Below, in pieces: positions 1-64,000 of a stretch of 64,000 bases of DNA. The position numbers and the translations under genes were made by a program. Every line of letters begins with the position of its first letter. Within the stretch, counting starts at the first letter, position 1. The stretch is taken from positions 558,001 to 622,000 of the forward strand of contig NZ_CP061205.1 of the NCBI RefSeq assembly GCF_015240255.1. The letters are read 5' to 3'. The DNA is from Kordiimonas pumila (GTDB taxonomy: Bacteria; Pseudomonadota; Alphaproteobacteria; Sphingomonadales; Kordiimonadaceae). The notes beneath the pieces were generated by a model. It ran no database searches. It saw only the letters and a list, made by a program, of their open reading frames with translations, and was not told where the DNA came from.

Positions 1-15
1 AACGACAAGAAATAA
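1..15 (+). CDS. Possible 3' end of dnaK (partial)
   Basis: The first five codons read Asn-Asp-Lys-Lys-stop. DnaK proteins usually end in a short acidic/lysine tail, and dnaK normally lies directly upstream of dnaJ in alphaproteobacteria. A hairpin then separates this from dnaJ. The assignment rests on context and four residues only; the upstream sequence is outside the window. Confidence 0.35.
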   Translation, partial: NDKK

Positions 16-44
16 GGATGGTTGCCTGACACTGCTATAATGGG

Positions 45-78
45 CGCCGCTTCCAAAAACGATTTGGGGGCGGCGTTT
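45..78 (+). terminator. Hairpin between upstream gene and dnaJ
   Basis: A GC-rich stem pairs CGCCGC (45-50) with GCGGCG (70-75). An inner stem pairs CCAAA (53-57) with TTTGG (63-67), and TTT follows. It could end or attenuate transcription of the upstream gene before dnaJ, lowering dnaJ relative to dnaK. Confidence 0.6.
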
Positions 79-117
79 CATCATCAGTGAGGGCTTGAAT
101 AAAGCAGGGAACCAACA

Positions 118-1260
118 ATGTCTAAAGCGGATTATTACGAGCTTCTTGGTGTAGGGAAAGGTGCAGACGAGGCCGCGCTGAAAAAAGCGTTCAGAAAGGC
201 TGCCATGCAACACCACCCGGACCGCAATCCGGGGGACCAGGAAGCAGAAAAAAAATTCAAGGAAATAGGCGAGGCCTACGACGTTCTGAAGGACCCAAAC
301 AAGCGGGCTGCTTATGATCGTTATGGCCATGCTGCTTTTGAGAATGGCATGGGCGGCGCGGGTGGCGGCGCGGGTGCTGGTGGCTTTGATTTTTCAGATG
401 TCTTTGAAGAATTTTTTGGTGACTTCATGGGCGGCGGCGGTGGCCGCAGGCGTCGTGGTGGCCCGCAAGCCGGTCGTGGCAGCGATATGCGCTTTAATCT
501 TGAAATCACTCTTGAAGACGCGTTTCTCGGGAAAACGGACAAGATAACAATTCCAACGTCGGTTGCGTGTGATCCGTGTGGTGGGTCTGGCGCTGAACCG
601 GGTTCAAAACCTGAAGTGTGCGATACGTGCGGTGGGCATGGTAAGGTGCGTGCTAATCAGGGCTTTTTCATGGTGGAGCGTACATGTCCTAAATGCCATG
701 GAACAGGTAGTATTATAGCAAACCCGTGCAAAAGTTGCCGGGGTGCAGGCCGGGTAAACAAGGAAAAAACCTTGCAGGTGAAAATCCCGCAAGGTGTTGA
801 GGAAGGCACCCGTATTCGCCTCACCGGTGAAGGCGAAGCTGGCACGCGCGGCGCACCTGCGGGCGACCTCTATATTTTCCTGTCAATCAAACCGCACCCG
901 TTTTTCAAACGCGATGCAGACATGCTTTACTGTCAGGTGCCTATTCCTATGTCAACAGCGGCACTTGGCGGGCATATTGATGTACCAACCATTGAAGGCA
1001 AGCGTGCGCGGGTGAAAATTCCAGAAGGCACTCAGTCTGGCCGCCAGTTCCGCTTGCGCGGCAAGGGTATGCCTGAGCTGAATGGTGGCTTTACGGGTGA
1101 TATGATCATTGAAACTGTGGTAGAAACACCTGAAAACATGACCAAACGTCAGCGTGAGCTGCTTGAAGAGTTTGCGGCAGAAGGTGGTGATCAGGTTTCA
1201 CCGCGCTCAGAAGGTTTTTTTGCGAAGGTGAAAGACCTTTGGGAAGATCTAAAAGATTAA
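118..1260 (+). CDS. dnaJ: Chaperone protein DnaJ
   Basis: Class I Hsp40 co-chaperone (380 aa, normal length) that delivers unfolded clients to DnaK and stimulates its ATPase in the cytoplasm. The J domain spans about residues 4-70 with the HPD motif at 33-35. A Gly/Phe-rich linker runs to about 125. Four CxxCxGxG zinc-binding repeats start at about residues 151, 168, 190 and 204, followed by the C-terminal substrate-binding domains. The ATG lies about 40 nt after the upstream hairpin. All signature cysteines are present, so the gene looks intact. Confidence 0.98.
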
Positions 1261-1291
1261 GGCATCGTCTGTCTGTATAAAACTGCGCTGA

Positions 1292-1951
1292 TTATCTCTC
1301 CGTAGTTTTATAATATCCAATATACGAGCTAATCAAAATGGTTAGCTCGTCGATAAGCTGTTTGGCTTTTGTTTTGTTGTTTTCTTCAATGGCCTGATCT
1401 ACCAGCACAGAAATGGCAACAGTTACAGTTTTCACCACAGCGTTGTAGCGGTCATTGCCGATCTCTACCGACGATAGGGCAAGGGTGCGCTCAATAATAG
1501 TGCCCAGCCCCCCTACTTCATCGGGGGTTTTGTCCCGTACAGAGCCTTGACTGTTGGACCAGCGTGTTAAGAGCTTGAACGAGGCATGTGTATTGGCGGT
1601 TTCCCAGAACTTGGTGAGCAGTATATGAATGATGGTTTTAAAATCTTCACATGGTTTAAGGGCTTCAAGGGCGGTGGAAACAGACTTCTCTATATCGTCA
1701 TACGCATGGGTATAAAGCGCTAACAAAATATCATTGCGGTCTGTAAAATATTGATACACCGAGCCAACTGGGATGTTTGCTTCTTGCGCAATTATCGTAG
1801 TTGTTACCGTATCAAGGTTTGGAAAAGCAGAACTTGCAGCAAAAGTTACAAGGTTGTTTGCGGCCTTTAAAATTTCTTCACGCCTAGCTTTCGAACGTTT
1901 CTGTTTTGGTGCTTTTTTAATAATACTCGCCTTACTACTTGGCACTGCCAC
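1292..1951 (-). CDS. TetR/AcrR family transcriptional regulator
   Basis: A 219-aa protein with a Lys/Arg-rich N-terminal leader, then a TetR-type helix-turn-helix at about residues 23-80 ending in the typical VGSVYQYFTDRNDIL recognition-helix segment. The remainder is a variable helical ligand/dimer domain. It is convergent with dnaJ, and its promoter lies in the AT-rich gap before dapB. No adjacent efflux or metabolic gene identifies its target. Family assignment is secure; ligand and regulon are unknown. Confidence 0.9.
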   Translation of the reverse strand: MAVPSSKASIIKKAPKQKRSKARREEILKAANNLVTFAASSAFPNLDTVTTTIIAQEANIPVGSVYQYFTDRNDILLALYTHAYDDIEKSVSTALEALKPCEDFKTIIHILLTKFWETANTHASFKLLTRWSNSQGSVRDKTPDEVGGLGTIIERTLALSSVEIGNDRYNAVVKTVTVAISVLVDQAIEENNKTKAKQLIDELTILISSYIGYYKTTER

Positions 1952-2200
1952 TCCCCCAGACTACATCTCAGTATAAAATAATAACAATTTAGTTAAAATT
2001 GTATCTATTACTAAAGCATTGAAATTCTTAACATTAAGTTGATAAGCAAAAAATATGCCGTGAAAAATACCGTATTTAGGGGGTATGGCCTGCAATGTGA
2101 GCCAGATTGGCCAGAAAAACGGTAGAGAAACGATCTTGTTCTTTTCATTTGAGCAGGTTGCATGCTAGCAAGAAGCAAGGTTTTAAACGGGATACAAAAA

Positions 2201-2992
2201 ATGTCGCTGAGCTTGAAAGTTGGTGTTGTTGGCTGCCTTGGCAGAATGGGTCAGGCTATTATTGAGGTTGTGTCTAAAACTGATGGCCTTGTGCTGGTTG
2301 CTGGTTCTGAGGCGGTAACACACCCAAAGGTAGGCACGTGTATCCCGGGAACCGAAGTTATCATTACCCCAGACAGTAACAGTGTTTTTGAGGCCGCCGA
2401 TGTGGTTATCGACTTTACTCCGCCCGGTAATACGGCGGCACATGCTGTACTGGCAGCAGAGCATAAAACAGCTCTTGTTGTCGGCACCACAGGTTTTTCT
2501 GACACGGACAACCAGTCGCTTGATATTGCGGCTGAGGAAGTTGTTATTGTGCAGGCTGGAAACTATTCGCTGGGGGTGAATTTGCTAAAAGCCTTAACCA
2601 AACAGGTGGCAGCAACACTTGGCACTGACTGGGACATTGAAATAGTTGAAATGCACCACCGACATAAGGTTGATGCACCGTCTGGTACTGCTGTTATGCT
2701 CGGGGAATCTGCTGCGGAAGGGCGTGGCACAACGCTTGGCACACTGCGCACACCAGCCCGTGAGGGCATTACAGGGGAAAGGCTGGAAGGCAGCATTGGC
2801 TTTTCGGCGCTCAGGGGCGGTTCGGTTATTGGGGAGCATGATGTTATTTTTGCAAGTGGCAGTGAACGCATAACCCTGTCGCATAAAGCAGAAAACCGTA
2901 CCTTGTTTGCTGACGGTGCTGTGCGGGCGGCCTTGTGGACGGCGAGCCAGAAAAAGGGCCGCTATTCAATGATGGATGTTCTGGGTTTATAA
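2201..2992 (+). CDS. dapB: 4-hydroxy-tetrahydrodipicolinate reductase
   Basis: NAD(P)H-dependent reductase of the diaminopimelate/lysine pathway, supplying peptidoglycan precursor. The nucleotide-binding motif GVVGCLGRMG starts at about residue 7. The catalytic/substrate segment HHRHKVDAPSGTA is near residue 152, and the length (263 aa) is normal. The frame is open from an ATG at 2162, but I chose the ATG at 2201 because a CGGGA ribosome site lies 8 nt before it and homologues begin at this point. The gene sits alone between the TetR regulator and the convergent DUF2244 gene. Confidence 0.96.
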   Translation: MSLSLKVGVVGCLGRMGQAIIEVVSKTDGLVLVAGSEAVTHPKVGTCIPGTEVIITPDSNSVFEAADVVIDFTPPGNTAAHAVLAAEHKTALVVGTTGFSDTDNQSLDIAAEEVVIVQAGNYSLGVNLLKALTKQVAATLGTDWDIEIVEMHHRHKVDAPSGTAVMLGESAAEGRGTTLGTLRTPAREGITGERLEGSIGFSALRGGSVIGEHDVIFASGSERITLSHKAENRTLFADGAVRAALWTASQKKGRYSMMDVLGL

Positions 2993-3005
2993 GCCCCCGG
3001 TGCTG

Positions 3006-3500
3006 TTACCGGTGTTTCCAGCGATCAAGCACGTCGCGTAATTCCATATAAAAAGCTTTGCGGGCGTCTTCGTTCAGGAAAGAGCCAATCGTCACTGATT
3101 GGTTGTGCAGGGAAAGTTTGCAAGTACTTGAATAAGCATCTGTTTTTTTGAGCGACAGCATCACCCAATAAGGCTCAAACACCCAGCTTTCCTCGCGGCC
3201 ATTTGGATGGGTGCGCACCACAACAAGCTCTGTTTCTGTGAGCGTAATGGTTTCAGAAAGTCTGGCACGCCGAAAGTTAACATAAAAGGCAAGGCCAAGG
3301 GCGGCGATATCCAGCACTAGAAAAAGGGCAACCGGCCAAGCTCCAAGCACATAAAACCGAATACCGCCAAGAATAGACAGCGCACCCAGCAGAAAGATCA
3401 GGTTTTGAACATGCTCTGGTTTTAAGGCTCTGTATGGCTTTAATTGCTGGTCGAAAATCGCGGGTTGCAGAGATTTGTCCATTTGCAGAGATTTGTCCAT
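3006..3500 (-). CDS. DUF2244 family membrane protein
   Basis: A 164-aa protein with two hydrophobic helices at about residues 32-70, followed by a soluble beta-rich domain with the VVVRTHPNGREESWVFEPYW segment (shown only in part here) typical of DUF2244 proteins. Function is unknown. The start ATG directly abuts the stop codon of the upstream hydroxylase gene, so the two are very likely co-transcribed and perhaps translationally coupled. The first 12 codons are a perfect tandem duplication of an 18-bp unit encoding MDKSLQ, so two in-frame ATGs offer alternative starts. Confidence 0.85.
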   Translation of the reverse strand: MDKSLQMDKSLQPAIFDQQLKPYRALKPEHVQNLIFLLGALSILGGIRFYVLGAWPVALFLVLDIAALGLAFYVNFRRARLSETITLTETELVVVRTHPNGREESWVFEPYWVMLSLKKTDAYSSTCKLSLHNQSVTIGSFLNEDARKAFYMELRDVLDRWKHR

Positions 3501-4727
3501 TTAAGGGCCAACCTTTTCCCCGCGTAGGAGTTTTGGCAGTTCACCCACTGTGCCGCGCGCATGTGCCATGAAAAAGTTTTTCAGCGGGGTTATTTTGTTA
3601 ATGCCTGCCATGCCAAGATCCCGGGCGATCTTGACAGGCGTAATATCATTTGAAAACAACCGGTTGAAAATGTCGGTAATGGCATAAACAGAGGCATTAT
3701 CGGTGGTGCGCCACTGCCCGTAACGTTCCAGAACGCTAGAATTACCAATATCCAGCCCAACACGACGAGCTTCGGCTAATACTTCGATAAGCGCTGCAAT
3801 ATCCTTGATGCCCAAGTTCAGGCCCTGCCCCGATATGGGGTGAATGCTGTGGGCGGCATCGCCGATAAGAGCAAGGCAGTCATCGGTGTAGCGCGCGGCA
3901 TACTGCAGGCTAAGCGGATATGCCCACCTGCCGCCAATCACCTTAATATCGCCCAGAAAATCACCCGTGCGGCGCGCAATTTCTGCGGTAAAAGCCCTGT
4001 CAGGCAGGCCCATTATGGTCTCAACTAGGTGGCTTTTTTCTGTCCATACCAGCGATGACCTATTGCCGGTAAGCGGCAGAATGGCAAAAGGCCCTGAGGG
4101 CAAAAAACGTTCGTGTGCTATGCCGCAGTGGCTAAATTCATGCTCAATAGAACACACAATACCGTGCTGGGCATAGGGAATGGTCGAAACCGGAATGCAG
4201 GCATGGGCGCGTACAATACTGTTTTTGCCGTCTGCCCCAATAACAAGCTTTGACTGAATGGTTTTGCCGCTATTAAGCGTAACCTTGGCCCCTGTTTTAC
4301 TGCGTTCAATAAGGCTTACATGCTCTGGTGCCAGAAACTGAATATTTCTTAGTTCTGCCATGCGGGCAAAAAGCGCTAATCGTGTGTGTCGGTTTTCAAC
4401 CATATGCCCAAGTGGGCCATCACCCAGTGTTTCATGGTCGAAGTGCAAATGCATCAGGGACGGCCCGTCTGAGACCCGAATTTCCAGAATGGGCTGTGCG
4501 TAGGGTGCCATATGCGGCCAAACCCCAATGGCATCAAGCAGTTGGCATGATGCATAAGCAAGGGCACTGGAGCGGCCATCATAGGAAACAGCAGTTAGGT
4601 CGCCCTTGGGGGCCTGGTCCACAAGCGTAACTGTAAAACCATGGTCTGCAAGACCGATTGCGGCTGTCATGCCTGCCATGCCGCCGCCTATAAGGGTTAT
4701 GTCTGTTTCAAAAGCTTTAGCCACCAT
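3501..4727 (-). CDS. UbiH/UbiF-type FAD-dependent ubiquinone hydroxylase
   Basis: Flavoprotein monooxygenase of the ubiquinone-biosynthesis family (408 aa), which hydroxylates the polyprenylated aromatic ring at the membrane. The N-terminal dinucleotide motif LIGGGMAGMTAA is at about residues 12-23. The IGADGKNSIVR (DG) motif and the C-terminal FAD-ribityl motif LIGDAAHSIHPISGQG are present. Which ring carbon is modified (UbiH, UbiF, UbiI or the broad-range alphaproteobacterial UbiL) cannot be decided by eye. It is upstream of and abutting the DUF2244 gene. Confidence 0.88.
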   Translation of the reverse strand: MVAKAFETDITLIGGGMAGMTAAIGLADHGFTVTLVDQAPKGDLTAVSYDGRSSALAYASCQLLDAIGVWPHMAPYAQPILEIRVSDGPSLMHLHFDHETLGDGPLGHMVENRHTRLALFARMAELRNIQFLAPEHVSLIERSKTGAKVTLNSGKTIQSKLVIGADGKNSIVRAHACIPVSTIPYAQHGIVCSIEHEFSHCGIAHERFLPSGPFAILPLTGNRSSLVWTEKSHLVETIMGLPDRAFTAEIARRTGDFLGDIKVIGGRWAYPLSLQYAARYTDDCLALIGDAAHSIHPISGQGLNLGIKDIAALIEVLAEARRVGLDIGNSSVLERYGQWRTTDNASVYAITDIFNRLFSNDITPVKIARDLGMAGINKITPLKNFFMAHARGTVGELPKLLRGEKVGP

Positions 4728-4887
4728 GTGTATCCTCTGTATTCCTTATTAGAAACTATGCCGGATAGCCTTCACTGTCCAGTGCTCTCGCTTGTTATTT
4801 AAGGGTGACATGCCCGCCCGAGAGTGACTATGCTTATAGAGCACATAGTTGAAAAACCTATACGGAGTGAGCGTGTTATTTAGTAAT

Positions 4888-5967
4888 ATGAGCTGGCAAG
4901 ACCTAATCGAAATGGAAGTGTATAAAAACACTCTGCTTGAATGGGCTGCTGCCTTTGGCATTGGCCTTTTATTATTCGTGGTTTTAGCCCTTATTAAAGA
5001 AACGGGCCTGCGTAAATTCAGGGAAACTATTGTAAGGGATCCAGAAGGCTGGGGTTCATCGTTAGTTGAGGCTCTTCAAAACACTAAAAAGCTCACGATA
5101 CTCCTGCTGTCCATTTACATTGGTGTGCGCGGTTTAACACTTCCCCCGGTTATTGCAGATAATCTTCGCATCATTACCCTTGCGATATTTTTTATCCAGA
5201 TAGGCCTTTGGTGTGTGGGTATTTTAAATGGCTGGGCCGCGCGGTACCGCGAACAGCAAATCACGATTAACCCCGGTGCTGTTAGCACGCTGGGTGCGGT
5301 ACGGGTTATTTTAATTGGCGTTATATGGGCGGGTGTTTTACTGCTGATCCTCGATAATATCGGCTTTGATATTACAGCGCTTGTTGCAGGCCTTGGCATT
5401 GGTGGTATTGCCATTGCCCTTGCTGTGCAAAATATTTTAGGTGACCTGTTTTCTTCGCTTTCTATTGTGCTGGATAAAACCTTTGTTGTTGGCGATTTCA
5501 TTATTGTTGGCGATTATATGGGCACGGTTGAAAATATTGGCCTCAAAACCACAAGAATTCGCAGCCTGTCTGGCGAGCAAATTGTTTTTTCCAATACAGA
5601 TTTGTTGAATGGCCGCATACGAAACTATGGTCGTATGTACGAACGGCGTATTTCAATCAAGCTAGGGGTGATTTACCAGACAAGCAGAGAGAAGTTAAAA
5701 AAGATCCCTGTGATTTTGCGGGAAGCAATAGAAGCTCAGGAAAAAACTCGGTTTGATCGTGCGCACTTTCTTGCTTACGGCAACTTTTCGTTGGATTTTG
5801 AGTATGTTTATTATGTTCTGTCATCAGATTATAATGACTATATGGATATTCATCAGGCTATTAATTTTATCATTCATGAAAAATTTGAAGCAGAAGGGAT
5901 TGAGTTTGCATACCCAACCCAAACCCTGTTTCTGGAAGGGCTGAAGGCAGAAACAAAAAGTGAATAA
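4888..5967 (+). CDS. MscS family mechanosensitive ion channel
   Basis: Small-conductance mechanosensitive channel protein that releases solutes under hypo-osmotic shock. Four hydrophobic helices occupy roughly the first 170 residues. The Gly/Ala-rich pore helix GLGIGGIAIALAVQNILG precedes the conserved beta domain (KTFVVGDFIIVGDYMGTVE). A cytoplasmic alpha/beta tail completes the protein. I chose the ATG at 4888 (359 aa); TTG at 4849 and GTG at 4873 are in frame and possible. It stands alone, divergent from the hydroxylase gene. Confidence 0.92.
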   Translation: MSWQDLIEMEVYKNTLLEWAAAFGIGLLLFVVLALIKETGLRKFRETIVRDPEGWGSSLVEALQNTKKLTILLLSIYIGVRGLTLPPVIADNLRIITLAIFFIQIGLWCVGILNGWAARYREQQITINPGAVSTLGAVRVILIGVIWAGVLLLILDNIGFDITALVAGLGIGGIAIALAVQNILGDLFSSLSIVLDKTFVVGDFIIVGDYMGTVENIGLKTTRIRSLSGEQIVFSNTDLLNGRIRNYGRMYERRISIKLGVIYQTSREKLKKIPVILREAIEAQEKTRFDRAHFLAYGNFSLDFEYVYYVLSSDYNDYMDIHQAINFIIHEKFEAEGIEFAYPTQTLFLEGLKAETKSE

Positions 5968-6169
5968 AGCCTTCTTGGTAATTGGGGTATCATGCTATTA
6001 AGCTATTTAAACAGCACGAAAAAGGTACAAAGAAGCAATATTTTTGATTTTGCCTTTTTCCTTGCTAATTGCTTTCCTATACTGACTAAATTAAACCATG
6101 TGAGGAAGGCCTTACCGTGGGATAACGGGGAAGACAACCAGTGAAACTTCATCGGGAAGAGTAGAAGGC

Positions 6170-8602
6170 GTGGCTGCAAAAAAAACGGCTGTTAAAAAAA
6201 GGGCGACACAGACACCCGGGACAAAGGCACCTATATTGCCCCCTGCACTTGTAACATTTTTCAAGAATGCGGGTTGGCGCTTGCTGGGCTTATTGCTTGC
6301 CGCTATTTCGCTTGCTCTGTTTTTGTGCCTTTGGTCTTATCATCCCGCAGACCCTGGTTTTAACAATCAGGCCTATACACCGGTCCAAAACTGGATGGGC
6401 CAGTGGGGCGCAAACATTGCTGACCTGTTGTCACAGACGCTGGCTCTAGTATCATATCTGCTTGTTTTACCCTTCCTTGTGTGGGGCATAAAGGTCATGC
6501 GTCTTAAATGGCTGCCGCTCTTTTGGCTAAATCTGGCAATGGTGCCGGTTTCCCTTGTTCTGCTTGCTATTGCGGCCAGTGTTGTGGCGCCTGACCCTGC
6601 TTACCATAATCAGGCGGGGTACGGCGGTGCGCTTGGCCAGCAGCTTTATCAAATGGTCAATGGTCTTATAAACACTGTAGCGGTCCCAAGCTGGGCTTAT
6701 GGTATTTTGTTTCTGGTTTTGGGGCTGCCTGCATACGCCTTTTGCCTTGCGCTAAACGCTGCTGAGTGGCAATCAATTGGCGGTTTTTTGTGGGCCGGTA
6801 TTCTGCGTATTTTTTATGCTATATTGTGGGCTGTGCGCGCTATTGGCCGGGGCATTGCGGCAGGTTTGCGTGTTATTTTCCGCAGCCGCGATGACCGTGA
6901 CGATGATGTTTTTGAGCGGGTTGAACCGTCTATGCACGCCAAAGCCGAAACGGTAAGTGTGCGCCCAACACGTATTGAATCAGTGCCACCCCAGCAGCGC
7001 AAGCGCGTTCAAGAACCACCAAAAACCAAAAAAGGCATCAGGGAAGTAAAAGAAGCACAGGTTACACTTGATCTGGGTGATGGCAGTGCTTTTGTTTTGC
7101 CGCCGCTTGAACTGTTAACACCCCCGCCGCCGCCCGAAAAAATTAGCCGGATCGGCACCGAAGCGCTCGAGCAAAATGCCCGTATGCTGGAAAGTGTTCT
7201 CGATGACTTTGGTGTGCAGGGCGAGATTAACGATGTGCGCCCCGGCCCTGTTGTAACCCTTTACGAACTTGAACCTGCGCGCGGGGTTAAGTCTGCCCGC
7301 GTTATTGGGCTTGCGGATGATATTGCCCGTTCCATGAGTGCTATATCTGCTCGTGTGGCGGTTGTGCCGGGCCGTAATGCGATTGGTATTGAGCTGCCAA
7401 ACGTTGACAGGCAAACTGTTTTGCTGCGCGAACTTCTCGCTAGCCGCGATTATGAGGCCACAAAAGCCCGGCTGCCGGTCGTTCTGGGTAAGGATATAGG
7501 CGGTGAGCCGGTTGTGGCGGACCTTGCCTCCATGCCGCACTTGCTGGTGGCGGGTACAACAGGGTCTGGTAAATCTGTTGGTATCAATACCATGATCCTG
7601 TCGCTTCTCTACCGTCATAGCCCGGAAACGCTGCGCTTTATCATGGTTGACCCTAAAATGCTGGAACTGTCGGTTTATGATGGTATCCCGCATCTCTTAA
7701 CGCCCGTTGTGACAGAGCCGAAAAAGGCAGTTGTTGCCCTGAAGTGGGCGGTGCGGGAAATGGAACAGCGCTATAGCAATATGTCAAAGCTTGGGGTGCG
7801 TAACCTTGCAGCGTTCAACAAGCGTATTATGGATGCAAAAGCAGACGGCGAGCGTTTAACCCGTGAAGTACAAACCGGGTTTGACAAGGAAACCGGCCAG
7901 CCAATTATGGAGCATCAGGAGTTTGATTTCGAACCCTTGCCCTTTATCGTGATTGTGATTGACGAGATGGCAGACCTGATGCTGGTTGCAGGCAAAGATG
8001 TGGAAGCGACTGTACAGCGCCTTGCTCAAATGGCGCGGGCCGCTGGTATCCACCTTGTGATGGCGACACAGCGCCCGTCGGTGGATGTCATCACCGGTAC
8101 GATCAAGGCGAACTTCCCAACCCGTATCAGCTTTCAGGTAACCAGTAAAATCGATAGCCGTACGATCCTCGGTGAACAAGGTGCAGAGCAGCTTCTTGGT
8201 ATGGGCGATATGCTCTTTATGGCAGGCGGCGGCCGCATAACCCGTGTACACGGCGCTTTTGTGTCTGATACCGAGGTGGAAACGGTGGTCCGGCATCTTA
8301 AACGTAACGGTGCCCCTGAATATCTGTCATCGGTTACCGAGGAACCTGAAGATGGCTTTGACAGCCCGTTCATCCCCGGTCCATCTGGAGATGATAGTGA
8401 TAATAGCCTCTACGATCAGGCGGTGAATATTGTTCTAAGGGACAGACGGGCCTCTACAAGCTATATCCAGCGCCGGTTGAAGATTGGTTATAATAAAGCG
8501 GCATCTCTCATTGAGGAAATGGAAGATCAGAGCGTTATAAGCGCACCAAACCACAAGGGGCAGCGCGAAGTGCTGGTTCCTGAGCGCGAAGAAGAGTTTT
8601 AG
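6170..8602 (+). CDS. ftsK: DNA translocase FtsK
   Basis: Septum-located dsDNA pump that clears and resolves chromosome termini during division (810 aa). The N-terminal membrane domain has about four helices in residues 25-230. A short proline-rich linker follows, then the RecA-like motor with Walker A AGTTGSGKS near residue 461 and Walker B IVIVIDEMADLM near 594. The C-terminal winged-helix gamma domain (about 745-805) recognises KOPS sequences. The start is GTG with a GAAG-type ribosome site. It heads a likely operon with lolA and the next two genes. Confidence 0.97.
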   Translation: MAAKKTAVKKRATQTPGTKAPILPPALVTFFKNAGWRLLGLLLAAISLALFLCLWSYHPADPGFNNQAYTPVQNWMGQWGANIADLLSQTLALVSYLLVLPFLVWGIKVMRLKWLPLFWLNLAMVPVSLVLLAIAASVVAPDPAYHNQAGYGGALGQQLYQMVNGLINTVAVPSWAYGILFLVLGLPAYAFCLALNAAEWQSIGGFLWAGILRIFYAILWAVRAIGRGIAAGLRVIFRSRDDRDDDVFERVEPSMHAKAETVSVRPTRIESVPPQQRKRVQEPPKTKKGIREVKEAQVTLDLGDGSAFVLPPLELLTPPPPPEKISRIGTEALEQNARMLESVLDDFGVQGEINDVRPGPVVTLYELEPARGVKSARVIGLADDIARSMSAISARVAVVPGRNAIGIELPNVDRQTVLLRELLASRDYEATKARLPVVLGKDIGGEPVVADLASMPHLLVAGTTGSGKSVGINTMILSLLYRHSPETLRFIMVDPKMLELSVYDGIPHLLTPVVTEPKKAVVALKWAVREMEQRYSNMSKLGVRNLAAFNKRIMDAKADGERLTREVQTGFDKETGQPIMEHQEFDFEPLPFIVIVIDEMADLMLVAGKDVEATVQRLAQMARAAGIHLVMATQRPSVDVITGTIKANFPTRISFQVTSKIDSRTILGEQGAEQLLGMGDMLFMAGGGRITRVHGAFVSDTEVETVVRHLKRNGAPEYLSSVTEEPEDGFDSPFIPGPSGDDSDNSLYDQAVNIVLRDRRASTSYIQRRLKIGYNKAASLIEEMEDQSVISAPNHKGQREVLVPEREEEF

Positions 8603-8636
8603 CCCTGCTGCCGTAGTAACGCGAGGATACCAAATT

Positions 8637-9323
8637 TTGAAAGCACCTTTGTTATGCCTGCTGTTTGTGTTTGCCGCCCCGCACATAAGGGCAGATGACA
8701 CAGCCAAGCTATCGCCGCAACCCCTTGAGGAGCAAACGATAGAAGAAAGCAGCTCTCTTGCAGCGCTTACCCGCATGCAAACGTATATGGAGGTTGTGCA
8801 AAGCCTTGAGGCTGATTTTGTACAGGAAGCGCCAGATGGTAGTAAAACCCGTGGCACACTTTATATGGCGCGGCCCGGTAAAATCCGCTTTGATTATGCA
8901 GATGATGTGCCGTTCCTGATGGTAGCGGATGGTAAGACCCTGAACTTTATTGATTATGAAATCGGGCAGGTAACAAAGTGGCCGGTGAAAGATACGCCGC
9001 TGCGTGCACTGCTTGGCAAATCAACAGACCTTGCCAGCATTAATGCCCATATTCAGGTGGCACCAGAGGGCGTTGAAAATCTGGTAGCGCTTTCAGCATC
9101 AGACCCGGACAAGCCTGAAATGGGCCGGATAACAGTTTATTTTGAAAATGCGCCCGATTTACCGGGGGGGCTTAAGCTTCTGAGCTGGGTGGTGATTGAC
9201 GCGCAGGAAAAGGTAACCATTGTTGAACTGTCACGCCAAAGCGTGAATGTTGACCTGAAAAGCGACCTATGGAGCTTTGAGGATCCGCGCGGCCTGACCA
9301 AACGCCGGACAAACCGTCATTAA
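8637..9323 (+). CDS. lolA: Outer-membrane lipoprotein carrier protein LolA
   Basis: Periplasmic shuttle that takes lipoproteins from the LolCDE exporter to the outer membrane. The N-terminus is a signal peptide cut near residue 20. The body has the LolA-type beta-sheet sequence, including ADFVQEAPDGSKTRGTLYMA and the RPGKIRFDY motif. The start is TTG, supported by GAGGA eight nt upstream and by the signal peptide beginning there. It lies 34 nt after ftsK, the usual alphaproteobacterial arrangement. Length (228 aa) is normal. Confidence 0.93.
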   Translation: MKAPLLCLLFVFAAPHIRADDTAKLSPQPLEEQTIEESSSLAALTRMQTYMEVVQSLEADFVQEAPDGSKTRGTLYMARPGKIRFDYADDVPFLMVADGKTLNFIDYEIGQVTKWPVKDTPLRALLGKSTDLASINAHIQVAPEGVENLVALSASDPDKPEMGRITVYFENAPDLPGGLKLLSWVVIDAQEKVTIVELSRQSVNVDLKSDLWSFEDPRGLTKRRTNRH

Positions 9324-9443
9324 CCTTTTCTGAAAGGTCTGTTTTGGAGCGCTTTCCTCTTTCCCCTGCTCTCAGTAACACGTATAGATCATATACGCGC
9401 AAACCCGCGCGGCTGATTACCTGACTTTTAAAGGCGTTTATCT

Positions 9444-10034
9444 GTGGAAGACGAAACTGATCACGATATAGAAGACCTGTTTGAAGATTTCCCCAGCATG
9501 AGATCTGTTGCCCCCTTCTTGAAGGTAGCAGAAAAAGTGCGTTGGTTCCGCTCTCTCGGCGAACGCCCGCATGCTTATAGTGTTGGGCTGGCGCGCGATT
9601 ATGCAGATATACTGGGTTTCCCAGATGCTGACCCGGTTTTCCTGCCAGAGTGGGAAGACGCAGCCTACGCCGCTGAAAACCCAGAGATCAACAGCTCTGC
9701 CTGGGAGGCAGAAGAACAGCTTCGCGCATCATTAACGGATGATGTGCTGCTGGCGATTGATGAAGACACCCTCAATATGGTGATGACCCATATTGCGCAG
9801 ACCGTGACCCCCGCGATTGATGCCGCAGCGCAGGAAGCCAAAGAGTTTTTGCGCATTGAGGATGACGAGTTTGTGCAGGCGGCAGCAGGTGCTGCGGCAC
9901 AGGCCTGTTATCAGGCCGCGCTTGTTGGCATGGCAAACCCCGAGGATGATCACCCGTTTGTCAAAAGATTTCAGCTCTTTGAGCAGGGCCACTGGCCTAT
10001 TGCCATTATTGGTAATAGCTTCCTTATATACTGA
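9444..10034 (+). CDS. Conserved hypothetical acidic protein
   Basis: A 196-aa soluble, acidic protein with no signal peptide or membrane helix. It has a Glu/Asp-rich N-terminus, a central helical segment and an alanine-rich region (about residues 120-160). The start is GTG. It lies between lolA and xth, only 15 nt upstream of the latter, so it is probably in the same transcription unit. I do not recognise a named domain and assign no function. Confidence 0.75.
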   Translation: MEDETDHDIEDLFEDFPSMRSVAPFLKVAEKVRWFRSLGERPHAYSVGLARDYADILGFPDADPVFLPEWEDAAYAAENPEINSSAWEAEEQLRASLTDDVLLAIDEDTLNMVMTHIAQTVTPAIDAAAQEAKEFLRIEDDEFVQAAAGAAAQACYQAALVGMANPEDDHPFVKRFQLFEQGHWPIAIIGNSFLIY

Positions 10035-10049
10035 CCTGAAGGCACCCTT

Positions 10050-10832
10050 ATGCGATTGATTACATGGAACATTAATTCTGTACGGGCGCGGCTCGATATT
10101 GTGCAGCAGCTTGTGGAGACATACAGGCCAGATGTGCTGTGTCTGCAGGAAACCAAAGTGCAGGATGATATGTTCCCGCGTGGTTTTTTCGAGGAAATTG
10201 GCCTGCCACACCTTGCTATTCACGGACAGAAAAGCCATCACGGCGTGGCAACCGCGGCTAAAGAGCCATTTGCGGATAGTTATAAAACTAATTGGTGTGA
10301 TATGGGCGACGCCCGCCATATTGCCATTAAGCTTGCAAGTGGCCAGACAGTGCATAATTTTTATGTACCCGCAGGCGGCGACGAGCCAGACCCCACAATC
10401 AACGATAAATTTGCCCACAAGCTGAAGTTCATTGACGAAATGACAGCATGGTCAGCAGGCCTGAAAGACCCTAGCATTCTGGTGGGTGACCTGAATATCG
10501 CCCCCTACGCAGATGATGTGTGGGACCATAAAAAGCTGCTTAAAGTAGTGTCGCATACGCCGCTTGAGTGTGACCTGATGCTGAAACTGATGGCGGCTCA
10601 TGGCTGGCATGATGTGATGCGCGAGCACACGCCGCTTCCGGAAAAGCTGTTTAGCTGGTGGTCGTACCGCGCCCGCGACTGGTCAGCCGCTGACAAGGGC
10701 CGCAGGCTTGATCATGTGTGGACCAGCCCTGCCCTGAAAGGCACCACAACTCATATGGAAGTAATTAGAGATGCGCGCGGTTGGGGTAAACCGTCTGACC
10801 ACGCGCCCGTGCTGGTGGACTTCAGCCTGTAG
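10050..10832 (+). CDS. xth: Exodeoxyribonuclease III (AP endonuclease)
   Basis: DNA-repair nuclease of the ExoIII/APE1 family that cleaves at abasic sites and removes 3' blocking groups. Visible catalytic motifs: TWNINSVRARL (Asn), LQETKVQDD (Glu), GDLNIAPYADDVWD (Asp/Asn), LDHVWTSPAL and the terminal SDHAPVLVDF (Asp-His). Length (260 aa) is normal. It is the last gene of the rightward ftsK-lolA run and is convergent, 2 nt apart, with the response-regulator gene. Confidence 0.96.
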   Translation: MRLITWNINSVRARLDIVQQLVETYRPDVLCLQETKVQDDMFPRGFFEEIGLPHLAIHGQKSHHGVATAAKEPFADSYKTNWCDMGDARHIAIKLASGQTVHNFYVPAGGDEPDPTINDKFAHKLKFIDEMTAWSAGLKDPSILVGDLNIAPYADDVWDHKKLLKVVSHTPLECDLMLKLMAAHGWHDVMREHTPLPEKLFSWWSYRARDWSAADKGRRLDHVWTSPALKGTTTHMEVIRDARGWGKPSDHAPVLVDFSL

Positions 10833-10834
10833 GG

Positions 10835-11530
10835 TTATACCCGCAGCCCTTGCAGGCTATAGCCGCCGGGTTCTGTAATAAGCAGGCGGGCGGCAGCGGG
10901 TTCTGTCTCTATCTTTTGCCTCAGGCGGTAAATATGGGTTTCCAGTGTGTGGGTGGTGACGCCAGAATTATAGCCCCATACCTCGGCGAGTAGCTCTTCG
11001 CGGCCCACCGCTTTGCCGCGTGCCCGGTATAAATACTTTAGAATATTGGTTTCTTTTTCCGTCAGGCGCACTTTGCTACCTTTTTCTTTTTCTGTTAGCA
11101 GTTTGCCAGAGGGCAGAAACTGGTATGGGCCAATATCAAATGTGGCGTCTTCGCTTTGCTCATACTGCCGGAAGTGTGCCCGAATGCGGGCAAGCAAAAC
11201 GGTAAAGCTGAAAGGCTTGGTCACATAGTCGTTGGCACCAGCATCCAGCCCCAAAACGGTGTCTGCGTCAGATACATTGCCTGTCAGCATAAGGATAGGC
11301 ACGCTAATACCGTTTTTACGGATACGTTTACACAGTTCGCGGCCATCCATATCGGGCAGCCCGACATCTAGAATAATCATGTCTACCTGATTGCTGGCCA
11401 GAAAGGTTAGGGTGTCTGCCGCAGTGCCTTGCTGGGTGGTTGAAAACTCGTCGCACAGCGCCAAATTGTCTGCAAGGCTTTCGCGCAGATCAACATCATC
11501 ATCCACCAAAAGCAGTTTTCTAACCGACAT
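10835..11530 (-). CDS. OmpR/PhoB-family response regulator (orphan)
   Basis: DNA-binding response regulator of 231 aa. The receiver domain has the acidic pair VDDD near residue 8-11, phosphoacceptor Asp in MIILDVGLPDMDG, the conserved Thr in LMLTGN and Lys in YVTKPF. The C-terminal winged helix ends with the ETHIYRLRQKIE recognition segment. I chose the ATG at 11530 because a GAGAG ribosome site precedes it; the frame extends to 11563. No histidine kinase gene is adjacent, so the partner is encoded elsewhere. A perfect ATAACGTTAT palindrome at 11570-11579 is a possible upstream binding site. Confidence 0.93.
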   Translation of the reverse strand: MSVRKLLLVDDDVDLRESLADNLALCDEFSTTQQGTAADTLTFLASNQVDMIILDVGLPDMDGRELCKRIRKNGISVPILMLTGNVSDADTVLGLDAGANDYVTKPFSFTVLLARIRAHFRQYEQSEDATFDIGPYQFLPSGKLLTEKEKGSKVRLTEKETNILKYLYRARGKAVGREELLAEVWGYNSGVTTHTLETHIYRLRQKIETEPAAARLLITEPGGYSLQGLRV

Positions 11531-11708
11531 ACATTCTCTCTTTCTAAAGCTGGTCTGGTTCATAACTGTATAACGTTATCTTCTATATATGAAGGAGAAA
11601 GCAATTTGCCATGATCACACTGTGTCACATTTGCTTGAACCATGAAAAAGACCTGCTTTGGCACACTGTTTTAAAAGAAAATACTGACAAAATCGGATTT
11701 TCGCTTAT

Positions 11709-12815
11709 ATGAAGCATATGGACACAGATGAAAAAAGGTTGCTTAGCTTGGAGCGCGCCTGCGGTGATTTGCGGCGCGGGCACCCGGTTGTTGTATGCGA
11801 CAGCAGCGGCAAAAGCCTTTTGGTCTTGCCGGCGGAGCACGCAAATACCGCCACTTTGGGCTTTTTTGACGGGCTTGCGAGCGAAAGTTTTATTCTGCTG
11901 ACCAGCAACCGCGCGCTCACCCTGAAAGTGGCGAGCAAAGGCTGGTCCGTGGTGCGGATCGCCCGGCCCCAGTGGATGCAAGCAAACGATATTGTAGCCC
12001 TTGCAGATCCAACGCTTGATCTTGCAACCCCGATGAAAGGGCCTTTTCAGCGGCTAGAGCATAAGGAAACCGACCTTGATAAAGCGGCGATCAAGCTGGC
12101 TAAGTGGGCGCATTTACTGCCTGCTGTTGTTGCGGCGGAAATCGCTGATGCTAAGGCGCTTGTTAGCAAGCACGGTTTGTTGGAAGTGTTTGCCCCTGAT
12201 GTTTTAGCGGCTGATATGACGCAGGCCTCCGCGCTTAAGGAGGTTGCTTCTGCCCGTGTGCCGCTTGCAGGCAGCGAAAATACAAGGCTGGTGTCCTTTC
12301 GGCCGCAAACCGGCGGCGTTGAACATATTGCCATTGTGATCGGCGAGCCTTCACGGCGCACCCCGCCTTTAATGCGCATCCACAGCGAATGTTTCACTGG
12401 CGACCTTTTGGGGTCGCTTAAATGTGACTGCGGCGAGCAACTGCGCGGTGCTATCCGGGCGATTGATGCAGCGGGCGGCGGTGTGTTGTTGTATCTAGCC
12501 CAAGAAGGCCGCGGCATTGGCCTTATCTCCAAGCTGAAAGCCTATGCCCTTCAGGATCAGGGTTATGATACGGTTGATGCCAACACCCGGCTTGGGTTTG
12601 ATGTGGACGAGCGTATTTTTGCGCCCGCTGCTGAAATGCTGAAACTGTTAGGTTTTACCTCTGTACGCCTCATGACCAACAACCCAAACAAGGTTGAGGG
12701 GCTGGAGCGCTACGGCATTAAAGTGGTGGAGCGTGTGGCCCATGCATTTCCGCCAAACCCGCATAATGAAATGTATCTGGCCACTAAAAAGATCAAAACT
12801 GGGCATATTCTGTAG
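11709..12815 (+). CDS. ribA: GTP cyclohydrolase II
   Basis: First committed enzyme of riboflavin synthesis, converting GTP to a diaminopyrimidine with release of formate. The C-terminal ~200 residues carry the zinc-binding segment HSECFTGDLLGSLKCDCG and the catalytic stretch EGRGIGLISKLKAYALQD. The N-terminal ~165 residues are positioned like a DHBP-synthase domain but show no recognisable RibB active-site motif, so that half looks degenerate. This long form is known in alphaproteobacteria. It is followed 2 nt later by the L,D-transpeptidase gene. Confidence 0.93.
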   Translation: MKHMDTDEKRLLSLERACGDLRRGHPVVVCDSSGKSLLVLPAEHANTATLGFFDGLASESFILLTSNRALTLKVASKGWSVVRIARPQWMQANDIVALADPTLDLATPMKGPFQRLEHKETDLDKAAIKLAKWAHLLPAVVAAEIADAKALVSKHGLLEVFAPDVLAADMTQASALKEVASARVPLAGSENTRLVSFRPQTGGVEHIAIVIGEPSRRTPPLMRIHSECFTGDLLGSLKCDCGEQLRGAIRAIDAAGGGVLLYLAQEGRGIGLISKLKAYALQDQGYDTVDANTRLGFDVDERIFAPAAEMLKLLGFTSVRLMTNNPNKVEGLERYGIKVVERVAHAFPPNPHNEMYLATKKIKTGHIL

Positions 12816-12817
12816 CT

Positions 12818-13345
12818 ATGATAGAATGGATTGTCACTCCAGACACCGCGAACCCCAAAAAAGGTGTGGTAACAGGCCCCGTATTCAAGGCCCCTTGTGC
12901 CCTTGGCAGAAGCGGTGTCCGGTTGGTTGGTGAAAAGCGCGAGGGGGATGGGTATACCCCTGCCGGGCGCTACCCATTACGGTATGTATATTACCGGCCA
13001 GACAGGATTGCAGCCCCCATGACAGGCTTGCCTGTATATCCTTTATCGGTTGATATGGGCTGGTGCGATGACCCGGAAAGCCCAGATTATAACAGGCCTG
13101 TCAGGTTGCCCTTTGTGCCGTCGCACGAACAGCTTTGGCGCGACGATGAAATTTACGACCTGATTTTGGTGATAGGCCATAATGACAGCCCGGTTATAGC
13201 GCATATGGGTAGTGCTGTTTTTGTGCATATTGCCCGCGAGAATTTTTCACCTACGGCAGGCTGTGTGGCCCTTCAGCAAGAAAGCCTGTTGCGGTTACTG
13301 CGGCAATCAGGCCCTGGCGATCAGATCGTTATTACTTATCCGTAA
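12818..13345 (+). CDS. L,D-transpeptidase (YkuD) family protein
   Basis: A 175-aa protein ending with the YkuD active-site region: a conserved His in IGHNDSPVIAHMGSAVFVH and catalytic Cys149 in SPTAGCVAL. Such domains cross-link peptidoglycan or attach proteins to it. No signal peptide is visible, so export, or a cytoplasmic variant, is uncertain. It is coupled to ribA (start 2 nt after the ribA stop). Its 3' end overlaps the convergent yggS gene by 10 nt. Confidence 0.85.
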   Translation: MIEWIVTPDTANPKKGVVTGPVFKAPCALGRSGVRLVGEKREGDGYTPAGRYPLRYVYYRPDRIAAPMTGLPVYPLSVDMGWCDDPESPDYNRPVRLPFVPSHEQLWRDDEIYDLILVIGHNDSPVIAHMGSAVFVHIARENFSPTAGCVALQQESLLRLLRQSGPGDQIVITYP

Positions 13346-14019
13346 TCACGCGCGCCGAAAACAGCAGTGCCAACACGAATATCTGTGGCCCCCATGCTGG
13401 CGGCAAGCGCATAATCGCCGCTCATGCCCATAGACAGGTGTTTTAGGCCGTGTTTAAGGGCTAGTTTGCGCAAAAGCGCAAAATGAAGAGAGGGGTCGTC
13501 GTCCACAGGGGGGATGCACATAAGCCCTAAAACCGTTAGGCCGTTTTCAGTGCAAAGGCCCAAGAGGCTTGCGATATCTTCCTGTAGGCAGCCGCTTTTT
13601 TGGTCTTCGCGTCCAGTATTAACCTGAATGTACACAGGTAAAAACTTTTCCTGTTTTTTCATTTCTGTTGCAAGCGCTTTCACAAGCTTTGGTCGGTCAA
13701 CAGAGTGGATATAGTCAAACAGGGCAACAGCCTCGGCCGCCTTATTGGTTTGCAAGCCGCCAATCAGGTGTAATTCAAGGTCAGGATAAGCTTTACGTCT
13801 TTCTTTCCAGCGGCTTTCTGCCTCTTGCACCCGGTTTTCGCCGTACACACGGTGTCCGGCGTTAAGGGCAGCTTCAACACGATCATCAGGTTGCACTTTT
13901 GAAACCGCAATCAGCTTTGGTGCCGGGTGTTTCGTGCCCGTATGCACCGCCATTTTGCGGATATTGCTGTCAATTTCAGCGAGATTGGCCTTAATGGTGG
14001 AAACAAGGTCTGTTGTCAT
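13336..14019 (-). CDS. yggS: YggS-family pyridoxal-phosphate homeostasis protein
   Basis: A single-domain PLP-binding protein (fold-type III, PROSC/YggS family) that buffers free PLP. The PLP lysine lies in PKLIAVSKVQP. The VYGENRVQEA and LHLIGGLQTNK segments and the terminal SMGMSGDYALA / IRVGTAVFG phosphate-binding segments are all present. I chose the ATG at 14019, which gives a 227-aa protein of family length; the frame is open to 14058. It is divergent from the thiE-like gene, with starts about 43 nt apart. Confidence 0.94.
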   Translation of the reverse strand: MTTDLVSTIKANLAEIDSNIRKMAVHTGTKHPAPKLIAVSKVQPDDRVEAALNAGHRVYGENRVQEAESRWKERRKAYPDLELHLIGGLQTNKAAEAVALFDYIHSVDRPKLVKALATEMKKQEKFLPVYIQVNTGREDQKSGCLQEDIASLLGLCTENGLTVLGLMCIPPVDDDPSLHFALLRKLALKHGLKHLSMGMSGDYALAASMGATDIRVGTAVFGARDYG

Positions 14020-14061
14020 AATGGTTTCTCGGTTTATCCTTAAATCAGAATATATCATCCT

Positions 14062-14685
14062 ATGGGACAGGGAATATATATGGTCAAGTTATATGGGCAA
14101 AAAAGATCAATCAGTGCTGCACTGGCTATAGGCCGGGCGGCCGGTGTTCCGCATCTTGTTTTCCTAACGGACGAGGGCCGCGCCCCAGACCCTGTTGGTG
14201 TGTGCCAGCATTTGCCTGCGGGCAGTATTATTATATGCCGTGATTATGACCATCCCGACAGGGTTGGTTTTGCAGAAAAACTGCGTGCTGTTACCCGTAC
14301 CCTCAGCCAGTTTCTGTTGGTGGCAGGCGACCCCGGCCTTGCCCGTGCAGTGGATGCAGACGGCCTGCATTTGCCGCAGTATATGCTTGAAAACCCGCCT
14401 GCCCTTACAGCCTTTGGCCTTGTGAGTGCCGCCTGCCATGACCATGCTTCACTTGTGCGGGCGGCTCAGTTGGGGCTTGATTTTGCGCTGGTGTCGCCGG
14501 TTTTTGAAACCGCAAGCCATGTGGGAGAGCCAGCACTTGGTGTTCACAGGTTTGCCCGGCTTGTTAAAAACGCCAGTATCCCTGTTGTTGCGCTGGGCGG
14601 TATACATGCGGGTAACGCTGCAAAATTAAAACCGTTTCAGCTAATGGGGGTTGCGGCAATAGGTGCCTTTATCCCAAATGTTTAG
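14062..14685 (+). CDS. Thiamine-phosphate synthase (ThiE/TenI) family protein
   Basis: A TIM-barrel protein of the ThiE/TenI family (207 aa), related to the enzyme that couples the thiazole and pyrimidine halves of thiamine. Family segments present: VDADGLHLPQ, FALVSPVFETASHVG and the phosphate-binding IPVVALGGIHAGN. Several positions expected in a true ThiE are not obvious, so a TenI-like or divergent synthase is possible. A second start, ATG at 14080 preceded by AGGGAA, is at least as good. Confidence 0.8.
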   Translation: MGQGIYMVKLYGQKRSISAALAIGRAAGVPHLVFLTDEGRAPDPVGVCQHLPAGSIIICRDYDHPDRVGFAEKLRAVTRTLSQFLLVAGDPGLARAVDADGLHLPQYMLENPPALTAFGLVSAACHDHASLVRAAQLGLDFALVSPVFETASHVGEPALGVHRFARLVKNASIPVVALGGIHAGNAAKLKPFQLMGVAAIGAFIPNV

Positions 14686-14708
14686 ACAGGTGCTTTAGAG
14701 AGTGAGGC

Positions 14709-15590
14709 TTAGAACTGTAACTTGCCGCCAAGGAAAACCATGCGGGAGTTATCGCCGGTTAAAGAGCTAACAATCCAGCGGTCACCGTAATCATAGTAGC
14801 GTACACCACCACTTAGGCCCAGATAGTTGCTAAAGCGGTAACTTGCACCAAGCTCGACAGATACAATATTGCGGGCTTCGTTTTCAATGCCGTAAAGGTC
14901 AGCGCCTTCTTTATATTCGGTTAAAGAAAGCCGGGCGGACCATGAGGTTGCCTGATAAGACAGTCCAACATCAAAGCCATTCATGTCGTTTTCAAAATAG
15001 CTATTGTAACGCATTAAAGAGGCATCCAGCCCAAAGCCGGAATATCGGGCTTCAATGCCAAAGTTATATTCGTGGCTGGCCACGTCAAGATCCGCAAACG
15101 GAACAGAAGCAGGCATGCCGTCTACAGACAGGCGGTAACCAGTTTGCAGCGCAAGCTCCAAGCCTTTACTCTGATTAGAGGTTTCCTTGCCGCCAAATGT
15201 AATGGCCATTCTGGAGGTTGCATCATAAAGGCCCCTGCCAATGCCGCCGCGCATTTCGCCTGTTGGGGCCATCAGCGAAGAAAAGTCTGGCTTGTCAGAA
15301 AGGCCCTGAAGCGATGATTGTGGCAAGGTTCGCGAATCACTTAGCTTGAAAAAGCTGTGGTTCGAGCCTGATGGCGTTTCCAGATTGCTTAGTTTTAGCT
15401 CAGGAATGGCGCCCGCTTTTGCCACAGGTTCAGCCGTCGCCTGTTTGGCCATTTGCTCTGCTATAAAAGCATCAAGGCTTTGCAGAAACCCGCTGGATTC
15501 AAAGCGTGGCTTTGAATCGTCCGCCGATACACCGGCAGCGAGTCCTGCAGCTACAAAGGCTGCCATTGATATTTTTAACAAGCGTTTCAT
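14709..15590 (-). CDS. Predicted outer-membrane beta-barrel protein
   Basis: A 293-aa exported protein. The signal peptide is MKRLLKISMAAFVAAG with an Ala-rich cleavage region. From about residue 120 there are alternating amphipathic strands with Gly/Tyr/Ser content, and the last residue is phenylalanine, as in outer-membrane barrels. I chose the ATG at 15590, where the signal peptide begins. No homologous family is recognised. The 225-nt gap upstream holds no gene I can support. Confidence 0.75.
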   Translation of the reverse strand: MKRLLKISMAAFVAAGLAAGVSADDSKPRFESSGFLQSLDAFIAEQMAKQATAEPVAKAGAIPELKLSNLETPSGSNHSFFKLSDSRTLPQSSLQGLSDKPDFSSLMAPTGEMRGGIGRGLYDATSRMAITFGGKETSNQSKGLELALQTGYRLSVDGMPASVPFADLDVASHEYNFGIEARYSGFGLDASLMRYNSYFENDMNGFDVGLSYQATSWSARLSLTEYKEGADLYGIENEARNIVSVELGASYRFSNYLGLSGGVRYYDYGDRWIVSSLTGDNSRMVFLGGKLQF

Positions 15591-15832
15591 TGGCGCTAGT
15601 GGTCTCATTTCAACGTTACATATTTATTATAGTACTGAATTTCAGGGAGATTTAGCAAGGTGGTGGGGTAAATAGAATCAAAATGTGTCATGTCTGCCAC
15701 TATTTAGGCATATTTCTGACTAGTAACTGACGTCTCTGGGGGCTATAACCCGCAGGAGGCTTCTTTTGGCGAACGGCAAACTGGTGCTGTTTTGGTATTG
15801 AAGCAAATGAAAACGAATCTACGGGGTTTAAT

Positions 15833-16267
15833 ATGCAGGGATTAGTCCGGTCACTTTTAGTGGTCATGCTGTGCGCCACCATCAGTGCCTGTTCCTTATT
15901 TGGTAGTAAGGAAAAAAGTAAGGCAGAAATTGGCCCAAGGGTTACCGCCATTGGGATTAATGGTTATTTGTGGCAAGCCACGCTTGATACACTTTCCTTT
16001 ATGCCGCTTGATAAAGTTGAGCCAAACGGCGGTGTTATTGTAACAGGCTGGCATTCTACAAAAGAAGCGCCGAATGAGCGGGTGAAAGTAACAGTCCGCT
16101 TTTTGTCAAAAGACCTAAGGTCAGACGGGCTGAAGGTTTCTGTTGTTCGGCAGGAGAAATCTTCGGACGAGTGGCTAAGTGTGCCTGTGCAGGCATCAAC
16201 AGAATTAAAAGTTGAAGAAGCGATCCTGACAGCCGCGCGCCGTATGCGTGTTCATGCTGCCGGATAA
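15833..16267 (+). CDS. DUF3576 lipoprotein
   Basis: A 144-aa protein with a lipoprotein signal (hydrophobic stretch then TISACSLFG; lipobox Cys20). The rest matches the DUF3576 pattern with GINGYLWQATLDTLSFMPL near residues 43-61. Such proteins are common in alphaproteobacteria just upstream of leuS, as here (111 nt gap). Function is unknown; an envelope role is likely given the neighbouring lptE. Confidence 0.88.
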   Translation: MQGLVRSLLVVMLCATISACSLFGSKEKSKAEIGPRVTAIGINGYLWQATLDTLSFMPLDKVEPNGGVIVTGWHSTKEAPNERVKVTVRFLSKDLRSDGLKVSVVRQEKSSDEWLSVPVQASTELKVEEAILTAARRMRVHAAG

Positions 16268-16377
16268 TTGTCTCTGACCCTTGGCCTTACTATTGAGGCC
16301 AGTTCGTTTTACATGCTGTGACAGGCCGGGCCTTTAGGTTCTGGCCTTTTAGGCTCTAATCACCCACGAGAAATAGT

Positions 16378-18939
16378 ATGTCGCGTTATAATGCAAAGGT
16401 AACGGAAGCCAAATGGCAGAAGGTCTGGTCTGAAAAGGCTACTTTCAAAACTGATAGCACATCTGAAAAGCCTAAATATTATGTGCTGGAAATGTTTCCC
16501 TACCCATCTGGGCGCATTCATATGGGCCATGTGCGGAACTATACGCTCGGCGATGTAGTAGCGCGGTTCCGCCGGGCAAATGGCTATGAAGTTTTGCATC
16601 CTATGGGCTGGGACGCTTTTGGCATGCCAGCAGAAAATGCGGCGATGGAGCGTAAAACCCACCCCGGTAGCTGGACATACGACAATATTGCCAATATGCG
16701 TTCGCAGCTTCAGAAAATCGGTTTTGCGATCGACTGGGACCGTGAAATTGCCACCTGTGACCCAGAATATTACGGCAAAGAGCAACAGATATTCATCGAC
16801 TTTTATAATGCAGGCCTCGTGTACCGCAAGGAAAGCTGGGTAAACTGGGATCCGGTAGACAATACTGTTCTTGCAAACGAGCAGGTTATTGACGGGCGCG
16901 GCTGGCGTTCTGGTGCGCTGGTTGAGCGCCGCAAGCTTTCGCAGTGGTTCCTTAAAATCACCGACTTTGCTGAAGACCTGCTTGACGGCCTCAAGACACT
17001 TGACCGCTGGCCCGACAAAGTACGGCTGATGCAGGAAAACTGGATTGGTCGCTCTGAAGGCCTGAAATTTGATTTTAAGATCGATGAAACGGGCGAAAAA
17101 CTACCGGTTTATACAACACGACCTGACACGCTTTTTGGTGCTAGTTTCTGTGCTATTTCGGCCGACCACCCGCTTGCGGCAAAGCTTGCTGAAAATAACC
17201 CTGCCCTTGGGCATTTCATTGAAGAATGCCGCCAGATGGGCACGACCGAAGAAGCGCTCGAAAAAGCCGAGAAAAAAGGCTTTGATACAGGCCTTCATGT
17301 GGTGCACCCGCTGAATGCAGGATGGAAACTTCCTATTTATGTCGCTAACTTTGTGTTGATGGAGTATGGTACGGGGGCGATTTTTGCCTGCCCGGCCGGT
17401 GACCAGCGCGATCTGGATTTTGCCCGTAAATATAACCTGCCAGTGCTGCCGATTGTGCTGCCGGACGGCGCTGACAGTGCAACATATCAAATTGAAAACG
17501 AAGCCTACACAGGTATGGGCACACTTTATAATTCAGGCTTTCTGGACGGTATGGATGTAGCGAGCGCAAAAGCCGCTATGATCGATAAGGCCGAAGCCGA
17601 AGGCTGGGGCGAGCGCACCGTAAACTTCCGTTTGCGCGACTGGGGTGTTTCGCGGCAGCGCTATTGGGGTACGCCTATTCCGTTTGTGCACTGCGACGCC
17701 TGCGGCGTTGTGCCAGTGCCGGTTGACCAGTTGCCGGTGCAGCTTCCTGAGGATGTTACCTTCGACAAACCGGGTAACCCGTTAGAGCACCACGCAACGT
17801 GGAAACATACAAATTGCCCGAAATGCGGCGCAAAAGCGGTGCGTGAAACCGATACGATGGACACATTTGTAGATTCGTCGTGGTATTTCATGCGCTTCTG
17901 CACACCTGACAGTGACCAACCTTTTGACAAGGATGTAACGGACAGCTGGTTACCGGTTAACCAGTATATTGGCGGGGTCGAGCACGCTATTTTGCACCTG
18001 CTATATGCCCGGTTTTTCACCCGCGCTCTTAATCATGTTGGTAGAACCAGCATTAAAGAGCCATTCGAGGGCCTATTTACACAAGGGATGGTAACCCACG
18101 CCACTTACAAGGATAGTAACGGCAAGTGGGTGTTGCCAGAAGATGTCAGGAAACTTGAAGATGGCTCGCTTGTAACAGCGGACAAGCTTGCAGTTACCGA
18201 GGGCCGCATTGAAAAAATGTCCAAGTCGAAGAAAAATGTTGTCGACCCGGATGACATTATCGAGCAGTACGGTGCAGATACAGCGCGCTGGTTTGTGCTT
18301 TCTGACAGCCCGCCAGAGCGTGATTTGCAGTGGACAGAATCAGGCATTGAAGGCGCATGGCGTTTCGCCCAAAAAGTTTACCGTCTGGTAACAGAGCCCA
18401 CGGTTCACTTGCCGCCTGTGGGTACACCAGTGCCAGAGACACTGTCTGATACGGCAACAGCTTTCCGCAAAACGGTGCATAAAACCATTAAGGGTGTGTC
18501 CGCCGATATTGAAGCGCTGCATTTCAACAAAGCAGTGGCGCGGCTTTATGAGTTTACGGGCGGCTTTGGCGGTAAACTGGTGGGCGACGGTGCAGCAGAA
18601 GTGCAGCGCGAGGCCCTTGAGACACTGGTTCTGCTTATTAGCCCAATGATGCCGCACCTGGCAGAAGAAATGTGGCACACACTTGGGCACGAAACACTGG
18701 TGTCAGATACCCCGTGGCCTGTGGCGATTGAAGAATTTACGGTTGATACAAGTGTGACTATTGCTATCCAGATAAATGGTAAAGTGCGCGATACAATCGA
18801 CATTCCAAAAGATATGCCGAAAGACGAGGTAGAAGCCGTTGCCCTTCGTACAGAAAAGGTGCAGGCTATGCTGGCAGACCTTACCGTCAGGAAGGTTATT
18901 GTTGTACCGGGAAGAATTGTAAATATTGTGGCGAATTGA
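16378..18939 (+). CDS. leuS: Leucyl-tRNA synthetase
   Basis: Class I aminoacyl-tRNA synthetase charging tRNA-Leu (853 aa, normal length). HIGH-type motif PSGRIHMGH is near residues 42-50, KMSKS is near residue 614, and the editing (CP1) domain with TTRPDTLFG lies between. The anticodon-binding and C-terminal domains are complete. Its TGA shares one base with the ATG of lptE, so the two are translationally coupled. Confidence 0.98.
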
Positions 18940-19418
18940 TGCGAATAGCACTTTTTATATCATGCTTGTTACTGGCGGCTTGTGGCTTTAAGCCGCTCTA
19001 TGAGGCTGGGGGGTCAAGCGGGGCGATGCAAGCCGAGCTTGAGGCTGTTAGCGTTGGCCCGATACCAGACCGGCTGGGCCAGATTATGCGTAACCAGCTG
19101 CTTGAACGCCTGAATGTTGCAGGTGTTGAAAAATACCGTCTTGATATTGTGCTTGAGCAGACCAGCGAAGGCTACGGTGTGCGCCCAGATGCTGCCACCA
19201 CGGAAGAGCTGATCACACTGAAGGCTTATGTGCAGCTTGTTTCCCTAAAAGACGACAGTATTTTGTTTGAAGACACACTGCGCGCCCGAACATCGTTTGA
19301 TATTGTGCTTTCTGACTATGCAACCGTTACCCAGCGGGAAGATAGCGCGCGTCGTCTTGCCCTTGAGCTTGCAGAGCGTATTCACCGGCGTCTTGCCCTG
19401 TATTTTTCACAGAAATAG
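18939..19418 (+). CDS. lptE: LPS-assembly lipoprotein LptE
   Basis: Outer-membrane lipoprotein that plugs the LptD barrel for lipopolysaccharide insertion. The signal peptide ends with lipobox LLAACGFKPLYE, and the FKPLY stretch after the Cys is characteristic. Length is 159 aa. The leuS-lptE-holA order is conserved across proteobacteria. The start ATG overlaps the leuS stop codon. Confidence 0.92.
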   Translation: MRIALFISCLLLAACGFKPLYEAGGSSGAMQAELEAVSVGPIPDRLGQIMRNQLLERLNVAGVEKYRLDIVLEQTSEGYGVRPDAATTEELITLKAYVQLVSLKDDSILFEDTLRARTSFDIVLSDYATVTQREDSARRLALELAERIHRRLALYFSQK

Positions 19419-19433
19419 GCGGAAGGGCTAACC

Positions 19434-20453
19434 TTGAAAGTAAAGCCCCGCGATATACCGGCTATTTTGAAGGCGCTAGACCCGTCTGTTCGGGCTGTGC
19501 TGGTGTTTGGCCGCGACGAGGGGCTGGCGCGAGAACGCGCAGATACAATCAGCAAGCAGATAGCCCCAGACCTTTCTGACCCCTTTCAGGTGGCAAAACC
19601 TAGCAGCGAAGACATAAAAGCTGCCCCTTCGAGGTTGCTTGATGAAATATCGGCCATTTCCATGCTGGGTGGCCGCCGCCTTGTGCGTATGGACAGTGTT
19701 GGGAATGAGGTGACGGAGCCTGTTAAGCTGGCGCTAGAGGGCGCACAGGGTGACGGTGTTATGGTGCTAACAGCGGGTGACTTAAAGCCGACATCAAGCC
19801 TTCGCAAGCTAATGGAAGGCGCTAAAAACGCACTTGCTATCCCGTGTTATGAAGATGGTGCCCGTGATCTTATGGGGCTTGTGCATTCGGTTTTGGCTGA
19901 TGCGGGCCTTAGTGCAACGCAGGATGCAACAGCCTATCTGGTCGATAATTTGGGCGGCGACAGAATGGTGTCGCGCGGCGAACTGGAAAAACTGGTGCTG
20001 TATAAGGGTAAAGCAGGCGGGCAGGTAACACTGGCAGACGCTGTCGCCTGCGTTGGGGATACCGCGGCGCTTGGGCTTAACCAGATTGCCGAATGTGTGA
20101 CAGCAGGAGACGCCCGCCGACTGGAGAAACTGCTGGAACGGGCCAGAATTTCAGGGGAAAGTGCGGTTGCCATTTTGCGCACCCTGCAAAGCCGGTTGCT
20201 GCGTATGCATCTTGTGCGCGGCCACATTGAAACGGGCATGAATGTATCTGAAGCGGTTACAAAATTGCGACCACCGGTGTTTTTTGCGGAAAAAGACAAG
20301 TTTCAGGCCGAGGCTATGCGCTGGACTTTAGCGGGGCTAGAGCGGGCGATGGCAATTTTGCTTGAAGCCGAGCTTGATTGTAAAACAACAGGTAACCCTG
20401 TGGATGTGATCTGCGCCCGTGCGCTCTTGCGGCTTGCAAAGGCTGCGCGTTAG
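19434..20453 (+). CDS. holA: DNA polymerase III subunit delta
   Basis: Clamp-loader delta subunit (339 aa), which opens the beta sliding clamp. The N-terminal AAA-like domain contains VFGRDEGLARERAD and the MLGGRRLVRMD segment, and the C-terminal collar domain is helical. The start is TTG, 15 nt after the lptE stop, with GGAAGG upstream. It is the third gene of the leuS operon and overlaps the convergent DUF1330-like gene by 4 nt. Confidence 0.93.
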   Translation: MKVKPRDIPAILKALDPSVRAVLVFGRDEGLARERADTISKQIAPDLSDPFQVAKPSSEDIKAAPSRLLDEISAISMLGGRRLVRMDSVGNEVTEPVKLALEGAQGDGVMVLTAGDLKPTSSLRKLMEGAKNALAIPCYEDGARDLMGLVHSVLADAGLSATQDATAYLVDNLGGDRMVSRGELEKLVLYKGKAGGQVTLADAVACVGDTAALGLNQIAECVTAGDARRLEKLLERARISGESAVAILRTLQSRLLRMHLVRGHIETGMNVSEAVTKLRPPVFFAEKDKFQAEAMRWTLAGLERAMAILLEAELDCKTTGNPVDVICARALLRLAKAAR

Positions 20454-20920
20454 GATATCAGGCCAGAGAGATAAACTTTTTGCTTTTCGCAGGCTGCGCG
20501 CCGGTGTTTATAGGCACTGATATAATCCTCGTTTGAGACAAGGCTTATAAGGGCTTTTGTGTTTGGGTAAGCCCCCACAACAATGAGATCCCACGCCTCT
20601 TTACTACCGCAAAACATGCCCTCAAAGGGCCCCATATGCAAAAATCTACCCCCAACAGACTGCATCGTAGGCATACTGACAGCCGCATATCTGTTAAACG
20701 CTTCCTGCCCTGACAGCGCTGGTGCGGGCGCGTCTTTTGGTGCCGGGTAGGCGGCAATATCCCGCAGCTTGAAGAAATTGATAAGGGTAAGGGGGGCAGT
20801 GTCGTCGCGCTCAAAAATATGGGCCCAAACCTCAGGCGTGGGGGCGGTGCCATCTGAGCCATCACCGTAACACGCCATGAGCTTTTCAAGTGCAACGTGA
20901 TTTTCAAGATTGACGGACAT
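20450..20920 (-). CDS. DUF1330-like small protein
   Basis: A 156-aa cytoplasmic protein. The segment LTLINFFKLRDIAAYP followed by FNRYAAVSMPTMQSVGGRFL, and the later WDLIVVGAYPNTKAL, resemble ferredoxin-like DUF1330/EthD-type domains. Its start lies about 16 nt from the palindrome shared with the divergent TetR gene, so it is a likely target of that repressor. Function is unknown. Confidence 0.75.
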   Translation of the reverse strand: MSVNLENHVALEKLMACYGDGSDGTAPTPEVWAHIFERDDTAPLTLINFFKLRDIAAYPAPKDAPAPALSGQEAFNRYAAVSMPTMQSVGGRFLHMGPFEGMFCGSKEAWDLIVVGAYPNTKALISLVSNEDYISAYKHRRAACEKQKVYLSGLIS

Positions 20921-20936
20921 ATATTCTCTCCTTAGG

Positions 20937-20975
20937 TTGACACGTGTAAACTAAGGAAAACTTTACACGTGTCAA
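20937..20975. promoter_or_regulatory. Palindromic operator between DUF1330-like and TetR genes
   Basis: Perfect inverted repeat TTGACACGTGTAAA (20937-20950) and TTTACACGTGTCAA (20962-20975), 14-nt arms around an 11-nt centre. It lies in the divergent intergenic gap and its right arm covers the GTG start of the TetR gene. This is the expected layout for an autoregulating TetR repressor controlling both genes. Confidence 0.8.
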
Positions 20976-21556
20976 GTAACAAAAAATCTGAGATAACAAA
21001 GCGGGAAATTCTTGATGCTGCTTGGGGGTTGGTGGCGGAAAAAGGCGCAGATGTTTCTGTATCTGAAATTGCGAAGGCTGCTGGTGTTAGCAGGCAGGCA
21101 GTGTATTTGCATTTTGCAAGCCGGGGCGGCCTTCTTATAGCACTTGTAAAGCGCGCCGATGAGCGCTTTGGCATTAAGCAGGGTTTTTTTGACGCGGCGG
21201 CCATGCAGGACCCTGCGGTTCGGTTGGATATGTGCCTCAGTGTTTGGTTCAGGTTTGTGGTGGAAATCTTGCCTGTAGCCACAGACCTTATCAGGCTCAG
21301 GGCAACAGACGCGGATGCCGCCCATGCCTGGCAGGACCGAATGTCTGAGTTACGATTATGGTATCAGAATCTTGTTAAAGGGTTGCAAGAAGATGGGGCA
21401 TTAAAACCGGACTGGACCGTTGATACAGCGGCAGACTACCTGTGGGCAGCTTCTTCAGTTCAGGCCTTGTCGCTTTTAGCGGTGGAATGTGGCTGGGGAT
21501 TTGATAAAACATCGCTTACTTTAAAAAAAACAATCTCAGACACGCTTTTAGCCTGA
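20969..21556 (+). CDS. TetR family transcriptional regulator
   Basis: A 195-aa TetR regulator. The N-terminal HTH (residues 8-55) contains the ISEIAKAAGVSRQAVYLHF segment, and a helical effector domain follows. The GTG start lies inside the right arm of the 14-nt palindrome, which suggests strong autorepression. It is divergent from the DUF1330-like gene and 23 nt upstream of an SGNH hydrolase gene on the same strand, which may be co-regulated. Ligand unknown. Confidence 0.9.
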   Translation: MSSNKKSEITKREILDAAWGLVAEKGADVSVSEIAKAAGVSRQAVYLHFASRGGLLIALVKRADERFGIKQGFFDAAAMQDPAVRLDMCLSVWFRFVVEILPVATDLIRLRATDADAAHAWQDRMSELRLWYQNLVKGLQEDGALKPDWTVDTAADYLWAASSVQALSLLAVECGWGFDKTSLTLKKTISDTLLA

Positions 21557-21579
21557 GGCTGAAATAAGGGACATTCACG

Positions 21580-22176
21580 ATGAAAATTTGCTTTTTTGGC
21601 GACAGCTTCACCAATGGTACGGGCGATGAAGCATGCCTTGGCTGGGCAGGTCGGGTGTGTCTGGCGGGTAGAAGCGCTGGCAAGGATATTACATATTATA
21701 ATATGGGGGTGCGGGGCGATACAAGCGCTGACATTTTGGCACGCTGGCAGCAAGAGGCAAACCGCAGGTTGCCAAAAGGTGAAAAGTGCGGCTTGGTTTT
21801 CTCGTTTGGTACAAATGACTGTGCGGCAGGTGAGGATGGTCGTGCTCGTTTGCCGCAAACCGACCGCCTGAAAAATGCCCGCGCCGTTCTGGTTGCGGCA
21901 CCCAAGGTGTGGCCTACGTTGATGGTAGGGCCGGTGCCTGTTATAAACGATGAGACAGCAAACAAGCGAATTGCAGACCTTTCCCGTCAAATGGGGGCGC
22001 TCGCAAAAGCGCATAAGGTACCTTACCTTGAGGTGTTTGATGCAATCCGTGATAATCAACCATGGCAGGAAGAGTGCAGCAAAGGTGACGGGACACATCC
22101 CGGCAGTGCAGGATATGCGCTGATTGCTGATATGGTGGCAGCGTGGCCTGCATGGCAGGACTGGATGGCCGCCTAG
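21580..22176 (+). CDS. SGNH/GDSL-type esterase-lipase
   Basis: A 198-aa hydrolase. Block I is CFFGDSFTNGTG (catalytic Ser in GDS), block III is SFGTNDC, and block V is GDGTHPGSAGY (catalytic Asp and His). There is no signal peptide, so it is probably cytoplasmic. It lies downstream of the TetR gene and overlaps the convergent GlxA gene by 4 nt. Substrate is not predictable. Confidence 0.88.
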   Translation: MKICFFGDSFTNGTGDEACLGWAGRVCLAGRSAGKDITYYNMGVRGDTSADILARWQQEANRRLPKGEKCGLVFSFGTNDCAAGEDGRARLPQTDRLKNARAVLVAAPKVWPTLMVGPVPVINDETANKRIADLSRQMGALAKAHKVPYLEVFDAIRDNQPWQEECSKGDGTHPGSAGYALIADMVAAWPAWQDWMAA

Positions 22177-23147
22177 TAGTGGACAGTCTTTTTTGCACCG
22201 TGCAGGTGGCGGTAGTGCGAAGGCGACATGCCCATCTGTCGTTCAAAGGCCTGAATAAGAACAATATCTGAGCCGAAACCGGCTTTTACAGCGATAGCCT
22301 TTAAGGGCTGGTCTGTTTCCTCCAGCAGTTTTCTGGCATAATCAACACGGATTCGTTCAAGGAACTTGGCGGGCGTCATGCGGGTTTCCGCTACAAAGCG
22401 CCGGTGGAAACTGCGGGCGCTCATTCCGGCTTTTTCGGCCATTTGCTCTACACTGATGGCGGTGTGCAGGTTTTCCCCAAGCCACTGTAGAAGCTCCGAG
22501 AAAAAACTACCTGCTTTTGTTTGGGCGCTAAGGAGGTTGCTGAACTGTGATTGGTTACCGGGCCGCAGTGCGTAGACAACAAGCCGCCGCGCGATTTGCA
22601 TAGCTGCCTGATGGTCCAGATCTTCTTCCACAAGAGCAAGGGCCATGTCGATACCTGCTGTTACCCCGGCGGATGACCAGAGGTTACCGTCACGGCTATA
22701 GATAGCATCCGCATTTACATGTGTTGAAGGGAACTGCTGTTGCAGCTCGCCTGCCTGTCGCCAGTGGGTTGTAACCCGCTTATTGTTTGTCAGGCCTGCG
22801 GCTGCCAAAATAAAAGCGCCCGTACAGACAGAGCACATTCTGCGGGCAGTTTTACTGGCTTCCTTAACCCATGCTTGCAGGGCAGTGTGTGTTGCAGCAT
22901 AGGCCACATTATGCCCGCCAACAACAAGAAGGCTGTCAATGGTGTCTGGGGCAACCTTGCTAATGGGAACGGTACCCACCGGCAGCCCGCAAGAGGCTAA
23001 AACGGTCGTCCCTTCTGGGCTTGCTACCGTCAGTTTATACACTGGTTTTTCGTAAAGCTCATTGGCGGAAGCAAAAACCTGCATAGGCCCGGTGACATCC
23101 AGAATCTGACAGCCATCATAGGCAACAATAACAACATGCTTTTCCAT
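22173..23147 (-). CDS. GlxA family transcriptional regulator (DJ-1/PfpI + AraC HTH)
   Basis: A 324-aa regulator. The N-terminal DJ-1/PfpI-like domain has a Cys in the nucleophile-elbow segment SVCTGAFILAAAG (about residue 105). The C-terminal AraC-type double HTH (about residues 220-315) contains MSARSFHRRFVAETRMTPAKF. Proteins of this architecture regulate amidase, glycine-betaine or nitrile-type genes. It is divergent from a stand-alone DJ-1/PfpI gene with a 107-nt shared gap, so that gene is a likely target. Confidence 0.92.
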   Translation of the reverse strand: MEKHVVIVAYDGCQILDVTGPMQVFASANELYEKPVYKLTVASPEGTTVLASCGLPVGTVPISKVAPDTIDSLLVVGGHNVAYAATHTALQAWVKEASKTARRMCSVCTGAFILAAAGLTNNKRVTTHWRQAGELQQQFPSTHVNADAIYSRDGNLWSSAGVTAGIDMALALVEEDLDHQAAMQIARRLVVYALRPGNQSQFSNLLSAQTKAGSFFSELLQWLGENLHTAISVEQMAEKAGMSARSFHRRFVAETRMTPAKFLERIRVDYARKLLEETDQPLKAIAVKAGFGSDIVLIQAFERQMGMSPSHYRHLHGAKKTVHY

Positions 23148-23254
23148 TCTTACGCGCCTATTTTATAGTAATGGCATAAATATATAGTAATTTGTCATAT
23201 ATGCCATTTTGTTTCAAGGTATAATGCAGAGGTCTTATTGCAGGAGGTTGTTTC

Positions 23255-23932
23255 ATGACATTACAGATAGGTTTTCTTTTATATCCCCGCTTTACCCAGC
23301 TTGATCTTACTGGCCCCTTCGAGGTTTTTGCCCGCATGCCAGGTGCCAAGGTGCATCTTATTTGGAAAAATACAGACCCGGTTGAGGCAGATTCAGGCCT
23401 TAAAATTACACCAACACTGACCTTTGAGGATTGCCCGAAGCTTGATGTGCTGTGTGTTCCCGGTGGTCCGGGGCAGGCTGCGGTGAGTGCAGACAGTGAA
23501 ACAATTGAATTTTTAAAAGCAACGGCGGCTGACTGCCAGTATGTAACCTCGGTTTGCACGGGCGCCTTGGTTTTAGGTGCGGCAGGCTTGCTTGATGGCT
23601 ATAAGGCCACAACCCACTGGGCCGCAACATCAGCGCTTGCGCAGTACGGTGCTCTCTATACGCCCGGGCGTGTTGTGGTTGACCGTAACCGCATCACCGG
23701 CGGCGGTGTTTCTGCAGGGATTGATTTTGGCTTTGTGGTGGTTGCGGCACTTGCCGGCGAGCAGGTTGCAAAAGCAATTCAGCTTTATATTGAATATAAC
23801 CCGGCGCCGCCTTTCAACTGCGGTCACCCAGATACAGCAGACCCTGAAACCATGGCACTGGTGGTAAAGTGGCGTACAACCAGCATGGAAAAACGTCAGG
23901 AACTTATCAGGGATGCAGCATCAAAAATGTAA
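23255..23932 (+). CDS. DJ-1/PfpI family protein, isonitrile hydratase-like
   Basis: A 225-aa protein with the DJ-1/PfpI fold. The nucleophile Cys is in TSVCTGALVLGAAGLL (about residue 101), LDVLCVPGGPGQAA contains the acidic/glycine loop, and ITGGGVSAGIDFG is typical of InhA-like (isonitrile hydratase) members. Enzymatic role is inferred from family only. It is divergently transcribed from the GlxA regulator, which carries a homologous N-terminal domain. Confidence 0.87.
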   Translation: MTLQIGFLLYPRFTQLDLTGPFEVFARMPGAKVHLIWKNTDPVEADSGLKITPTLTFEDCPKLDVLCVPGGPGQAAVSADSETIEFLKATAADCQYVTSVCTGALVLGAAGLLDGYKATTHWAATSALAQYGALYTPGRVVVDRNRITGGGVSAGIDFGFVVVAALAGEQVAKAIQLYIEYNPAPPFNCGHPDTADPETMALVVKWRTTSMEKRQELIRDAASKM

Positions 23933-23959
23933 AAAGCCGGCCCTTTTGGGGCCAGCTTT
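23933..23959. terminator. Bidirectional hairpin between PfpI and secB
   Basis: An inverted repeat pairs AAAGC-GGCCC (33-43 side) with GGGCC-GCTTT (49-59 side) across a short T-rich loop, with one C/A mismatch. It has A-rich sequence on the left and T-rich on the right. It lies between two convergent genes and can serve both. Confidence 0.65.
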
Positions 23960-23985
23960 CAATCTGGAAACGCCAGTAAACGGTT

Positions 23986-24528
23986 TTAGTTTACTGTTGT
24001 TGGTGTTTCTGAATCGTTGGCCGCTTGTGCTTCTTGCTGTTGCTGTGCACGGTACAGGCCTTCAAAGCTGATTGGCTCAAGCAGTAGCGGCGGGAAGCCA
24101 CCATCGCGAGAGGCATCTGCCACGATACGACGCGCAAACGGGAACATCAGTGTTGGGGCCTGAACCAGCAGGAATGGCTTCAGAGCCTCTTCTGGTACAT
24201 TGCGAACACCAAAGAGCGAGCCATAAGAAAGTTCAACAACAAAAGCCACATTGTCTTTGTCTTCATTGTCTTTGTAAGTCGCTTTGGCTGTAATTTTCAG
24301 CTCAACTTCATACACTTCGTCGTTTATTTTGCGAACGCCTACGTTCACGTTAACGTCGATAGCAGGTTTTGTTGCAGCCAAGGCTTGCAAGCTTGCTGGT
24401 GCATTTGGGTTCTCGAAAGAAAGATCGCGAACATACTGTGCCAAAACGCCCACTTGTGGACCTTGGGCACCCTCTGGTGCTGGGCCGCCTACTGGTGTTT
24501 GGTCATTGGTGATTTCATTTTCAGCCAT
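23986..24528 (-). CDS. secB: Protein-export chaperone SecB
   Basis: Tetrameric cytosolic chaperone that keeps precursors unfolded for SecA (180 aa). Recognisable segments: QYVRDLSFENPNAP, the VYEVELKITAKA strand, VELSYGSLFGVRNVPEE and the MFPFARRIVADASRDGGFPPL motif near the C-terminus. The N-terminal 25 residues and the C-terminal Gln/Ala-rich tail are longer than in enterobacteria, as in other alphaproteobacteria. It is followed by the leftward fxsA gene's region upstream (separate transcription unit, 133 nt). Confidence 0.95.
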   Translation of the reverse strand: MAENEITNDQTPVGGPAPEGAQGPQVGVLAQYVRDLSFENPNAPASLQALAATKPAIDVNVNVGVRKINDEVYEVELKITAKATYKDNEDKDNVAFVVELSYGSLFGVRNVPEEALKPFLLVQAPTLMFPFARRIVADASRDGGFPPLLLEPISFEGLYRAQQQQEAQAANDSETPTTVN

Positions 24529-24660
24529 ATCAATACTCTTTATAATTCATTGTTTGTCTGTCACCCCCCGGAGACAAACCGGATTGGCGTCGTTGGGGGG
24601 AACGGCTAGCATGCTTTAGGGGCAGGAACAATATTGAAATGCCATATTAGGGGCATTATT

Positions 24661-25149
24661 CTAATTTTCAGGGTCATTTTTTGGGGTTTTAGGTGTATTT
24701 TGGCGTAATGTATCACGAAATGGGGGAGTATTATCTGTTTCCTGAAATTCGCCGTCAATAATAACAGTAGACCCACCCTCCTTGTATGTACGCCGTACAA
24801 TTGTATGGGCAAGGCCTGCTTTGCCAAGAAACAGCCGAACCGGCGGTATCAAGAGTAAAGCACCTAAAAAATCTGTTACAAAACCGGGAATAAAGAGACA
24901 AATACCAGCAAGCAGCAAGAAAAACCCATGGATAAGAGAGGGGCCAATAGGCTCGCCTTTTTGTTGGGCTGCCTGCATGTTCCTAAGAACAATAAGTCCT
25001 TGCAGCCGAACAAGAGACAGGCCGATAGCAGCCGTTAAAAGGCACAGTAAAATGGTACTGAAAGCGCCAATTTCATCGCCAACATCAATTAAAACCGAAA
25101 GCTCCATTACGGGCAATCCGATAAATATTAACAGTATAATCCAACCCAT
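24661..25149 (-). CDS. fxsA: FxsA family membrane protein
   Basis: A 162-aa inner-membrane protein. Four hydrophobic segments in the first ~110 residues include the family pattern LLIFIGLPVMELSVLIDVG and a FIPGFVTDFLGALLLIPPVR segment. FxsA is known as a suppressor of phage F exclusion when overproduced; native role unclear. The secB-fxsA-Tim44-like neighbourhood is conserved in alphaproteobacteria. It is divergent from the Tim44-like gene. Confidence 0.9.
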   Translation of the reverse strand: MGWIILLIFIGLPVMELSVLIDVGDEIGAFSTILLCLLTAAIGLSLVRLQGLIVLRNMQAAQQKGEPIGPSLIHGFFLLLAGICLFIPGFVTDFLGALLLIPPVRLFLGKAGLAHTIVRRTYKEGGSTVIIDGEFQETDNTPPFRDTLRQNTPKTPKNDPEN

Positions 25150-25261
25150 TCCTTGTTCTTTCCTTTATTACCTCTTATCTATAAGGGTATAAACTATTGA
25201 GGTTTCAACCATCAGCATCATAAAATGCTCTAAACCCTAACGGACATACCTGAACAAAGCT

Positions 25262-25906
25262 ATGTATATAGACATTATAATAATTGCCATGATTGCAGGT
25301 TTCATCATTTTGCGCCTGCGCTCTGAACTGGGTAAAAAAACCGGGAATGAGCCATTGCCACCAGCGGCTGGTCGCGGCCCTGTGATTGACGGTTACAGTG
25401 AAAAAGTAGATGCCCCGCATACAGAACATGCGGTTCTGGATATGGAAAGCAACCAAGAGCTTCGCGACTTTTATAAAGATATCAGAAAGTACGATAGCCA
25501 CTTTGACCCTGTTGCCTTCAAAGAGGGCGCCACAAACGCTTATGGTATGATACTGGAAGCGTTTTGGGCTGGGGATAAAGACACGCTCAAAGGCCTGTTG
25601 GACGATTCTGTATATGAACAATTTAGCAATGCCATTGACGAGCGCGCTAAAAATGAGCTGACACTTGAAAACAGGCTGCTTGATATATCGAACGCTAAAA
25701 TAGCATCCGGCCATATGGCAGGCAATATTGCGGAGCTCACATTGCAGTTTACAGCAGAAATTGTTGCTGTAACACGTGACCGTGACGGTAAGGTGGTGGA
25801 CGGTGATGTGAGTGATGCTTCAGAGCTGAACGACATGTGGACCTTTGCACGCAACATCCGGTCTGATGATCCGGCGTGGATGCTTGTTGCAACCCGTACA
25901 GGCTAA
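25262..25906 (+). CDS. Tim44/TimA family putative adaptor protein
   Basis: A 214-aa protein with one N-terminal membrane helix (IDIIIIAMIAGFIILRL), a charged linker, and a Tim44-like domain from about residue 70 (FWAGDKDTLKGLLDD...). Alphaproteobacterial TimA-type proteins resemble the mitochondrial import component Tim44. The ribosome site and ATG at 25262 fit the start of the helix. It is followed 2 nt later by mltA; the genes to 28069 form one tightly packed operon. Confidence 0.87.
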   Translation: MYIDIIIIAMIAGFIILRLRSELGKKTGNEPLPPAAGRGPVIDGYSEKVDAPHTEHAVLDMESNQELRDFYKDIRKYDSHFDPVAFKEGATNAYGMILEAFWAGDKDTLKGLLDDSVYEQFSNAIDERAKNELTLENRLLDISNAKIASGHMAGNIAELTLQFTAEIVAVTRDRDGKVVDGDVSDASELNDMWTFARNIRSDDPAWMLVATRTG

Positions 25907-25908
25907 AA

Positions 25909-27114
25909 ATGCGACGCTTCTTTCCTGTCATAGCTGGTGTGCTGGCGCTGATTGTAGTGTCAGCGCTGCTTTCCTATTTTTTATTGAAGGAAAAAAAGAC
26001 CGGGCTTGAGTTTGCTTTGGCGTCATATGCTGATTTACCCGGCTGGCATACAGATAATATGGGCGAAGCCCAGAAAGCGCTCCTGAGAAGCTGCGATAAA
26101 ATCAAGGCAATGCCGGAAGGCAAAGCTTTGCCCGGTGCTGCTATCGGCGGTGTATATAAAGACTGGTTGCCCGCCTGTGCGGCGATTAAGGCCGCAGCAC
26201 CAGACACGCTTGCAGATGTGATCGAAGATTTTTTCCTGCCGCTTGCCGTTTCAGTAGGCGGCAATGATACGGGTGTTTTTACCGGGTATTATGAAGCACT
26301 TTTACATGGCAGCATGACCCCTAGCGAACAGTATACTATTCCGCTTTATACACGCCCGCCCGAACTGGTGATGGTTGATCTGGGCAAATTTAGGCCAAGT
26401 TTGGCGGGACAGCGCATTGCAGGCAGTGTTCAAAATGGCCAGCTTGTTCCCTACCCAGACCGTAAAGGCATTATGGACGGTGCGCTGGATGGGCGCGGGC
26501 TTGAGGTTCTGTGGGTTGACAGTGCGGTCGATGCTTATTTCCTGCATGTGCAGGGCTCTGGCCGGGTACTTATGGATGATGGCAGGCTTTTAAGTGTGGG
26601 CTATGCGGCGCAAAACGGCCATGCCAACCGCCTTATTGGCCGCCATTTACTTGAAACCGGTGCCATAAAGAAGGAAAATATGTCGGGTCAGGCGATCAGA
26701 GACTGGCTGGCTAAGCACCCTGAAGAAGTGAACGCGGTTCTTAAAACCGATCCATCTTTTGTATTTTTCCGCATGTTAGAGGCGGGTGACGGCCCTTACG
26801 GGTCAGCGGCTGTTGTCTTAACCCCCGCCCATTCGCTTGCTGTTGACCGCCGTTTCATGCCGCTTCATGCGCCTGTGTGGTTATCAGCCAGCCACCCAGA
26901 CCCACAAGATCCGTCGAATAATACGGTTCCCTTTAACCAGCTTCTTGTGGCCCAAGACACCGGCGGTGCTATCAGCGGTGAAATTCGGGGTGATGTATTC
27001 TGGGGTTTTGGGTCTGAGGCAGAAGAAATTGCAGGCCGTATGGCAAACAAGGGCCGTTACTGGCTGTTGTTACCGAAAGATCTAGCCCTGAAAGCTGCCG
27101 GAGACGAGGGGTGA
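25909..27114 (+). CDS. mltA: Membrane-bound lytic murein transglycosylase A
   Basis: Peptidoglycan-cleaving transglycosylase (401 aa). An N-terminal hydrophobic anchor/signal segment (residues 3-24) is followed by the MltA domain (FTGYYEALLHGS), and the C-terminal 3D domain contains LLVAQDTGGAISGEIRGDVF with the catalytic Asp. I chose the ATG at 25909, 2 nt after the previous stop, rather than the longer frame from 25876, because the hydrophobic N-terminus begins there. It overlaps smr by 4 nt. Confidence 0.94.
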   Translation: MRRFFPVIAGVLALIVVSALLSYFLLKEKKTGLEFALASYADLPGWHTDNMGEAQKALLRSCDKIKAMPEGKALPGAAIGGVYKDWLPACAAIKAAAPDTLADVIEDFFLPLAVSVGGNDTGVFTGYYEALLHGSMTPSEQYTIPLYTRPPELVMVDLGKFRPSLAGQRIAGSVQNGQLVPYPDRKGIMDGALDGRGLEVLWVDSAVDAYFLHVQGSGRVLMDDGRLLSVGYAAQNGHANRLIGRHLLETGAIKKENMSGQAIRDWLAKHPEEVNAVLKTDPSFVFFRMLEAGDGPYGSAAVVLTPAHSLAVDRRFMPLHAPVWLSASHPDPQDPSNNTVPFNQLLVAQDTGGAISGEIRGDVFWGFGSEAEEIAGRMANKGRYWLLLPKDLALKAAGDEG

Positions 27115-27722
27115 GCAGTAAAAAGGCGCCGCCGCCAAGCTTGAAACCCGCAGACAGGAAATTATGGGAACAGGTTACAGAGACGGTGCACCCCCTAAAG
27201 GGTCGGCCTGACGGTAAACCGTTACCGGCGCGGCGCAGGGTAGAGCGGCTGGATGAAGGCCATTCTCTACCGTCCGAATGGCACAGTGTGCCGGCACCTG
27301 CGCCAGATAGCTGGATAGACAGGCGCACCCGCCGCCAGATCAGTGTTGGCGCCAAAAATATAGACCGCTCTATTGATTTGCACGGCATGACACAGGACCA
27401 AGCCTATACAAAGCTGGTGGCACTTGTGCATGCAGCTATTAAGCGCGGTGACAAGCTGCTGCTGGTGGTAACAGGCAAGGGCGGCAAGCGGTTTTCGCAG
27501 TTAAACCCAGACACACCCGCCGCTTATCGCAGGCGAGAAGATTTTGAACAAATGGGCGGTGTTCTAAAACGTGTGGTGCCCGCGTGGCTTGAAGGCTCTG
27601 ATTTGAAACCCTTTATTCAATCATACGGGCCAGCGGCGCAGGAGCACGGCGGCGAAGGTGCCCTTTATATCATGCTACGAAAACGGTTACCGGGCAGCAG
27701 AAAGACCGAGGGAAAACCATGA
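27111..27722 (+). CDS. Smr/MutS2-type domain protein
   Basis: A 203-aa protein with a basic, proline-rich N-terminal half and a C-terminal Smr domain. The signature DLHGMTQDQA and TGKGG motifs are present. Smr domains are DNA/RNA endonuclease modules, recently linked to ribosome rescue in other proteins; role here is not assigned. The start is GTG, overlapping the mltA stop; its own stop overlaps the next gene. Confidence 0.9.
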   Translation: MSSKKAPPPSLKPADRKLWEQVTETVHPLKGRPDGKPLPARRRVERLDEGHSLPSEWHSVPAPAPDSWIDRRTRRQISVGAKNIDRSIDLHGMTQDQAYTKLVALVHAAIKRGDKLLLVVTGKGGKRFSQLNPDTPAAYRRREDFEQMGGVLKRVVPAWLEGSDLKPFIQSYGPAAQEHGGEGALYIMLRKRLPGSRKTEGKP

Positions 27723-28069
27723 CACCATTTGGCGCAAAACTGCGTGACCTACGGGCAAAAAAAGGGGTTACTCAAGCGCAAATGGCAGCAGAGCTTGATG
27801 TGTCGCCCGCATACCTTTCGGCGCTTGAACACGGAAAGCGCGGCGCGCCTTCGTGGGCTTTTATTCAGAAAATCATCCAGTATTTTGAGCTGATATGGGA
27901 TGATGCCGAAGGCCTCAAAGATTTGGCCCACATGTCAAAACCCAAGGTAACAATCGATACATCGGGCATGGATCCGCGCGCAACCTATGCCGCAAATTTG
28001 CTGGCTTTGTCGCTTGGCCGCATGGACAGCGATGCGCTCGATGAACTGCTGTCGCTTGTAAAGCGCTAA
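27719..28069 (+). CDS. XRE family helix-turn-helix protein
   Basis: A 116-aa DNA-binding protein. The Cro/C1-type HTH occupies residues 6-65 (KGVTQAQMAAELDVSPAYLSALEHG). The C-terminal tail has an SLGRMDSDALDELLSLVKR segment (19 residues) typical of this alphaproteobacterial group. It is the last gene of the Tim44-mltA-smr operon, overlapping smr by 4 nt. A duplicated CGTTACAATC (28133 and 28152) lies downstream, before trkH. Confidence 0.88.
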   Translation: MTPFGAKLRDLRAKKGVTQAQMAAELDVSPAYLSALEHGKRGAPSWAFIQKIIQYFELIWDDAEGLKDLAHMSKPKVTIDTSGMDPRATYAANLLALSLGRMDSDALDELLSLVKR

Positions 28070-28228
28070 TATAGCCTTCAAACAAAACAGCTTTCTTGAC
28101 GACCAGTCTGCAATAAAGATAAAGTCCACCAGCGTTACAATCGGGACCCGACGTTACAATCAGGGAAAGGACAGGAAAGCTTTTATCAATGCGCGTGTTA
28201 GTCGCTAAAGGCTCTCTCCTGAAATAAC

Positions 28229-29698
28229 ATGAAATCAACCGTTTCCTTCCGCCCGCTCTTTCATGTTCTTGGTATTTTGCTGGTGGTGCTGGCAGGCACC
28301 ATGATGATACCTGCGACGGTAGAAGCCTACATGACAGGCACAGTACCGCTGGAATTTTTGTTTTCTGCGGCGATCACAGGTGTGCTGGGCGTATTATTTA
28401 TTCTGGCTATGCGTGATAATAAAAGCTTTAGTCTTGATTTGAAACAGGCGTTTCTTTTAACCGCTTTAAGCTGGGTCATTTTACCGGTTTTTGCGGCCTT
28501 GCCCCTTATGGGGCTTGGTTTAGAAACAGATGCCGGCTTGTCTTATACAGATGCGGTATTTGAAACTGTTTCGGGGCTTACAACAACAGGGTCTACAGTT
28601 ATTACAGGGCTTGATCAGCTTTTGCCCGGGCTTTTACTGTGGCGATCGCTGCTGAACTGGGTTGGCGGTATCGGTATTATCGTGATGGCGATTATTTTGC
28701 TGCCGTTCCTGCGCATCGGCGGTATGCAGCTTTTTAAAACTGAAAGCTCTGATCAGTCAGAAAAAATCATCCCGAAATCAAGCGACCTTGTTAAAAAAAT
28801 TGTCAGTGTTTATCTGGTGTTAACGTCCGCCTGCGCTCTTGCTTACTGGCTTGCAGGCATGACGGTTTTTGATGCTATCAACCACGCTATGGCAACCCTT
28901 GCGACCGGGGGCTATAGCACACACGATGCGTCGTTTGGCTATTTTGGTATACCAGCCCAGTGGGTTGGAATTGTTTTCATGATGATGGGTGCTTTGCCGT
29001 TCATTGCGTTTATAAAGTTTTCCAATGGCCACCGCAGGGCAATTGTGGATGACCCACAAGTGCGCACTTTTGTGCGCTTTATGGTGCTGGTGATTGTGGC
29101 TTCTGCGGTAATGCTGGCGGTGGATAAAAACATTAACTTTTTTACGGCTCTTACATACTCGGCTTTTAACATTGTCTCTATTGTTACCACGACGGGTTTT
29201 GCCTCAACAGACTATACCTTGTGGGGCACCGGTGCTGTTGCCGGGTTTTTCCTGCTTACAATGGCGGGGGGCTGTGCTGGTTCAACATCAGGTGCGATCA
29301 AAACCTACAGGTTTCAGGTGCTGTGGACCATTATGAGGGCCCAGTTACTCAAGCTTAACAGCCCAAACCGGGTTATTGTTTTGAAATATCACGGTACTAA
29401 AATGCCAGATGAACTGCCGGTTTCTGTGCTGGCTTTTCTTGCAGCGTTTTTTGCCTCTATTGCTATTGTTACCCTGCTGCTTGCCATGATGGGGCTTGAT
29501 TTTGTAACGGCCCTGAGTGCCGCCGCCACAGCGATAACCAACGTTGGCCCCGGTTTTGGGGATATTATCGGCCCGTCAGGCAACTTTGCAAGTTTGCCCG
29601 ACGCTGCCAAATGGCTGCTCAGCTTCACCATGTTGCTCGGCAGGCTCGAAATTTTCACGCTTTTCATGCTGTTTGACCCCCACTTCTGGCGCACATAG
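28229..29698 (+). CDS. trkH: TrkH family potassium uptake protein
   Basis: Inner-membrane K+ translocating subunit (489 aa, about ten membrane helices). Filter-like pore loops include SGLTTTGSTVITGLD, ATGGYSTHDASFG, TTGFASTDYTLWG and NVGPGFGDIIGPSG, each with the conserved glycine. It works with a cytosolic TrkA gating subunit, which is not in this window. It stands alone, convergent with the LysR gene. Confidence 0.93.
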   Translation: MKSTVSFRPLFHVLGILLVVLAGTMMIPATVEAYMTGTVPLEFLFSAAITGVLGVLFILAMRDNKSFSLDLKQAFLLTALSWVILPVFAALPLMGLGLETDAGLSYTDAVFETVSGLTTTGSTVITGLDQLLPGLLLWRSLLNWVGGIGIIVMAIILLPFLRIGGMQLFKTESSDQSEKIIPKSSDLVKKIVSVYLVLTSACALAYWLAGMTVFDAINHAMATLATGGYSTHDASFGYFGIPAQWVGIVFMMMGALPFIAFIKFSNGHRRAIVDDPQVRTFVRFMVLVIVASAVMLAVDKNINFFTALTYSAFNIVSIVTTTGFASTDYTLWGTGAVAGFFLLTMAGGCAGSTSGAIKTYRFQVLWTIMRAQLLKLNSPNRVIVLKYHGTKMPDELPVSVLAFLAAFFASIAIVTLLLAMMGLDFVTALSAAATAITNVGPGFGDIIGPSGNFASLPDAAKWLLSFTMLLGRLEIFTLFMLFDPHFWRT

Positions 29699-29707
29699 CG
29701 ATTAGGC

Positions 29708-30610
29708 TTATGGGTATTTTATGTTGTCTACCAGAAAGTCAATAAAGGCCCGGATACGCAGTGCAAGGTGTTCATGCCCAACATAAACAGCATGGATAAT
29801 CTCTTTATCATCTGGATTGTAGTTTTCCAGAACAGGGACTAGCCGCCCGGCCTTTATATCATCTTCCACATGGAACCGGCCAAGCCTTACAAGCCCCAGA
29901 TCTTTGCGGCATAGCTGGTTCAGAATAATACCGTTGTTTGCAAATACAGTACCCGGTACAGGCAGGCTGAAGGTATTACCAGTTGCAGGATCCCGGAAAG
30001 GCCATTCATCCATGCTGCGCCGGAAATTGAATTGCAGGCAGTTATGATTATGAAGCGCGGCGGGTGTTTGCGGGGTGCCGTGTGCCTCAAGATAGGCGGG
30101 TGATGCGACAATGACCCTGCCACCCTCCATAAGTTTACGCGCCATCAAAGATGAGTTTCGCAGGGGGCCAGACCTAACGGCAATATCTGTACGTTCATCG
30201 ATCAGATCAATAACACTGTCGATTAACGAGATATCCAATTCAATCTTCGGATAAAGCTCAAGAAACTTGGGCACCAGAGGCAAAAGGCAGCGTTCGCCAA
30301 AAGCCACTGTTGTGCTAACCCGCAGTTTTCCGCGCGGTACCGCCGTTTTACCGGTTGAAATTAGGCGTTCGGCATCCTCTATTTGCGCTAGTATGCGGCG
30401 TGCACTCTCCATATAAAGTGCTCCTTCGGGGGTGAGTTGCAGATTTCGGGTAGAGCGCACAAGAAGCGGGGTGCCTAATCTGTCTTCTGTTCGCATGACC
30501 AGTTTACTGATAGCGGAAGGAGACATGCCAAGCTTGCGCCCAGCAGCAGAAAAACCGCCATTTTCTACTGCTGCAACAAACACAGCCATCTCGCCAGCAC
30601 GGTTATCCAT
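29708..30610 (-). CDS. LysR family transcriptional regulator
   Basis: A 300-aa LysR regulator. The N-terminal winged HTH (residues 8-65) contains FSAAGRKLGMSPSAISKLV, and the substrate-binding-type effector domain follows. It is divergent from an MFS transporter gene across about 170 nt of AT-rich sequence, the standard layout for a LysR activator or repressor of that transporter. The subgroup resembles aromatic- or drug-responsive regulators; ligand unknown. Confidence 0.92.
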   Translation of the reverse strand: MDNRAGEMAVFVAAVENGGFSAAGRKLGMSPSAISKLVMRTEDRLGTPLLVRSTRNLQLTPEGALYMESARRILAQIEDAERLISTGKTAVPRGKLRVSTTVAFGERCLLPLVPKFLELYPKIELDISLIDSVIDLIDERTDIAVRSGPLRNSSLMARKLMEGGRVIVASPAYLEAHGTPQTPAALHNHNCLQFNFRRSMDEWPFRDPATGNTFSLPVPGTVFANNGIILNQLCRKDLGLVRLGRFHVEDDIKAGRLVPVLENYNPDDKEIIHAVYVGHEHLALRIRAFIDFLVDNIKYP

Positions 30611-30780
30611 TCATTTACCTTTGAATTAAATTCATAAGTATTTTTACATAATACAGTATTATTTCTCAAGCCATTTTGCGCCATTTTGGTGTCAGCGGTT
30701 TCTTGCTGCTGGTTAACAAGATTCCACATTCAATGTTTTATTTATCTCGGCTTCACATAAAGCCGGAGGAAGGAAAATAC

Positions 30781-31962
30781 ATGCCTATTGCATTGTACGC
30801 TCTGGCGATCGCGGCTTATGCGATCGGCACCACTGAGTTTGTTATTGTGGGGCTTCTGCCTACTGTTGCGAACGATCTTGACATTACGTTACCCATTGCA
30901 GGCCTAATTGTTAGTGTTTATGCGCTTGGTGTTACCTTTGGTGCGCCCATCCTGACGGCCCTAACTGGGCGCATGGAACGCAAACCTCTTCTGCTTGGCC
31001 TTATGGTGCTTTTTATCATTGGAAATGCTATCGCTGCCCTAAGCTCTGGGTATGAAATGCTTTTGGTTGGCAGGGTCCTGTCGGCTTTTGCACACGGTGT
31101 TTTCTTTTCCGTGGGCTCAACGATAGCGGCGGACCTTGTTCCTGAAGACAAGCGCGCCTCTGCCATTGCCTTAATGTTTATGGGCTTGACCGTTGCTATT
31201 GTAACGGGTGTACCGCTTGGCACTTATATTGGCCAAACCTTTGGCTGGCGTGCCACCTTTGGTGCTGTTGTTGTTTTAGGGTTGATCGCCCTTTTGGGGG
31301 TTGCAGCGCTTTTACCGCGCACCCTTGCTAAGGCTGCGCCTGCATCTATCATGGACCAAGTGCGAGTGCTAGGTAGTGGCAGACTGTTGCTTGTTTTTGC
31401 CATGACAACGTTTGGTTATGGCGGCACTTTTGTAACGTTTACGTACCTTGCATCAATTCTGGAGGAGATCACGGGCTTTGCAGCATCACATGTTAGCCTT
31501 ATCCTTATTCTTTACGGTGTGGCCATCGCGGCTGGAAACCTTATAGGGGGACGCATTGCTAACCGTAACCCGGGGCAGGCTCTGGCGTGGCTCTTTTTAT
31601 TACAGGCCGGTGTTCTGGCGGTTTTCTCCCTTACAGCATCTATGCCTATTCTGGCACTTATCACCCTGTCAGCCATGGGTTTTCTATCTTTCGCAACGGT
31701 CCCGGGCTTGCAGCTTTATGTGGTTCAACTTGCTAAAGTGCATCGCCCTGGTGCGGTGGATGTTGCCTCGGCCCTTAACATTGCGGCCTTCAACCTGGGA
31801 ATAGCGCTGGGTGCTTGGGTTGGTGGTTTGGTTGTGGCTTCACCCCTTGGCCTTGGGGCCACACCTTGGGTGGGTAGTATTCTGGTTATTGCGGCTTTAT
31901 TATCTACACTGTGGAGCGGGTCACTGGATACAAAAGCGAAAGCAGCTTTTAAGCCCGCTTGA
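30781..31962 (+). CDS. MFS transporter, AraJ/arabinose-efflux-like
   Basis: A 393-aa, twelve-helix major-facilitator protein of the DHA1/AraJ type. Motifs: AIGTTEFVIVGLLP at the first helix, the loop with GRMERKPLLLG (motif A variant), and GVPLGTYIGQTFGWRATF (motif C-like). I chose the ATG at 30781 because GGAGGAAGG lies 7-15 nt upstream; the frame is open to 30676. Probably controlled by the divergent LysR gene; substrate (sugar or drug) unknown. Confidence 0.92.
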   Translation: MPIALYALAIAAYAIGTTEFVIVGLLPTVANDLDITLPIAGLIVSVYALGVTFGAPILTALTGRMERKPLLLGLMVLFIIGNAIAALSSGYEMLLVGRVLSAFAHGVFFSVGSTIAADLVPEDKRASAIALMFMGLTVAIVTGVPLGTYIGQTFGWRATFGAVVVLGLIALLGVAALLPRTLAKAAPASIMDQVRVLGSGRLLLVFAMTTFGYGGTFVTFTYLASILEEITGFAASHVSLILILYGVAIAAGNLIGGRIANRNPGQALAWLFLLQAGVLAVFSLTASMPILALITLSAMGFLSFATVPGLQLYVVQLAKVHRPGAVDVASALNIAAFNLGIALGAWVGGLVVASPLGLGATPWVGSILVIAALLSTLWSGSLDTKAKAAFKPA

Positions 31963-32007
31963 TGTCTATTAGGTATTAAAATCTTCAGCCGATATAGCGA
32001 AATGAAG

Positions 32008-32032
32008 AAGGTGCCTGTGATGGGCACCTTTT
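32008..32032 (+). terminator. Rho-independent terminator after MFS gene
   Basis: AAGGTGCC (32008-32015) pairs with GGCACCTT (32023-32030) around a 7-nt loop, ending in TTTT. A second hairpin, GCGCCTT with AAGGCGC (32042-32062), follows. Both separate the transporter gene from comM. Confidence 0.8.
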
Positions 32033-32187
32033 AAAACATCCGCGCCTTTATGATGAAGGCGCAGTGCCTTGCCACTGCATTTTTCGCTAGACATTTCTAT
32101 AATTTTTCTATCAAGTGTTCATGATTTGTTCATGTTCGCGCATATAGAGTTTAGGCGAACAACAAATAGCACAGTGGGGGAAACCGG

Positions 32188-33228
32188 GTGGTTGCCAGTG
32201 TTCAGACCGTTGCCTTTGAAGGCATTGAGGCCTTACCGGTTGAGGTGCAGGTACAAATTACGAGCGGGCTACCTGCATTTACAATTGTTGGTCTTGCAGA
32301 TAAGGCAGTTAACGAAGCACGCGAGCGCGTACGCTCCGCGCTTGCTGCCATTGGTACGGCTCTGCCAGCGGAACGTATAACGGTTAACCTTTCCCCTGCA
32401 GACCGGCCAAAAGAGGGCAGCCATTATGATTTACCTATCATTGTAGCCTTGCTTGTCGCGATGGGGGTTTTGCCAACAGATTTGGCATCTGAAACCGTTA
32501 TTATGGGCGAATTGGGGCTGGATGCCAGCATCCGGCCCGTGGCAGGCATATTACCAGCCGCGCTTTATGCCAACAGTATTGATGCAACTTTTGTGTGCCC
32601 TGCGGCTTGCGGCAGTGAGGCAGCATGGGCGGGCGGCGGCGAAATTCTTGCCGCGTCGCATCTTCTATCGCTTGTTAATCATATTAGGGGCAGGCAGCTT
32701 TTATCACAGCCTGTTGCAAAGGTAATCACGGGCAGCGGCCCGATGCCGGACCTAGCTGATATCAAAGGTCAGGAGGCTGCAAAACGTGCTCTTGAAATAG
32801 CGGCAGCTGGCGGCCATTCCCTTCTATTATCAGGTCCGCCGGGCGCGGGCAAGTCTATGCTGGCGTCAAGGCTTGTATCGCTTTTGCCACCGCTTACGCC
32901 CAAGGAGGCGCTTGAGGCAAGCCTTGTGGCGTCTGTTGCCGGTAAATTAACAGATGGTGTTATAAGGCGCACGCGGCCTTACCGCAGCCCACACCACAGT
33001 GCGAGCATGCCAGCCCTTATTGGCGGCGGCGCTAAAGCCTTGCCGGGTGAAGTATCGCTCGCGCACTCAGGGGTTTTGTTTCTTGACGAATTGCCCGAGT
33101 TTTCCCGCGCGGCGCTTGAAGCGCTCCGGCAGCCCATTGAAACCGGCACAGCTGTTATCGCGCGAGCGCAGGCCCATGTCACCTATCCTGCGCGCTTTCA
33201 GCTTGTTGCTGCAATGAACCCCTGTTAA
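32188..33228 (+). pseudogene. comM: comM (YifB) 5' two thirds, interrupted by element A
   Basis: ComM is a hexameric AAA+ helicase that promotes branch migration during natural transformation. This piece (346 aa) has the N-terminal Lon-like domain, Walker [14 protein letters not shown] (about residue 214) and Walker [14 protein letters not shown]. It then stops: after AAMNPC the next codon is TAA, contributed by the inserted element. The missing part begins with the same NPC and continues at 56878 and again at 60369. 346 codons plus either 3' copy gives about 510 aa, the usual length. The GTG start has GGGGG upstream. The truncated product lacks the sensor-1 downstream part and arginine finger and should be inactive. 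Confidence 0.95.
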
Positions 33229-34711
33229 TTCGTTGCCCTGTTGCAACCGTTTCTGTGGGAAAGTGATAGAAATTTATTTCGATATCATCTTTCCCAATAA
33301 TGATGCGGTCGCAGACCGCATCTACAATGTTACGCTTCTCTTCCTCAGAGAGAAGCTTCCACCTCTCGTATAGATTTCCAGCATCTACCATTACTTGTTC
33401 TTGAGAGAAATAGTTTATCTTCAAGACATCATATTCTGCTTGCGCACGGGGCAGCTCTTCCTCAATTTGGGCAAGCTGGTCTTCAAAAGGCTTGATGCGT
33501 TTGCCAAAGCCTTCTTTGGGGATTTGGTCATTGAGATAGAGGTCGTAAATTTTGTCGATTTCTTTCTCAAGCTGCTGCTGTTTCTTTTCCAACGCAACGA
33601 TGATTTTTTCTCGTTCACTGAGCTTTTCATTTTCAGCCAGAAAATACTCATCGAGTTCTTTTGGATTGAGCGAAATGGTTTTCAGTTGCTCATGGAACAC
33701 CGCATGCAAATCTTCAACAGGGATTTTGTTCTTACATGCCTTACACAGATACTTAGGCATGTTGGAAGGAACATACATTTTAGAACCACAGGTGCAGGTA
33801 GCGATACCGCCAAATAAGTGCGTGGCGGTACGAGAGACTTTCTTACGTGTTAGACGCTGTTTGCTCAAAAAGCTATTACACTCTTCCCACAGTTCTTCGG
33901 ACACAATCGGCTCCACATCATGCCAGACCCAATCATCTTCAGGCTTCAGCTCCGCACTGCCATTATCGGTAGATCGTGTATAGTTGACCCGCCGCTTTCC
34001 TTTGGCGGTAGGGTCACGGAGCAAGCGGTCTACCGTAGTATCAGAAAATTTCCCACCCTTGCGGGTACGATATCCACGTTCCGTAAGTATACGAGCAACG
34101 GTCTTTTTCCGTTTATGCTCTGCAAAGAGTTCATACATTAAGACACGGACAGGGCCTTCTTCTGGGTCTGGCTGCATAGTACCGTTATGCCAGCGATACC
34201 CATAGACCACCTGACCACCCATTTTCTTCCCAAGCTCTGCACGGATTGCAACAGATGCAGAGACACGCTCTGCAATCTCTTCACGCTCCCACTGTGCCAT
34301 TGCACCAATCATGGTGTAGAACAGCCGACCCGCAGGCGTGGTGGTGTCGATAGCTTCTTGAAGAGAAATGAGACCTGCCCCGTGTTCCCTGAATATGTCT
34401 GCAAAGTCCAGTAGCTCTTTGGTGTTCCGTGCAAGCCGAGCCAGCTTCGAGAATATGAGACCGGAAATTGCGCCTGCTTCTACGTCAGCAAGCATACGCT
34501 TGGTCTCTGGATGCTGCATGACCGCTTTGCCGCTTACACCTTCAAGGTGGTATACGGAGACCACATCCCACTCTTTTGCTTCTGCATACGCGCTAGCACG
34601 GCGTTCATGGTGTTCTGGGCTGTCGCCCTGTGCTTGGTCTTCAGTGGATACCCTAACCCAGATACCAACCTTCTTTGGTGCATCTTCGGTGATGCGTGTA
34701 CGCCGAGACAC
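33179..34711 (-). CDS. Large serine recombinase (integrase) of element A
   Basis: A 510-aa site-specific recombinase. The N-terminal resolvase domain has catalytic Ser22 in WVRVSTEDQ and the [11 protein letters not shown] segment. A Recombinase domain follows ([16 protein letters not shown]...), then a zinc ribbon with CTCGSKMY / LCKACKNK near residue 304, and a coiled coil (about 360-430). The gene ends in attL: its last 11 codons ([11 protein letters not shown]) are antisense comM sequence, so the C-terminus depends on the integration site. In the joined circle the frame would run straight into the XRE ORF. It almost certainly catalyses integration at comM. Confidence 0.95.
33216..33246. 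other. attL of element A
   Basis: The core GAACCCCTGT (33216-33225) is comM sequence shared with attR. It is followed by TAA and by the element's left arm TTCGTTGCCCTGTTGCAA (33229-33246). The reverse complement of that arm matches the right arm at 56862-56879 at 16 of 18 positions, as expected for the two halves of a serine-recombinase attP. The TAA ends the truncated comM frame. Confidence 0.9.
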
Positions 34712-34873
34712 GGCGGCCTCCTCTTCTTTGTGTAAGCAGAATTATGCCCCCTTACACTCCCATAGGAAAGGTGTTTAAGGGGCTATACACATTGGTTTTT
34801 ATGGATAGTACGGCGGTAATATTCGACTGCTTGAATCAGTGGAGTGTCTTGGCGCACCAGTGCCGAGGTTACG

Positions 34874-35608
34874 TTACTGAATATCATATGCGTATGCTTT
34901 TGCTAAAATCTCTCGACGAGAACGTACCCCAAGTAGCCGTCGAATATCTGTCAGGTGAAATGACACCGTATTCTCTGCAATCCCCATTTTTTCGGCGATG
35001 AGTTCATTGGAAAGCCCAGTCTTCATCCACTGTATAACTTCTCGTTGCCGGGGTGATAGTTTGTAACTGTCGCCAATAAGGACATCGCCCTCTTTGCTAT
35101 ACCACTGATGCAGCAGAAGAGCGTTGAGCATAAGCCGTTCAGCATGTGCTTGCATGACTTCCCAGCCCTCAACATCCCCATGTTCTGCAAAAAGCGTAAT
35201 GCTTCCTTGCAGTGTGCCTCGATACGAAAAGCAGGGGATTACAAACCCACTTCCTAAGCCAAAGTCCTGAGCTTCACGAGAGAGGGTAACTTGTGTGTCA
35301 GTCCATGTGAGATTGGTGTCCACAGCAGCGTTTCTATCGAACATGAAAGGTTGTTTGTATGAAAATGCATGTAAGACAGCGGGGTCATGGGCAACATAGT
35401 TGTTGTCCATATAATGCGTGATCCATTCCTCATCCATGTCGATGCGGTAATGGATGCTCTCTGTATCTAGGCGTGATGGCTCTGCTCTGAGGTATGTTAC
35501 ATATCGAACGCCGTACTTTTGGCAAAGTGCCTTAAAGCCATGCCATGCAGCTTTTCCGTCTTTCGCACCATGTAGATGAGAAAGCATATCTATGAACGAG
35601 TAGTCCAT
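34874..35608 (-). CDS. LuxR-type autoinducer-binding regulator (no adjacent luxI)
   Basis: A 244-aa regulator with an autoinducer-binding domain (about 15-160) and a C-terminal LuxR HTH (LSPRQREVIQWMKTGLSNEL through TVSFHLTDIRRLLG). Residues expected to hold acyl-homoserine lactone are present with TraR spacing: W62, Y66, D75, P76 (WITHYMDNNYVAHDPAV); the position of TraR W85 is Phe. I chose the ATG at 35608 (AAGGA 8 nt before); GTG at 35614 is possible. No synthase gene is in the window, so it may answer host or foreign signals. Confidence 0.9.
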   Translation of the reverse strand: MDYSFIDMLSHLHGAKDGKAAWHGFKALCQKYGVRYVTYLRAEPSRLDTESIHYRIDMDEEWITHYMDNNYVAHDPAVLHAFSYKQPFMFDRNAAVDTNLTWTDTQVTLSREAQDFGLGSGFVIPCFSYRGTLQGSITLFAEHGDVEGWEVMQAHAERLMLNALLLHQWYSKEGDVLIGDSYKLSPRQREVIQWMKTGLSNELIAEKMGIAENTVSFHLTDIRRLLGVRSRREILAKAYAYDIQ

Positions 35609-35638
35609 CCTCACAGTCCTTTGTCGTCCATGTGCATA

Positions 35639-35658
35639 TTCACTTCATTGAAAGTGAA
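35639..35658. promoter_or_regulatory. Dyad upstream of luxR-type gene; candidate lux-box-like operator
   Basis: TTCACTT (35639-35645) and AAGTGAA (35652-35658) form a 20-nt dyad about 30 nt upstream of the LuxR start. Size and position suit a LuxR-family operator, but it does not match a known lux box. The rest of the 320-nt gap to 35928 holds a second dyad, TTGAGG/CCTCAA (35691-35707), AT-rich promoter-like sequence, and the left recombination site at 35865. Confidence 0.45.
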
Positions 35659-35864
35659 TTGGCGGGTTTTGTAAACCAATAAATCAACTTTTGAGGCCAA
35701 ACCTCAAGGTTTTGGCGGGTTGAGGAAGTAGATGTGCCACCCGATACTTTACCTACGCATATCGGCTATGCCGAGCGTGACATATATGCAATCTGAGTGA
35801 TTTGCTAAAATAGGAAAATGTTATTATGAAACAGTGTGTTGTGCATACTTTAGGGGCTGATTTT

Positions 35865-35886
35865 GAACAGTTCGGACATACTGTTT
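35865..35886 (+). repeat. Inverted recombination-type site, left copy
   Basis: Layout: arm GAACAGT, 8-nt centre TCGGACAT, arm ACTGTTT. The two arms are near-perfect inverted repeats of each other, as in tyrosine-recombinase core sites. The same site occurs in opposite orientation at 36554, and 23 nt (from TT before the site) match between the copies. It lies 43 nt upstream of the recombinase start codon. Confidence 0.85.
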
Positions 35887-35928
35887 ATATTCTGAACCGA
35901 TGTCAAGTTTGTTCCGAGTAGTTATATT

Positions 35929-36555
35929 ATGAATATCGCACAGGCATCCTTTAGTTTCGATATACAAGGAAATCGCAAGTACCTAAATCAGGTCGAGTGG
36001 CGAGCGTTCCTTGATGCTGCATCGTCCGCACCTCCTGAGGTGCGAGTGTTTTGCTTCGTGTTGGCGTACACAGGCGCTCGTATTTCTGAGGTGTTGGCGT
36101 TATCCCCTGCCCGAATAGATTTCGATGAAAAGGTAATTGTCTTTGAAAGTTTGAAGAAACGGCAACGGGGCCTGTACCGTCGTGTGCCGGTTCCCACCGA
36201 ATTACTCCAAACACTTGATGCAGTATATAGCGTGCGTTGCAGGCAAAAACGCTCTTCTTCCACGCATAAAACGCTGTGGACATGGTGTCGTACAACAGCG
36301 TGGACACGAGTGAAAGAAGTGATGCAACACGCTGGCATTTCTGGCGTGAAAGCAACACCAAAAGGACTACGGCACAGTTTTGGAGTCTTAGCGATTCAAG
36401 CGGGTATTCCATTAAATATGCTCCAGAAATGGCTTGGTCACACGCATATGCACACAACCGCTATCTATGCCAACGCTCTAGGACCGGAAGAGCGAGGGTT
36501 TGCAAGTAAATTATGGCGTGGGTTTAGCGGAAAGAAGGAGAACACATCGTGCTGA
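35929..36555 (+). CDS. Small tyrosine recombinase (FimB/FimE-sized)
   Basis: A 208-aa catalytic-domain-only tyrosine recombinase, the size of the fim switch recombinases. Active-site residues: R51 (TGARISEV), K76 or K77, R148 (GLRHSFG), H171 (LGHTHMHTT) and nucleophile Y180. The position usually His before the second Arg is Lys145. No N-terminal core-binding domain is evident. The gene fills a 0.7 kb segment flanked by inverted 22-nt sites, and its stop codon TGA overlaps the right site. This fits a recombinase that inverts, or mobilises, its own gene. Confidence 0.92.
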   Translation: MNIAQASFSFDIQGNRKYLNQVEWRAFLDAASSAPPEVRVFCFVLAYTGARISEVLALSPARIDFDEKVIVFESLKKRQRGLYRRVPVPTELLQTLDAVYSVRCRQKRSSSTHKTLWTWCRTTAWTRVKEVMQHAGISGVKATPKGLRHSFGVLAIQAGIPLNMLQKWLGHTHMHTTAIYANALGPEERGFASKLWRGFSGKKENTSC

Positions 36556-36575
36556 ACAGTATGTCCGAACTGTTC
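36554..36575 (-). repeat. Inverted recombination-type site, right copy
   Basis: Layout: GAACAGT, centre ATGTCCGA, ACTGTTC. Arms are perfect inverted repeats, and the asymmetric centre is the exact reverse complement of the left copy's centre, so the two sites face each other. Recombination between them would invert about 0.69 kb. The site overlaps the recombinase stop codon and lies 48 nt upstream of the next gene's start. Confidence 0.85.
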
Positions 36576-36622
36576 AAGAAAAATCGCATTCTCGTAAATA
36601 CTTGATAGTTGGGGGGTATATC

Positions 36623-37948
36623 ATGCTGGTTAATGACAGCGCATTATTCATCAAGGGCTTCTTATGGGCCGCTATTTATGTGTGCTATCTGGCAGTCCCG
36701 CCCAGTAGTAATGCAGTGGATGATATTGTGGTGCCGGATCACTATGGCGTTTACGCATTTTATAATGACCACTTAGTTGAAATGCACCGGCACCCTGTTA
36801 GCAAAACAGCTTATTTAGGCGAACAATATGGAGGAGACTTGATCCATACAGTTGGTGGGCAGCGTCTTCCTGCAACAAATATCTCATTTGTTATTTATTC
36901 GCCTGACGCTAAGGCCCTAGCAACTCAGGATATAACGATTCACCGTGTGACACGCATTGCAGCACAAAATGTTCTCTCTGGGTGGGGACATGGTGACAAG
37001 TTCAAGGTGGTAGACAAACCTACTTGGCGAGTTAACCTCAAGCAGGGCTGGCGATTACAGGCGGCTCCTGTTTCAAGTAGCAATGAAATGGTACACCTCA
37101 CTTTATCAGAGATGTCACCCGGACGTATGATGCTTAGGATTGGTCGTGCGCTGTACAGCTTCTCAATACCTGGGCGAGTTAATCCGAAAGATGACTGTGA
37201 AGTGCGTACCGCCAGTATCATGCGGGTTCAGTACAAACCCTGTCCATCTCAGTTTTTACCACGACCTGAAAATCCTAGTGGTTTGTATAAGCGTTACATT
37301 AAGGATGCGACTACAGAATATAAAAAGGGGAACTTTCAGGAGGCACTTAGCCATCTGGAAAAAGCTAAACAACATCCTGATGCTGATAAGGGTGAGGTTC
37401 TTTACTTTCAAGCTGTTTTGCAAGCAGCTCTTGGTCGCACAAATACAGCATATGTGACCCTTCACGCTTCATTTTCTGAACATCATCCGGAAGAGCGTTT
37501 GGCATCAGCAAAGATTGTAGCCGCCAGCTTGAATATAACTGCTGGCTCATTTAGCTCGGCGCTACGCGATTTAGAAACTGCCGAGCGGATTTCCCGAAAT
37601 CGGTATAAGCATTTGATACCAACCGTATATACCATGCGATACATTGCTCATCTGGGAAATGGAGATTCCAACGCAAAGGCAGCATTTTGCCGTAAGGCAT
37701 GCAATGTCGATATGCGAGAACTGACTGAACTCACACGCTACATTACTGGACGAACTAGTGACTGGCATTCGCTTTCCTATGAAGCACTGCAATTTGCAGC
37801 GTACCACCATTGTTATCGTGGCGAGGTAGAAACTGCACGTGCCGTATTCACCAAAATTATGGAGTACGGAGACAAGAAGCTTGGGTATCACGATGCTCGA
37901 AAAGCACTTGAGCGTATAGAGAGCAAAGCTTTCTGCACGTCATTATAG
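36623..37948 (+). CDS. Exported protein with C-terminal TPR-like region
   Basis: A 441-aa protein of unknown function. An N-terminal hydrophobic segment (FIKGFLWAAIYVCYLAVPP) looks like a signal peptide or anchor. Residues to about 250 are beta-rich with no family I recognise. The last ~190 residues form helical tetratricopeptide-like repeats (EYKKGNFQEALSHLEKAK, SSALRDLETAERI). I chose the ATG at 36623 because GGGGGG lies 8 nt before it; the frame is open from 36500 through the inverted site. It is the first gene of a rightward run of four exported proteins. Confidence 0.75.
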   Translation: MLVNDSALFIKGFLWAAIYVCYLAVPPSSNAVDDIVVPDHYGVYAFYNDHLVEMHRHPVSKTAYLGEQYGGDLIHTVGGQRLPATNISFVIYSPDAKALATQDITIHRVTRIAAQNVLSGWGHGDKFKVVDKPTWRVNLKQGWRLQAAPVSSSNEMVHLTLSEMSPGRMMLRIGRALYSFSIPGRVNPKDDCEVRTASIMRVQYKPCPSQFLPRPENPSGLYKRYIKDATTEYKKGNFQEALSHLEKAKQHPDADKGEVLYFQAVLQAALGRTNTAYVTLHASFSEHHPEERLASAKIVAASLNITAGSFSSALRDLETAERISRNRYKHLIPTVYTMRYIAHLGNGDSNAKAAFCRKACNVDMRELTELTRYITGRTSDWHSLSYEALQFAAYHHCYRGEVETARAVFTKIMEYGDKKLGYHDARKALERIESKAFCTSL

Positions 37949-37990
37949 TCATGAGTAACTAGTTTTCATTTTCAAATCAGGGGGTAACAT

Positions 37991-38758
37991 ATGTTCAAAA
38001 GAACACTCATTGCATTAGGCACACTTGGAGTAACAGCGGCGACACAAGCGGCTGAAGAAGAAAAGCTGGACTGGACCGGCCTCTACATGGGTCTAGGTCT
38101 AGAAACCACCAAAGCCAAAGTATCTGTAAACCCAGACCCGTCAGGTATCATTCTGTTTGACAATCTTGAAGACCTCAGTGGCAACAAGGCAGACTGGGCA
38201 GGAACGATACAGTTTGGCTTCCGTAAGGAGTTTGGCAAACTTGTTTTGGGCGCAGAACTGGAAGGTATCTTTGGTGGTGGTAGGACTATAACGGACAGTA
38301 CCGATGGTCTGCTGTTTGAAGATGCTCCTGACTTTCTCACCCTATCCTCAGAAGCAACCGTCAGTGTGAAGCCCAAGGGTCGTATGGTTGGCACAGTGGA
38401 AGTACCCATCGGCAAACACTTCCTCATTGGTGGTGAGGCAGGATTTACACTCGCTACAACCTCCGTCTCTGGTGAGATTTATGGTCCATATAATTTCTTT
38501 GACTCCACCATCAGGGAACACTGGGCTTCATACAGTGATACCTCAAACCAGATAGGTGGGACATATGGCATCAGGGCAACCGCCAAAGTGGGCAAGCATA
38601 TGCTTATCACAGCCCGATACACCTTTGCCAAACTGGGGACAGCCACGGCACCTGTTACTCTGGACGAGCTAGAGATTATCGACATGCCGGTGGTGCAGGC
38701 AGCAGAGGCTGTCACAAAGCTAGAGAGTTTCCGGCTTGGGGTAGGCTACCAGTTCTAA
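37991..38758 (+). CDS. Outer-membrane beta-barrel protein
   Basis: A 255-aa exported protein. The signal peptide is cut near TQAAEEEK; the mature part begins LDWTGLYMGLGLE, the classic start of OmpW/Omp25-like or opacity-type small barrels. Alternating amphipathic strands end in FRLGVGYQF with a terminal Phe. GGGGG precedes the ATG. It is 42 nt after the TPR protein gene and 27 nt before a small lipoprotein gene. Role may be surface display or adhesion; not established. Confidence 0.85.
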   Translation: MFKRTLIALGTLGVTAATQAAEEEKLDWTGLYMGLGLETTKAKVSVNPDPSGIILFDNLEDLSGNKADWAGTIQFGFRKEFGKLVLGAELEGIFGGGRTITDSTDGLLFEDAPDFLTLSSEATVSVKPKGRMVGTVEVPIGKHFLIGGEAGFTLATTSVSGEIYGPYNFFDSTIREHWASYSDTSNQIGGTYGIRATAKVGKHMLITARYTFAKLGTATAPVTLDELEIIDMPVVQAAEAVTKLESFRLGVGYQF

Positions 38759-38785
38759 AACACATCTTCCATAAGGATTTCAGAC

Positions 38786-39028
38786 ATGAAAAAAACACTC
38801 AGTATGCTTGCACTTGCTTTTACCGTAACTGGCTGCGTGAACACGTCTAGCAGTCTGGAGCGGGAAACTGCCCGATTTGTTGGTGATGTATCACCGGAAG
38901 CCATAACCGTCCTCAATATCGACAGGGGTATGTTGTCTGTCAAATGGGACGCTCGTGTCAAAGATGGACGGGTGTACCGCTGTGACGCCGATGACATGAT
39001 GAAACGGGTGCATTGTGTGCAGCAATAA
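38786..39028 (+). CDS. Small lipoprotein
   Basis: An 80-aa protein with a lipoprotein signal (TVTGCVNTS; lipobox Cys17) and a short mature domain with two cysteines near the C-terminus. No family recognised. It overlaps the frame of the next gene's longest ORF by 14 nt but stops 5 nt before my preferred start. Co-transcribed with the barrel protein. Confidence 0.75.
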   Translation: MKKTLSMLALAFTVTGCVNTSSSLERETARFVGDVSPEAITVLNIDRGMLSVKWDARVKDGRVYRCDADDMMKRVHCVQQ

Positions 39029-39032
39029 GCGG

Positions 39033-39659
39033 ATGCAACACAGAACACGGTCCTTCCTGTTTTGCCTCTACGCTTTATCCTTGTCAGGATGTGCGGCTGT
39101 GCCACTGTTCATGCTGGTTGGTGTTGGTGCTGCCACCTTTGCAGTGCATAAGGTGGTGCAAACACAGTCCGGCGGAGAGATAAAGGTTGCCTTTCCTGCG
39201 GTTGATGGACGAGAAGCTCCGCCACAGCCACTACCGTCTGGCAGAACGGTTGCCGTTTGGTCGAACGGAGAACGGGAAGAGCGGTTTATCGCAGCCCTCC
39301 GTGCCTCTGGTACGTTTACAGTTCACTCATTACCAGAGATAGAAGCCAGCACTGGGGCAGATATGACGGACGCCTTCATGGCTGCCTGCCAGACCAGCAA
39401 GGCGGACCTTATCTTTGCTGCAACAGATGAAGACGTGTCGAAGAAGAAAAACCTTCTGTCTATCGACAGGGCCGCAACAACCTACACCCTGCATCTGCTA
39501 GTATTTTCCTGTACTGAAAACACTGTGACATGGAAAGACCGCATGGCTCTCATTGTAGAGCAAGGCAAGATACAGCCAACAGAGAGCGAACTACAGCAGG
39601 TGGCAGGTGATATGTGGGCAGAACGGATACTGGTTGCTAAAAACATGCAGCCAGACTGA
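39033..39659 (+). CDS. Predicted lipoprotein
   Basis: A 208-aa protein starting MQHRTRSFLFCLYALSLSG with lipobox Cys after LSLSG (LSGCAAVP). A second hydrophobic stretch (LFMLVGVGAATFAV) follows. The mature domain has alpha/beta character and two further cysteines. I chose the ATG at 39033, where the signal peptide fits; the frame is open from 39015. Last gene of the exported-protein run, followed by a strong terminator. Confidence 0.75.
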   Translation: MQHRTRSFLFCLYALSLSGCAAVPLFMLVGVGAATFAVHKVVQTQSGGEIKVAFPAVDGREAPPQPLPSGRTVAVWSNGEREERFIAALRASGTFTVHSLPEIEASTGADMTDAFMAACQTSKADLIFAATDEDVSKKKNLLSIDRAATTYTLHLLVFSCTENTVTWKDRMALIVEQGKIQPTESELQQVAGDMWAERILVAKNMQPD

Positions 39660-39724
39660 GGATAGTATTGCTCTTGGACTGTCTAAAATGCATTTCCTCT
39701 GCGTTAGTATTCCAAGGGAGAACT

Positions 39725-39758
39725 CGGTAAGGGGTGGAAACATCCCTTGCCGCTTTTT
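39725..39758 (+). terminator. Strong Rho-independent terminator
   Basis: A 12-bp stem (39725-39736 with 39741-39752, two G-T pairs) closes on a GAAA tetraloop and is followed by CTTTTT. It lies 66 nt after the last lipoprotein gene and ends the rightward exported-protein operon. Confidence 0.9.
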
Positions 39759-39912
39759 ATATATGGAACAGGATACATCAGTTTCCTCAGTGTATAACCT
39801 CCCAAGGGCTTGTGCTGAGGACGAGGGGCTGCTGGATGTGCCGTTCAGTCCCTCACCATATCAAATAGATATGATTTGACTGTAGCCCTATGTATGTGAT
39901 GGTTAGGCATTC

Positions 39913-39980
39913 GCGGCGTATATACGACCCCCAAAGTATGTATGCGCCGCCGTGAGAGGGTTGTATTATCAATCCTCTCA
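39913..39980. other. Two hairpins in a 408-nt non-coding gap
   Basis: The gap 39660-40067 holds no gene I can support. Besides the terminators it contains hairpin 1, GCGGCG plus six more pairs (39913-39924 with 39939-39950), and hairpin 2, TGAGAGGGTTG with CAATCCTCTCA (39953-39963 with 39970-39980, one wobble). Such closely spaced dyads could be an origin-type site, a small structured RNA, or remnants of terminators. Confidence 0.5.
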
Positions 39981-40027
39981 CACACCTTCTTAGATTTGGC
40001 AGGCGGGGATGTTTGCCAAGGTGCAGA

Positions 40028-40053
40028 AAGCCCCAGTCGCAAGACTGGGGCTT
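40028..40053. terminator. Hairpin downstream of ardC
   Basis: AAGCCCCAGT (40028-40037) pairs perfectly with ACTGGGGCTT (40044-40053) around a 6-nt loop. It lies 14 nt past the stop of the leftward ardC-like gene and has TTTCT on that strand. Confidence 0.75.
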
Positions 40054-40067
40054 ATGTGTTTCTGTCC

Positions 40068-40934
40068 TCATGTTGGAACGCCTGCTCCCGTTAGCAGGAA
40101 GGTCATGGCTTCTTGTGCTTTACCGGCAGCGGTGAAGACAGCCCGATTGTCGGAGCGCAGCAGGGCAAGCCAGTGTTCTATGTATGATGCATGGCGCAGT
40201 TGTCCCTCTATACCAAAGAAGGCACACAGGTAGGCTGACGTCAGCTCGGCTATCAACTCTTCAGCCGCATAGGACTGCGTCCCAAACCGACCCGTGAGAT
40301 CACGCCCTAGTCGCTTGGTATGCCCTGTTGCATGCCCATACTCATGAAAGAGCGTTGCATAGTAATGGTCTGGGCTTTCAAACTGTGATGGCAAGGGCAT
40401 GACAACGGCGTCATGACGTGGGTTATAGGCAGCACTGTCACTGCCGTGGGCTACGTCAATGTCTGTTGCAGCAATAAAGCCTTCTATATCCTGCATACAC
40501 TCATGATCTGGCAGCGGTTCATACGGTATGGTGTAGGCGTCCGGCAACTTCTCAAGCTGGTTGAGGTTGAAGACAGCATAAGAGCGGATAACAGGAATGA
40601 CTTTCTCTGCGTCTTTATCCTCATCATCCGCAACCCTGACCTCTTTTACAAAGACAATGCGGACGGCCTTTTCGCCTTTGCGGACATATGCCCCAAGGGC
40701 ATGGGCCTGTTTGAAGGTGAGCCAGCCGGAGCGGACGTAGTTTTGCTCTGACGCCCGAACCCATAAGAGCAGGATATTGATGCCGCTATAGGGTCTTCCG
40801 GTAACTGCATTATGGGGAAAGACATGTTTGTCTACGTTCCCGCCTTGCCACGGTTTTACCCACGGCGGTGTGCCTGCTTCCAATTCCTCAATGATACGGT
40901 TGGTAACAGACGTGTATATCTCCTGTGATTTCAT
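40068..40934 (-). CDS. ArdC-like antirestriction protein
   Basis: A 288-aa protein. The N-terminal ArdC ssDNA-binding domain (IYTSVTNRIIEELEAGTPPW, then GRPYSGINILLLW) is followed by a zincin-like metallopeptidase domain with HEYGHATGH near residue 196. ArdC proteins travel on conjugative plasmids and integrative elements and protect incoming single-stranded DNA from restriction. This supports a conjugative or mobilisable past for element A. Confidence 0.93.
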   Translation of the reverse strand: MKSQEIYTSVTNRIIEELEAGTPPWVKPWQGGNVDKHVFPHNAVTGRPYSGINILLLWVRASEQNYVRSGWLTFKQAHALGAYVRKGEKAVRIVFVKEVRVADDEDKDAEKVIPVIRSYAVFNLNQLEKLPDAYTIPYEPLPDHECMQDIEGFIAATDIDVAHGSDSAAYNPRHDAVVMPLPSQFESPDHYYATLFHEYGHATGHTKRLGRDLTGRFGTQSYAAEELIAELTSAYLCAFFGIEGQLRHASYIEHWLALLRSDNRAVFTAAGKAQEAMTFLLTGAGVPT

Positions 40935-41020
40935 AACAGAAACCTCTCTTGTTGTTGAAAGAACAGATGGAAGCCAAGAGCGATGCTCCGGGCTTCCCGC
41001 TGTGTTTCAGCGGGAGCGGT

Positions 41021-41530
41021 TCAGCCCTGCGGTGTGAAATGGAAGTGCGTCAGTGCAAGGGAAGTGGCAGTGAAATAAGAGGTTGCGGGCTTCTCAGGTT
41101 CCCATGGTTTTCGTTTAGATGGCACATCACCTTTCAGTTTGGGGAACATGTCGCCAATGACTGTGGCAATGTCGTGTTTGGTCTTCGCCCCTTTGGTTGC
41201 AAACGCATCCTGAATTTGATTGCGAGAATAGAAGTGAATCGGAAAACCTTGGTCGATGGCTGTCTCTGTCATTGCAGCAATCAACGTGTAAACACGAGAC
41301 CGCTGTTTCTTTTGACTGTGTGGAATGTCCTCTATGACGACGACATCAGGCTTCACTAAATTGAGCAATTTTACAAACTCGCGAAGACAAGCCATATTTT
41401 TATCTCCGGTTGCTCGTTTGAGACCCCAGGCAACAAGTGCCTTTGGGTTGTTTAAGACTGCATGGGATAGGCCAAATCCATCAGCGTAAACAGCGAGGAT
41501 TGTGCGCGGGCGTTTAATTTTCTGGAACAT
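41021..41530 (-). CDS. RuvC-like (RNase H fold) protein
   Basis: A 169-aa protein with a RuvC/RNase H-like layout: a first strand TILAVYADGFGLSHAVL, then GLKRATGDKN, a helix, and the second acidic strand VVVIEDIPH. The first strand carries Tyr where RuvC has Asp, with an Asp two residues later, so catalytic competence is doubtful. I prefer ATG at 41530; TTG at 41602 is in frame. Leftward, upstream of ardC; could process recombination intermediates. Confidence 0.7.
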   Translation of the reverse strand: MFQKIKRPRTILAVYADGFGLSHAVLNNPKALVAWGLKRATGDKNMACLREFVKLLNLVKPDVVVIEDIPHSQKKQRSRVYTLIAAMTETAIDQGFPIHFYSRNQIQDAFATKGAKTKHDIATVIGDMFPKLKGDVPSKRKPWEPEKPATSYFTATSLALTHFHFTPQG

Positions 41531-41752
41531 AGGAAAAGAACAATTATCTCGGCGTACTAGGGTACGCTGAGCATGTGTGTAAGACGATACCAGCCTGCGC
41601 AACGTGGAAGGTATCTGCGTAAGGATATAGCAGCCCTCTTGTACAACCTAGATAACAGGAAATGGTGACACTTTTGGTATCAAAACTGGGTATCTAGCAC
41701 CTTCCAATACCTGACGTATTCTTGGTGACATATTCGCGTAACCATCAAACGT

Positions 41753-43003
41753 ATGTCTTCACCATCCATTTCATTTGAACCAATGAATGCTGATACACTC
41801 GCACGCATCCTCGGCATCACCATTAAACACGACCACACCAATAAACTGGTGACATTTCTATGTGCGCTGTCTGCCTATACTGAAGACCCATTCAACATTT
41901 CGTTCAACGCACCCTCTTCCACGGGGAAAAGTTACATCCCCATTGAGATTGCCAAACTCTTTCCGAAACATGATGTGGTGCAACTTGGCTATTGTAGCCC
42001 GACCGCCTTCTTTCATGATGTGGGAGAACCAGACAAAGAGAAGAAGGGGAGGATTGTTGTCGATTTTTCGAGGAAGATACTGATATTCCTCGACCAGCCG
42101 CACAACGAGTTGCTGTCTCGGCTTCGTCCCCTTCTCTCACATGACAGCAAGACCATTAACATCAAGATCACTGACAAAAGCCAGAAACAGGGCCTCAGGA
42201 CGAAGGATGTGCTTCTGAAGGGCTTTCCTGCGGTCATCCACTCAAGTGCAGGCATGGTCACAAATGAGCAGGAAGCCACGCGCATGTTCTTACTGTCACC
42301 AGAGATCAGCCAGATGAAGATTAGAAAAAGTATCAGCGAAACCATCATTCGTGAAATGGACGGGGCTTGGTATGAGGAAAGATTGAAAAACAATGAACTT
42401 CGGGCAACACTCACCATGCGCATCCATGCCATTAAGGCTGCGCATATCAAAAATATCAAAATCGCACCGGCTCTAAAGAAAGAAATCCACAAGGTGTTCC
42501 TGAGCGACAATGCGCAGCTCCGACCGCGTTCACAACGGGACATCAAGCGTTTCATTTCACTTATGAAGGCATTCGCTCTTTTGAATTTCTGGTGGCGAAA
42601 GCATGAATGCACCACTATCACCGTGCATCACGATGATTTTAATGAGGCCTTGGCCATCTGGGAGGAATTAGCGCCAGCACAAGACCTAAACATTCCACCA
42701 TATGTTCATCAACTATACCGAGACGTGATTCTTCCGGCGTGGCAGGACAAGCAGAAGGCATACAATGGCCGTACCATCGGCTTGACCAGAGGGGAAGTGC
42801 TTGGTGAGCATTACCGTGTTTATGGACGGATGCTTGACGCCATCCAGTTCCGACAGCAAATCCTTCCCATGCTTGAGACATCAGGGCTTGTGGTCGAAGA
42901 GCGAGACCCGCACAACAAGCGTCGGAAGTATATCTATCCTGCCACCACAGATATGCGGGTAAACAGTGTGAGAAGGGGTGGGGTGCCTGCTATTACCGAC
43001 TAA
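41753..43003 (+). CDS. P-loop ATPase of unknown function
   Basis: A 416-aa protein. A Walker A-like APSSTGKS is at residues 53-60 and Walker B ILIFLDQPH near 110-116. Between and after are LLSHDSKTINIKITDK, GFPAVIHSSAG and FLLSPE, a pattern I have seen in uncharacterised proteins of integrative elements. The C-terminal ~120 residues look like a winged-helix DNA-binding domain. A helicase-loader or replication role for the element is plausible but inferred. Divergent from the RuvC-like gene. Confidence 0.7.
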   Translation: MSSPSISFEPMNADTLARILGITIKHDHTNKLVTFLCALSAYTEDPFNISFNAPSSTGKSYIPIEIAKLFPKHDVVQLGYCSPTAFFHDVGEPDKEKKGRIVVDFSRKILIFLDQPHNELLSRLRPLLSHDSKTINIKITDKSQKQGLRTKDVLLKGFPAVIHSSAGMVTNEQEATRMFLLSPEISQMKIRKSISETIIREMDGAWYEERLKNNELRATLTMRIHAIKAAHIKNIKIAPALKKEIHKVFLSDNAQLRPRSQRDIKRFISLMKAFALLNFWWRKHECTTITVHHDDFNEALAIWEELAPAQDLNIPPYVHQLYRDVILPAWQDKQKAYNGRTIGLTRGEVLGEHYRVYGRMLDAIQFRQQILPMLETSGLVVEERDPHNKRRKYIYPATTDMRVNSVRRGGVPAITD

Positions 43004-43010
43004 CCTTCTT

Positions 43011-43190
43011 ATGGAACTTTCTAAGCAGCATATTGAAGCATTTAAGAGACTTCATGAACCTATCGGCGGGCTTCGCGAATACACTGATGAAGAAGTTGAA
43101 GAAATTGCCAATGACATTTCACGCTACTATCTCATCATGATCAAAATATTGGGGCGCAGCCCTCTTGAGGCCGGGAACGTGCGGAAGTAG
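43011..43190 (+). CDS. Small hypothetical protein
   Basis: A 59-aa helical, acidic protein (SKQHIEAFKRLHEPIGGLRE...), starting 7 nt after the ATPase gene and ending 65 nt before the recombinase start. No family is recognised. Its tight spacing on both sides suggests co-transcription with the ATPase and the second serine recombinase. Confidence 0.6.
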   Translation: MELSKQHIEAFKRLHEPIGGLREYTDEEVEEIANDISRYYLIMIKILGRSPLEAGNVRK

Positions 43191-43255
43191 CCCAGTAGTT
43201 GCCCACGACTGTCAAGGCGAAAGTTCTGCCGCTCGGCGGTATAATCAACATACGC

Positions 43256-44917
43256 ATGACTAATCACACACTGACAATTGGAGGCGTCAAATTTTGTCGC
43301 GTTTCCTCAAGGGAACAGGAAGAGACAGGGTACTCCCTCGATGCTCAAGATAAGGTTCTCAGTGAATATGCAGAGAAAAATAGGATAGATATTCGCAAGG
43401 CATTTCGCATTTCTGAGAGCGCGAGCGGAAAGCAGGAGCGCAAGACTTTTAGCGAGATGATGACCTATGTTCGCAGAAACCGTGTACGGAACATCATCGT
43501 TGAAACAACGGACAGATTGACGAGAAATTTCGCTGATGTGCCTGACATTGATAAGTGGGTGATGGGGGACGAACGCAATCAAATCCACCTCGTCAAAGAA
43601 GGGTGTATTCTTCACAAGAACTCCAAGTCCCATGAATGGTTCATGTGGCGAGTAAAAGTGGCAACGGCTGAATACTATGTGCGGCTTCTTTCCGAAAACG
43701 TCAAAAAAGGTCAGAAGCAAAAGATTGCTGAAGGATGGTTGCCGTCGCGGCCACGCCTTGGGTACAAATCGGTTGGTGAAAAACGGCACAAAAAGCACGT
43801 GCCACATCCTGCTATCGCACGACATATCCGCAGTGCGTTTGAATACTACAATAGTGGCGATTATTCTCTAAAACGCTTGGAGCATCTGCTCTATGATGCC
43901 GGACTAAGAGGTCAAAATGGCGGGCGGTTGCACGCCAGTAGAATTCATCGGCTGCTCTCTGATCCATTCTATTGCGGCTTTATGCGCTGGAAAGGCCAGA
44001 TATATCCGGGCAAACATGAACCACTGGTCAGCAAGCGCTTGTTTGACAGTGTCCAAAAGAAACTGAAACGCCCTACAAAGACACCCTATTACGTCAAGCA
44101 CAACCCGGTCTTTAAGGGAAAAATTCGCTGTTTGCACTGCGATGGACTTGTTACGTGGTATCTAAAGAAAGGCAACTTTTATGGCCACTGTTATAACCAC
44201 GGTGCGTCTAGGAAGTGTTCGCATAAGACCTGCATGCGCCAGGAACGGGTCGAGGAGCAACTTTTTCCAATATTTGAGTGTATTGCACCAAAAAATGAAG
44301 CCATGCTCCAGTACATCAGCGCTGTACAGAAAGACATGCGTGCCGAGGCGCAAAAGGGGGATGAGCGAGAACACTTACGGTTGGAAAAGTTGCTTGTGAA
44401 GGCGCGAAAAAGCCGTGAAAAATATTATGAAGCGAAGATCAATAGGGAAGTGCCAGCGGAATACTGTGACCAAAAGATTGCTGAGTTAAATACAGAAGAA
44501 GCGATGCTGGAATCATCGCTCGCTAATGCTACAACTGCCGATGAAGAAAAGCAGGAGGCGCAGAGGTTGCTATATCAATTAGCGTTCCAAGTGGCTGAAA
44601 TTTATCAGCGCGGTACGACGGAGGAGAAGCAAGATCTGTTGGCGATACTCTTTACGAACTTTAAGCAGGATGGGCGCAAGATTATAGTGGAATATACGCC
44701 AGCGGGCGCACATCTCATGAAGTGGATGCCGCGTCTAAATCAACATTACGAACTCCATAAAACCCGCATAAAATATGACTCTAATGGGGAAATTCTCTCC
44801 CCTTATCCTGTATTGCTCGCTTGGCAGTGTGAATTACGGAACCTTGATTGGATGGAAATTTTTCCGGTACCTGAGTGGACAATCAATTTAGTCAGAAAGA
44901 TGCTCCGACCAGAGTAG
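43256..44917 (+). CDS. Second large serine recombinase
   Basis: A 553-aa recombinase unrelated in detail to the one at the left end. Resolvase domain with catalytic Ser17 (KFCRVSSREQEETGYSLDAQ), TTDRLTRNFADV, a Recombinase domain (GYKSVGEKRHKKHVPHP, LLSDPFYCGFMRWKGQIYPG in part), a zinc ribbon IRCLHCDG near residue 290, and a coiled coil near 370-450. The frame is open to TTG at 43199, but homologous sequence begins near ATG 43256. It may belong to a nested element or an earlier integration; I could not identify its att sites. Confidence 0.92.
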   Translation: MTNHTLTIGGVKFCRVSSREQEETGYSLDAQDKVLSEYAEKNRIDIRKAFRISESASGKQERKTFSEMMTYVRRNRVRNIIVETTDRLTRNFADVPDIDKWVMGDERNQIHLVKEGCILHKNSKSHEWFMWRVKVATAEYYVRLLSENVKKGQKQKIAEGWLPSRPRLGYKSVGEKRHKKHVPHPAIARHIRSAFEYYNSGDYSLKRLEHLLYDAGLRGQNGGRLHASRIHRLLSDPFYCGFMRWKGQIYPGKHEPLVSKRLFDSVQKKLKRPTKTPYYVKHNPVFKGKIRCLHCDGLVTWYLKKGNFYGHCYNHGASRKCSHKTCMRQERVEEQLFPIFECIAPKNEAMLQYISAVQKDMRAEAQKGDEREHLRLEKLLVKARKSREKYYEAKINREVPAEYCDQKIAELNTEEAMLESSLANATTADEEKQEAQRLLYQLAFQVAEIYQRGTTEEKQDLLAILFTNFKQDGRKIIVEYTPAGAHLMKWMPRLNQHYELHKTRIKYDSNGEILSPYPVLLAWQCELRNLDWMEIFPVPEWTINLVRKMLRPE

Positions 44918-45040
44918 CGTGGCGTACAATTTACAATATGGTTAGAACCAGAATGGTTGAACGTGCTGGATAAAAGTATGGCCAAGTTAGAAGAGTGGAT
45001 GCGTGGACTATACCCCCCCAGCAACTCTCACTGTTTTGTT

Positions 45041-45595
45041 CTAACCTTTTTCTTCTGAGAAAAGGTGCGCATAGCCAGCCTTTTTTAATATTGTGAGGGC
45101 CTTTTGCTCTCGATCATTCTTTTTTGGGTCCGGGTCGGAGGCATAGGGAAACTTTGCCAGCGTTTGAATATAGTCAGGAGGTAGTTTGTGTTCCATCGCT
45201 CCAGCTAGTACGAGGGCGTGATACCAGCTATACGGCCTCAACCCTTCTACACATTTGTTGGCAATATAAGTTGATGTTGGTATGCACTTTTGATCAGTTA
45301 GGGACACAACCGTGAATGAATCATCACGAGCGTAACCTTCTGGAAAACCCTCCGCATCGTCCAAAGCGTCACGTTCACTCGTGTCAATTCGGAAGAGAAC
45401 TCCATACGCAATATCTGACATGTTGTTTGTTTTTAGCAAAGTACACTTACCAGAATTGTCGGCACTCTTTTTATCAAAGCAAAGAGTGTAATCGACGGCT
45501 TTGGCAATCCCAATAGCCATCGCGCTGGGACATCTCGCTTGTAAGCGTTGGCTCAACATATTTGAGCCGTAGGCGAAGTATTGGAATGAACTCAT
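45041..45595 (-). CDS. Gamma-glutamylcyclotransferase-like protein
   Basis: A 184-aa protein with the GGCT/AIG2 fold: FAYGSNM at residues 7-13 binds substrate and E82 in DDAEGFPEGY matches the catalytic Glu. Such enzymes release 5-oxoproline from gamma-glutamyl peptides. It is divergent from the PHP-SMC ATPase gene and shares its AT-rich composition, so both may have arrived together. Confidence 0.85.
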   Translation of the reverse strand: MSSFQYFAYGSNMLSQRLQARCPSAMAIGIAKAVDYTLCFDKKSADNSGKCTLLKTNNMSDIAYGVLFRIDTSERDALDDAEGFPEGYARDDSFTVVSLTDQKCIPTSTYIANKCVEGLRPYSWYHALVLAGAMEHKLPPDYIQTLAKFPYASDPDPKKNDREQKALTILKKAGYAHLFSEEKG

Positions 45596-45705
45596 ATTTT
45601 AATTGTGCATTACCCAGACAATTTGTCTAGGATATTTGAACAATAGTGCATGATAGGGAATGTTTGTTATTATAAAGGTATTCAGATTTATTGGGGGAAA
45701 TCATT

Positions 45706-48700
45706 ATGAGTATCGTCAAAGAAACATGTGGTTCAGTGTGGAGACGCTGGGACTTGCACTTACATTCTCCGGGAACAAAACTCTCTGATGCATATGGCGG
45801 AGAAGTCGATGAGAATGGCAATACAGATGATGAAACTTGGGATGCTTATCTGAAAGCCTTGGAAGATTCGGAAGTCCAAGTTTTTGGGATAACCGATTAC
45901 TTCTGCTTTGACTCATATTTTGAGACCATCAAGAGGTACAAAAAAAAGTTCCCCGAAGGACAAAAGGTATTTTTTCCAAATATTGAGTTCAGGCTTACTG
46001 ATAACATTAGTTCAAGCGGTAAGCATGTGCATACCCATGTTATTTTTGATCATGATCCCGCAGTTTGCAATGAACGTAAATTCTCAGAATTTTTGACTGC
46101 ACTTACGACACATATATCTCAAGGTGACGTAGATGTTAAATGTAGCAACCTCTCCGGCAAGCAGTATGAGGCAGCAACCATCAGCATGAGAGACTTAAAA
46201 AAGGCTCTCAAGGATACTTTTGGTAATGAAAATTTGTATTTGATTGTTACCGCAGCGAATAACGATGGATTACGGATGGCTGATACACAATCTAGCCGTA
46301 GCCTTTCCATTTCAGATGAACTTGATAAAGCTAGTCATGCGTTCTTTGGCTCAGGAATTAATACAAATTACTTTTTGCAGACTACTCGATACGAAGATGA
46401 TGCTGAAGCATTGCCGAAGCCGGTATTTAGTGGCAGTGACGCCCACTCTTTTGATGACCTGAAACGGTTAACTGGTGATGAGCGGAACTTCCCACCAACA
46501 TGGGTTAAGGCGGATACGACTTTTAGAGGGTTACTTCAGACACTTTATGAGCCGAAGGCACGAGTATACATTGGAGATACTCCAAGTGTTTTAGTGCAGC
46601 AGTCTCGTGAAGCCACTCGTTTTATTTCAAAGTTAGAAATTTCTCCAATAGCTGGGTATTCAGGTGCAAATGGCGTTTGGTTTGAAAATGTGTCCATTGA
46701 GTTTAATCCTGAATTGACGGCTGTCATTGGTAATAAGGGCAGTGGTAAAAGTGCTATCGCTGATATCATTGCTCTTTTAGGAGATTCTCGACAAGAATCG
46801 AATTTCTCTTTTCTTGCAAATAGCCGTGGGAATAAGAAATTCCGCACTAAGGGTTATGCAGAAAACTTTTTAGGAAAACTCACGTGGAAAAATGGTACGG
46901 AGCAGGAACGGGCCTTGGATTTGTCTATAGACCCGACCAGTCCGGAGAGAGTCAAATACCTCCCTCAGAATTATTTTGAAACACTTACAAACGAGATAGA
47001 GGTTAATGACTTTCGTAGGGAAATTGAGGACGTAGTTTTTTCCCATGTTGAAGATTCAGACCGGATGGGTAAATCTAGTTTTGCGGACTTAGAGGATTTC
47101 AAGACCACTCAGGCAAAACAAGATATCAGTTCCTTGAAAGTAAAAATTCGTGAATTGAACATCGAGATAGTTGAATTGGAGAAAAAGGCTGCCCCATCCT
47201 TTAAGAAAAGCATAGAAAAACAACTTAAAGCTAAAGAAGATGAGCGCCATGCGCTCGAACAATCAAAGCCTAAGGAAGTCCCAAAGCCCGCTGAGGAAAC
47301 CGAGGAACAAAGGGAAATAAATACAGAACTAACTGTAGCAGGGGATGTACTCAGTGGTATTGTACTGAAAGGCAGGGCGGCTGCAAACCAATTGTCTTCA
47401 CTGAAGGTCAACCGCCAAAAATTAGTAGACTTAAAGGAATCTGTTTCCAGTTTGAGTTCTTCGTTAACTGTAAGGCGTGCAGAGATTGTATCGCTCTGTA
47501 ATGAACTTCAATTAGATGCTGATAACATTTTCAAATACAATATTGATACATCCAGCATAGATAAAAAAATCAGTGATGTGTCCCAAGAGATAGGCGCTTT
47601 AGTAAAGGACAATAATCTCACGATTGATGAAAAAACTGACTTTCAAAAAATATCTAGTATTCCAGATTTACACGCTGCACATAAGTTTGTTGAAACTAAA
47701 ATTAAAGCATTAAAAGAAACCCTTTCTGCGCCTCACCGAAAATACCAGACGTATGTGCAAAGTGTGAAAGAGATTTCTGCAAAATTACAAGAGTTAAAAG
47801 GCGACCCTGCATCTCCTCAGCTTGGAACGATTAATTATTTCAAGGCCCAGTTGTCTGAAATTGAAAACGTACTTACACAAAAAATTAAAGATAAAGTTGC
47901 AGAGAGAGAAACTCTCTCAAAAGGCATCTTTGAAGCAAAAACCAAAGTAAGGTCGTTTTATGAAGGATTAAAAAAGCGTGTTGAAACACGTCTTGCAGAC
48001 ATTAACACTGATGAGTTTACCGTTACGATTGATGCCTCGTTTGTGCCGACGGGTGGATTTGAGGAAACCTTCTTCCACTTTGTTAATCAAGCCGTTGTAG
48101 GCGAGTTTCGAGGAACAGAAGCGGGTAGAAAAAAATTACAAAGCATCATGGCAGACGTTAATTGGAATGATGCGGATAGCATTTTGGTGTTTATCAATGA
48201 GGTTATTGAGACCCTGAAAAAACACCCTTTTGAGGCACAAGTTAAAAACATTAAAGAATTGTATGACTTCCTTTTTTCTTTTGAGTTTTTTGATGCGAAG
48301 TATGAGTTACGCCTTGGCGGTAAAAACTTGAACCAGTTATCTCCCGGCGAGAAAGGTCTCTTACTTCTAGTCTTTTACCTGCATTTGGATAAGGAGAAAA
48401 CGCCGCTCATAATAGATCAACCAGAAGACAATTTAGATAACGATAGTATATTTTCAGTTCTTGCTACATGTATTAGAGAAGCTAAAAAGTCTCGGCAGGT
48501 AATTCTTGTAACACATAATCCTAACCTTGCTGTTGGTGCTGATGCAGAACAGATTTTATTTGTAAAGTTAGAGAAGCATAAAAATTACAAGTTTCTATAT
48601 GAGAGTGGTGCTATTGAGAATCCTAAAACGAATGGGCATATCGTAAAAGTTCTTGAGGGGTCACGGCCAGCCTTTGTTCAAAGGCGACTTAAATACCACA

Positions 48701-48708
48701 TACGATAA
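45706..48708 (+). CDS. PHP-domain SMC-like ATPase (TrlF-like)
   Basis: A 1000-aa protein combining an N-terminal PHP phosphoesterase domain (metal ligands in WDLHLHSPG near residue 16-22, HTHVIFDHD, and SGSDAHSF near 245) with an ABC/SMC-type ATPase. Walker A GNKGSGKS is at 342-349, a long coiled coil occupies about 470-720, the signature LNQLSPGEKG is near 876, Walker B PLIIDQPEDN near 902, and the H-loop His in VTHNP. This architecture is often found in defence islands. ATG at 45706 follows GGGGGA. The gene is visibly AT-richer than its surroundings. Confidence 0.88.
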   Translation: MSIVKETCGSVWRRWDLHLHSPGTKLSDAYGGEVDENGNTDDETWDAYLKALEDSEVQVFGITDYFCFDSYFETIKRYKKKFPEGQKVFFPNIEFRLTDNISSSGKHVHTHVIFDHDPAVCNERKFSEFLTALTTHISQGDVDVKCSNLSGKQYEAATISMRDLKKALKDTFGNENLYLIVTAANNDGLRMADTQSSRSLSISDELDKASHAFFGSGINTNYFLQTTRYEDDAEALPKPVFSGSDAHSFDDLKRLTGDERNFPPTWVKADTTFRGLLQTLYEPKARVYIGDTPSVLVQQSREATRFISKLEISPIAGYSGANGVWFENVSIEFNPELTAVIGNKGSGKSAIADIIALLGDSRQESNFSFLANSRGNKKFRTKGYAENFLGKLTWKNGTEQERALDLSIDPTSPERVKYLPQNYFETLTNEIEVNDFRREIEDVVFSHVEDSDRMGKSSFADLEDFKTTQAKQDISSLKVKIRELNIEIVELEKKAAPSFKKSIEKQLKAKEDERHALEQSKPKEVPKPAEETEEQREINTELTVAGDVLSGIVLKGRAAANQLSSLKVNRQKLVDLKESVSSLSSSLTVRRAEIVSLCNELQLDADNIFKYNIDTSSIDKKISDVSQEIGALVKDNNLTIDEKTDFQKISSIPDLHAAHKFVETKIKALKETLSAPHRKYQTYVQSVKEISAKLQELKGDPASPQLGTINYFKAQLSEIENVLTQKIKDKVAERETLSKGIFEAKTKVRSFYEGLKKRVETRLADINTDEFTVTIDASFVPTGGFEETFFHFVNQAVVGEFRGTEAGRKKLQSIMADVNWNDADSILVFINEVIETLKKHPFEAQVKNIKELYDFLFSFEFFDAKYELRLGGKNLNQLSPGEKGLLLLVFYLHLDKEKTPLIIDQPEDNLDNDSIFSVLATCIREAKKSRQVILVTHNPNLAVGADAEQILFVKLEKHKNYKFLYESGAIENPKTNGHIVKVLEGSRPAFVQRRLKYHIR

Positions 48709-48800
48709 TTTACTTAACACTCTTGAGAATCAAAACTGTTTTTAAGCAATCAAAAGGATTTTGATACTAACTCATTCGCAAACCAAAAATTACACTTTAC

Positions 48801-48819
48801 AGCGCCCCCTAAGGGCGCT
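48801..48819 (+). terminator. Hairpin after the PHP-SMC gene
   Basis: AGCGCCC (48801-48807) pairs with GGGCGCT (48813-48819) around a 5-nt loop, followed by CTTAT. It lies about 90 nt after the stop of the ATPase gene and before the small membrane-protein gene at 48875. Confidence 0.6.
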
Positions 48820-48874
48820 CTTATAGTCACACTCACACCGTGAACGAATTTTCTTTTGCTGAACGGAATGAGTC

Positions 48875-49018
48875 ATGAAACATCCTGTAAAATTGATCTA
48901 TGAAGGCCCAGCCTACCTTATTGTGCTTGGTGTTGCCTTTTTGTCTGCCGTTATCTTGCTTGCAGTCGGTGTCCCAGTCGAGGAGTTATTGACCCTTTTT
49001 CAGGGGCTGGTGGGCTGA
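48875..49018 (+). CDS. Small single-pass membrane protein
   Basis: A 47-aa ORF: short charged N-terminus, one hydrophobic helix (YLIVLGVAFLSAVILLAVG), short acidic tail. It is 64 nt upstream of the VirD4/HerA-like ATPase gene on the same strand. Small membrane proteins often accompany coupling-protein-type ATPases, but this one is called on hydrophobicity and position only. Confidence 0.55.
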   Translation: MKHPVKLIYEGPAYLIVLGVAFLSAVILLAVGVPVEELLTLFQGLVG

Positions 49019-49082
49019 TGCTAGTTTTGTATCTTTTCATGTCATCTAGCGGACGATGTAGGTTGCTACGACAATTGCTTTA

Positions 49083-50264
49083 ATGCTCCGCCAATCACTA
49101 GACATTTCATATTTCGCCCGTAGCAACTTTCGAGGACAGCTCAAGCGGTTCGGTATTCGTCAGGCGGACAGACATTTCCACTCACTGGTGCTAGGTAAGA
49201 CAGGAACAGGGAAGACCACCTGCATAGAAAACCTGATAAGGCAGGATATAGACGCCTTTCGAGGGCTGGCTCTCATAGACCCACACGGAGACCTTGCCGA
49301 GCGTATTGCCGCCGCTATACCTCCATGCAGACAACAAGACCTTATATACTTTGATGCAGGAAACCCACAGCAACCCTATGGGTATAATCCACTCCGCTAT
49401 GTACGACCAGAACAACGTCCACTGGTGGCTTCTGGTGTACTTGAAGTATTCAAAAAAATGTGGGGAGGCTCAGGAAACAGTTGGGGCGTCAACATGGAAC
49501 ACCTACTCCGTAACTGTATTCTCGCTCTCCTAGAAGTACCCGAAAGCACCTTTGCAGACATCCCACGCATACTGACCGATACCAAGTATCGTGCAGCAGT
49601 CATTCCAAAGATTACCAACCAGCAAGTACGGACATTCTGGGAACGAGACTTCAAGGCTGGCGGCTTTGACCGTCCTGCTGCAATCGGTCCGGTACTAAAC
49701 AAGGTGGGGGCGTTTCTTTCAGACCCTATGCTTCATAGGGTGCTTACGAAACCAGAAACCCCACTCTCATTCCGCTCCATTATGGATGAAGGCAAAGTGT
49801 TAGTGGTTAACTTGAGCAAAGGACGTGTAGGCGAGGATGCCTCATCACTCTTGGGTAGCCTTATCGTCTCTATGCTCACCATAGCAGCATTCAGTAGGGC
49901 GGACATACCAGAAGAAACCCGTAGACCCTTCCACCTCTTTATAGACGAGTTCCAGAACTTCAGCACCAAAAGCGTTGCTAATGCTGCATCAGAACTCCGC
50001 AAGCAACGGCTCTCTCTCACTGTTGCCAGCCAGTACCTTGAAGGTATCGATACCGACATACGGAATGCCATACTGGGGAATGCAGGAACGCTTATATCCT
50101 TCAGGGTGGGAGCGAAGGATGCTCCGTACCTTGCCCGTGAGTTTTACCCTGACATCACACAGGAAGATTTGCTGAACCTGCCGAATTATAACGCTGTTGT
50201 TCGGTTAATGATTGACGGGTGTCCCGCGAGGCCGTTTGGGGCAGCAACGGACGGCCGTTGTTAA
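49083..50264 (+). CDS. VirD4/HerA-like DNA-pumping ATPase
   Basis: A 393-aa ATPase of the type IV coupling-protein/HerA class. Walker A GKTGTGKT at residues 38-45, the LIDPHGDLAERI segment, Walker B HLFIDEFQNF near 283-292, and a SQYLEGIDTDIRNAILGNAG sensor region. No membrane helices of its own; the preceding 47-aa protein may supply an anchor. Its stop overlaps the convergent small exported-protein gene by 4 nt. A second, larger ATPase of this class lies at 52257. Confidence 0.9.
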   Translation: MLRQSLDISYFARSNFRGQLKRFGIRQADRHFHSLVLGKTGTGKTTCIENLIRQDIDAFRGLALIDPHGDLAERIAAAIPPCRQQDLIYFDAGNPQQPYGYNPLRYVRPEQRPLVASGVLEVFKKMWGGSGNSWGVNMEHLLRNCILALLEVPESTFADIPRILTDTKYRAAVIPKITNQQVRTFWERDFKAGGFDRPAAIGPVLNKVGAFLSDPMLHRVLTKPETPLSFRSIMDEGKVLVVNLSKGRVGEDASSLLGSLIVSMLTIAAFSRADIPEETRRPFHLFIDEFQNFSTKSVANAASELRKQRLSLTVASQYLEGIDTDIRNAILGNAGTLISFRVGAKDAPYLAREFYPDITQEDLLNLPNYNAVVRLMIDGCPARPFGAATDGRC

Positions 50265-50590
50265 TTTGTGCATACCTTTGCCTGCAACTGTAGTTTTGAC
50301 GCTTCTCTTTTAATCCAGGCAGTATCTGGGTCATCTCCATCACATTTATGATAATTTCCGTGCATGCGTACTGAATAAAGCGGGCCATTAGATTTGCATA
50401 TAGTTTTGAAACTTTTAGTTCTGCGATCGATACATATTATCCCGCTTTTATTGTTGAGTTTATCTATTGCTTCCAGAAGAGCATTCTCAATTGTTGCCCC
50501 TTTACCCGTTCTCCATTCTCCTGCATGAACGATAGGGGTGACCAATATAGCGCACAGTAATGATACAGTTGATGTGATTTTAAGTTTCAT
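50261..50590 (-). CDS. Small exported cysteine-containing protein
   Basis: A 109-aa protein with a clear signal peptide (cut near IVHA/GEW). The mature 86 residues contain four cysteines (IICIDRR, TICKSNG, YHKCDGDD, AKVCTN), suggesting two disulfides in the periplasm or outside. No family recognised. It is last in a leftward run of three exported-protein genes headed by the nuclease gene. Confidence 0.7.
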   Translation of the reverse strand: MKLKITSTVSLLCAILVTPIVHAGEWRTGKGATIENALLEAIDKLNNKSGIICIDRRTKSFKTICKSNGPLYSVRMHGNYHKCDGDDPDTAWIKREASKLQLQAKVCTN

Positions 50591-50623
50591 AAAAAACCTC
50601 CTATGATGTTTTTGATTGTAAGA

Positions 50624-50908
50624 TTATCGGGTGACTTGTTTCCGAAACGTCTCCACCATGCCATCTGACACATCGGATGGATAGCATAAGGGGCTATACC
50701 CACCGGGCTTGGAATACGCACTCCGCTTCCCACACATACTTCCATTAGACGCTCTGTTGTATGGACAGGGGCAGTTGCCCGGATAGTGTGATATAGATTG
50801 CTGAATCAAAACCTGACGTATTTCGTCATCGGTCAGCTTTTTCTCGTCAGTAATACTGGGTATAGAAAACAGACAAATCGAAAGCGTAGCTATTAGTATG
50901 CGTTTCAT
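50624..50908 (-). CDS. Small exported CPC-motif protein
   Basis: A 94-aa protein with a signal peptide and a mature domain carrying NCPCPYNRASNGSMCG and GGYSPLCY. I know this pattern from small exported proteins often found beside secreted DNA/RNA nucleases, as here (11 nt after the nuclease gene). Function unknown; a nuclease partner or disulfide-stabilised binding module is possible. Confidence 0.75.
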   Translation of the reverse strand: MKRILIATLSICLFSIPSITDEKKLTDDEIRQVLIQQSISHYPGNCPCPYNRASNGSMCGKRSAYSKPGGYSPLCYPSDVSDGMVETFRKQVTR

Positions 50909-50919
50909 TATGTATCTCC

Positions 50920-51699
50920 CTACGGACAGCCAAGGTCACTGTTGAGGTCACCGTTTGCCCATGTAGCAGACGCTTCTGGGAATATGTCGAGACCACTCAG
51001 GGTTTCCACATCTGAAAGTGGCTTGATGTGGTCGCAGTAGTTGGCGTTCCGGTCAGTGTCCTGATCAAACACAAAGGCAGTCATTGCTCCTGCTTCTGTT
51101 GCAACCACCTTGAAGTATCCAGTGGGAACAGTGTGTGTCTCATCTGCCTTGGGTAGCGTCATCTGGTTTTCGTTCGGGTCGTAGAGCGGCCCTGTCACCA
51201 CATAGATTTCCTTCCGTTTGTACGCTACATCCCTAACCGCACTTTCCAGTGCCACCCACGCCCCTTGGTTGAGGTCGCTTTTCTGGGGTGTAATGTTGGA
51301 GAGAATATTGGTAGACCGCCAGAATACCGTGCCTGCAAAACTTGCCAGTGGTGCTTGGTGTCCACGGTCTGTCTTGAGGTCACCGAAGGCAGACTTGTAA
51401 TCGTCTGGTTCGAGGGTCTCTGCATCATCCAAAAGCGGGTCTGCTTCCCAGTCCCTATTCAGAGACTTTGATGTACCAATAGTCTCAGAGGTCACACGGT
51501 ACGCCACCCAGTCTGCAAACTTGGTGGTGTCATTGGATGACAGAGCAAAGATTTCTCTGACGATAAGGTCATTACTCTGCGGTGTGCCGGTTGGACACCC
51601 CTTCAGGCAATGGACAATATGGATTTCACCGGCAAAGGCGGTGGTAGAGAGTATCAGTGTAATAAACGCCGATACGAGGCATGAAAAAGCACGTCGCAT
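50920..51699 (-). CDS. Secreted DNA/RNA non-specific endonuclease
   Basis: A 259-aa exported nuclease of the Serratia NucA type. Signal peptide cut near AFAG. The active-site motif DRGHQAPLASF places catalytic His at 114, and SNITPQKSDLNQGAW supplies the Mg-binding Asn. It heads a leftward three-gene exported cluster between the two VirD4/HerA-type ATPase genes. Possible roles: nutrient DNA breakdown, competition, or nicking linked to DNA transfer; none is shown. Confidence 0.92.
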   Translation of the reverse strand: MRRAFSCLVSAFITLILSTTAFAGEIHIVHCLKGCPTGTPQSNDLIVREIFALSSNDTTKFADWVAYRVTSETIGTSKSLNRDWEADPLLDDAETLEPDDYKSAFGDLKTDRGHQAPLASFAGTVFWRSTNILSNITPQKSDLNQGAWVALESAVRDVAYKRKEIYVVTGPLYDPNENQMTLPKADETHTVPTGYFKVVATEAGAMTAFVFDQDTDRNANYCDHIKPLSDVETLSGLDIFPEASATWANGDLNSDLGCP

Positions 51700-51848
51700 G
51701 GATAGTCCCCCAATCTAAAAGTTGTTCACGACTCACAACTCCAATGAAGTAATCATACATATTTATTGCCCTCAGGGTAGTATTCTTTGTACAGTTCCCG
51801 TGCAGTTTTGAGTCCACACCTTAACTGATGCACATAACGGGGGTTATC

Positions 51849-52250
51849 ATGGAACTAATTGTACGGCGTGGCCAGAAGTCTGGCATGCTCAGCTCAAAGA
51901 TCATTTTTACACTCAGTGTACGGGCAAAGCTTACCGAGGAAGAGGCGGCAAACGTACAGAAATACAAACTGAGCAGCACCGTTCTCTATAAAAATTATGA
52001 GATTGAAGATCGTGGCAGTGGCCTTCTGGGGCTTGCATCACGAATGGCTATCAAGTCACTCAACACACACATCACGGTTGGTAGTCTTATGGAAGGGATT
52101 AACCTTGAATGTAAGGATGTGGTTGAGATGCTTGCCATAGAAGAGCAAATCATCGAAGCCAGTGAACTCTTCAAGCAAGTGCTTGATGCATCCACTCTGT
52201 TTGGTGGTGAAGAGGTCATATCGTTTGACGGGGCTGTCGCTGCTGGGTAA
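51849..52250 (+). CDS. Hypothetical protein coupled to large ATPase
   Basis: A 133-aa soluble protein: an N-terminal beta-rich half (MELIVRRGQKSGMLSSKIIF) and a helical C-terminal half. No family recognised. ATG at 51849 follows GGGGG; the frame is open from 51828. It ends 6 nt before the 905-aa ATPase, so the two are almost certainly one operon and may form a complex. Confidence 0.7.
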   Translation: MELIVRRGQKSGMLSSKIIFTLSVRAKLTEEEAANVQKYKLSSTVLYKNYEIEDRGSGLLGLASRMAIKSLNTHITVGSLMEGINLECKDVVEMLAIEEQIIEASELFKQVLDASTLFGGEEVISFDGAVAAG

Positions 52251-52256
52251 CAGCTC

Positions 52257-54974
52257 GTGGCAAAGTCATCGAACAACCTCAATATACCAAACGGCGTATG
52301 GTATATCCTCGCCGCACCCTTTGTGTTGGTGTGGCGGGGGATAGCGTCCCTCTTTCATCTTGAGGTATCGGAATATGAACGAACCCATGCCTTGTACCAA
52401 GAAGCACTCGCTCGGTATGAGGCATCACCCTTTGCAACACATGATCGCAATGAGTTCATTGTAGACTGTGTGGTGGACGCAGCTCGGCTTGCAGATGTAC
52501 ACTCGCCAGCCATTTCTCTTGAAATCTACACCCTCATCGAACTGCTGACCCATGAAGAATACTTTTGGGATGCCCCTACGTTCACATGGTCAGAGTACCA
52601 AACGCTCGCCGAACGGGCCAATATGCGGGATCGTTATCGTGCCTGTATCCGTTTCTATGAGCATGGGGAAAAACAGATAATTCAGTGGCGTTCCTTCGTG
52701 GTGTACATGGCTGCGGCACTTCTAAAAAGTTTGCCTGAAGATGCTCTATCGAAAACATCAGGCGATGACGACCTGCCGGTTTTCACTGTCCCATTAGTAA
52801 CTTTGTTTGACGACCCTGTTGATGTGATACATGGAGTATTCTTTAGTTTCTTCACTGCCGAAATGCTCGATAGCGGCCTATTCTCCACTACCATTGAACG
52901 CCTCACAGACAATGTATATGAACTATCTGGTGTGGAGCGACACACACAAAAGCCGCCAACAAAGAAACTCCTGACACCGGCAGACTGTCCTCAGAAATCC
53001 ACCACAGAGTTAGCCCAGACCTTCTTTGGTGGCACAGCCCTTGAACTGTTTTTAATGTACCCGCTGCCGTTCCCCATTCCAGAGGACGCACGTTTTGAAC
53101 ATTGCCATATTCTCGGTGGCACCGGGCATGGCAAAACACAACTGCTTCAACTGTTAATCTATCAGGACTTGCTCAAGGCAGCAGAGGATGGGCGGTCAGT
53201 GATTGTGATAGACAGCCAAGGCGACCTCATTCGTACCCTGTCCCACTTGGCACTCTTTGCACCAGATACCGAAGGAAGCTTGCAAGACCGCTTTGTCCTT
53301 GTAGACCCAAACGATGTCGAGTTTCCGATGGCTCTCAATATGTTTGACTGCAACAAGGGTCGTTTGGACGGGTATTCGCTTGCTGAACGGGAGAAGCTGC
53401 TCAATGGCATCATATCCCTCTATACCTATATGTTCGGCGCACTCCTTGGTGCAGAGCTGACCGATAAGCAGGGGGTCATCTTCAAATACCTTGCTCGCTT
53501 GATGTTGGTGATACCAAACGCCACCATTCACACCATGCGAGAACTCATGGAGGACGCTGCATCGTTTCGGAAGTATCTGCCGCAGCTAGACCCCACGACC
53601 CGCCAGTTTTTTGAGACACAGTTTTTCAGCAAGTCCTTTGCCCCTACCAAGCAGCAGATTGCCCGTCGTCTGTGGAGTGTACTCTCGCATACTACGCTTG
53701 ACCGCATGTTCTCCCAGAAGGAAAGTAGCCTAGACCTCTTCGATGCCATGAATAGCGGCAAGATTATCCTCATCAACACGGCTAAAGATTTGCTGAAGTC
53801 TGACGGTAGCCAAGTGTTAGGGCGGTTCTTCATCAGTATGATTGTTCAAGCCGCAATGGAACGAGCAACCATACCCGCAGATGAGAGGACACCCTGCTTT
53901 GTCTATGTCGATGAAGCCCATGAATACTTTGATGAGAATGTCAGCGACCTCCTGATACAAGCCCGCAAGTACAAGGTATCCCTCACCTCGGCACACCAGA
54001 CGCTCGACCAGCTAAGCCCGTCTCTACGCTCCACCATGATGACCAACACCAGCACGAAACTCATTGGTGGGGTCAGTGCCAAGGATGCAAAAGCATTCTC
54101 TGAAGAAATGCGGTGTAAGACGGAATACCTGCAAGGTATCCGCAAGCACAAAGACGAGACAGAGTTTGCCTGTTGGATTAGAAACGTAACGGGAAAGCCC
54201 GTTACCCTCTATGTACCACTGGGAGCAGTAGAGCGGCAACCAACTCTCTCTGGTGAAGAATACACCGCCCTCATTGACGCAAACCGTGACACATACTGCG
54301 TACCGCTCACTGAGGCATACAGTGTCACAGAAACCGCTGTTACTGAGACGGTAGAGCCAGAACAGGCAGAAAAGCACACCGCATACACCCCAGAACCCAC
54401 GCCGCCTAAGCCGTCACCAGACACCCCCAAGCGGAAACGCAGAACCATTCCCATAGAACCCGCACCAATGGGGCAAGGTGGGCAGAAACACATCTACATG
54501 CAGACTTTGATTAAACGGTGTGCCGAGGAACGGGGCTGGCGAACGGTTATAGAGAAACCAACACCTGACGGAAAAGGACGGATAGATATATCCCTTGAGA
54601 AAGGGGAAGAGAAAATAGCCTGCGAAGTCTCTGTAACCACTACCGTAGAGCATGAACTGGGGAATGTACTAAAGTGTCTCTCTGCCGGTTATGAGCAGAT
54701 ACTGGTGGTGGCAGAAGAAAAGAAACGGGTCAAAGCCCTGCAAGATTACATATCTTCACAGTTAGAAGGTGGGGAAGTGCAGAAAGTGTCCTTCCTGCTG
54801 CCTGTTGAGGCACTGTCTTTTCTGGATGAACAGACCGTTGAACCGGAAGAAACCACGGTGCGAGGGTATAAGGTGAAGGTATCTCGTTCTACTAAGACAG
54901 CAGGTGATGCGGAAGAACGGAAGAAAGCGATTGCGAAGGTGATTGGGAGGTCTTTAGTTAAAAAAAAGTATTGA
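52257..54974 (+). CDS. VirD4/TraD-like ATPase with C-terminal nuclease-like domain
   Basis: A 905-aa protein. One N-terminal membrane segment (VWYILAAPFVLVWRGI), a helical region to about 280, then a coupling-protein ATPase: Walker A GGTGHGKT at about 287-294, VIDSQGDLI, Walker B FVYVDEAHEYF near 548-558. A proline-rich linker (about 705-735) leads to a C-terminal domain with GRIDISLEKGEEKIACEVSV (Asp ~776, Glu ~790), which resembles PD-(D/E)XK folds but has Ser where Lys is usual. It could pump and process DNA. The start is GTG. Confidence 0.87.
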   Translation: MAKSSNNLNIPNGVWYILAAPFVLVWRGIASLFHLEVSEYERTHALYQEALARYEASPFATHDRNEFIVDCVVDAARLADVHSPAISLEIYTLIELLTHEEYFWDAPTFTWSEYQTLAERANMRDRYRACIRFYEHGEKQIIQWRSFVVYMAAALLKSLPEDALSKTSGDDDLPVFTVPLVTLFDDPVDVIHGVFFSFFTAEMLDSGLFSTTIERLTDNVYELSGVERHTQKPPTKKLLTPADCPQKSTTELAQTFFGGTALELFLMYPLPFPIPEDARFEHCHILGGTGHGKTQLLQLLIYQDLLKAAEDGRSVIVIDSQGDLIRTLSHLALFAPDTEGSLQDRFVLVDPNDVEFPMALNMFDCNKGRLDGYSLAEREKLLNGIISLYTYMFGALLGAELTDKQGVIFKYLARLMLVIPNATIHTMRELMEDAASFRKYLPQLDPTTRQFFETQFFSKSFAPTKQQIARRLWSVLSHTTLDRMFSQKESSLDLFDAMNSGKIILINTAKDLLKSDGSQVLGRFFISMIVQAAMERATIPADERTPCFVYVDEAHEYFDENVSDLLIQARKYKVSLTSAHQTLDQLSPSLRSTMMTNTSTKLIGGVSAKDAKAFSEEMRCKTEYLQGIRKHKDETEFACWIRNVTGKPVTLYVPLGAVERQPTLSGEEYTALIDANRDTYCVPLTEAYSVTETAVTETVEPEQAEKHTAYTPEPTPPKPSPDTPKRKRRTIPIEPAPMGQGGQKHIYMQTLIKRCAEERGWRTVIEKPTPDGKGRIDISLEKGEEKIACEVSVTTTVEHELGNVLKCLSAGYEQILVVAEEKKRVKALQDYISSQLEGGEVQKVSFLLPVEALSFLDEQTVEPEETTVRGYKVKVSRSTKTAGDAEERKKAIAKVIGRSLVKKKY

Positions 54975-55155
54975 CAGGTGGAATCGTAAGATGCGAATCT
55001 AGAATCGAACGAATCAGAAATGCTTCGATTCTTTATGGCAAGTGTGGTTCATTTGCTTGAAATGTCTTTGTAAATTGCTTTGTTTTGTGTTACACGCCAC
55101 GCTTTCGAGCTGAGAAATGTCTTAATTTTTATCAGCCAAAACTTGAGAACATGAG

Positions 55156-55389
55156 ATGAAAAAGGCGATCACTACAAAATTTTCCAGACTTGTTGGAAAC
55201 ATGTTTTTGGATACTACTTCTAGTAGGGTGGAGCGTGTTCAAAGGAAACTGTACAACAGCCAAAGGGGTGTTGTCAGCAGGTTTTCTCGTGGTAATGCCA
55301 GCATTCAGAATGGTCGATATCTCACGAGAGAAGACCTTGAAGCCGAGCGCGCACAACGCGACAAATATTACCGAGAACATACAGCGTAA
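55156..55389 (+). CDS. Small repeated protein, copy 1
   Basis: A 77-aa basic protein whose last ~45 residues (VQRKLYNSQR..., GRYLTREDLEAERAQR, KYYREH) recur in the gene at 56180. A 60-bp stretch is identical in DNA between the two. No named family. It is 15 nt upstream of the 211-aa membrane-anchored protein gene, probably the same transcript. Confidence 0.7.
   Translation: MKKAITTKFSRLVGNMFLDTTSSRVERVQRKLYNSQRGVVSRFSRGNASIQNGRYLTREDLEAERAQRDKYYREHTA
55299..55358 (+). repeat. 60-bp direct repeat, copy 1
   Basis: Identical over 60 bp to 56317-56376, with weaker similarity extending about 65 bp upstream and 20 bp downstream. The two copies, 1,018 bp apart in direct orientation, bracket the 211-aa gene and could delete or amplify it by homologous recombination. 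Confidence 0.95.
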
Positions 55390-55404
55390 ATTTGGCAGCT
55401 CTTT

Positions 55405-56040
55405 ATGGATTTTGATTTTAAGAAAAGTGTGGAGGAATATCTTGTTCACCTTTCTGAGGTCGAAGGTTACGTAAAAGAGGCGGAAAGAATACGCAATCAA
55501 ACTGTTATACCGGCTATTAACGAGTTGAGGTATGCAGGACGGTATATGTCAGAAATATACCTTGCATTGATATCTGGTGTACACTCAGATAATTCTGATG
55601 ATGTGAAGGTGGTAATCAGAGATAAGCTTCGGGATGCAAACTTTTCTTGCTTGAAAGCTAAACATGACGTCATGGATGCTGTGCGGGGTCAATTACATGC
55701 GGATTATATGGTTTTAAGGAAAGAGTTTACGCCTAGTGTGGTCAGAAAAACGCTTCCAAAGCACGATGATATGCTTGCTTTAGGTAAAGAAATTGACCGT
55801 TGTCAAACAGATTCCCGGAAAGATCGGGATAATATTGATGAACATTATGGCGATATGTTCAAAAACTATTATCCAAAAGTTCTAGAATATTTATCGCTCA
55901 TGAGTGACCCATTAACCATTGAGAGTTTGCATTCTGAGTGTAAAAGCAATCGTCGTAAAAGTTTGTACACTGCGGCAGGTATTTTTTTGGCTGCCTTGGG
56001 TTTGTTAGTCGGTGTTGCCCAATTGCTTAAAGGCCCATAA
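55405..56040 (+). CDS. Tail-anchored protein of unknown function
   Basis: A 211-aa, mostly helical, charged protein with a single hydrophobic helix at the very C-terminus (SLYTAAGIFLAALGLLVGVAQ in part), so likely tail-anchored in the inner membrane with its bulk in the cytoplasm. No family recognised. It sits between the two copies of a small repeated gene and shares the AT-rich composition of the region; a defence effector or immunity role is speculation. Confidence 0.7.
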   Translation: MDFDFKKSVEEYLVHLSEVEGYVKEAERIRNQTVIPAINELRYAGRYMSEIYLALISGVHSDNSDDVKVVIRDKLRDANFSCLKAKHDVMDAVRGQLHADYMVLRKEFTPSVVRKTLPKHDDMLALGKEIDRCQTDSRKDRDNIDEHYGDMFKNYYPKVLEYLSLMSDPLTIESLHSECKSNRRKSLYTAAGIFLAALGLLVGVAQLLKGP

Positions 56041-56179
56041 CCAATTGATAAAAAACAATAAATATTATATGATAAAGACTGAACAATATGCTTTTTAAGA
56101 CGCAAATAGAAGGCGTGTGTTCTTGAAGTGTTCTTTGTTTTGACTATATAATGATATGCAAGCAATGGAGGACTTACTG

Positions 56180-56407
56180 ATGTATGGACTACATAAACTT
56201 CAGATGATTATAGGTGGCTTGTTTGGCAAAGGTATATCCGCTAAGTCTAAACGTGTTCAAAGGCAACTCCACAATAGTCAAAGGCTTATTGTCAGTAGGC
56301 TTGCTCGTGGTAATGTCAGCATTCAGAATGGTCGATATCTCACGAGAGAAGACCTTGAAGCCGAGCGCGCACAACGAGAAAAATATTATCGAGAACACCC
56401 TGCTTAG
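56180..56407 (+). CDS. Small repeated protein, copy 2
   Basis: A 75-aa paralogue of the protein at 55156. The N-termini differ; the C-terminal GRYLTREDLEAERAQR-KYYREHPA region is nearly identical. GGAGG 8 nt before the ATG at 56180 decides the start; the frame is open from 56156. It is convergent with the XRE gene at the right end of element A. Confidence 0.7.
   Translation: MYGLHKLQMIIGGLFGKGISAKSKRVQRQLHNSQRLIVSRLARGNVSIQNGRYLTREDLEAERAQREKYYREHPA
56317..56376 (+). repeat. 60-bp direct repeat, copy 2
   Basis: Exact 60-bp match to 55299-55358, inside the second small gene. The identity is higher than in the flanking parts of the same genes, pointing to recent duplication or gene conversion. 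Confidence 0.95.
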
Positions 56408-56437
56408 TCACTATATAGAAACTATACAACCTGTCTG

Positions 56438-56875
56438 CTAGACAGGTTGTTTTATATTGAACCACTTTCCCACAATCCCATTTATATTCACAGCATTTGG
56501 GTCAATTAAGACCTGACCATGCTCTCGCCTAGCCAAAGAATGCTCATCTATTCCAAGCTCATTCGCCAGCTCTTTAATGCTAACACCATGCCGTAAACGA
56601 TATGCCTTAATCTTCTCCCCAAGCGTTACTGGCTCTGGAAACGGTTCATATCCAAGGAATGAGATGATAGCCGGATAATGCTTGATACTTGGCTGTGCAT
56701 CACCCTTTTCCCAGTTCATAATCGTGAAGTTTCCCACCCCAATGAGCTTCCCAACGTCCTTTTGCCGTAGTTCCAGTTCCATACGCCTTTTGAGCATATG
56801 CTCTCCAATGGTCTTAGGGTGTTTTGGGTAAGTCTTTGGTTTTTCTATAGAAAGACTGAAATTGCAAAATGGCAA
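56438..56875 (-). CDS. XRE-type double-HTH regulator at right end of element A
   Basis: A 145-aa protein with two Cro/C1-type HTH units: residues ~22-60 (GEHMLKRRMELELRQKDV) and ~80-115 (GEKIKAYRLRHGVSIKEL). The family starts near YPKHPKTIGEH and commonly accompanies recombinases. The only start in frame before that region is TTG at 56875, inside the att right arm; ATG occurs only at codon 27. In the circular form this frame continues upstream into the recombinase gene. It may control the recombinase or report integration state. Confidence 0.85.
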   Translation of the reverse strand: MPFCNFSLSIEKPKTYPKHPKTIGEHMLKRRMELELRQKDVGKLIGVGNFTIMNWEKGDAQPSIKHYPAIISFLGYEPFPEPVTLGEKIKAYRLRHGVSIKELANELGIDEHSLARREHGQVLIDPNAVNINGIVGKWFNIKQPV

Positions 56876-56886
56876 CGAACCCCTGT
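56862..56886. other. attR of element A (junction with element B)
   Basis: Right arm TTGCAAAATGGCAACGAA (56862-56879) overlaps the core GAACCCCTGT (56877-56886), followed by comM sequence CGCTGTGGG. The arm contains an ATG in frame with the downstream comM fragment, so the fragment reads MATNPC where comM has AAMNPC. The same half-site occurs again at 60353-60377. Confidence 0.9.
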
Positions 56887-57387
56887 CGCTGTGGGTATTT
56901 GGATGATGCTGCGATGGCGTGTGGTCGTGCGCCCCGGTGCGCGGCGGAGTATCAGGCGAAAATATCAGGCCCCTTGTTTGACCGGTTTGATATATTTATG
57001 GATGTACCGGCGGTATCTGCCGCTGACTTATCACTGCCATCCAGCGCAGAACCGTCGGCAGTGGTTGCCGCTCGTGTGGCAGTGGCCCGCGCCCGGCAAA
57101 GGAGGCGCGCTGAAGCTGAAGGCAAGGAAGATGTCTTTCTGAATGCCCATGCTGACGGGGCATACCTGCAAGCAATTGCTGCGCCTGACGCAGGCGGCAA
57201 ACAGATGCTTGAGAAAGCAGTTGATCACTTCCGCCTGTCTGCGCGCGGGTATCACCGCGTACTGCGTGTTGCCCGCACCATTGCAGACCTTGCAGAGAGC
57301 GAAACAGTACACAGCGATCACATCGCTGAAGCCCTCGCCTATCGCCGCATAAACCCACAAGCTGCAAGTATAAGAGCGGTGGGATAA
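56869..57387 (+). pseudogene. comM: comM 3' end, copy 1 (left end of element B)
   Basis: The frame from ATG 56869 gives 172 aa of the ComM C-terminal third: NPCRCGYLDDAAMACG, GPLFDRFDIFMDV, then the helical ARGYHRVLRVARTIADLAES segment. The coding sequence is undamaged but separated from its 5' part by element A. Compared with copy 2 it differs in the PSSAEPSAVVAARVAVARAR region and has a 4-residue longer end. Joined to 33225 it would give an intact ComM of about 513 aa. Confidence 0.92.
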
Positions 57388-57480
57388 AGATGATAGGTAT
57401 TGGCTGTGTTTAAACCGGGTTGTTTCCCTTGAGGTGTGTGATAATAGACAACAGGTTAAACACTGAATGGGGGAATATAA

Positions 57481-60111
57481 ATGAGTCAGGTTTCTCAAGG
57501 CGATACAGTAACTATTGATGGCGTTGAAACAAATGGTTACTCAAGTGGTAACACTAATGACATTACAATTATTGTTACCTCCAGTGGTCAAGTCTCTAAG
57601 CCAGAAGGTAATGTTATCGAACAGCTCTCAAGTGGTATTATTGAGAACGATGGCACAATATCTATAATATCCCAAAAAGTATTCGATGTTGCGGTAGGTA
57701 TTTGGGAGCAAGGGCGCCCCTTTACAGTCTTAAATACAGGTTCTGTTAGCGCAACAGCTCTTGGAACATCTGCAACAGCTATTGGTATGGTCCTGCATCA
57801 GGATGGAGAAGCCATAAATCAAGGTACCATAACATCTTCCAGTTTTTATGAGTCAATTGGCGTTTGGATTAAAGGTCAGGAGCGCTGGGATGTTACAGTT
57901 TTCACTAATGAAGGTCGTGTTGAGGCTGTTGGTGGAAGCAATGCAATTGGAATTAAAGCAGACTCGGTAGAATTTACAAATCAAGCTTCAGGGCAGATTA
58001 TCTCCTCTGGGGTAGGAGCGTACTTTGGACCAGAAATATATTCTAGTGGTGCAGAGATTATTTTTGTAAATCATGGCCTTATAGAGGGTGATGCTGGTGC
58101 GGTGCAAATTAACGAAACGTTTTATTCTTTTCTGAATACTGGCACATTACGCTCAACTGAGGATGGCGGTTTTACGGTTAGCTTTGGGATGGGTGGTTCT
58201 TTTTATCCTGTTCGTAATGAAGGGCTGATTGAAGCGCAGGGAGCGAATGCCTCCGCTGTTATTACATCAGATAATACCGCATCTGTTTTCTTCATGGAAA
58301 ATTCTGGGACAATTCGTTCCACAGAAGCTGCAATCCAAGGTAGACTAGGGGATACGCAAATTACCAATACAGGCCTGATCGAAGGAAATATTTTACTCGG
58401 AGGTGGCCGGGACTTATTAGACCTGCGACAAGGCCAGGTAGAAGGTAATGTTGATCTTGGTGGAGGTGATGACAGATTACTTTTCAGTGGGACTTCGGAT
58501 GTATCTGGCAGCTTTGATGCAGGAGCAGGTGTTGATCAGCTTAGCATTACTAGTGGCCTATCTTCTGGTACCGTAATATTTGATGCGGATGTGTTCAAAG
58601 GGTTTGAAAGGATATCTTTTCTTGGAGCGGGTACGACAATTATACATGGGACACTTGTGTTAAGCTCCATGGATATGGGAGGTTATTTTTACGGAGATGA
58701 GGAGACCCCCGGGTTGTTCTCGCTAGAGGATGCGCATATTACTGTCTCTTCAAGTGGATTTAGTACCGTCCAACGACTTGATTTGGATACCAAGTCAACT
58801 ATCAGTACTTTTGATGAACGCGGTGTGCAGGTTTCTATAACGGACACATTGAATAACCAAGGAAGCATAATAGGAAGTAGCATCGCTCTACGTCAATATG
58901 GAGGAACACTGGAGAATAGCGGCTTGATTCGTGGTGTAGATATTGCTGTGACTATTGGTTATGGTAGTATTGTTTTGGTACATAATACAGGCGTTATTCA
59001 AGGGGATATTGCGTTTTACGGAGGTAGTGAAAACGATACTCTTTTATCTTCGGATGGCGTTGTTATTGGCCGAGTGGAAGGTCATGATGGAGATGACAAA
59101 CTCATATTGGGTTCTGGTAATGACATGATATTGGGCGGTAACGGCTCGGACACCATTGTTGGCAATGCAGGCAACGACATTCTTGATGGAGGTGCTGGGG
59201 ATGATGTTTTGCGTGGGAATGCGGGGGATGATGTCTCGATAGGGGGTGCTGGGGCTGATGCTCTCTGGGCAGGCTCTGGCGATGCCGGGTATGACTTTGG
59301 CGCAGGCGGTGCCGGTGCTGATACTCTGGGCGGCGCCGCCGGGAACGACTTCCTTGTGGGGGGTGGTATTAATGATGGCTCCACCATTCACTATAGCAGC
59401 GTGAATGATAGTTCGGATGACGGCAGCGATGTCCTTTACGGCGGGTCCGGAAATGACACGCTTATCGGGGGCGGTTGGGATGATAGTGCTGTAAGTGACA
59501 ATGGCCTGTTTGATGCTGGTGAGGAAATTACCACAGGTACAGATGCTGATCAGATATGGTCCGGGTCTGGGGATGACCTTGTGTACGGCGCAGGTGGGGC
59601 GGATGTCCTTGGCGGCGGTGAGGGGAATGACAGCCTCTACGGTGCTGGTGGCAATGATACGGTTTATGGCGGTCCGGGAGACGGTCAAGACAGCGTGGAT
59701 GGTGGTTCTGGTAATGACCTTGTTTATACAGGGGCTGGTAATGACACCATCGCTGGGGGCTCCGGCAATGATGAGCTGTATTCCGGTGGCGGCGTTGATG
59801 TTGTGGATGGCGGCGTGGGCAGCGATACCTTGTTTGGCGGTGGCGGGAATGACCAGTTCACTGGAGGTTCCGGATCAGACACTTTCTATTTTGCTTCAGG
59901 ACACGAGGACGACACAGTAACAGACTTCAGCGTCAGTGATGATATTCTGGGGCTTGTCAACACTGTAACAGACTTTCAGTCCGCGGCTGATGTTCAGGCT
60001 GCTGCAACCAATAGTGGGGGGAATGTCATCATTGACTTAGGAGGCGGCGGTAGCGTCACCCTAAATGGCCTTTCCGTGAATGACCTAGCTAATATAACAT
60101 ACGAATTTTGA
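57481..60111 (+). CDS. RTX-type calcium-binding repeat protein
   Basis: An 876-aa protein without a Sec signal. Residues ~1-330 form irregular repeats around NTGxI/xGAI patterns (LNTGSVSATA, INQGTITSS, ENSGTIRSTE, TNTGLIEGN) suggestive of a beta-helix. Residues ~540-810 carry many GGxGxDxLxGG nonapeptides (GNAGNDILDGGAGDDVLRG), which bind calcium. The C-terminal ~60 residues (NVIIDLGGGGSVTLNGLSV) match type I secretion-signal regions. No T1SS genes are nearby. GGGGG precedes the ATG. Probably a secreted adhesin- or S-layer-like protein. Confidence 0.9.
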   Translation: MSQVSQGDTVTIDGVETNGYSSGNTNDITIIVTSSGQVSKPEGNVIEQLSSGIIENDGTISIISQKVFDVAVGIWEQGRPFTVLNTGSVSATALGTSATAIGMVLHQDGEAINQGTITSSSFYESIGVWIKGQERWDVTVFTNEGRVEAVGGSNAIGIKADSVEFTNQASGQIISSGVGAYFGPEIYSSGAEIIFVNHGLIEGDAGAVQINETFYSFLNTGTLRSTEDGGFTVSFGMGGSFYPVRNEGLIEAQGANASAVITSDNTASVFFMENSGTIRSTEAAIQGRLGDTQITNTGLIEGNILLGGGRDLLDLRQGQVEGNVDLGGGDDRLLFSGTSDVSGSFDAGAGVDQLSITSGLSSGTVIFDADVFKGFERISFLGAGTTIIHGTLVLSSMDMGGYFYGDEETPGLFSLEDAHITVSSSGFSTVQRLDLDTKSTISTFDERGVQVSITDTLNNQGSIIGSSIALRQYGGTLENSGLIRGVDIAVTIGYGSIVLVHNTGVIQGDIAFYGGSENDTLLSSDGVVIGRVEGHDGDDKLILGSGNDMILGGNGSDTIVGNAGNDILDGGAGDDVLRGNAGDDVSIGGAGADALWAGSGDAGYDFGAGGAGADTLGGAAGNDFLVGGGINDGSTIHYSSVNDSSDDGSDVLYGGSGNDTLIGGGWDDSAVSDNGLFDAGEEITTGTDADQIWSGSGDDLVYGAGGADVLGGGEGNDSLYGAGGNDTVYGGPGDGQDSVDGGSGNDLVYTGAGNDTIAGGSGNDELYSGGGVDVVDGGVGSDTLFGGGGNDQFTGGSGSDTFYFASGHEDDTVTDFSVSDDILGLVNTVTDFQSAADVQAAATNSGGNVIIDLGGGGSVTLNGLSVNDLANITYEF

Positions 60112-60120
60112 TGCCGTTGT

Positions 60121-60366
60121 TTAACGAAAAGTCATGTTATACCCAAGAAAGTCTATAATAGCTGGATAATGTTTGGCGCTTGGTTTGGAGTAGCCCTTCT
60201 CCCAGTTCATGATTGTTCTGGCTGATATATTCACGAGCTTCTCAACATCCTTTTGGCGTAACTCCAGTTCCATACGCCTTTTGAGGATATGTTCCCCGAT
60301 TGTGGTGGGGTGTTTTGGGTAAGGTGTTGGCTTTTCTACAGAAAGCCTGAAATTGTAAGATGGCAA
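60121..60366 (-). pseudogene. Truncated XRE regulator at right end of element B
   Basis: An 81-aa frame homologous to the first half of the element A regulator (YPKHPTTIGEHILKRRMELE, then MNWEKGYSKPSAKHYPAII), diverged mostly at silent or conservative positions. The second HTH is missing: the frame stops after LGYNMTFR, 10 nt from the RTX stop codon, so a deletion fused this end to the RTX gene. Its only early start is TTG at 60366 in the att arm, as in element A. Confidence 0.85.
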
Positions 60367-60377
60367 CGAACCCCTGT
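60353..60377. other. Second attR-type site (right end of element B)
   Basis: Arm TTGTAAGATGGCAACGAA (60353-60370) and core GAACCCCTGT (60368-60377), followed by comM CGCTGTGGG. It differs from the attR of element A at two arm positions. The inner GGCAACGAA half of the palindrome is conserved. Confidence 0.88.
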
Positions 60378-60866
60378 CGCTGTGGGTATTTGGATGATGC
60401 TGCGATGGCGTGTGGTCGTGCGCCCCGGTGCGCGGCGGAGTATCAGGCGAAAATATCAGGCCCCTTGTTTGACCGGTTTGATATATTTATGGATGTACCG
60501 GCGGTGTCGGCCGCTGACTTATCACTGCCGTCAACCGGCGAACCGTCATCTGTTATTGCCGCCCGTGTAGCAGCGGCGCGCGAGCGCCAGCACGGCCGCG
60601 CTGAAGCTGAAGGCAAGGAAGATGTCTTTCTGAATGCCCATGCTGATGGGGCATACCTGCAAGCAATTGCCGCGCCTGACGCAGGTGGCAAACAGATGCT
60701 TGAGAAAGCTGTTGATCACTTCCGCCTGTCTGCGCGCGGGTATCACCGCGTACTGCGTGTTGCCCGCACTATCGCTGACCTAGCGGGCAGCGACACCGTC
60801 ACCCAACCCCACATCGCCGAGGCCCTCGCCTACCGGCGCATCACACCGCAGGTTGCTTCAAGATAA
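60360..60866 (+). pseudogene. comM: comM 3' end, copy 2 (probable native end)
   Basis: The frame from ATG 60360 gives 168 aa of the ComM C-terminus, ending AEALAYRRITPQVASR. It abuts backbone sequence leading to the TonB receptor, so it is probably the host's original 3' end. The ATG comes from the element arm and could allow translation of this fragment alone, though no good ribosome site precedes it. Confidence 0.9.
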
Positions 60867-61242
60867 TAGAGCCAGATATTAACCTGATTATATGATTAGG
60901 CGCTTGAATTTAGGGATATGTCCGTTTCTTTTGTGAACGCTTCCAGTTTTCTCCATTTTTAATAGAGGAACTCACCAAACATTACCAGTCCGTAACCTGA
61001 TGAGAAGGCTGTCACTACTTAGGTATGGTGTGGTTTGTTGCGGTAAATTAGTTAGAAATCAATGAAATTGAAAAACCATCTTGTTGCATATATACAGCAC
61101 AATACATTGTTTTATAACACATTATTGTTGCAAAGGGTTACATAACGTGCTTTGACCCCCTATAAATAGTTCGAATACAAATTATTTTAATCATACACAA
61201 TGCGTTGTTACGTTTGCGCGTTAACAACCAGAGGAGGCTATT
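60867..61242. other. Intergenic region upstream of TonB receptor
   Basis: 376 nt with no ORF I can support. The part from about 61040 to 61200 is strongly AT-rich and probably holds the receptor promoter. GAGGAGG (61230-61237) is the ribosome site for the GTG start at 61243. No clear Fur box or riboswitch was seen. Confidence 0.6.
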
Positions 61243-63759
61243 GTGGCGTATAAATATTCAGGCGCATCTGCCATTGCGCTAACCACTGCACTTGCTGGAA
61301 CGGCAGTTTTATCTGGGGCTGTCCAGGCGGAGGTTGAAGAAATTATTGTAACGGCAACTAAACGTGCTGAAAGTACACAGGATGTTCCTGTTGCTGTAAC
61401 GGCGATGAGCAGTACAACACTGGAAGACTTAAACGTTGATGTGTTTACGGATTACCTGCTTGAGCTGCCGGGGGTTTCTTCCGGTGGGTCAGGCCCGGGT
61501 CAGGGTACAATTTATATCCGGGGTCTTTCGTCCACCACGCCGCACCTTACTGTGGCCGGTGTCTCGGGTCTTGCACCGAACGTAGCACTTTATCTTGATG
61601 AACAACCAGTGACACAAGTTGGCCGTAACCTTGATGTTTATGCAGCTGACCTGAACCGAGTGGAAGTACTACCGGGGCCGCAAGGTACTCTGTTCGGTGC
61701 GAGTTCCCAAGCTGGTACCATCCGCCTTATCACCAACAAGCCAAACCTTAGTACTTTTGAAGCCAGTATAAGCGCGGGTGTTTCATTCACCAAAGGTGGT
61801 GAGATGAGCGAAAAGGTTGAAGCGATGATCAACTATCCGATCATCGAAAATAAATTCGCCCTCCGTGGTGTTTTCTACAATGATAATCAGGGTGGATACA
61901 TCGACAATGTTTACGGTACCCGTTCGGCCGCGGACAGTGCGCGCTTTGCCAGTTCGACGGCTCGCCCGAACGGCGTTCTTACATCTGATGGTTTTCAAGC
62001 GGGAGCGGATCTGTCCGCTGTCACGTTCCTTGATGCAGACAATCTTGAGCATGTGGAAGAAAACTTCAATGATGCGTCTTACACGGGGTTTCGCGTCAGT
62101 GCTCTGTATGAAGTGAATGAAGACTGGACTGTCACAGCCACTCACACACGACAGCGTATTGACTCAGAAGGGGTGTTCTTCATCGATCCTGAGCTTGATG
62201 ACCCGGACGATCTGTCGGTTCAACGTTTCTCGCCTGATGAAATTGTTGATGACTTTGACAACACCTCTCTTACTGTTGAAGGCCGTCTTGGTATGCTGGA
62301 AATGGTGTACTCAGGGGCGTTCTTGAACCGTGATACAGCGCAAACGGTTGATTATACAGACTATCTGTTTGTAGGGCAGTATTTGCCATACTATATCTGT
62401 GATGCGTCTGTTAGTTACCCTGGCGCGGCGGACCCGTCCGGTACGTGTCAGCCACCAAATCTTTATGTGAACTCGACAACAGATACAGAAGTTATGACGC
62501 ACGAACTGCGCTTTGTGACTCCTGAGGAAAATCGGTTGAAAGCAACATTTGGTGGTTTTTATAGCGACCAGAAAATTGTTGAAAACAATAACTTTACCTA
62601 TCCGGGATCTCGGTTCGTTGCAGGCTATGCGCCCGGTGAAATAGGGTTCCCGCAAAATGGACCGTTACCGGGTTCATCTGTCAGTGACCCTAATCCACGC
62701 CCTCTTGGTGTGATCTTCTTTAATGATATCACGCGCACAGATGTGCAAAAGGGCCTCTTTGCTGATGTCACCTATGATCTTATCCCTGATACGCTTTCTA
62801 TCACAGGCGGTGTGCGTTGGCATGATGTAGATGTGCGCCTGAAGGGTAGTGCGAACTCGTCTTTCAATAATCTTTTCTATCAAGAAGATGTGAATGATTT
62901 TGGCACCAACCTTGACACCCAGTTTGATGGAACACAGGTTATTAATGGGGTAACAGTGCCGACAGGCGCAGAAGCCAAGGGCACGGTGTTTAAAGGAAAC
63001 ATTTCATGGACACCGAATGAGAATACTCTCATTTATTTCACATACTCTGAAGGGTTCCGCCCAGGCCTTCCTAACCGCCCAGCGGGTGCGGGCGGCGGTG
63101 CTGTTCCGGCGATTATCCGTACGGATGAAGTAGTAAATTATGAATTTGGTTGGAAACTGGATCTGTTTGAAAATCAGCTTCGGTTTAACGGAAATGCCTT
63201 CTATGTTGAGGTGAAAGATCTGCAAACCACAATCTTTGACCCGACAATTGTGAACCTCTTTTTCTCTGACAATGCAGCAAATGCAGAAATTAAAGGGGTT
63301 GAAGGCGACCTGACCTACGCACCAACCGAAGTGCCAGGCCTGACTATCAGTGGTGCCTTCTCCATTCTTGATACAGAAATTAAGGAGTTGGTGGGCGCTA
63401 GTGTGGCGATTGCTGGGCCGGGTGAAGATCTTGCAAATGCACCGTCTTTCCAGGGGAACCTGCGGGCGCGTTACGCATGGGATCTGAATGATGACATGCG
63501 GGCCTATGTTATGCCGCGCATCACCTATTCGGCGTCGTCTTATAGTGATATCGTCCTTATCAACCGCGCAGAACAGGACAGTTACTTCCTGATGAACATG
63601 TCTTTTGGCATTATAATGGAAAACTGGTCTGCTGAAATTTACGGTGAAAACCTGACTGATGAGCGGGCACAGCTTTCCAATAACCTGTATTTTGACCGTG
63701 AGCGTATCTCTATAAACCGGCCACGCACATTTGGTTTGCGGGTGTCCTATAGCTACTAG
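61243..63759 (+). CDS. TonB-dependent outer-membrane receptor
   Basis: An 838-aa receptor. Signal peptide (residues 1-29, cut near VQA), TonB box region EEIIVTATKRAES, plug domain with DVPVAVTAMSS, YIRGLSS, RVEVLPGPQGTLFGASSQAG, then a 22-strand-type barrel ending FGLRVSYSY with a terminal Tyr. This subgroup is abundant in sphingomonads and marine alphaproteobacteria and imports siderophores, glycans or other large ligands. The start is GTG with a strong ribosome site. It is followed by a terminator and a TPR protein gene. Confidence 0.95.
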   Translation: MAYKYSGASAIALTTALAGTAVLSGAVQAEVEEIIVTATKRAESTQDVPVAVTAMSSTTLEDLNVDVFTDYLLELPGVSSGGSGPGQGTIYIRGLSSTTPHLTVAGVSGLAPNVALYLDEQPVTQVGRNLDVYAADLNRVEVLPGPQGTLFGASSQAGTIRLITNKPNLSTFEASISAGVSFTKGGEMSEKVEAMINYPIIENKFALRGVFYNDNQGGYIDNVYGTRSAADSARFASSTARPNGVLTSDGFQAGADLSAVTFLDADNLEHVEENFNDASYTGFRVSALYEVNEDWTVTATHTRQRIDSEGVFFIDPELDDPDDLSVQRFSPDEIVDDFDNTSLTVEGRLGMLEMVYSGAFLNRDTAQTVDYTDYLFVGQYLPYYICDASVSYPGAADPSGTCQPPNLYVNSTTDTEVMTHELRFVTPEENRLKATFGGFYSDQKIVENNNFTYPGSRFVAGYAPGEIGFPQNGPLPGSSVSDPNPRPLGVIFFNDITRTDVQKGLFADVTYDLIPDTLSITGGVRWHDVDVRLKGSANSSFNNLFYQEDVNDFGTNLDTQFDGTQVINGVTVPTGAEAKGTVFKGNISWTPNENTLIYFTYSEGFRPGLPNRPAGAGGGAVPAIIRTDEVVNYEFGWKLDLFENQLRFNGNAFYVEVKDLQTTIFDPTIVNLFFSDNAANAEIKGVEGDLTYAPTEVPGLTISGAFSILDTEIKELVGASVAIAGPGEDLANAPSFQGNLRARYAWDLNDDMRAYVMPRITYSASSYSDIVLINRAEQDSYFLMNMSFGIIMENWSAEIYGENLTDERAQLSNNLYFDRERISINRPRTFGLRVSYSY

Positions 63760-63782
63760 GACTTTAGCTGAGAACCAGAATT

Positions 63783-63810
63783 AAAGAGGCGCCCCTTAGA
63801 GGGCGTCTTT
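63783..63810 (+). terminator. Terminator after TonB receptor
   Basis: AAAGA and CGCCC (with a two-G bulge) pair with GGGCG and TCTTT around a short loop, with T-rich sequence following. It begins about 24 nt after the receptor stop. Confidence 0.7.
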
Positions 63811-63842
63811 ATTTATGGATGTAACTGGGGTAAGTCTGTTTT

Positions 63843-64000
63843 ATGGACGATAAAACGACGCAGGCATCGCTTAAGACCGCACAGGCCCATATTTATAAGG
63901 GGCAGTTTGAAGTGGCGCTTGCTGTGCTTTCTTCCCTTGATATATCGGGAGGTAACGGCCCTGATATTCTCTATATGAAAGCCGTGTGTGAACGCTACGG
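63843..64000 (+). CDS. TPR-repeat protein, 5' end (partial)
   Basis: The frame is open to the window end (52 codons): MDDKTTQASLKTAQAHIYKG, then FEVALAVLSSLDISG and ILYMKAVCERY. The A-x3-G-x2-A-A spacing is that of a tetratricopeptide repeat. TPR proteins, some fused to sulfotransferase domains, often follow TonB receptors in this group; the rest of the gene is outside the window. Confidence 0.7.
   Translation, partial: MDDKTTQASLKTAQAHIYKGQFEVALAVLSSLDISGGNGPDILYMKAVCERY

What the first reader, a model, noticed from the sequence alone, without database searches (positions are those of the whole stretch)
56438..56886. Integration splits a continuous recombinase-XRE reading frame
On the minus strand the recombinase reads ...INRGS-L into attL; the XRE ORF reads GGT-TCG-TTG-CCA out of attR in the same frame. 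In the joined circle the frame is unbroken: 499 recombinase residues followed by all 145 XRE codons, about 644 aa. In the integrated state the recombinase instead ends in 11 antisense-comM residues and the XRE has only a TTG start inside the att arm. The XRE copies of elements A and B differ largely at silent or conservative positions right up to the att arm, so that stretch is translated. This would let the element sense whether it is integrated, or change recombinase direction preference, without an extra gene.
Basis: partly seen in the sequence, partly recalled or inferred. Interest (0 to 1): 0.85.

Follow-up and report, generated by a model that had tools for sequence, protein, structure and literature searches.

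The report
Recombinase gene cut by its integration
A mobile DNA element carries its docking site inside its own recombinase gene, so that inserting into the chromosome cuts a DNA-binding tail off the enzyme; relatives suggest this is a real, conserved arrangement, but what the lost tail does is untested.

Summary
Joining the two ends of element A (33223-56885) at the shared TG gives one open frame of 644 codons: 499 of a large serine recombinase, then 145 of a double XRE-type HTH module; the joined flanks give an intact comM frame. It looks like more than chance: two further comM elements with both ends found (G1118, its ends on two contigs; G1426) are also in frame, in another codon phase. 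Unsplit recombinase-XRE genes occur in viral contigs (one frame across the junction in 6 of the 8 loci where it can be judged, the two query loci included) and in named phage Harrison, whose linker holds a strong palindrome. Codons beside the att core look selected as protein, and only 1 of 10 XRE copies has an ATG before its HTH. Against: 7 of 10 XRE copies at att-like ends have no recombinase partner that I found; one viral copy is out of frame. The principle is known from phages Mx8 (integrase) and BPs (repressor); a serine recombinase losing an XRE tail was not found in the papers searched. State sensing or directionality control remains inference.

The parts
33223..56885 (.). Element A, from the central TG of attL to that of attR, 23,661 bp, inserted in comM
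   Evidence: Shared core GAACCCCTGT at both ends; flanks join to one comM frame of 513 codons including the stop
33179..34711 (-). Large serine recombinase as it stands in the integrated state, 510 aa; reads through attL into antisense comM for its last 11 residues
   Evidence: ORF list; Pfam Resolvase and Recombinase
33223..33224 (.). attL central TG
56438..56875 (-). XRE module with two HTH_3 stretches, 145 codons; the 3' part of the recombinase gene in the predicted circle
   Evidence: HTH_3 with 2 stretches; in frame with the recombinase when joined
56884..56885 (.). attR central TG
32188..33222 (+). comM 5' part, cut by element A
   Evidence: Pfam Mg_chelatase and ChlI; joined frame
56869..57387 (+). 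comM 3' part, copy 1; completes comM when element A is absent (frame shown from its ATG inside the att arm)
60139..60376 (-). XRE copy B with att arm and core; has a stop after the first HTH; no recombinase at the other end of unit B
60360..60866 (+). comM 3' copy 2, abutting XRE copy B

Best explanation
In its circular form element A carries a single gene for a large serine recombinase whose C-terminus continues through a linker into two XRE-type HTH domains. The attachment site attP lies in the linker codons. Integration into comM therefore cuts the gene: the recombinase keeps its catalytic and DNA-binding core but ends in a few target-derived residues, and the XRE module is left at the other end of the element, 23.7 kb away, without a convincing start codon. 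Shown by sequence: the frame continuity, the att halves and restored comM, recurrence in two more comM elements, unsplit relatives, and protein-like constraint beside the att core. Inferred, at about 0.4: the full-length protein is the form that enters a new cell and integrates, its tail adding DNA binding (to att arms or to its own promoter), and losing the tail on integration changes or lowers recombinase activity, so that the form of the enzyme reports the state of the element.
For: 644-aa joined frame, only one of three frames of the attR half open. G1118: comM halves join to MNPCPCGYLGH and the recombinase to the XRE, 678 aa. G1426: both ends on one contig, 596 aa. A crosses the core in one codon phase, the other two in another, and recombinase and XRE agree in all three. 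Unsplit genes: L064, L065, L082, L083, L084 and phage Harrison, 695 aa, with a 17-of-20 palindrome in the linker. Constraint: pS 0.67, pN 0.17 over the 33 codons after the crossover between G1118 and G1426, not seen in the off-frames. No shared start codon. The recombinase frame also crosses the insertion edge without its own stop in L025 and L026.
Against: Seven of ten XRE copies at att-like ends have no recombinase partner that I found. L058 has the frame offset at the junction; L024 ends with its own stop and no XRE; L085 shows no XRE before its contig ends. The pooled test on seven distant copies is weak (0.61/0.34 against 0.52/0.39 and 0.45/0.43). attP palindromes of G1118 and G1426 do not exceed background. 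G1118's two ends lie on different contigs. No expression, circle or activity data.
Confidence: 0.82

Rival explanations
1. The fusion is real, but the split has no regulatory role. attP happens to lie in a tolerant linker beside the recombinase gene; both forms of the enzyme work alike and the XRE is simply lost or decays after integration.
For: B's XRE has a stop after the first HTH and so has G1426's; many orphan copies; in the seven viral fusions no palindrome marks the junction; no activity data.
Against: The linker and XRE keep protein-like constraint; split arrangement in 3 of 3 complete elements and a candidate linker attP in the distant phage Harrison; the Mx8 precedent, where the altered integrase changes in specificity (PMC6070905).
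Confidence: 0.35
2. The XRE is a separate regulator with its own start (a TTG in the att arm, or in A the ATG at codon 27), sitting at the end of the element; its frame agreement with the recombinase is chance or a relic.
For: A and B share a TTG in the att core with AGGGG four bases before it, and A has an ATG at codon 27; 7 of 10 copies occur without a recombinase that I found.
Against: No start codon at one place is common to the copies; in G1118 the first possible start is a TTG at codon 17, although the residues before it are conserved; 3 of 3 complete elements in frame, about 1 in 27 by chance; unsplit fusions exist.
Confidence: 0.1
3. The XRE tail works like a built-in recombination directionality factor: the fused form permits excision-type reactions, the short form only integration-type ones.
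For: Engineered fusion of a serine integrase with its directionality factor controls direction (PMC5737554, title and start of abstract seen).
Against: The fused form is the one a circle makes on entering a cell, and it has to integrate. No directionality-factor family appeared among the matches of the XRE, though such factors are diverse (recalled).
Confidence: 0.08

Closest known systems
Myxococcus phage Mx8 integrase (attP within int)
   Same: attP lies within the integrase coding sequence, and integration gives the gene a new 3' end; a review says the integrase is not inactivated but changed in specificity and calls it a molecular switch (PMC6070905, passages)
   Different: Here the enzyme is a large serine recombinase and the part removed is a recognisable double XRE-type HTH module; the nature of the Mx8 tail was not examined here
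Integration-dependent immunity of mycobacteriophage BPs
   Same: attP inside a reading frame; integration shortens the protein and changes its behaviour (PMC4557955, abstract and passages)
   Different: In BPs the cut protein is the repressor and the lost tail is a degradation tag; here it is the recombinase and the lost tail is a DNA-binding module
Integrase of Paenibacillus phages Harrison and Paisley
   Same: Resolvase, Recombinase, Zn ribbon and two HTH regions in one 695-aa protein in Harrison; 36% identical to L084 along most of its length; palindrome in the linker
   Different: Whether integration splits it is unknown; its HTH part is divergent
Cassette chromosome recombinases (CcrB, CcrC) and XisF
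   Same: Best NCBIfam matches of the element A recombinase
   Different: All far below the curated cut-offs (129.9 against 900 bits for CcrB)

Membership tests
Large serine recombinase | Resolvase catalytic domain followed by a Recombinase domain | tested here: met
   PF00239 and PF07508 over their cut-offs
Large serine recombinase | Zinc ribbon in the C-terminal part | tested here: inconclusive
   PF13408 not reported for element A, but C306, C308, C323 and C326 are invariant in five relatives
Large serine recombinase | Short non-identical att sites with a common central dinucleotide, attP an imperfect palindrome (features recalled) | tested here: met
   A: 16 of 20 arm positions, 0 of 22 background windows reach it; weak for G1118 and G1426 (13 of 20; 3 and 5 of 22 reach it)
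Mx8-type integration-altered integrase | attP inside the integrase coding frame | tested here: met
   3 of 3 complete elements
Mx8-type integration-altered integrase | Integration gives the integrase a new C-terminus | tested here: met
   Target-derived ends in window A, L023, L025, L026 and G1426
Mx8-type integration-altered integrase | The altered enzyme behaves differently | not testable with these tools
   Needs recombination assays
Integration-dependent immunity (BPs type) | attP inside the repressor gene, with the short form as the active repressor | tested here: not met
   The cut frame is the recombinase; the HTH module has no separate gene start in the predicted circle
XRE-type HTH protein | HTH_3-type domains | tested here: met
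   HTH_3 with two stretches

The most novel reading that the evidence does not exclude
A family of serine recombinases carries its attachment site between the enzyme and a DNA-binding tail, so that each integration cuts off the tail. The circle makes a tailed enzyme fitted to integration, the chromosome makes only a tail-less one, and excision restores the tail: a one-gene switch for the state of the element, spread over proteobacterial elements and, if its linker palindrome is attP, a Firmicutes phage.
Probability: 0.35. Interest if true: 0.82.

Novelty: new variant of a known kind. Interest (0 to 1): 0.7.

Why it matters
If true, directionality or activity control of a serine recombinase would be built into the position of its own attachment site. 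That is directly testable with standard two-site recombination assays, and useful because serine integrases are widely used tools whose directionality is a central question. It would also extend the principle seen in Mx8 and BPs to an integrase with a detachable DNA-binding module.

Tried and rejected
Plasmids: the recombinase alone and the viral fusion L065 each hit the limit of 5000 records, all below 60% identity; of the 15 records listed the longest matches (Roseomonas, residues 2-596 of 629 at 26%) were checked for one record, and Pfam shows no HTH in that protein. Three XRE queries gave one weak HTH regulator (Tepidibacter) with no recombinase among the 8 annotated features around it, and otherwise nothing. 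Phages: the XRE gave only Rac dicA; the viral fusion L084 gave Harrison and Paisley among 4 records covered to 80%, while the related Acetoanaerobium phage integrase (546 aa) has no HTH. G399, a relative inserted in a glycosyltransferase gene, could not be completed: a glycosyltransferase piece on another contig did not join cleanly and the genome has no XRE match. L025 ends before its second end. A palindrome test with 13-nt arms missed the wider spacing found in Harrison and was redone with 20-nt arms. An AlphaFold model of the L084 fusion was poor (mean pLDDT 51, pTM 0.35) and is not used. Viral scans found no relative and scan 54 only L058 again. In one search the script's printed residue aligned to M27 is off by one for four copies; I use only its list of start codons, with the sequences.

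Full report
What is there. The window lies in a 4.04 Mb single-contig genome. Element A sits in comM between a TG at 33223 and a TG at 56884. On the minus strand a large serine recombinase (Pfam Resolvase and Recombinase) reads through attL without a stop and ends in 11 residues of antisense comM. At the other end an ORF of 145 codons with two HTH_3 stretches opens in the att arm; its frame continues 40 codons into antisense comM with no start codon. Joined at TG, the two make 644 codons (499 + 145) in one frame. Joining the chromosomal flanks gives one comM frame with MNPCRCGYL and a single stop at its end. The joined attP has 20-nt arms that match at 16 of 20 positions; 0 of 22 windows of the recombinase gene reach that.

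Is it more than chance. In A the three frames of the attR half stay open 23, 148 and 12 codons, so the recombinase had about a one-in-three chance to enter the right one. I looked for other complete elements. Recombinase relatives are rare. At E up to 1e-60 only the own genome matched among 396 of the order and 398 of the phylum, and the own plus one more (G399) among 385 of the class. The genome collection gave one MAG locus, L023, and the viral contigs two, L024 and L025. At E up to 1e-80 the MAG itself and one more (G1426) matched among 369 genomes of its class.

Second element. L023, a betaproteobacterial MAG (genome handle G1118), has the recombinase reading through the end of the comM 5' half. 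The XRE profile gave one match in that genome, an XRE abutting the comM 3' half on another contig. Joined at TG, comM reads FQLVGAMNPCPCGYLGH and the recombinase continues into the XRE, 678 aa; the other frames of that half stay open 16 and 13 codons. The two contigs could in principle belong to two stacked elements, as in the window, so this case is slightly weaker.

Third element. In G1426 both ends lie on one contig, about 35 kb apart. Joined, comM reads FQLVATMNPCPCGYLGH and the recombinase continues into the XRE, 596 aa; the other frames are open 16 and 0 codons. This XRE stops after the first HTH. A crosses the core in one codon phase, G1118 and G1426 in another; in all three the recombinase and XRE phases agree. 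By frame alone this is about 1 in 27, and A is the case that raised the idea.

Open ends elsewhere. The recombinase frame also crosses the insertion edge without a stop of its own in L025 (in comM) and in L026 of G399 (in a glycosyltransferase gene), whose second ends were not found. L024, 46% identical, stops on its own with no XRE after it and no XRE match in its record.

Unsplit genes. A viral-contig scan with the XRE profile gave L058, where a serine recombinase runs into the XRE with the frame offset inside the conserved PKTIG/DHI motif. Its relatives L064 and L065 have no offset. A scan with these two as query gave 10 loci, the query loci and L058 among them. In 5 (L064, L065, L082, L083, L084) one open frame holds recombinase and XRE; L064 and L065 run off their contigs. 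L087 is open at the junction but broken upstream; L058 is offset; L085 shows no XRE before its contig ends; L086 ends before the junction and L088 is a fragment. So 8 loci can be judged: 6 in one frame at the junction, 1 offset, 1 without XRE. Pfam finds Resolvase, Recombinase, Zn ribbon and two HTH_3 stretches in L082, L083 and L084, 671-681 aa. For L064, cut by its contig end, no HTH passed the threshold; for L065 one HTH_3 stretch did. Phage Harrison, a named phage with a complete genome record, has a 695-aa integrase with the same order of domains, 36% identical to L084 over residues 3-655. Its linker holds a palindrome with 20-nt arms, 17 of 20, where 24 background windows reach at most 13; I read it as a candidate attP. 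In the seven viral loci tested no such palindrome stands out, and in L082, L083, L084 and L087 further ORFs follow the fusion, so nothing shows that integration cuts the gene there.

Translation next to the core. Between G1118 and G1426 the 33 codons from the crossover have pS 0.67 and pN 0.17; read in the other frames 0.22/0.33 and 0.11/0.34. Between A, B and C the 26 codons before A's first ATG have 0.31/0.11, off-frames 0.17/0.17 and 0.13/0.16; B and C are nearly the same there, so this is close to one comparison, and A/C alone is 0.23/0.17. The seven copies of the other phase pooled, G1118 and G1426 among them, give only 0.61/0.34 against 0.52/0.39 and 0.45/0.43 over 16 codons. The arm is also fixed as DNA: GTTGCCATTTTGC is the same in A and G620 but read in different frames. 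Of 10 copies only A has an ATG before the HTH; in G1118 the first possible start is a TTG at codon 17. So the residues nearest the core seem to be translated by reading in from upstream, which in the circle is the recombinase.

What speaks against. Seven of the ten XRE copies (B, C, G620, G447, two in G756, G398) have no recombinase partner that I found; the own genome has only the one in A, and a search of G620, G447, G756 and G398 gave only weak matches in two of the four (best 1.2e-20, 29%). B, C and G620 have a comM 3' copy where the recombinase would be. I take these as relics in which comM was restored and the recombinase end lost, but an independent life of the XRE is not excluded. The palindromes of G1118 and G1426 do not exceed background: 3 and 5 of 22 windows reach them.

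How it may work. Shown by sequence: one gene in the predicted circle, two pieces after integration. Inferred: since a circle entering a new cell can make only the tailed protein, the tailed form must be able to integrate; the tail, two HTH domains, probably binds att arms or a promoter; and the chromosomal form, without it, is changed in activity. The neutral-split rival is not excluded and I give it 0.35.

Known relatives. A review says that Mx8 attP lies within int, that integration creates a new 3' end, and that the integrase is altered and not inactivated (PMC6070905, passages). In BPs integration shortens the repressor (PMC4557955, abstract and passages). A recombinase-XRE fusion split at attP was not found in the listings of searches. 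Of the papers in those listings I read passages of two (PMC6070905, PMC4557955) and saw the rest only as listings; the library holds open-access papers only.

Noticed in passing
window 56869-60866 and G000:C1:614869-643745: comM is a layered site: after element A come three comM 3' copies, two of them behind XRE-att ends (units B and C). comM looks restored before A arrived, as if older elements lost their recombinase end and left the XRE end behind.
   Followed up: partly
L047 (G620:C239), 5310-9818: The same comM-restoring layout in another genome: an intact comM frame, a small resolvase, an XRE with att arm, and a displaced comM 3' copy.
   Followed up: partly
L046 (G756:C21) 5404-5835 and 3999-4414: Two XRE copies of this family beside trypsin-like protease genes, one in frame with a truncated protease 5' part (299-aa open frame), one frame-shifted. 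Protease named by eye.
   Followed up: no
G000:C1:3936473-3936577 (L007 about 7260-7590): An XRE fragment next to a short comM C-terminal fragment far from comM: a stray relic or an old site.
   Followed up: no
window 45691-48708: Element A carries a TrlF family AAA-like ATPase (NCBIfam 700 bits, cut-off 350), with distant matches to anti-phage defence models.
   Followed up: partly
window 34874-35614: A LuxR-type regulator (recognised by eye from its C-terminal sequence, no search run) lies directly upstream of the recombinase on the same strand.
   Followed up: no
window 43199-44917: A second, different serine recombinase (572 aa) inside element A.
   Followed up: no
window 55234-55388 and 56252-56406: A 155-nt direct repeat, 88% identical, near the attR end of element A.
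   Followed up: no
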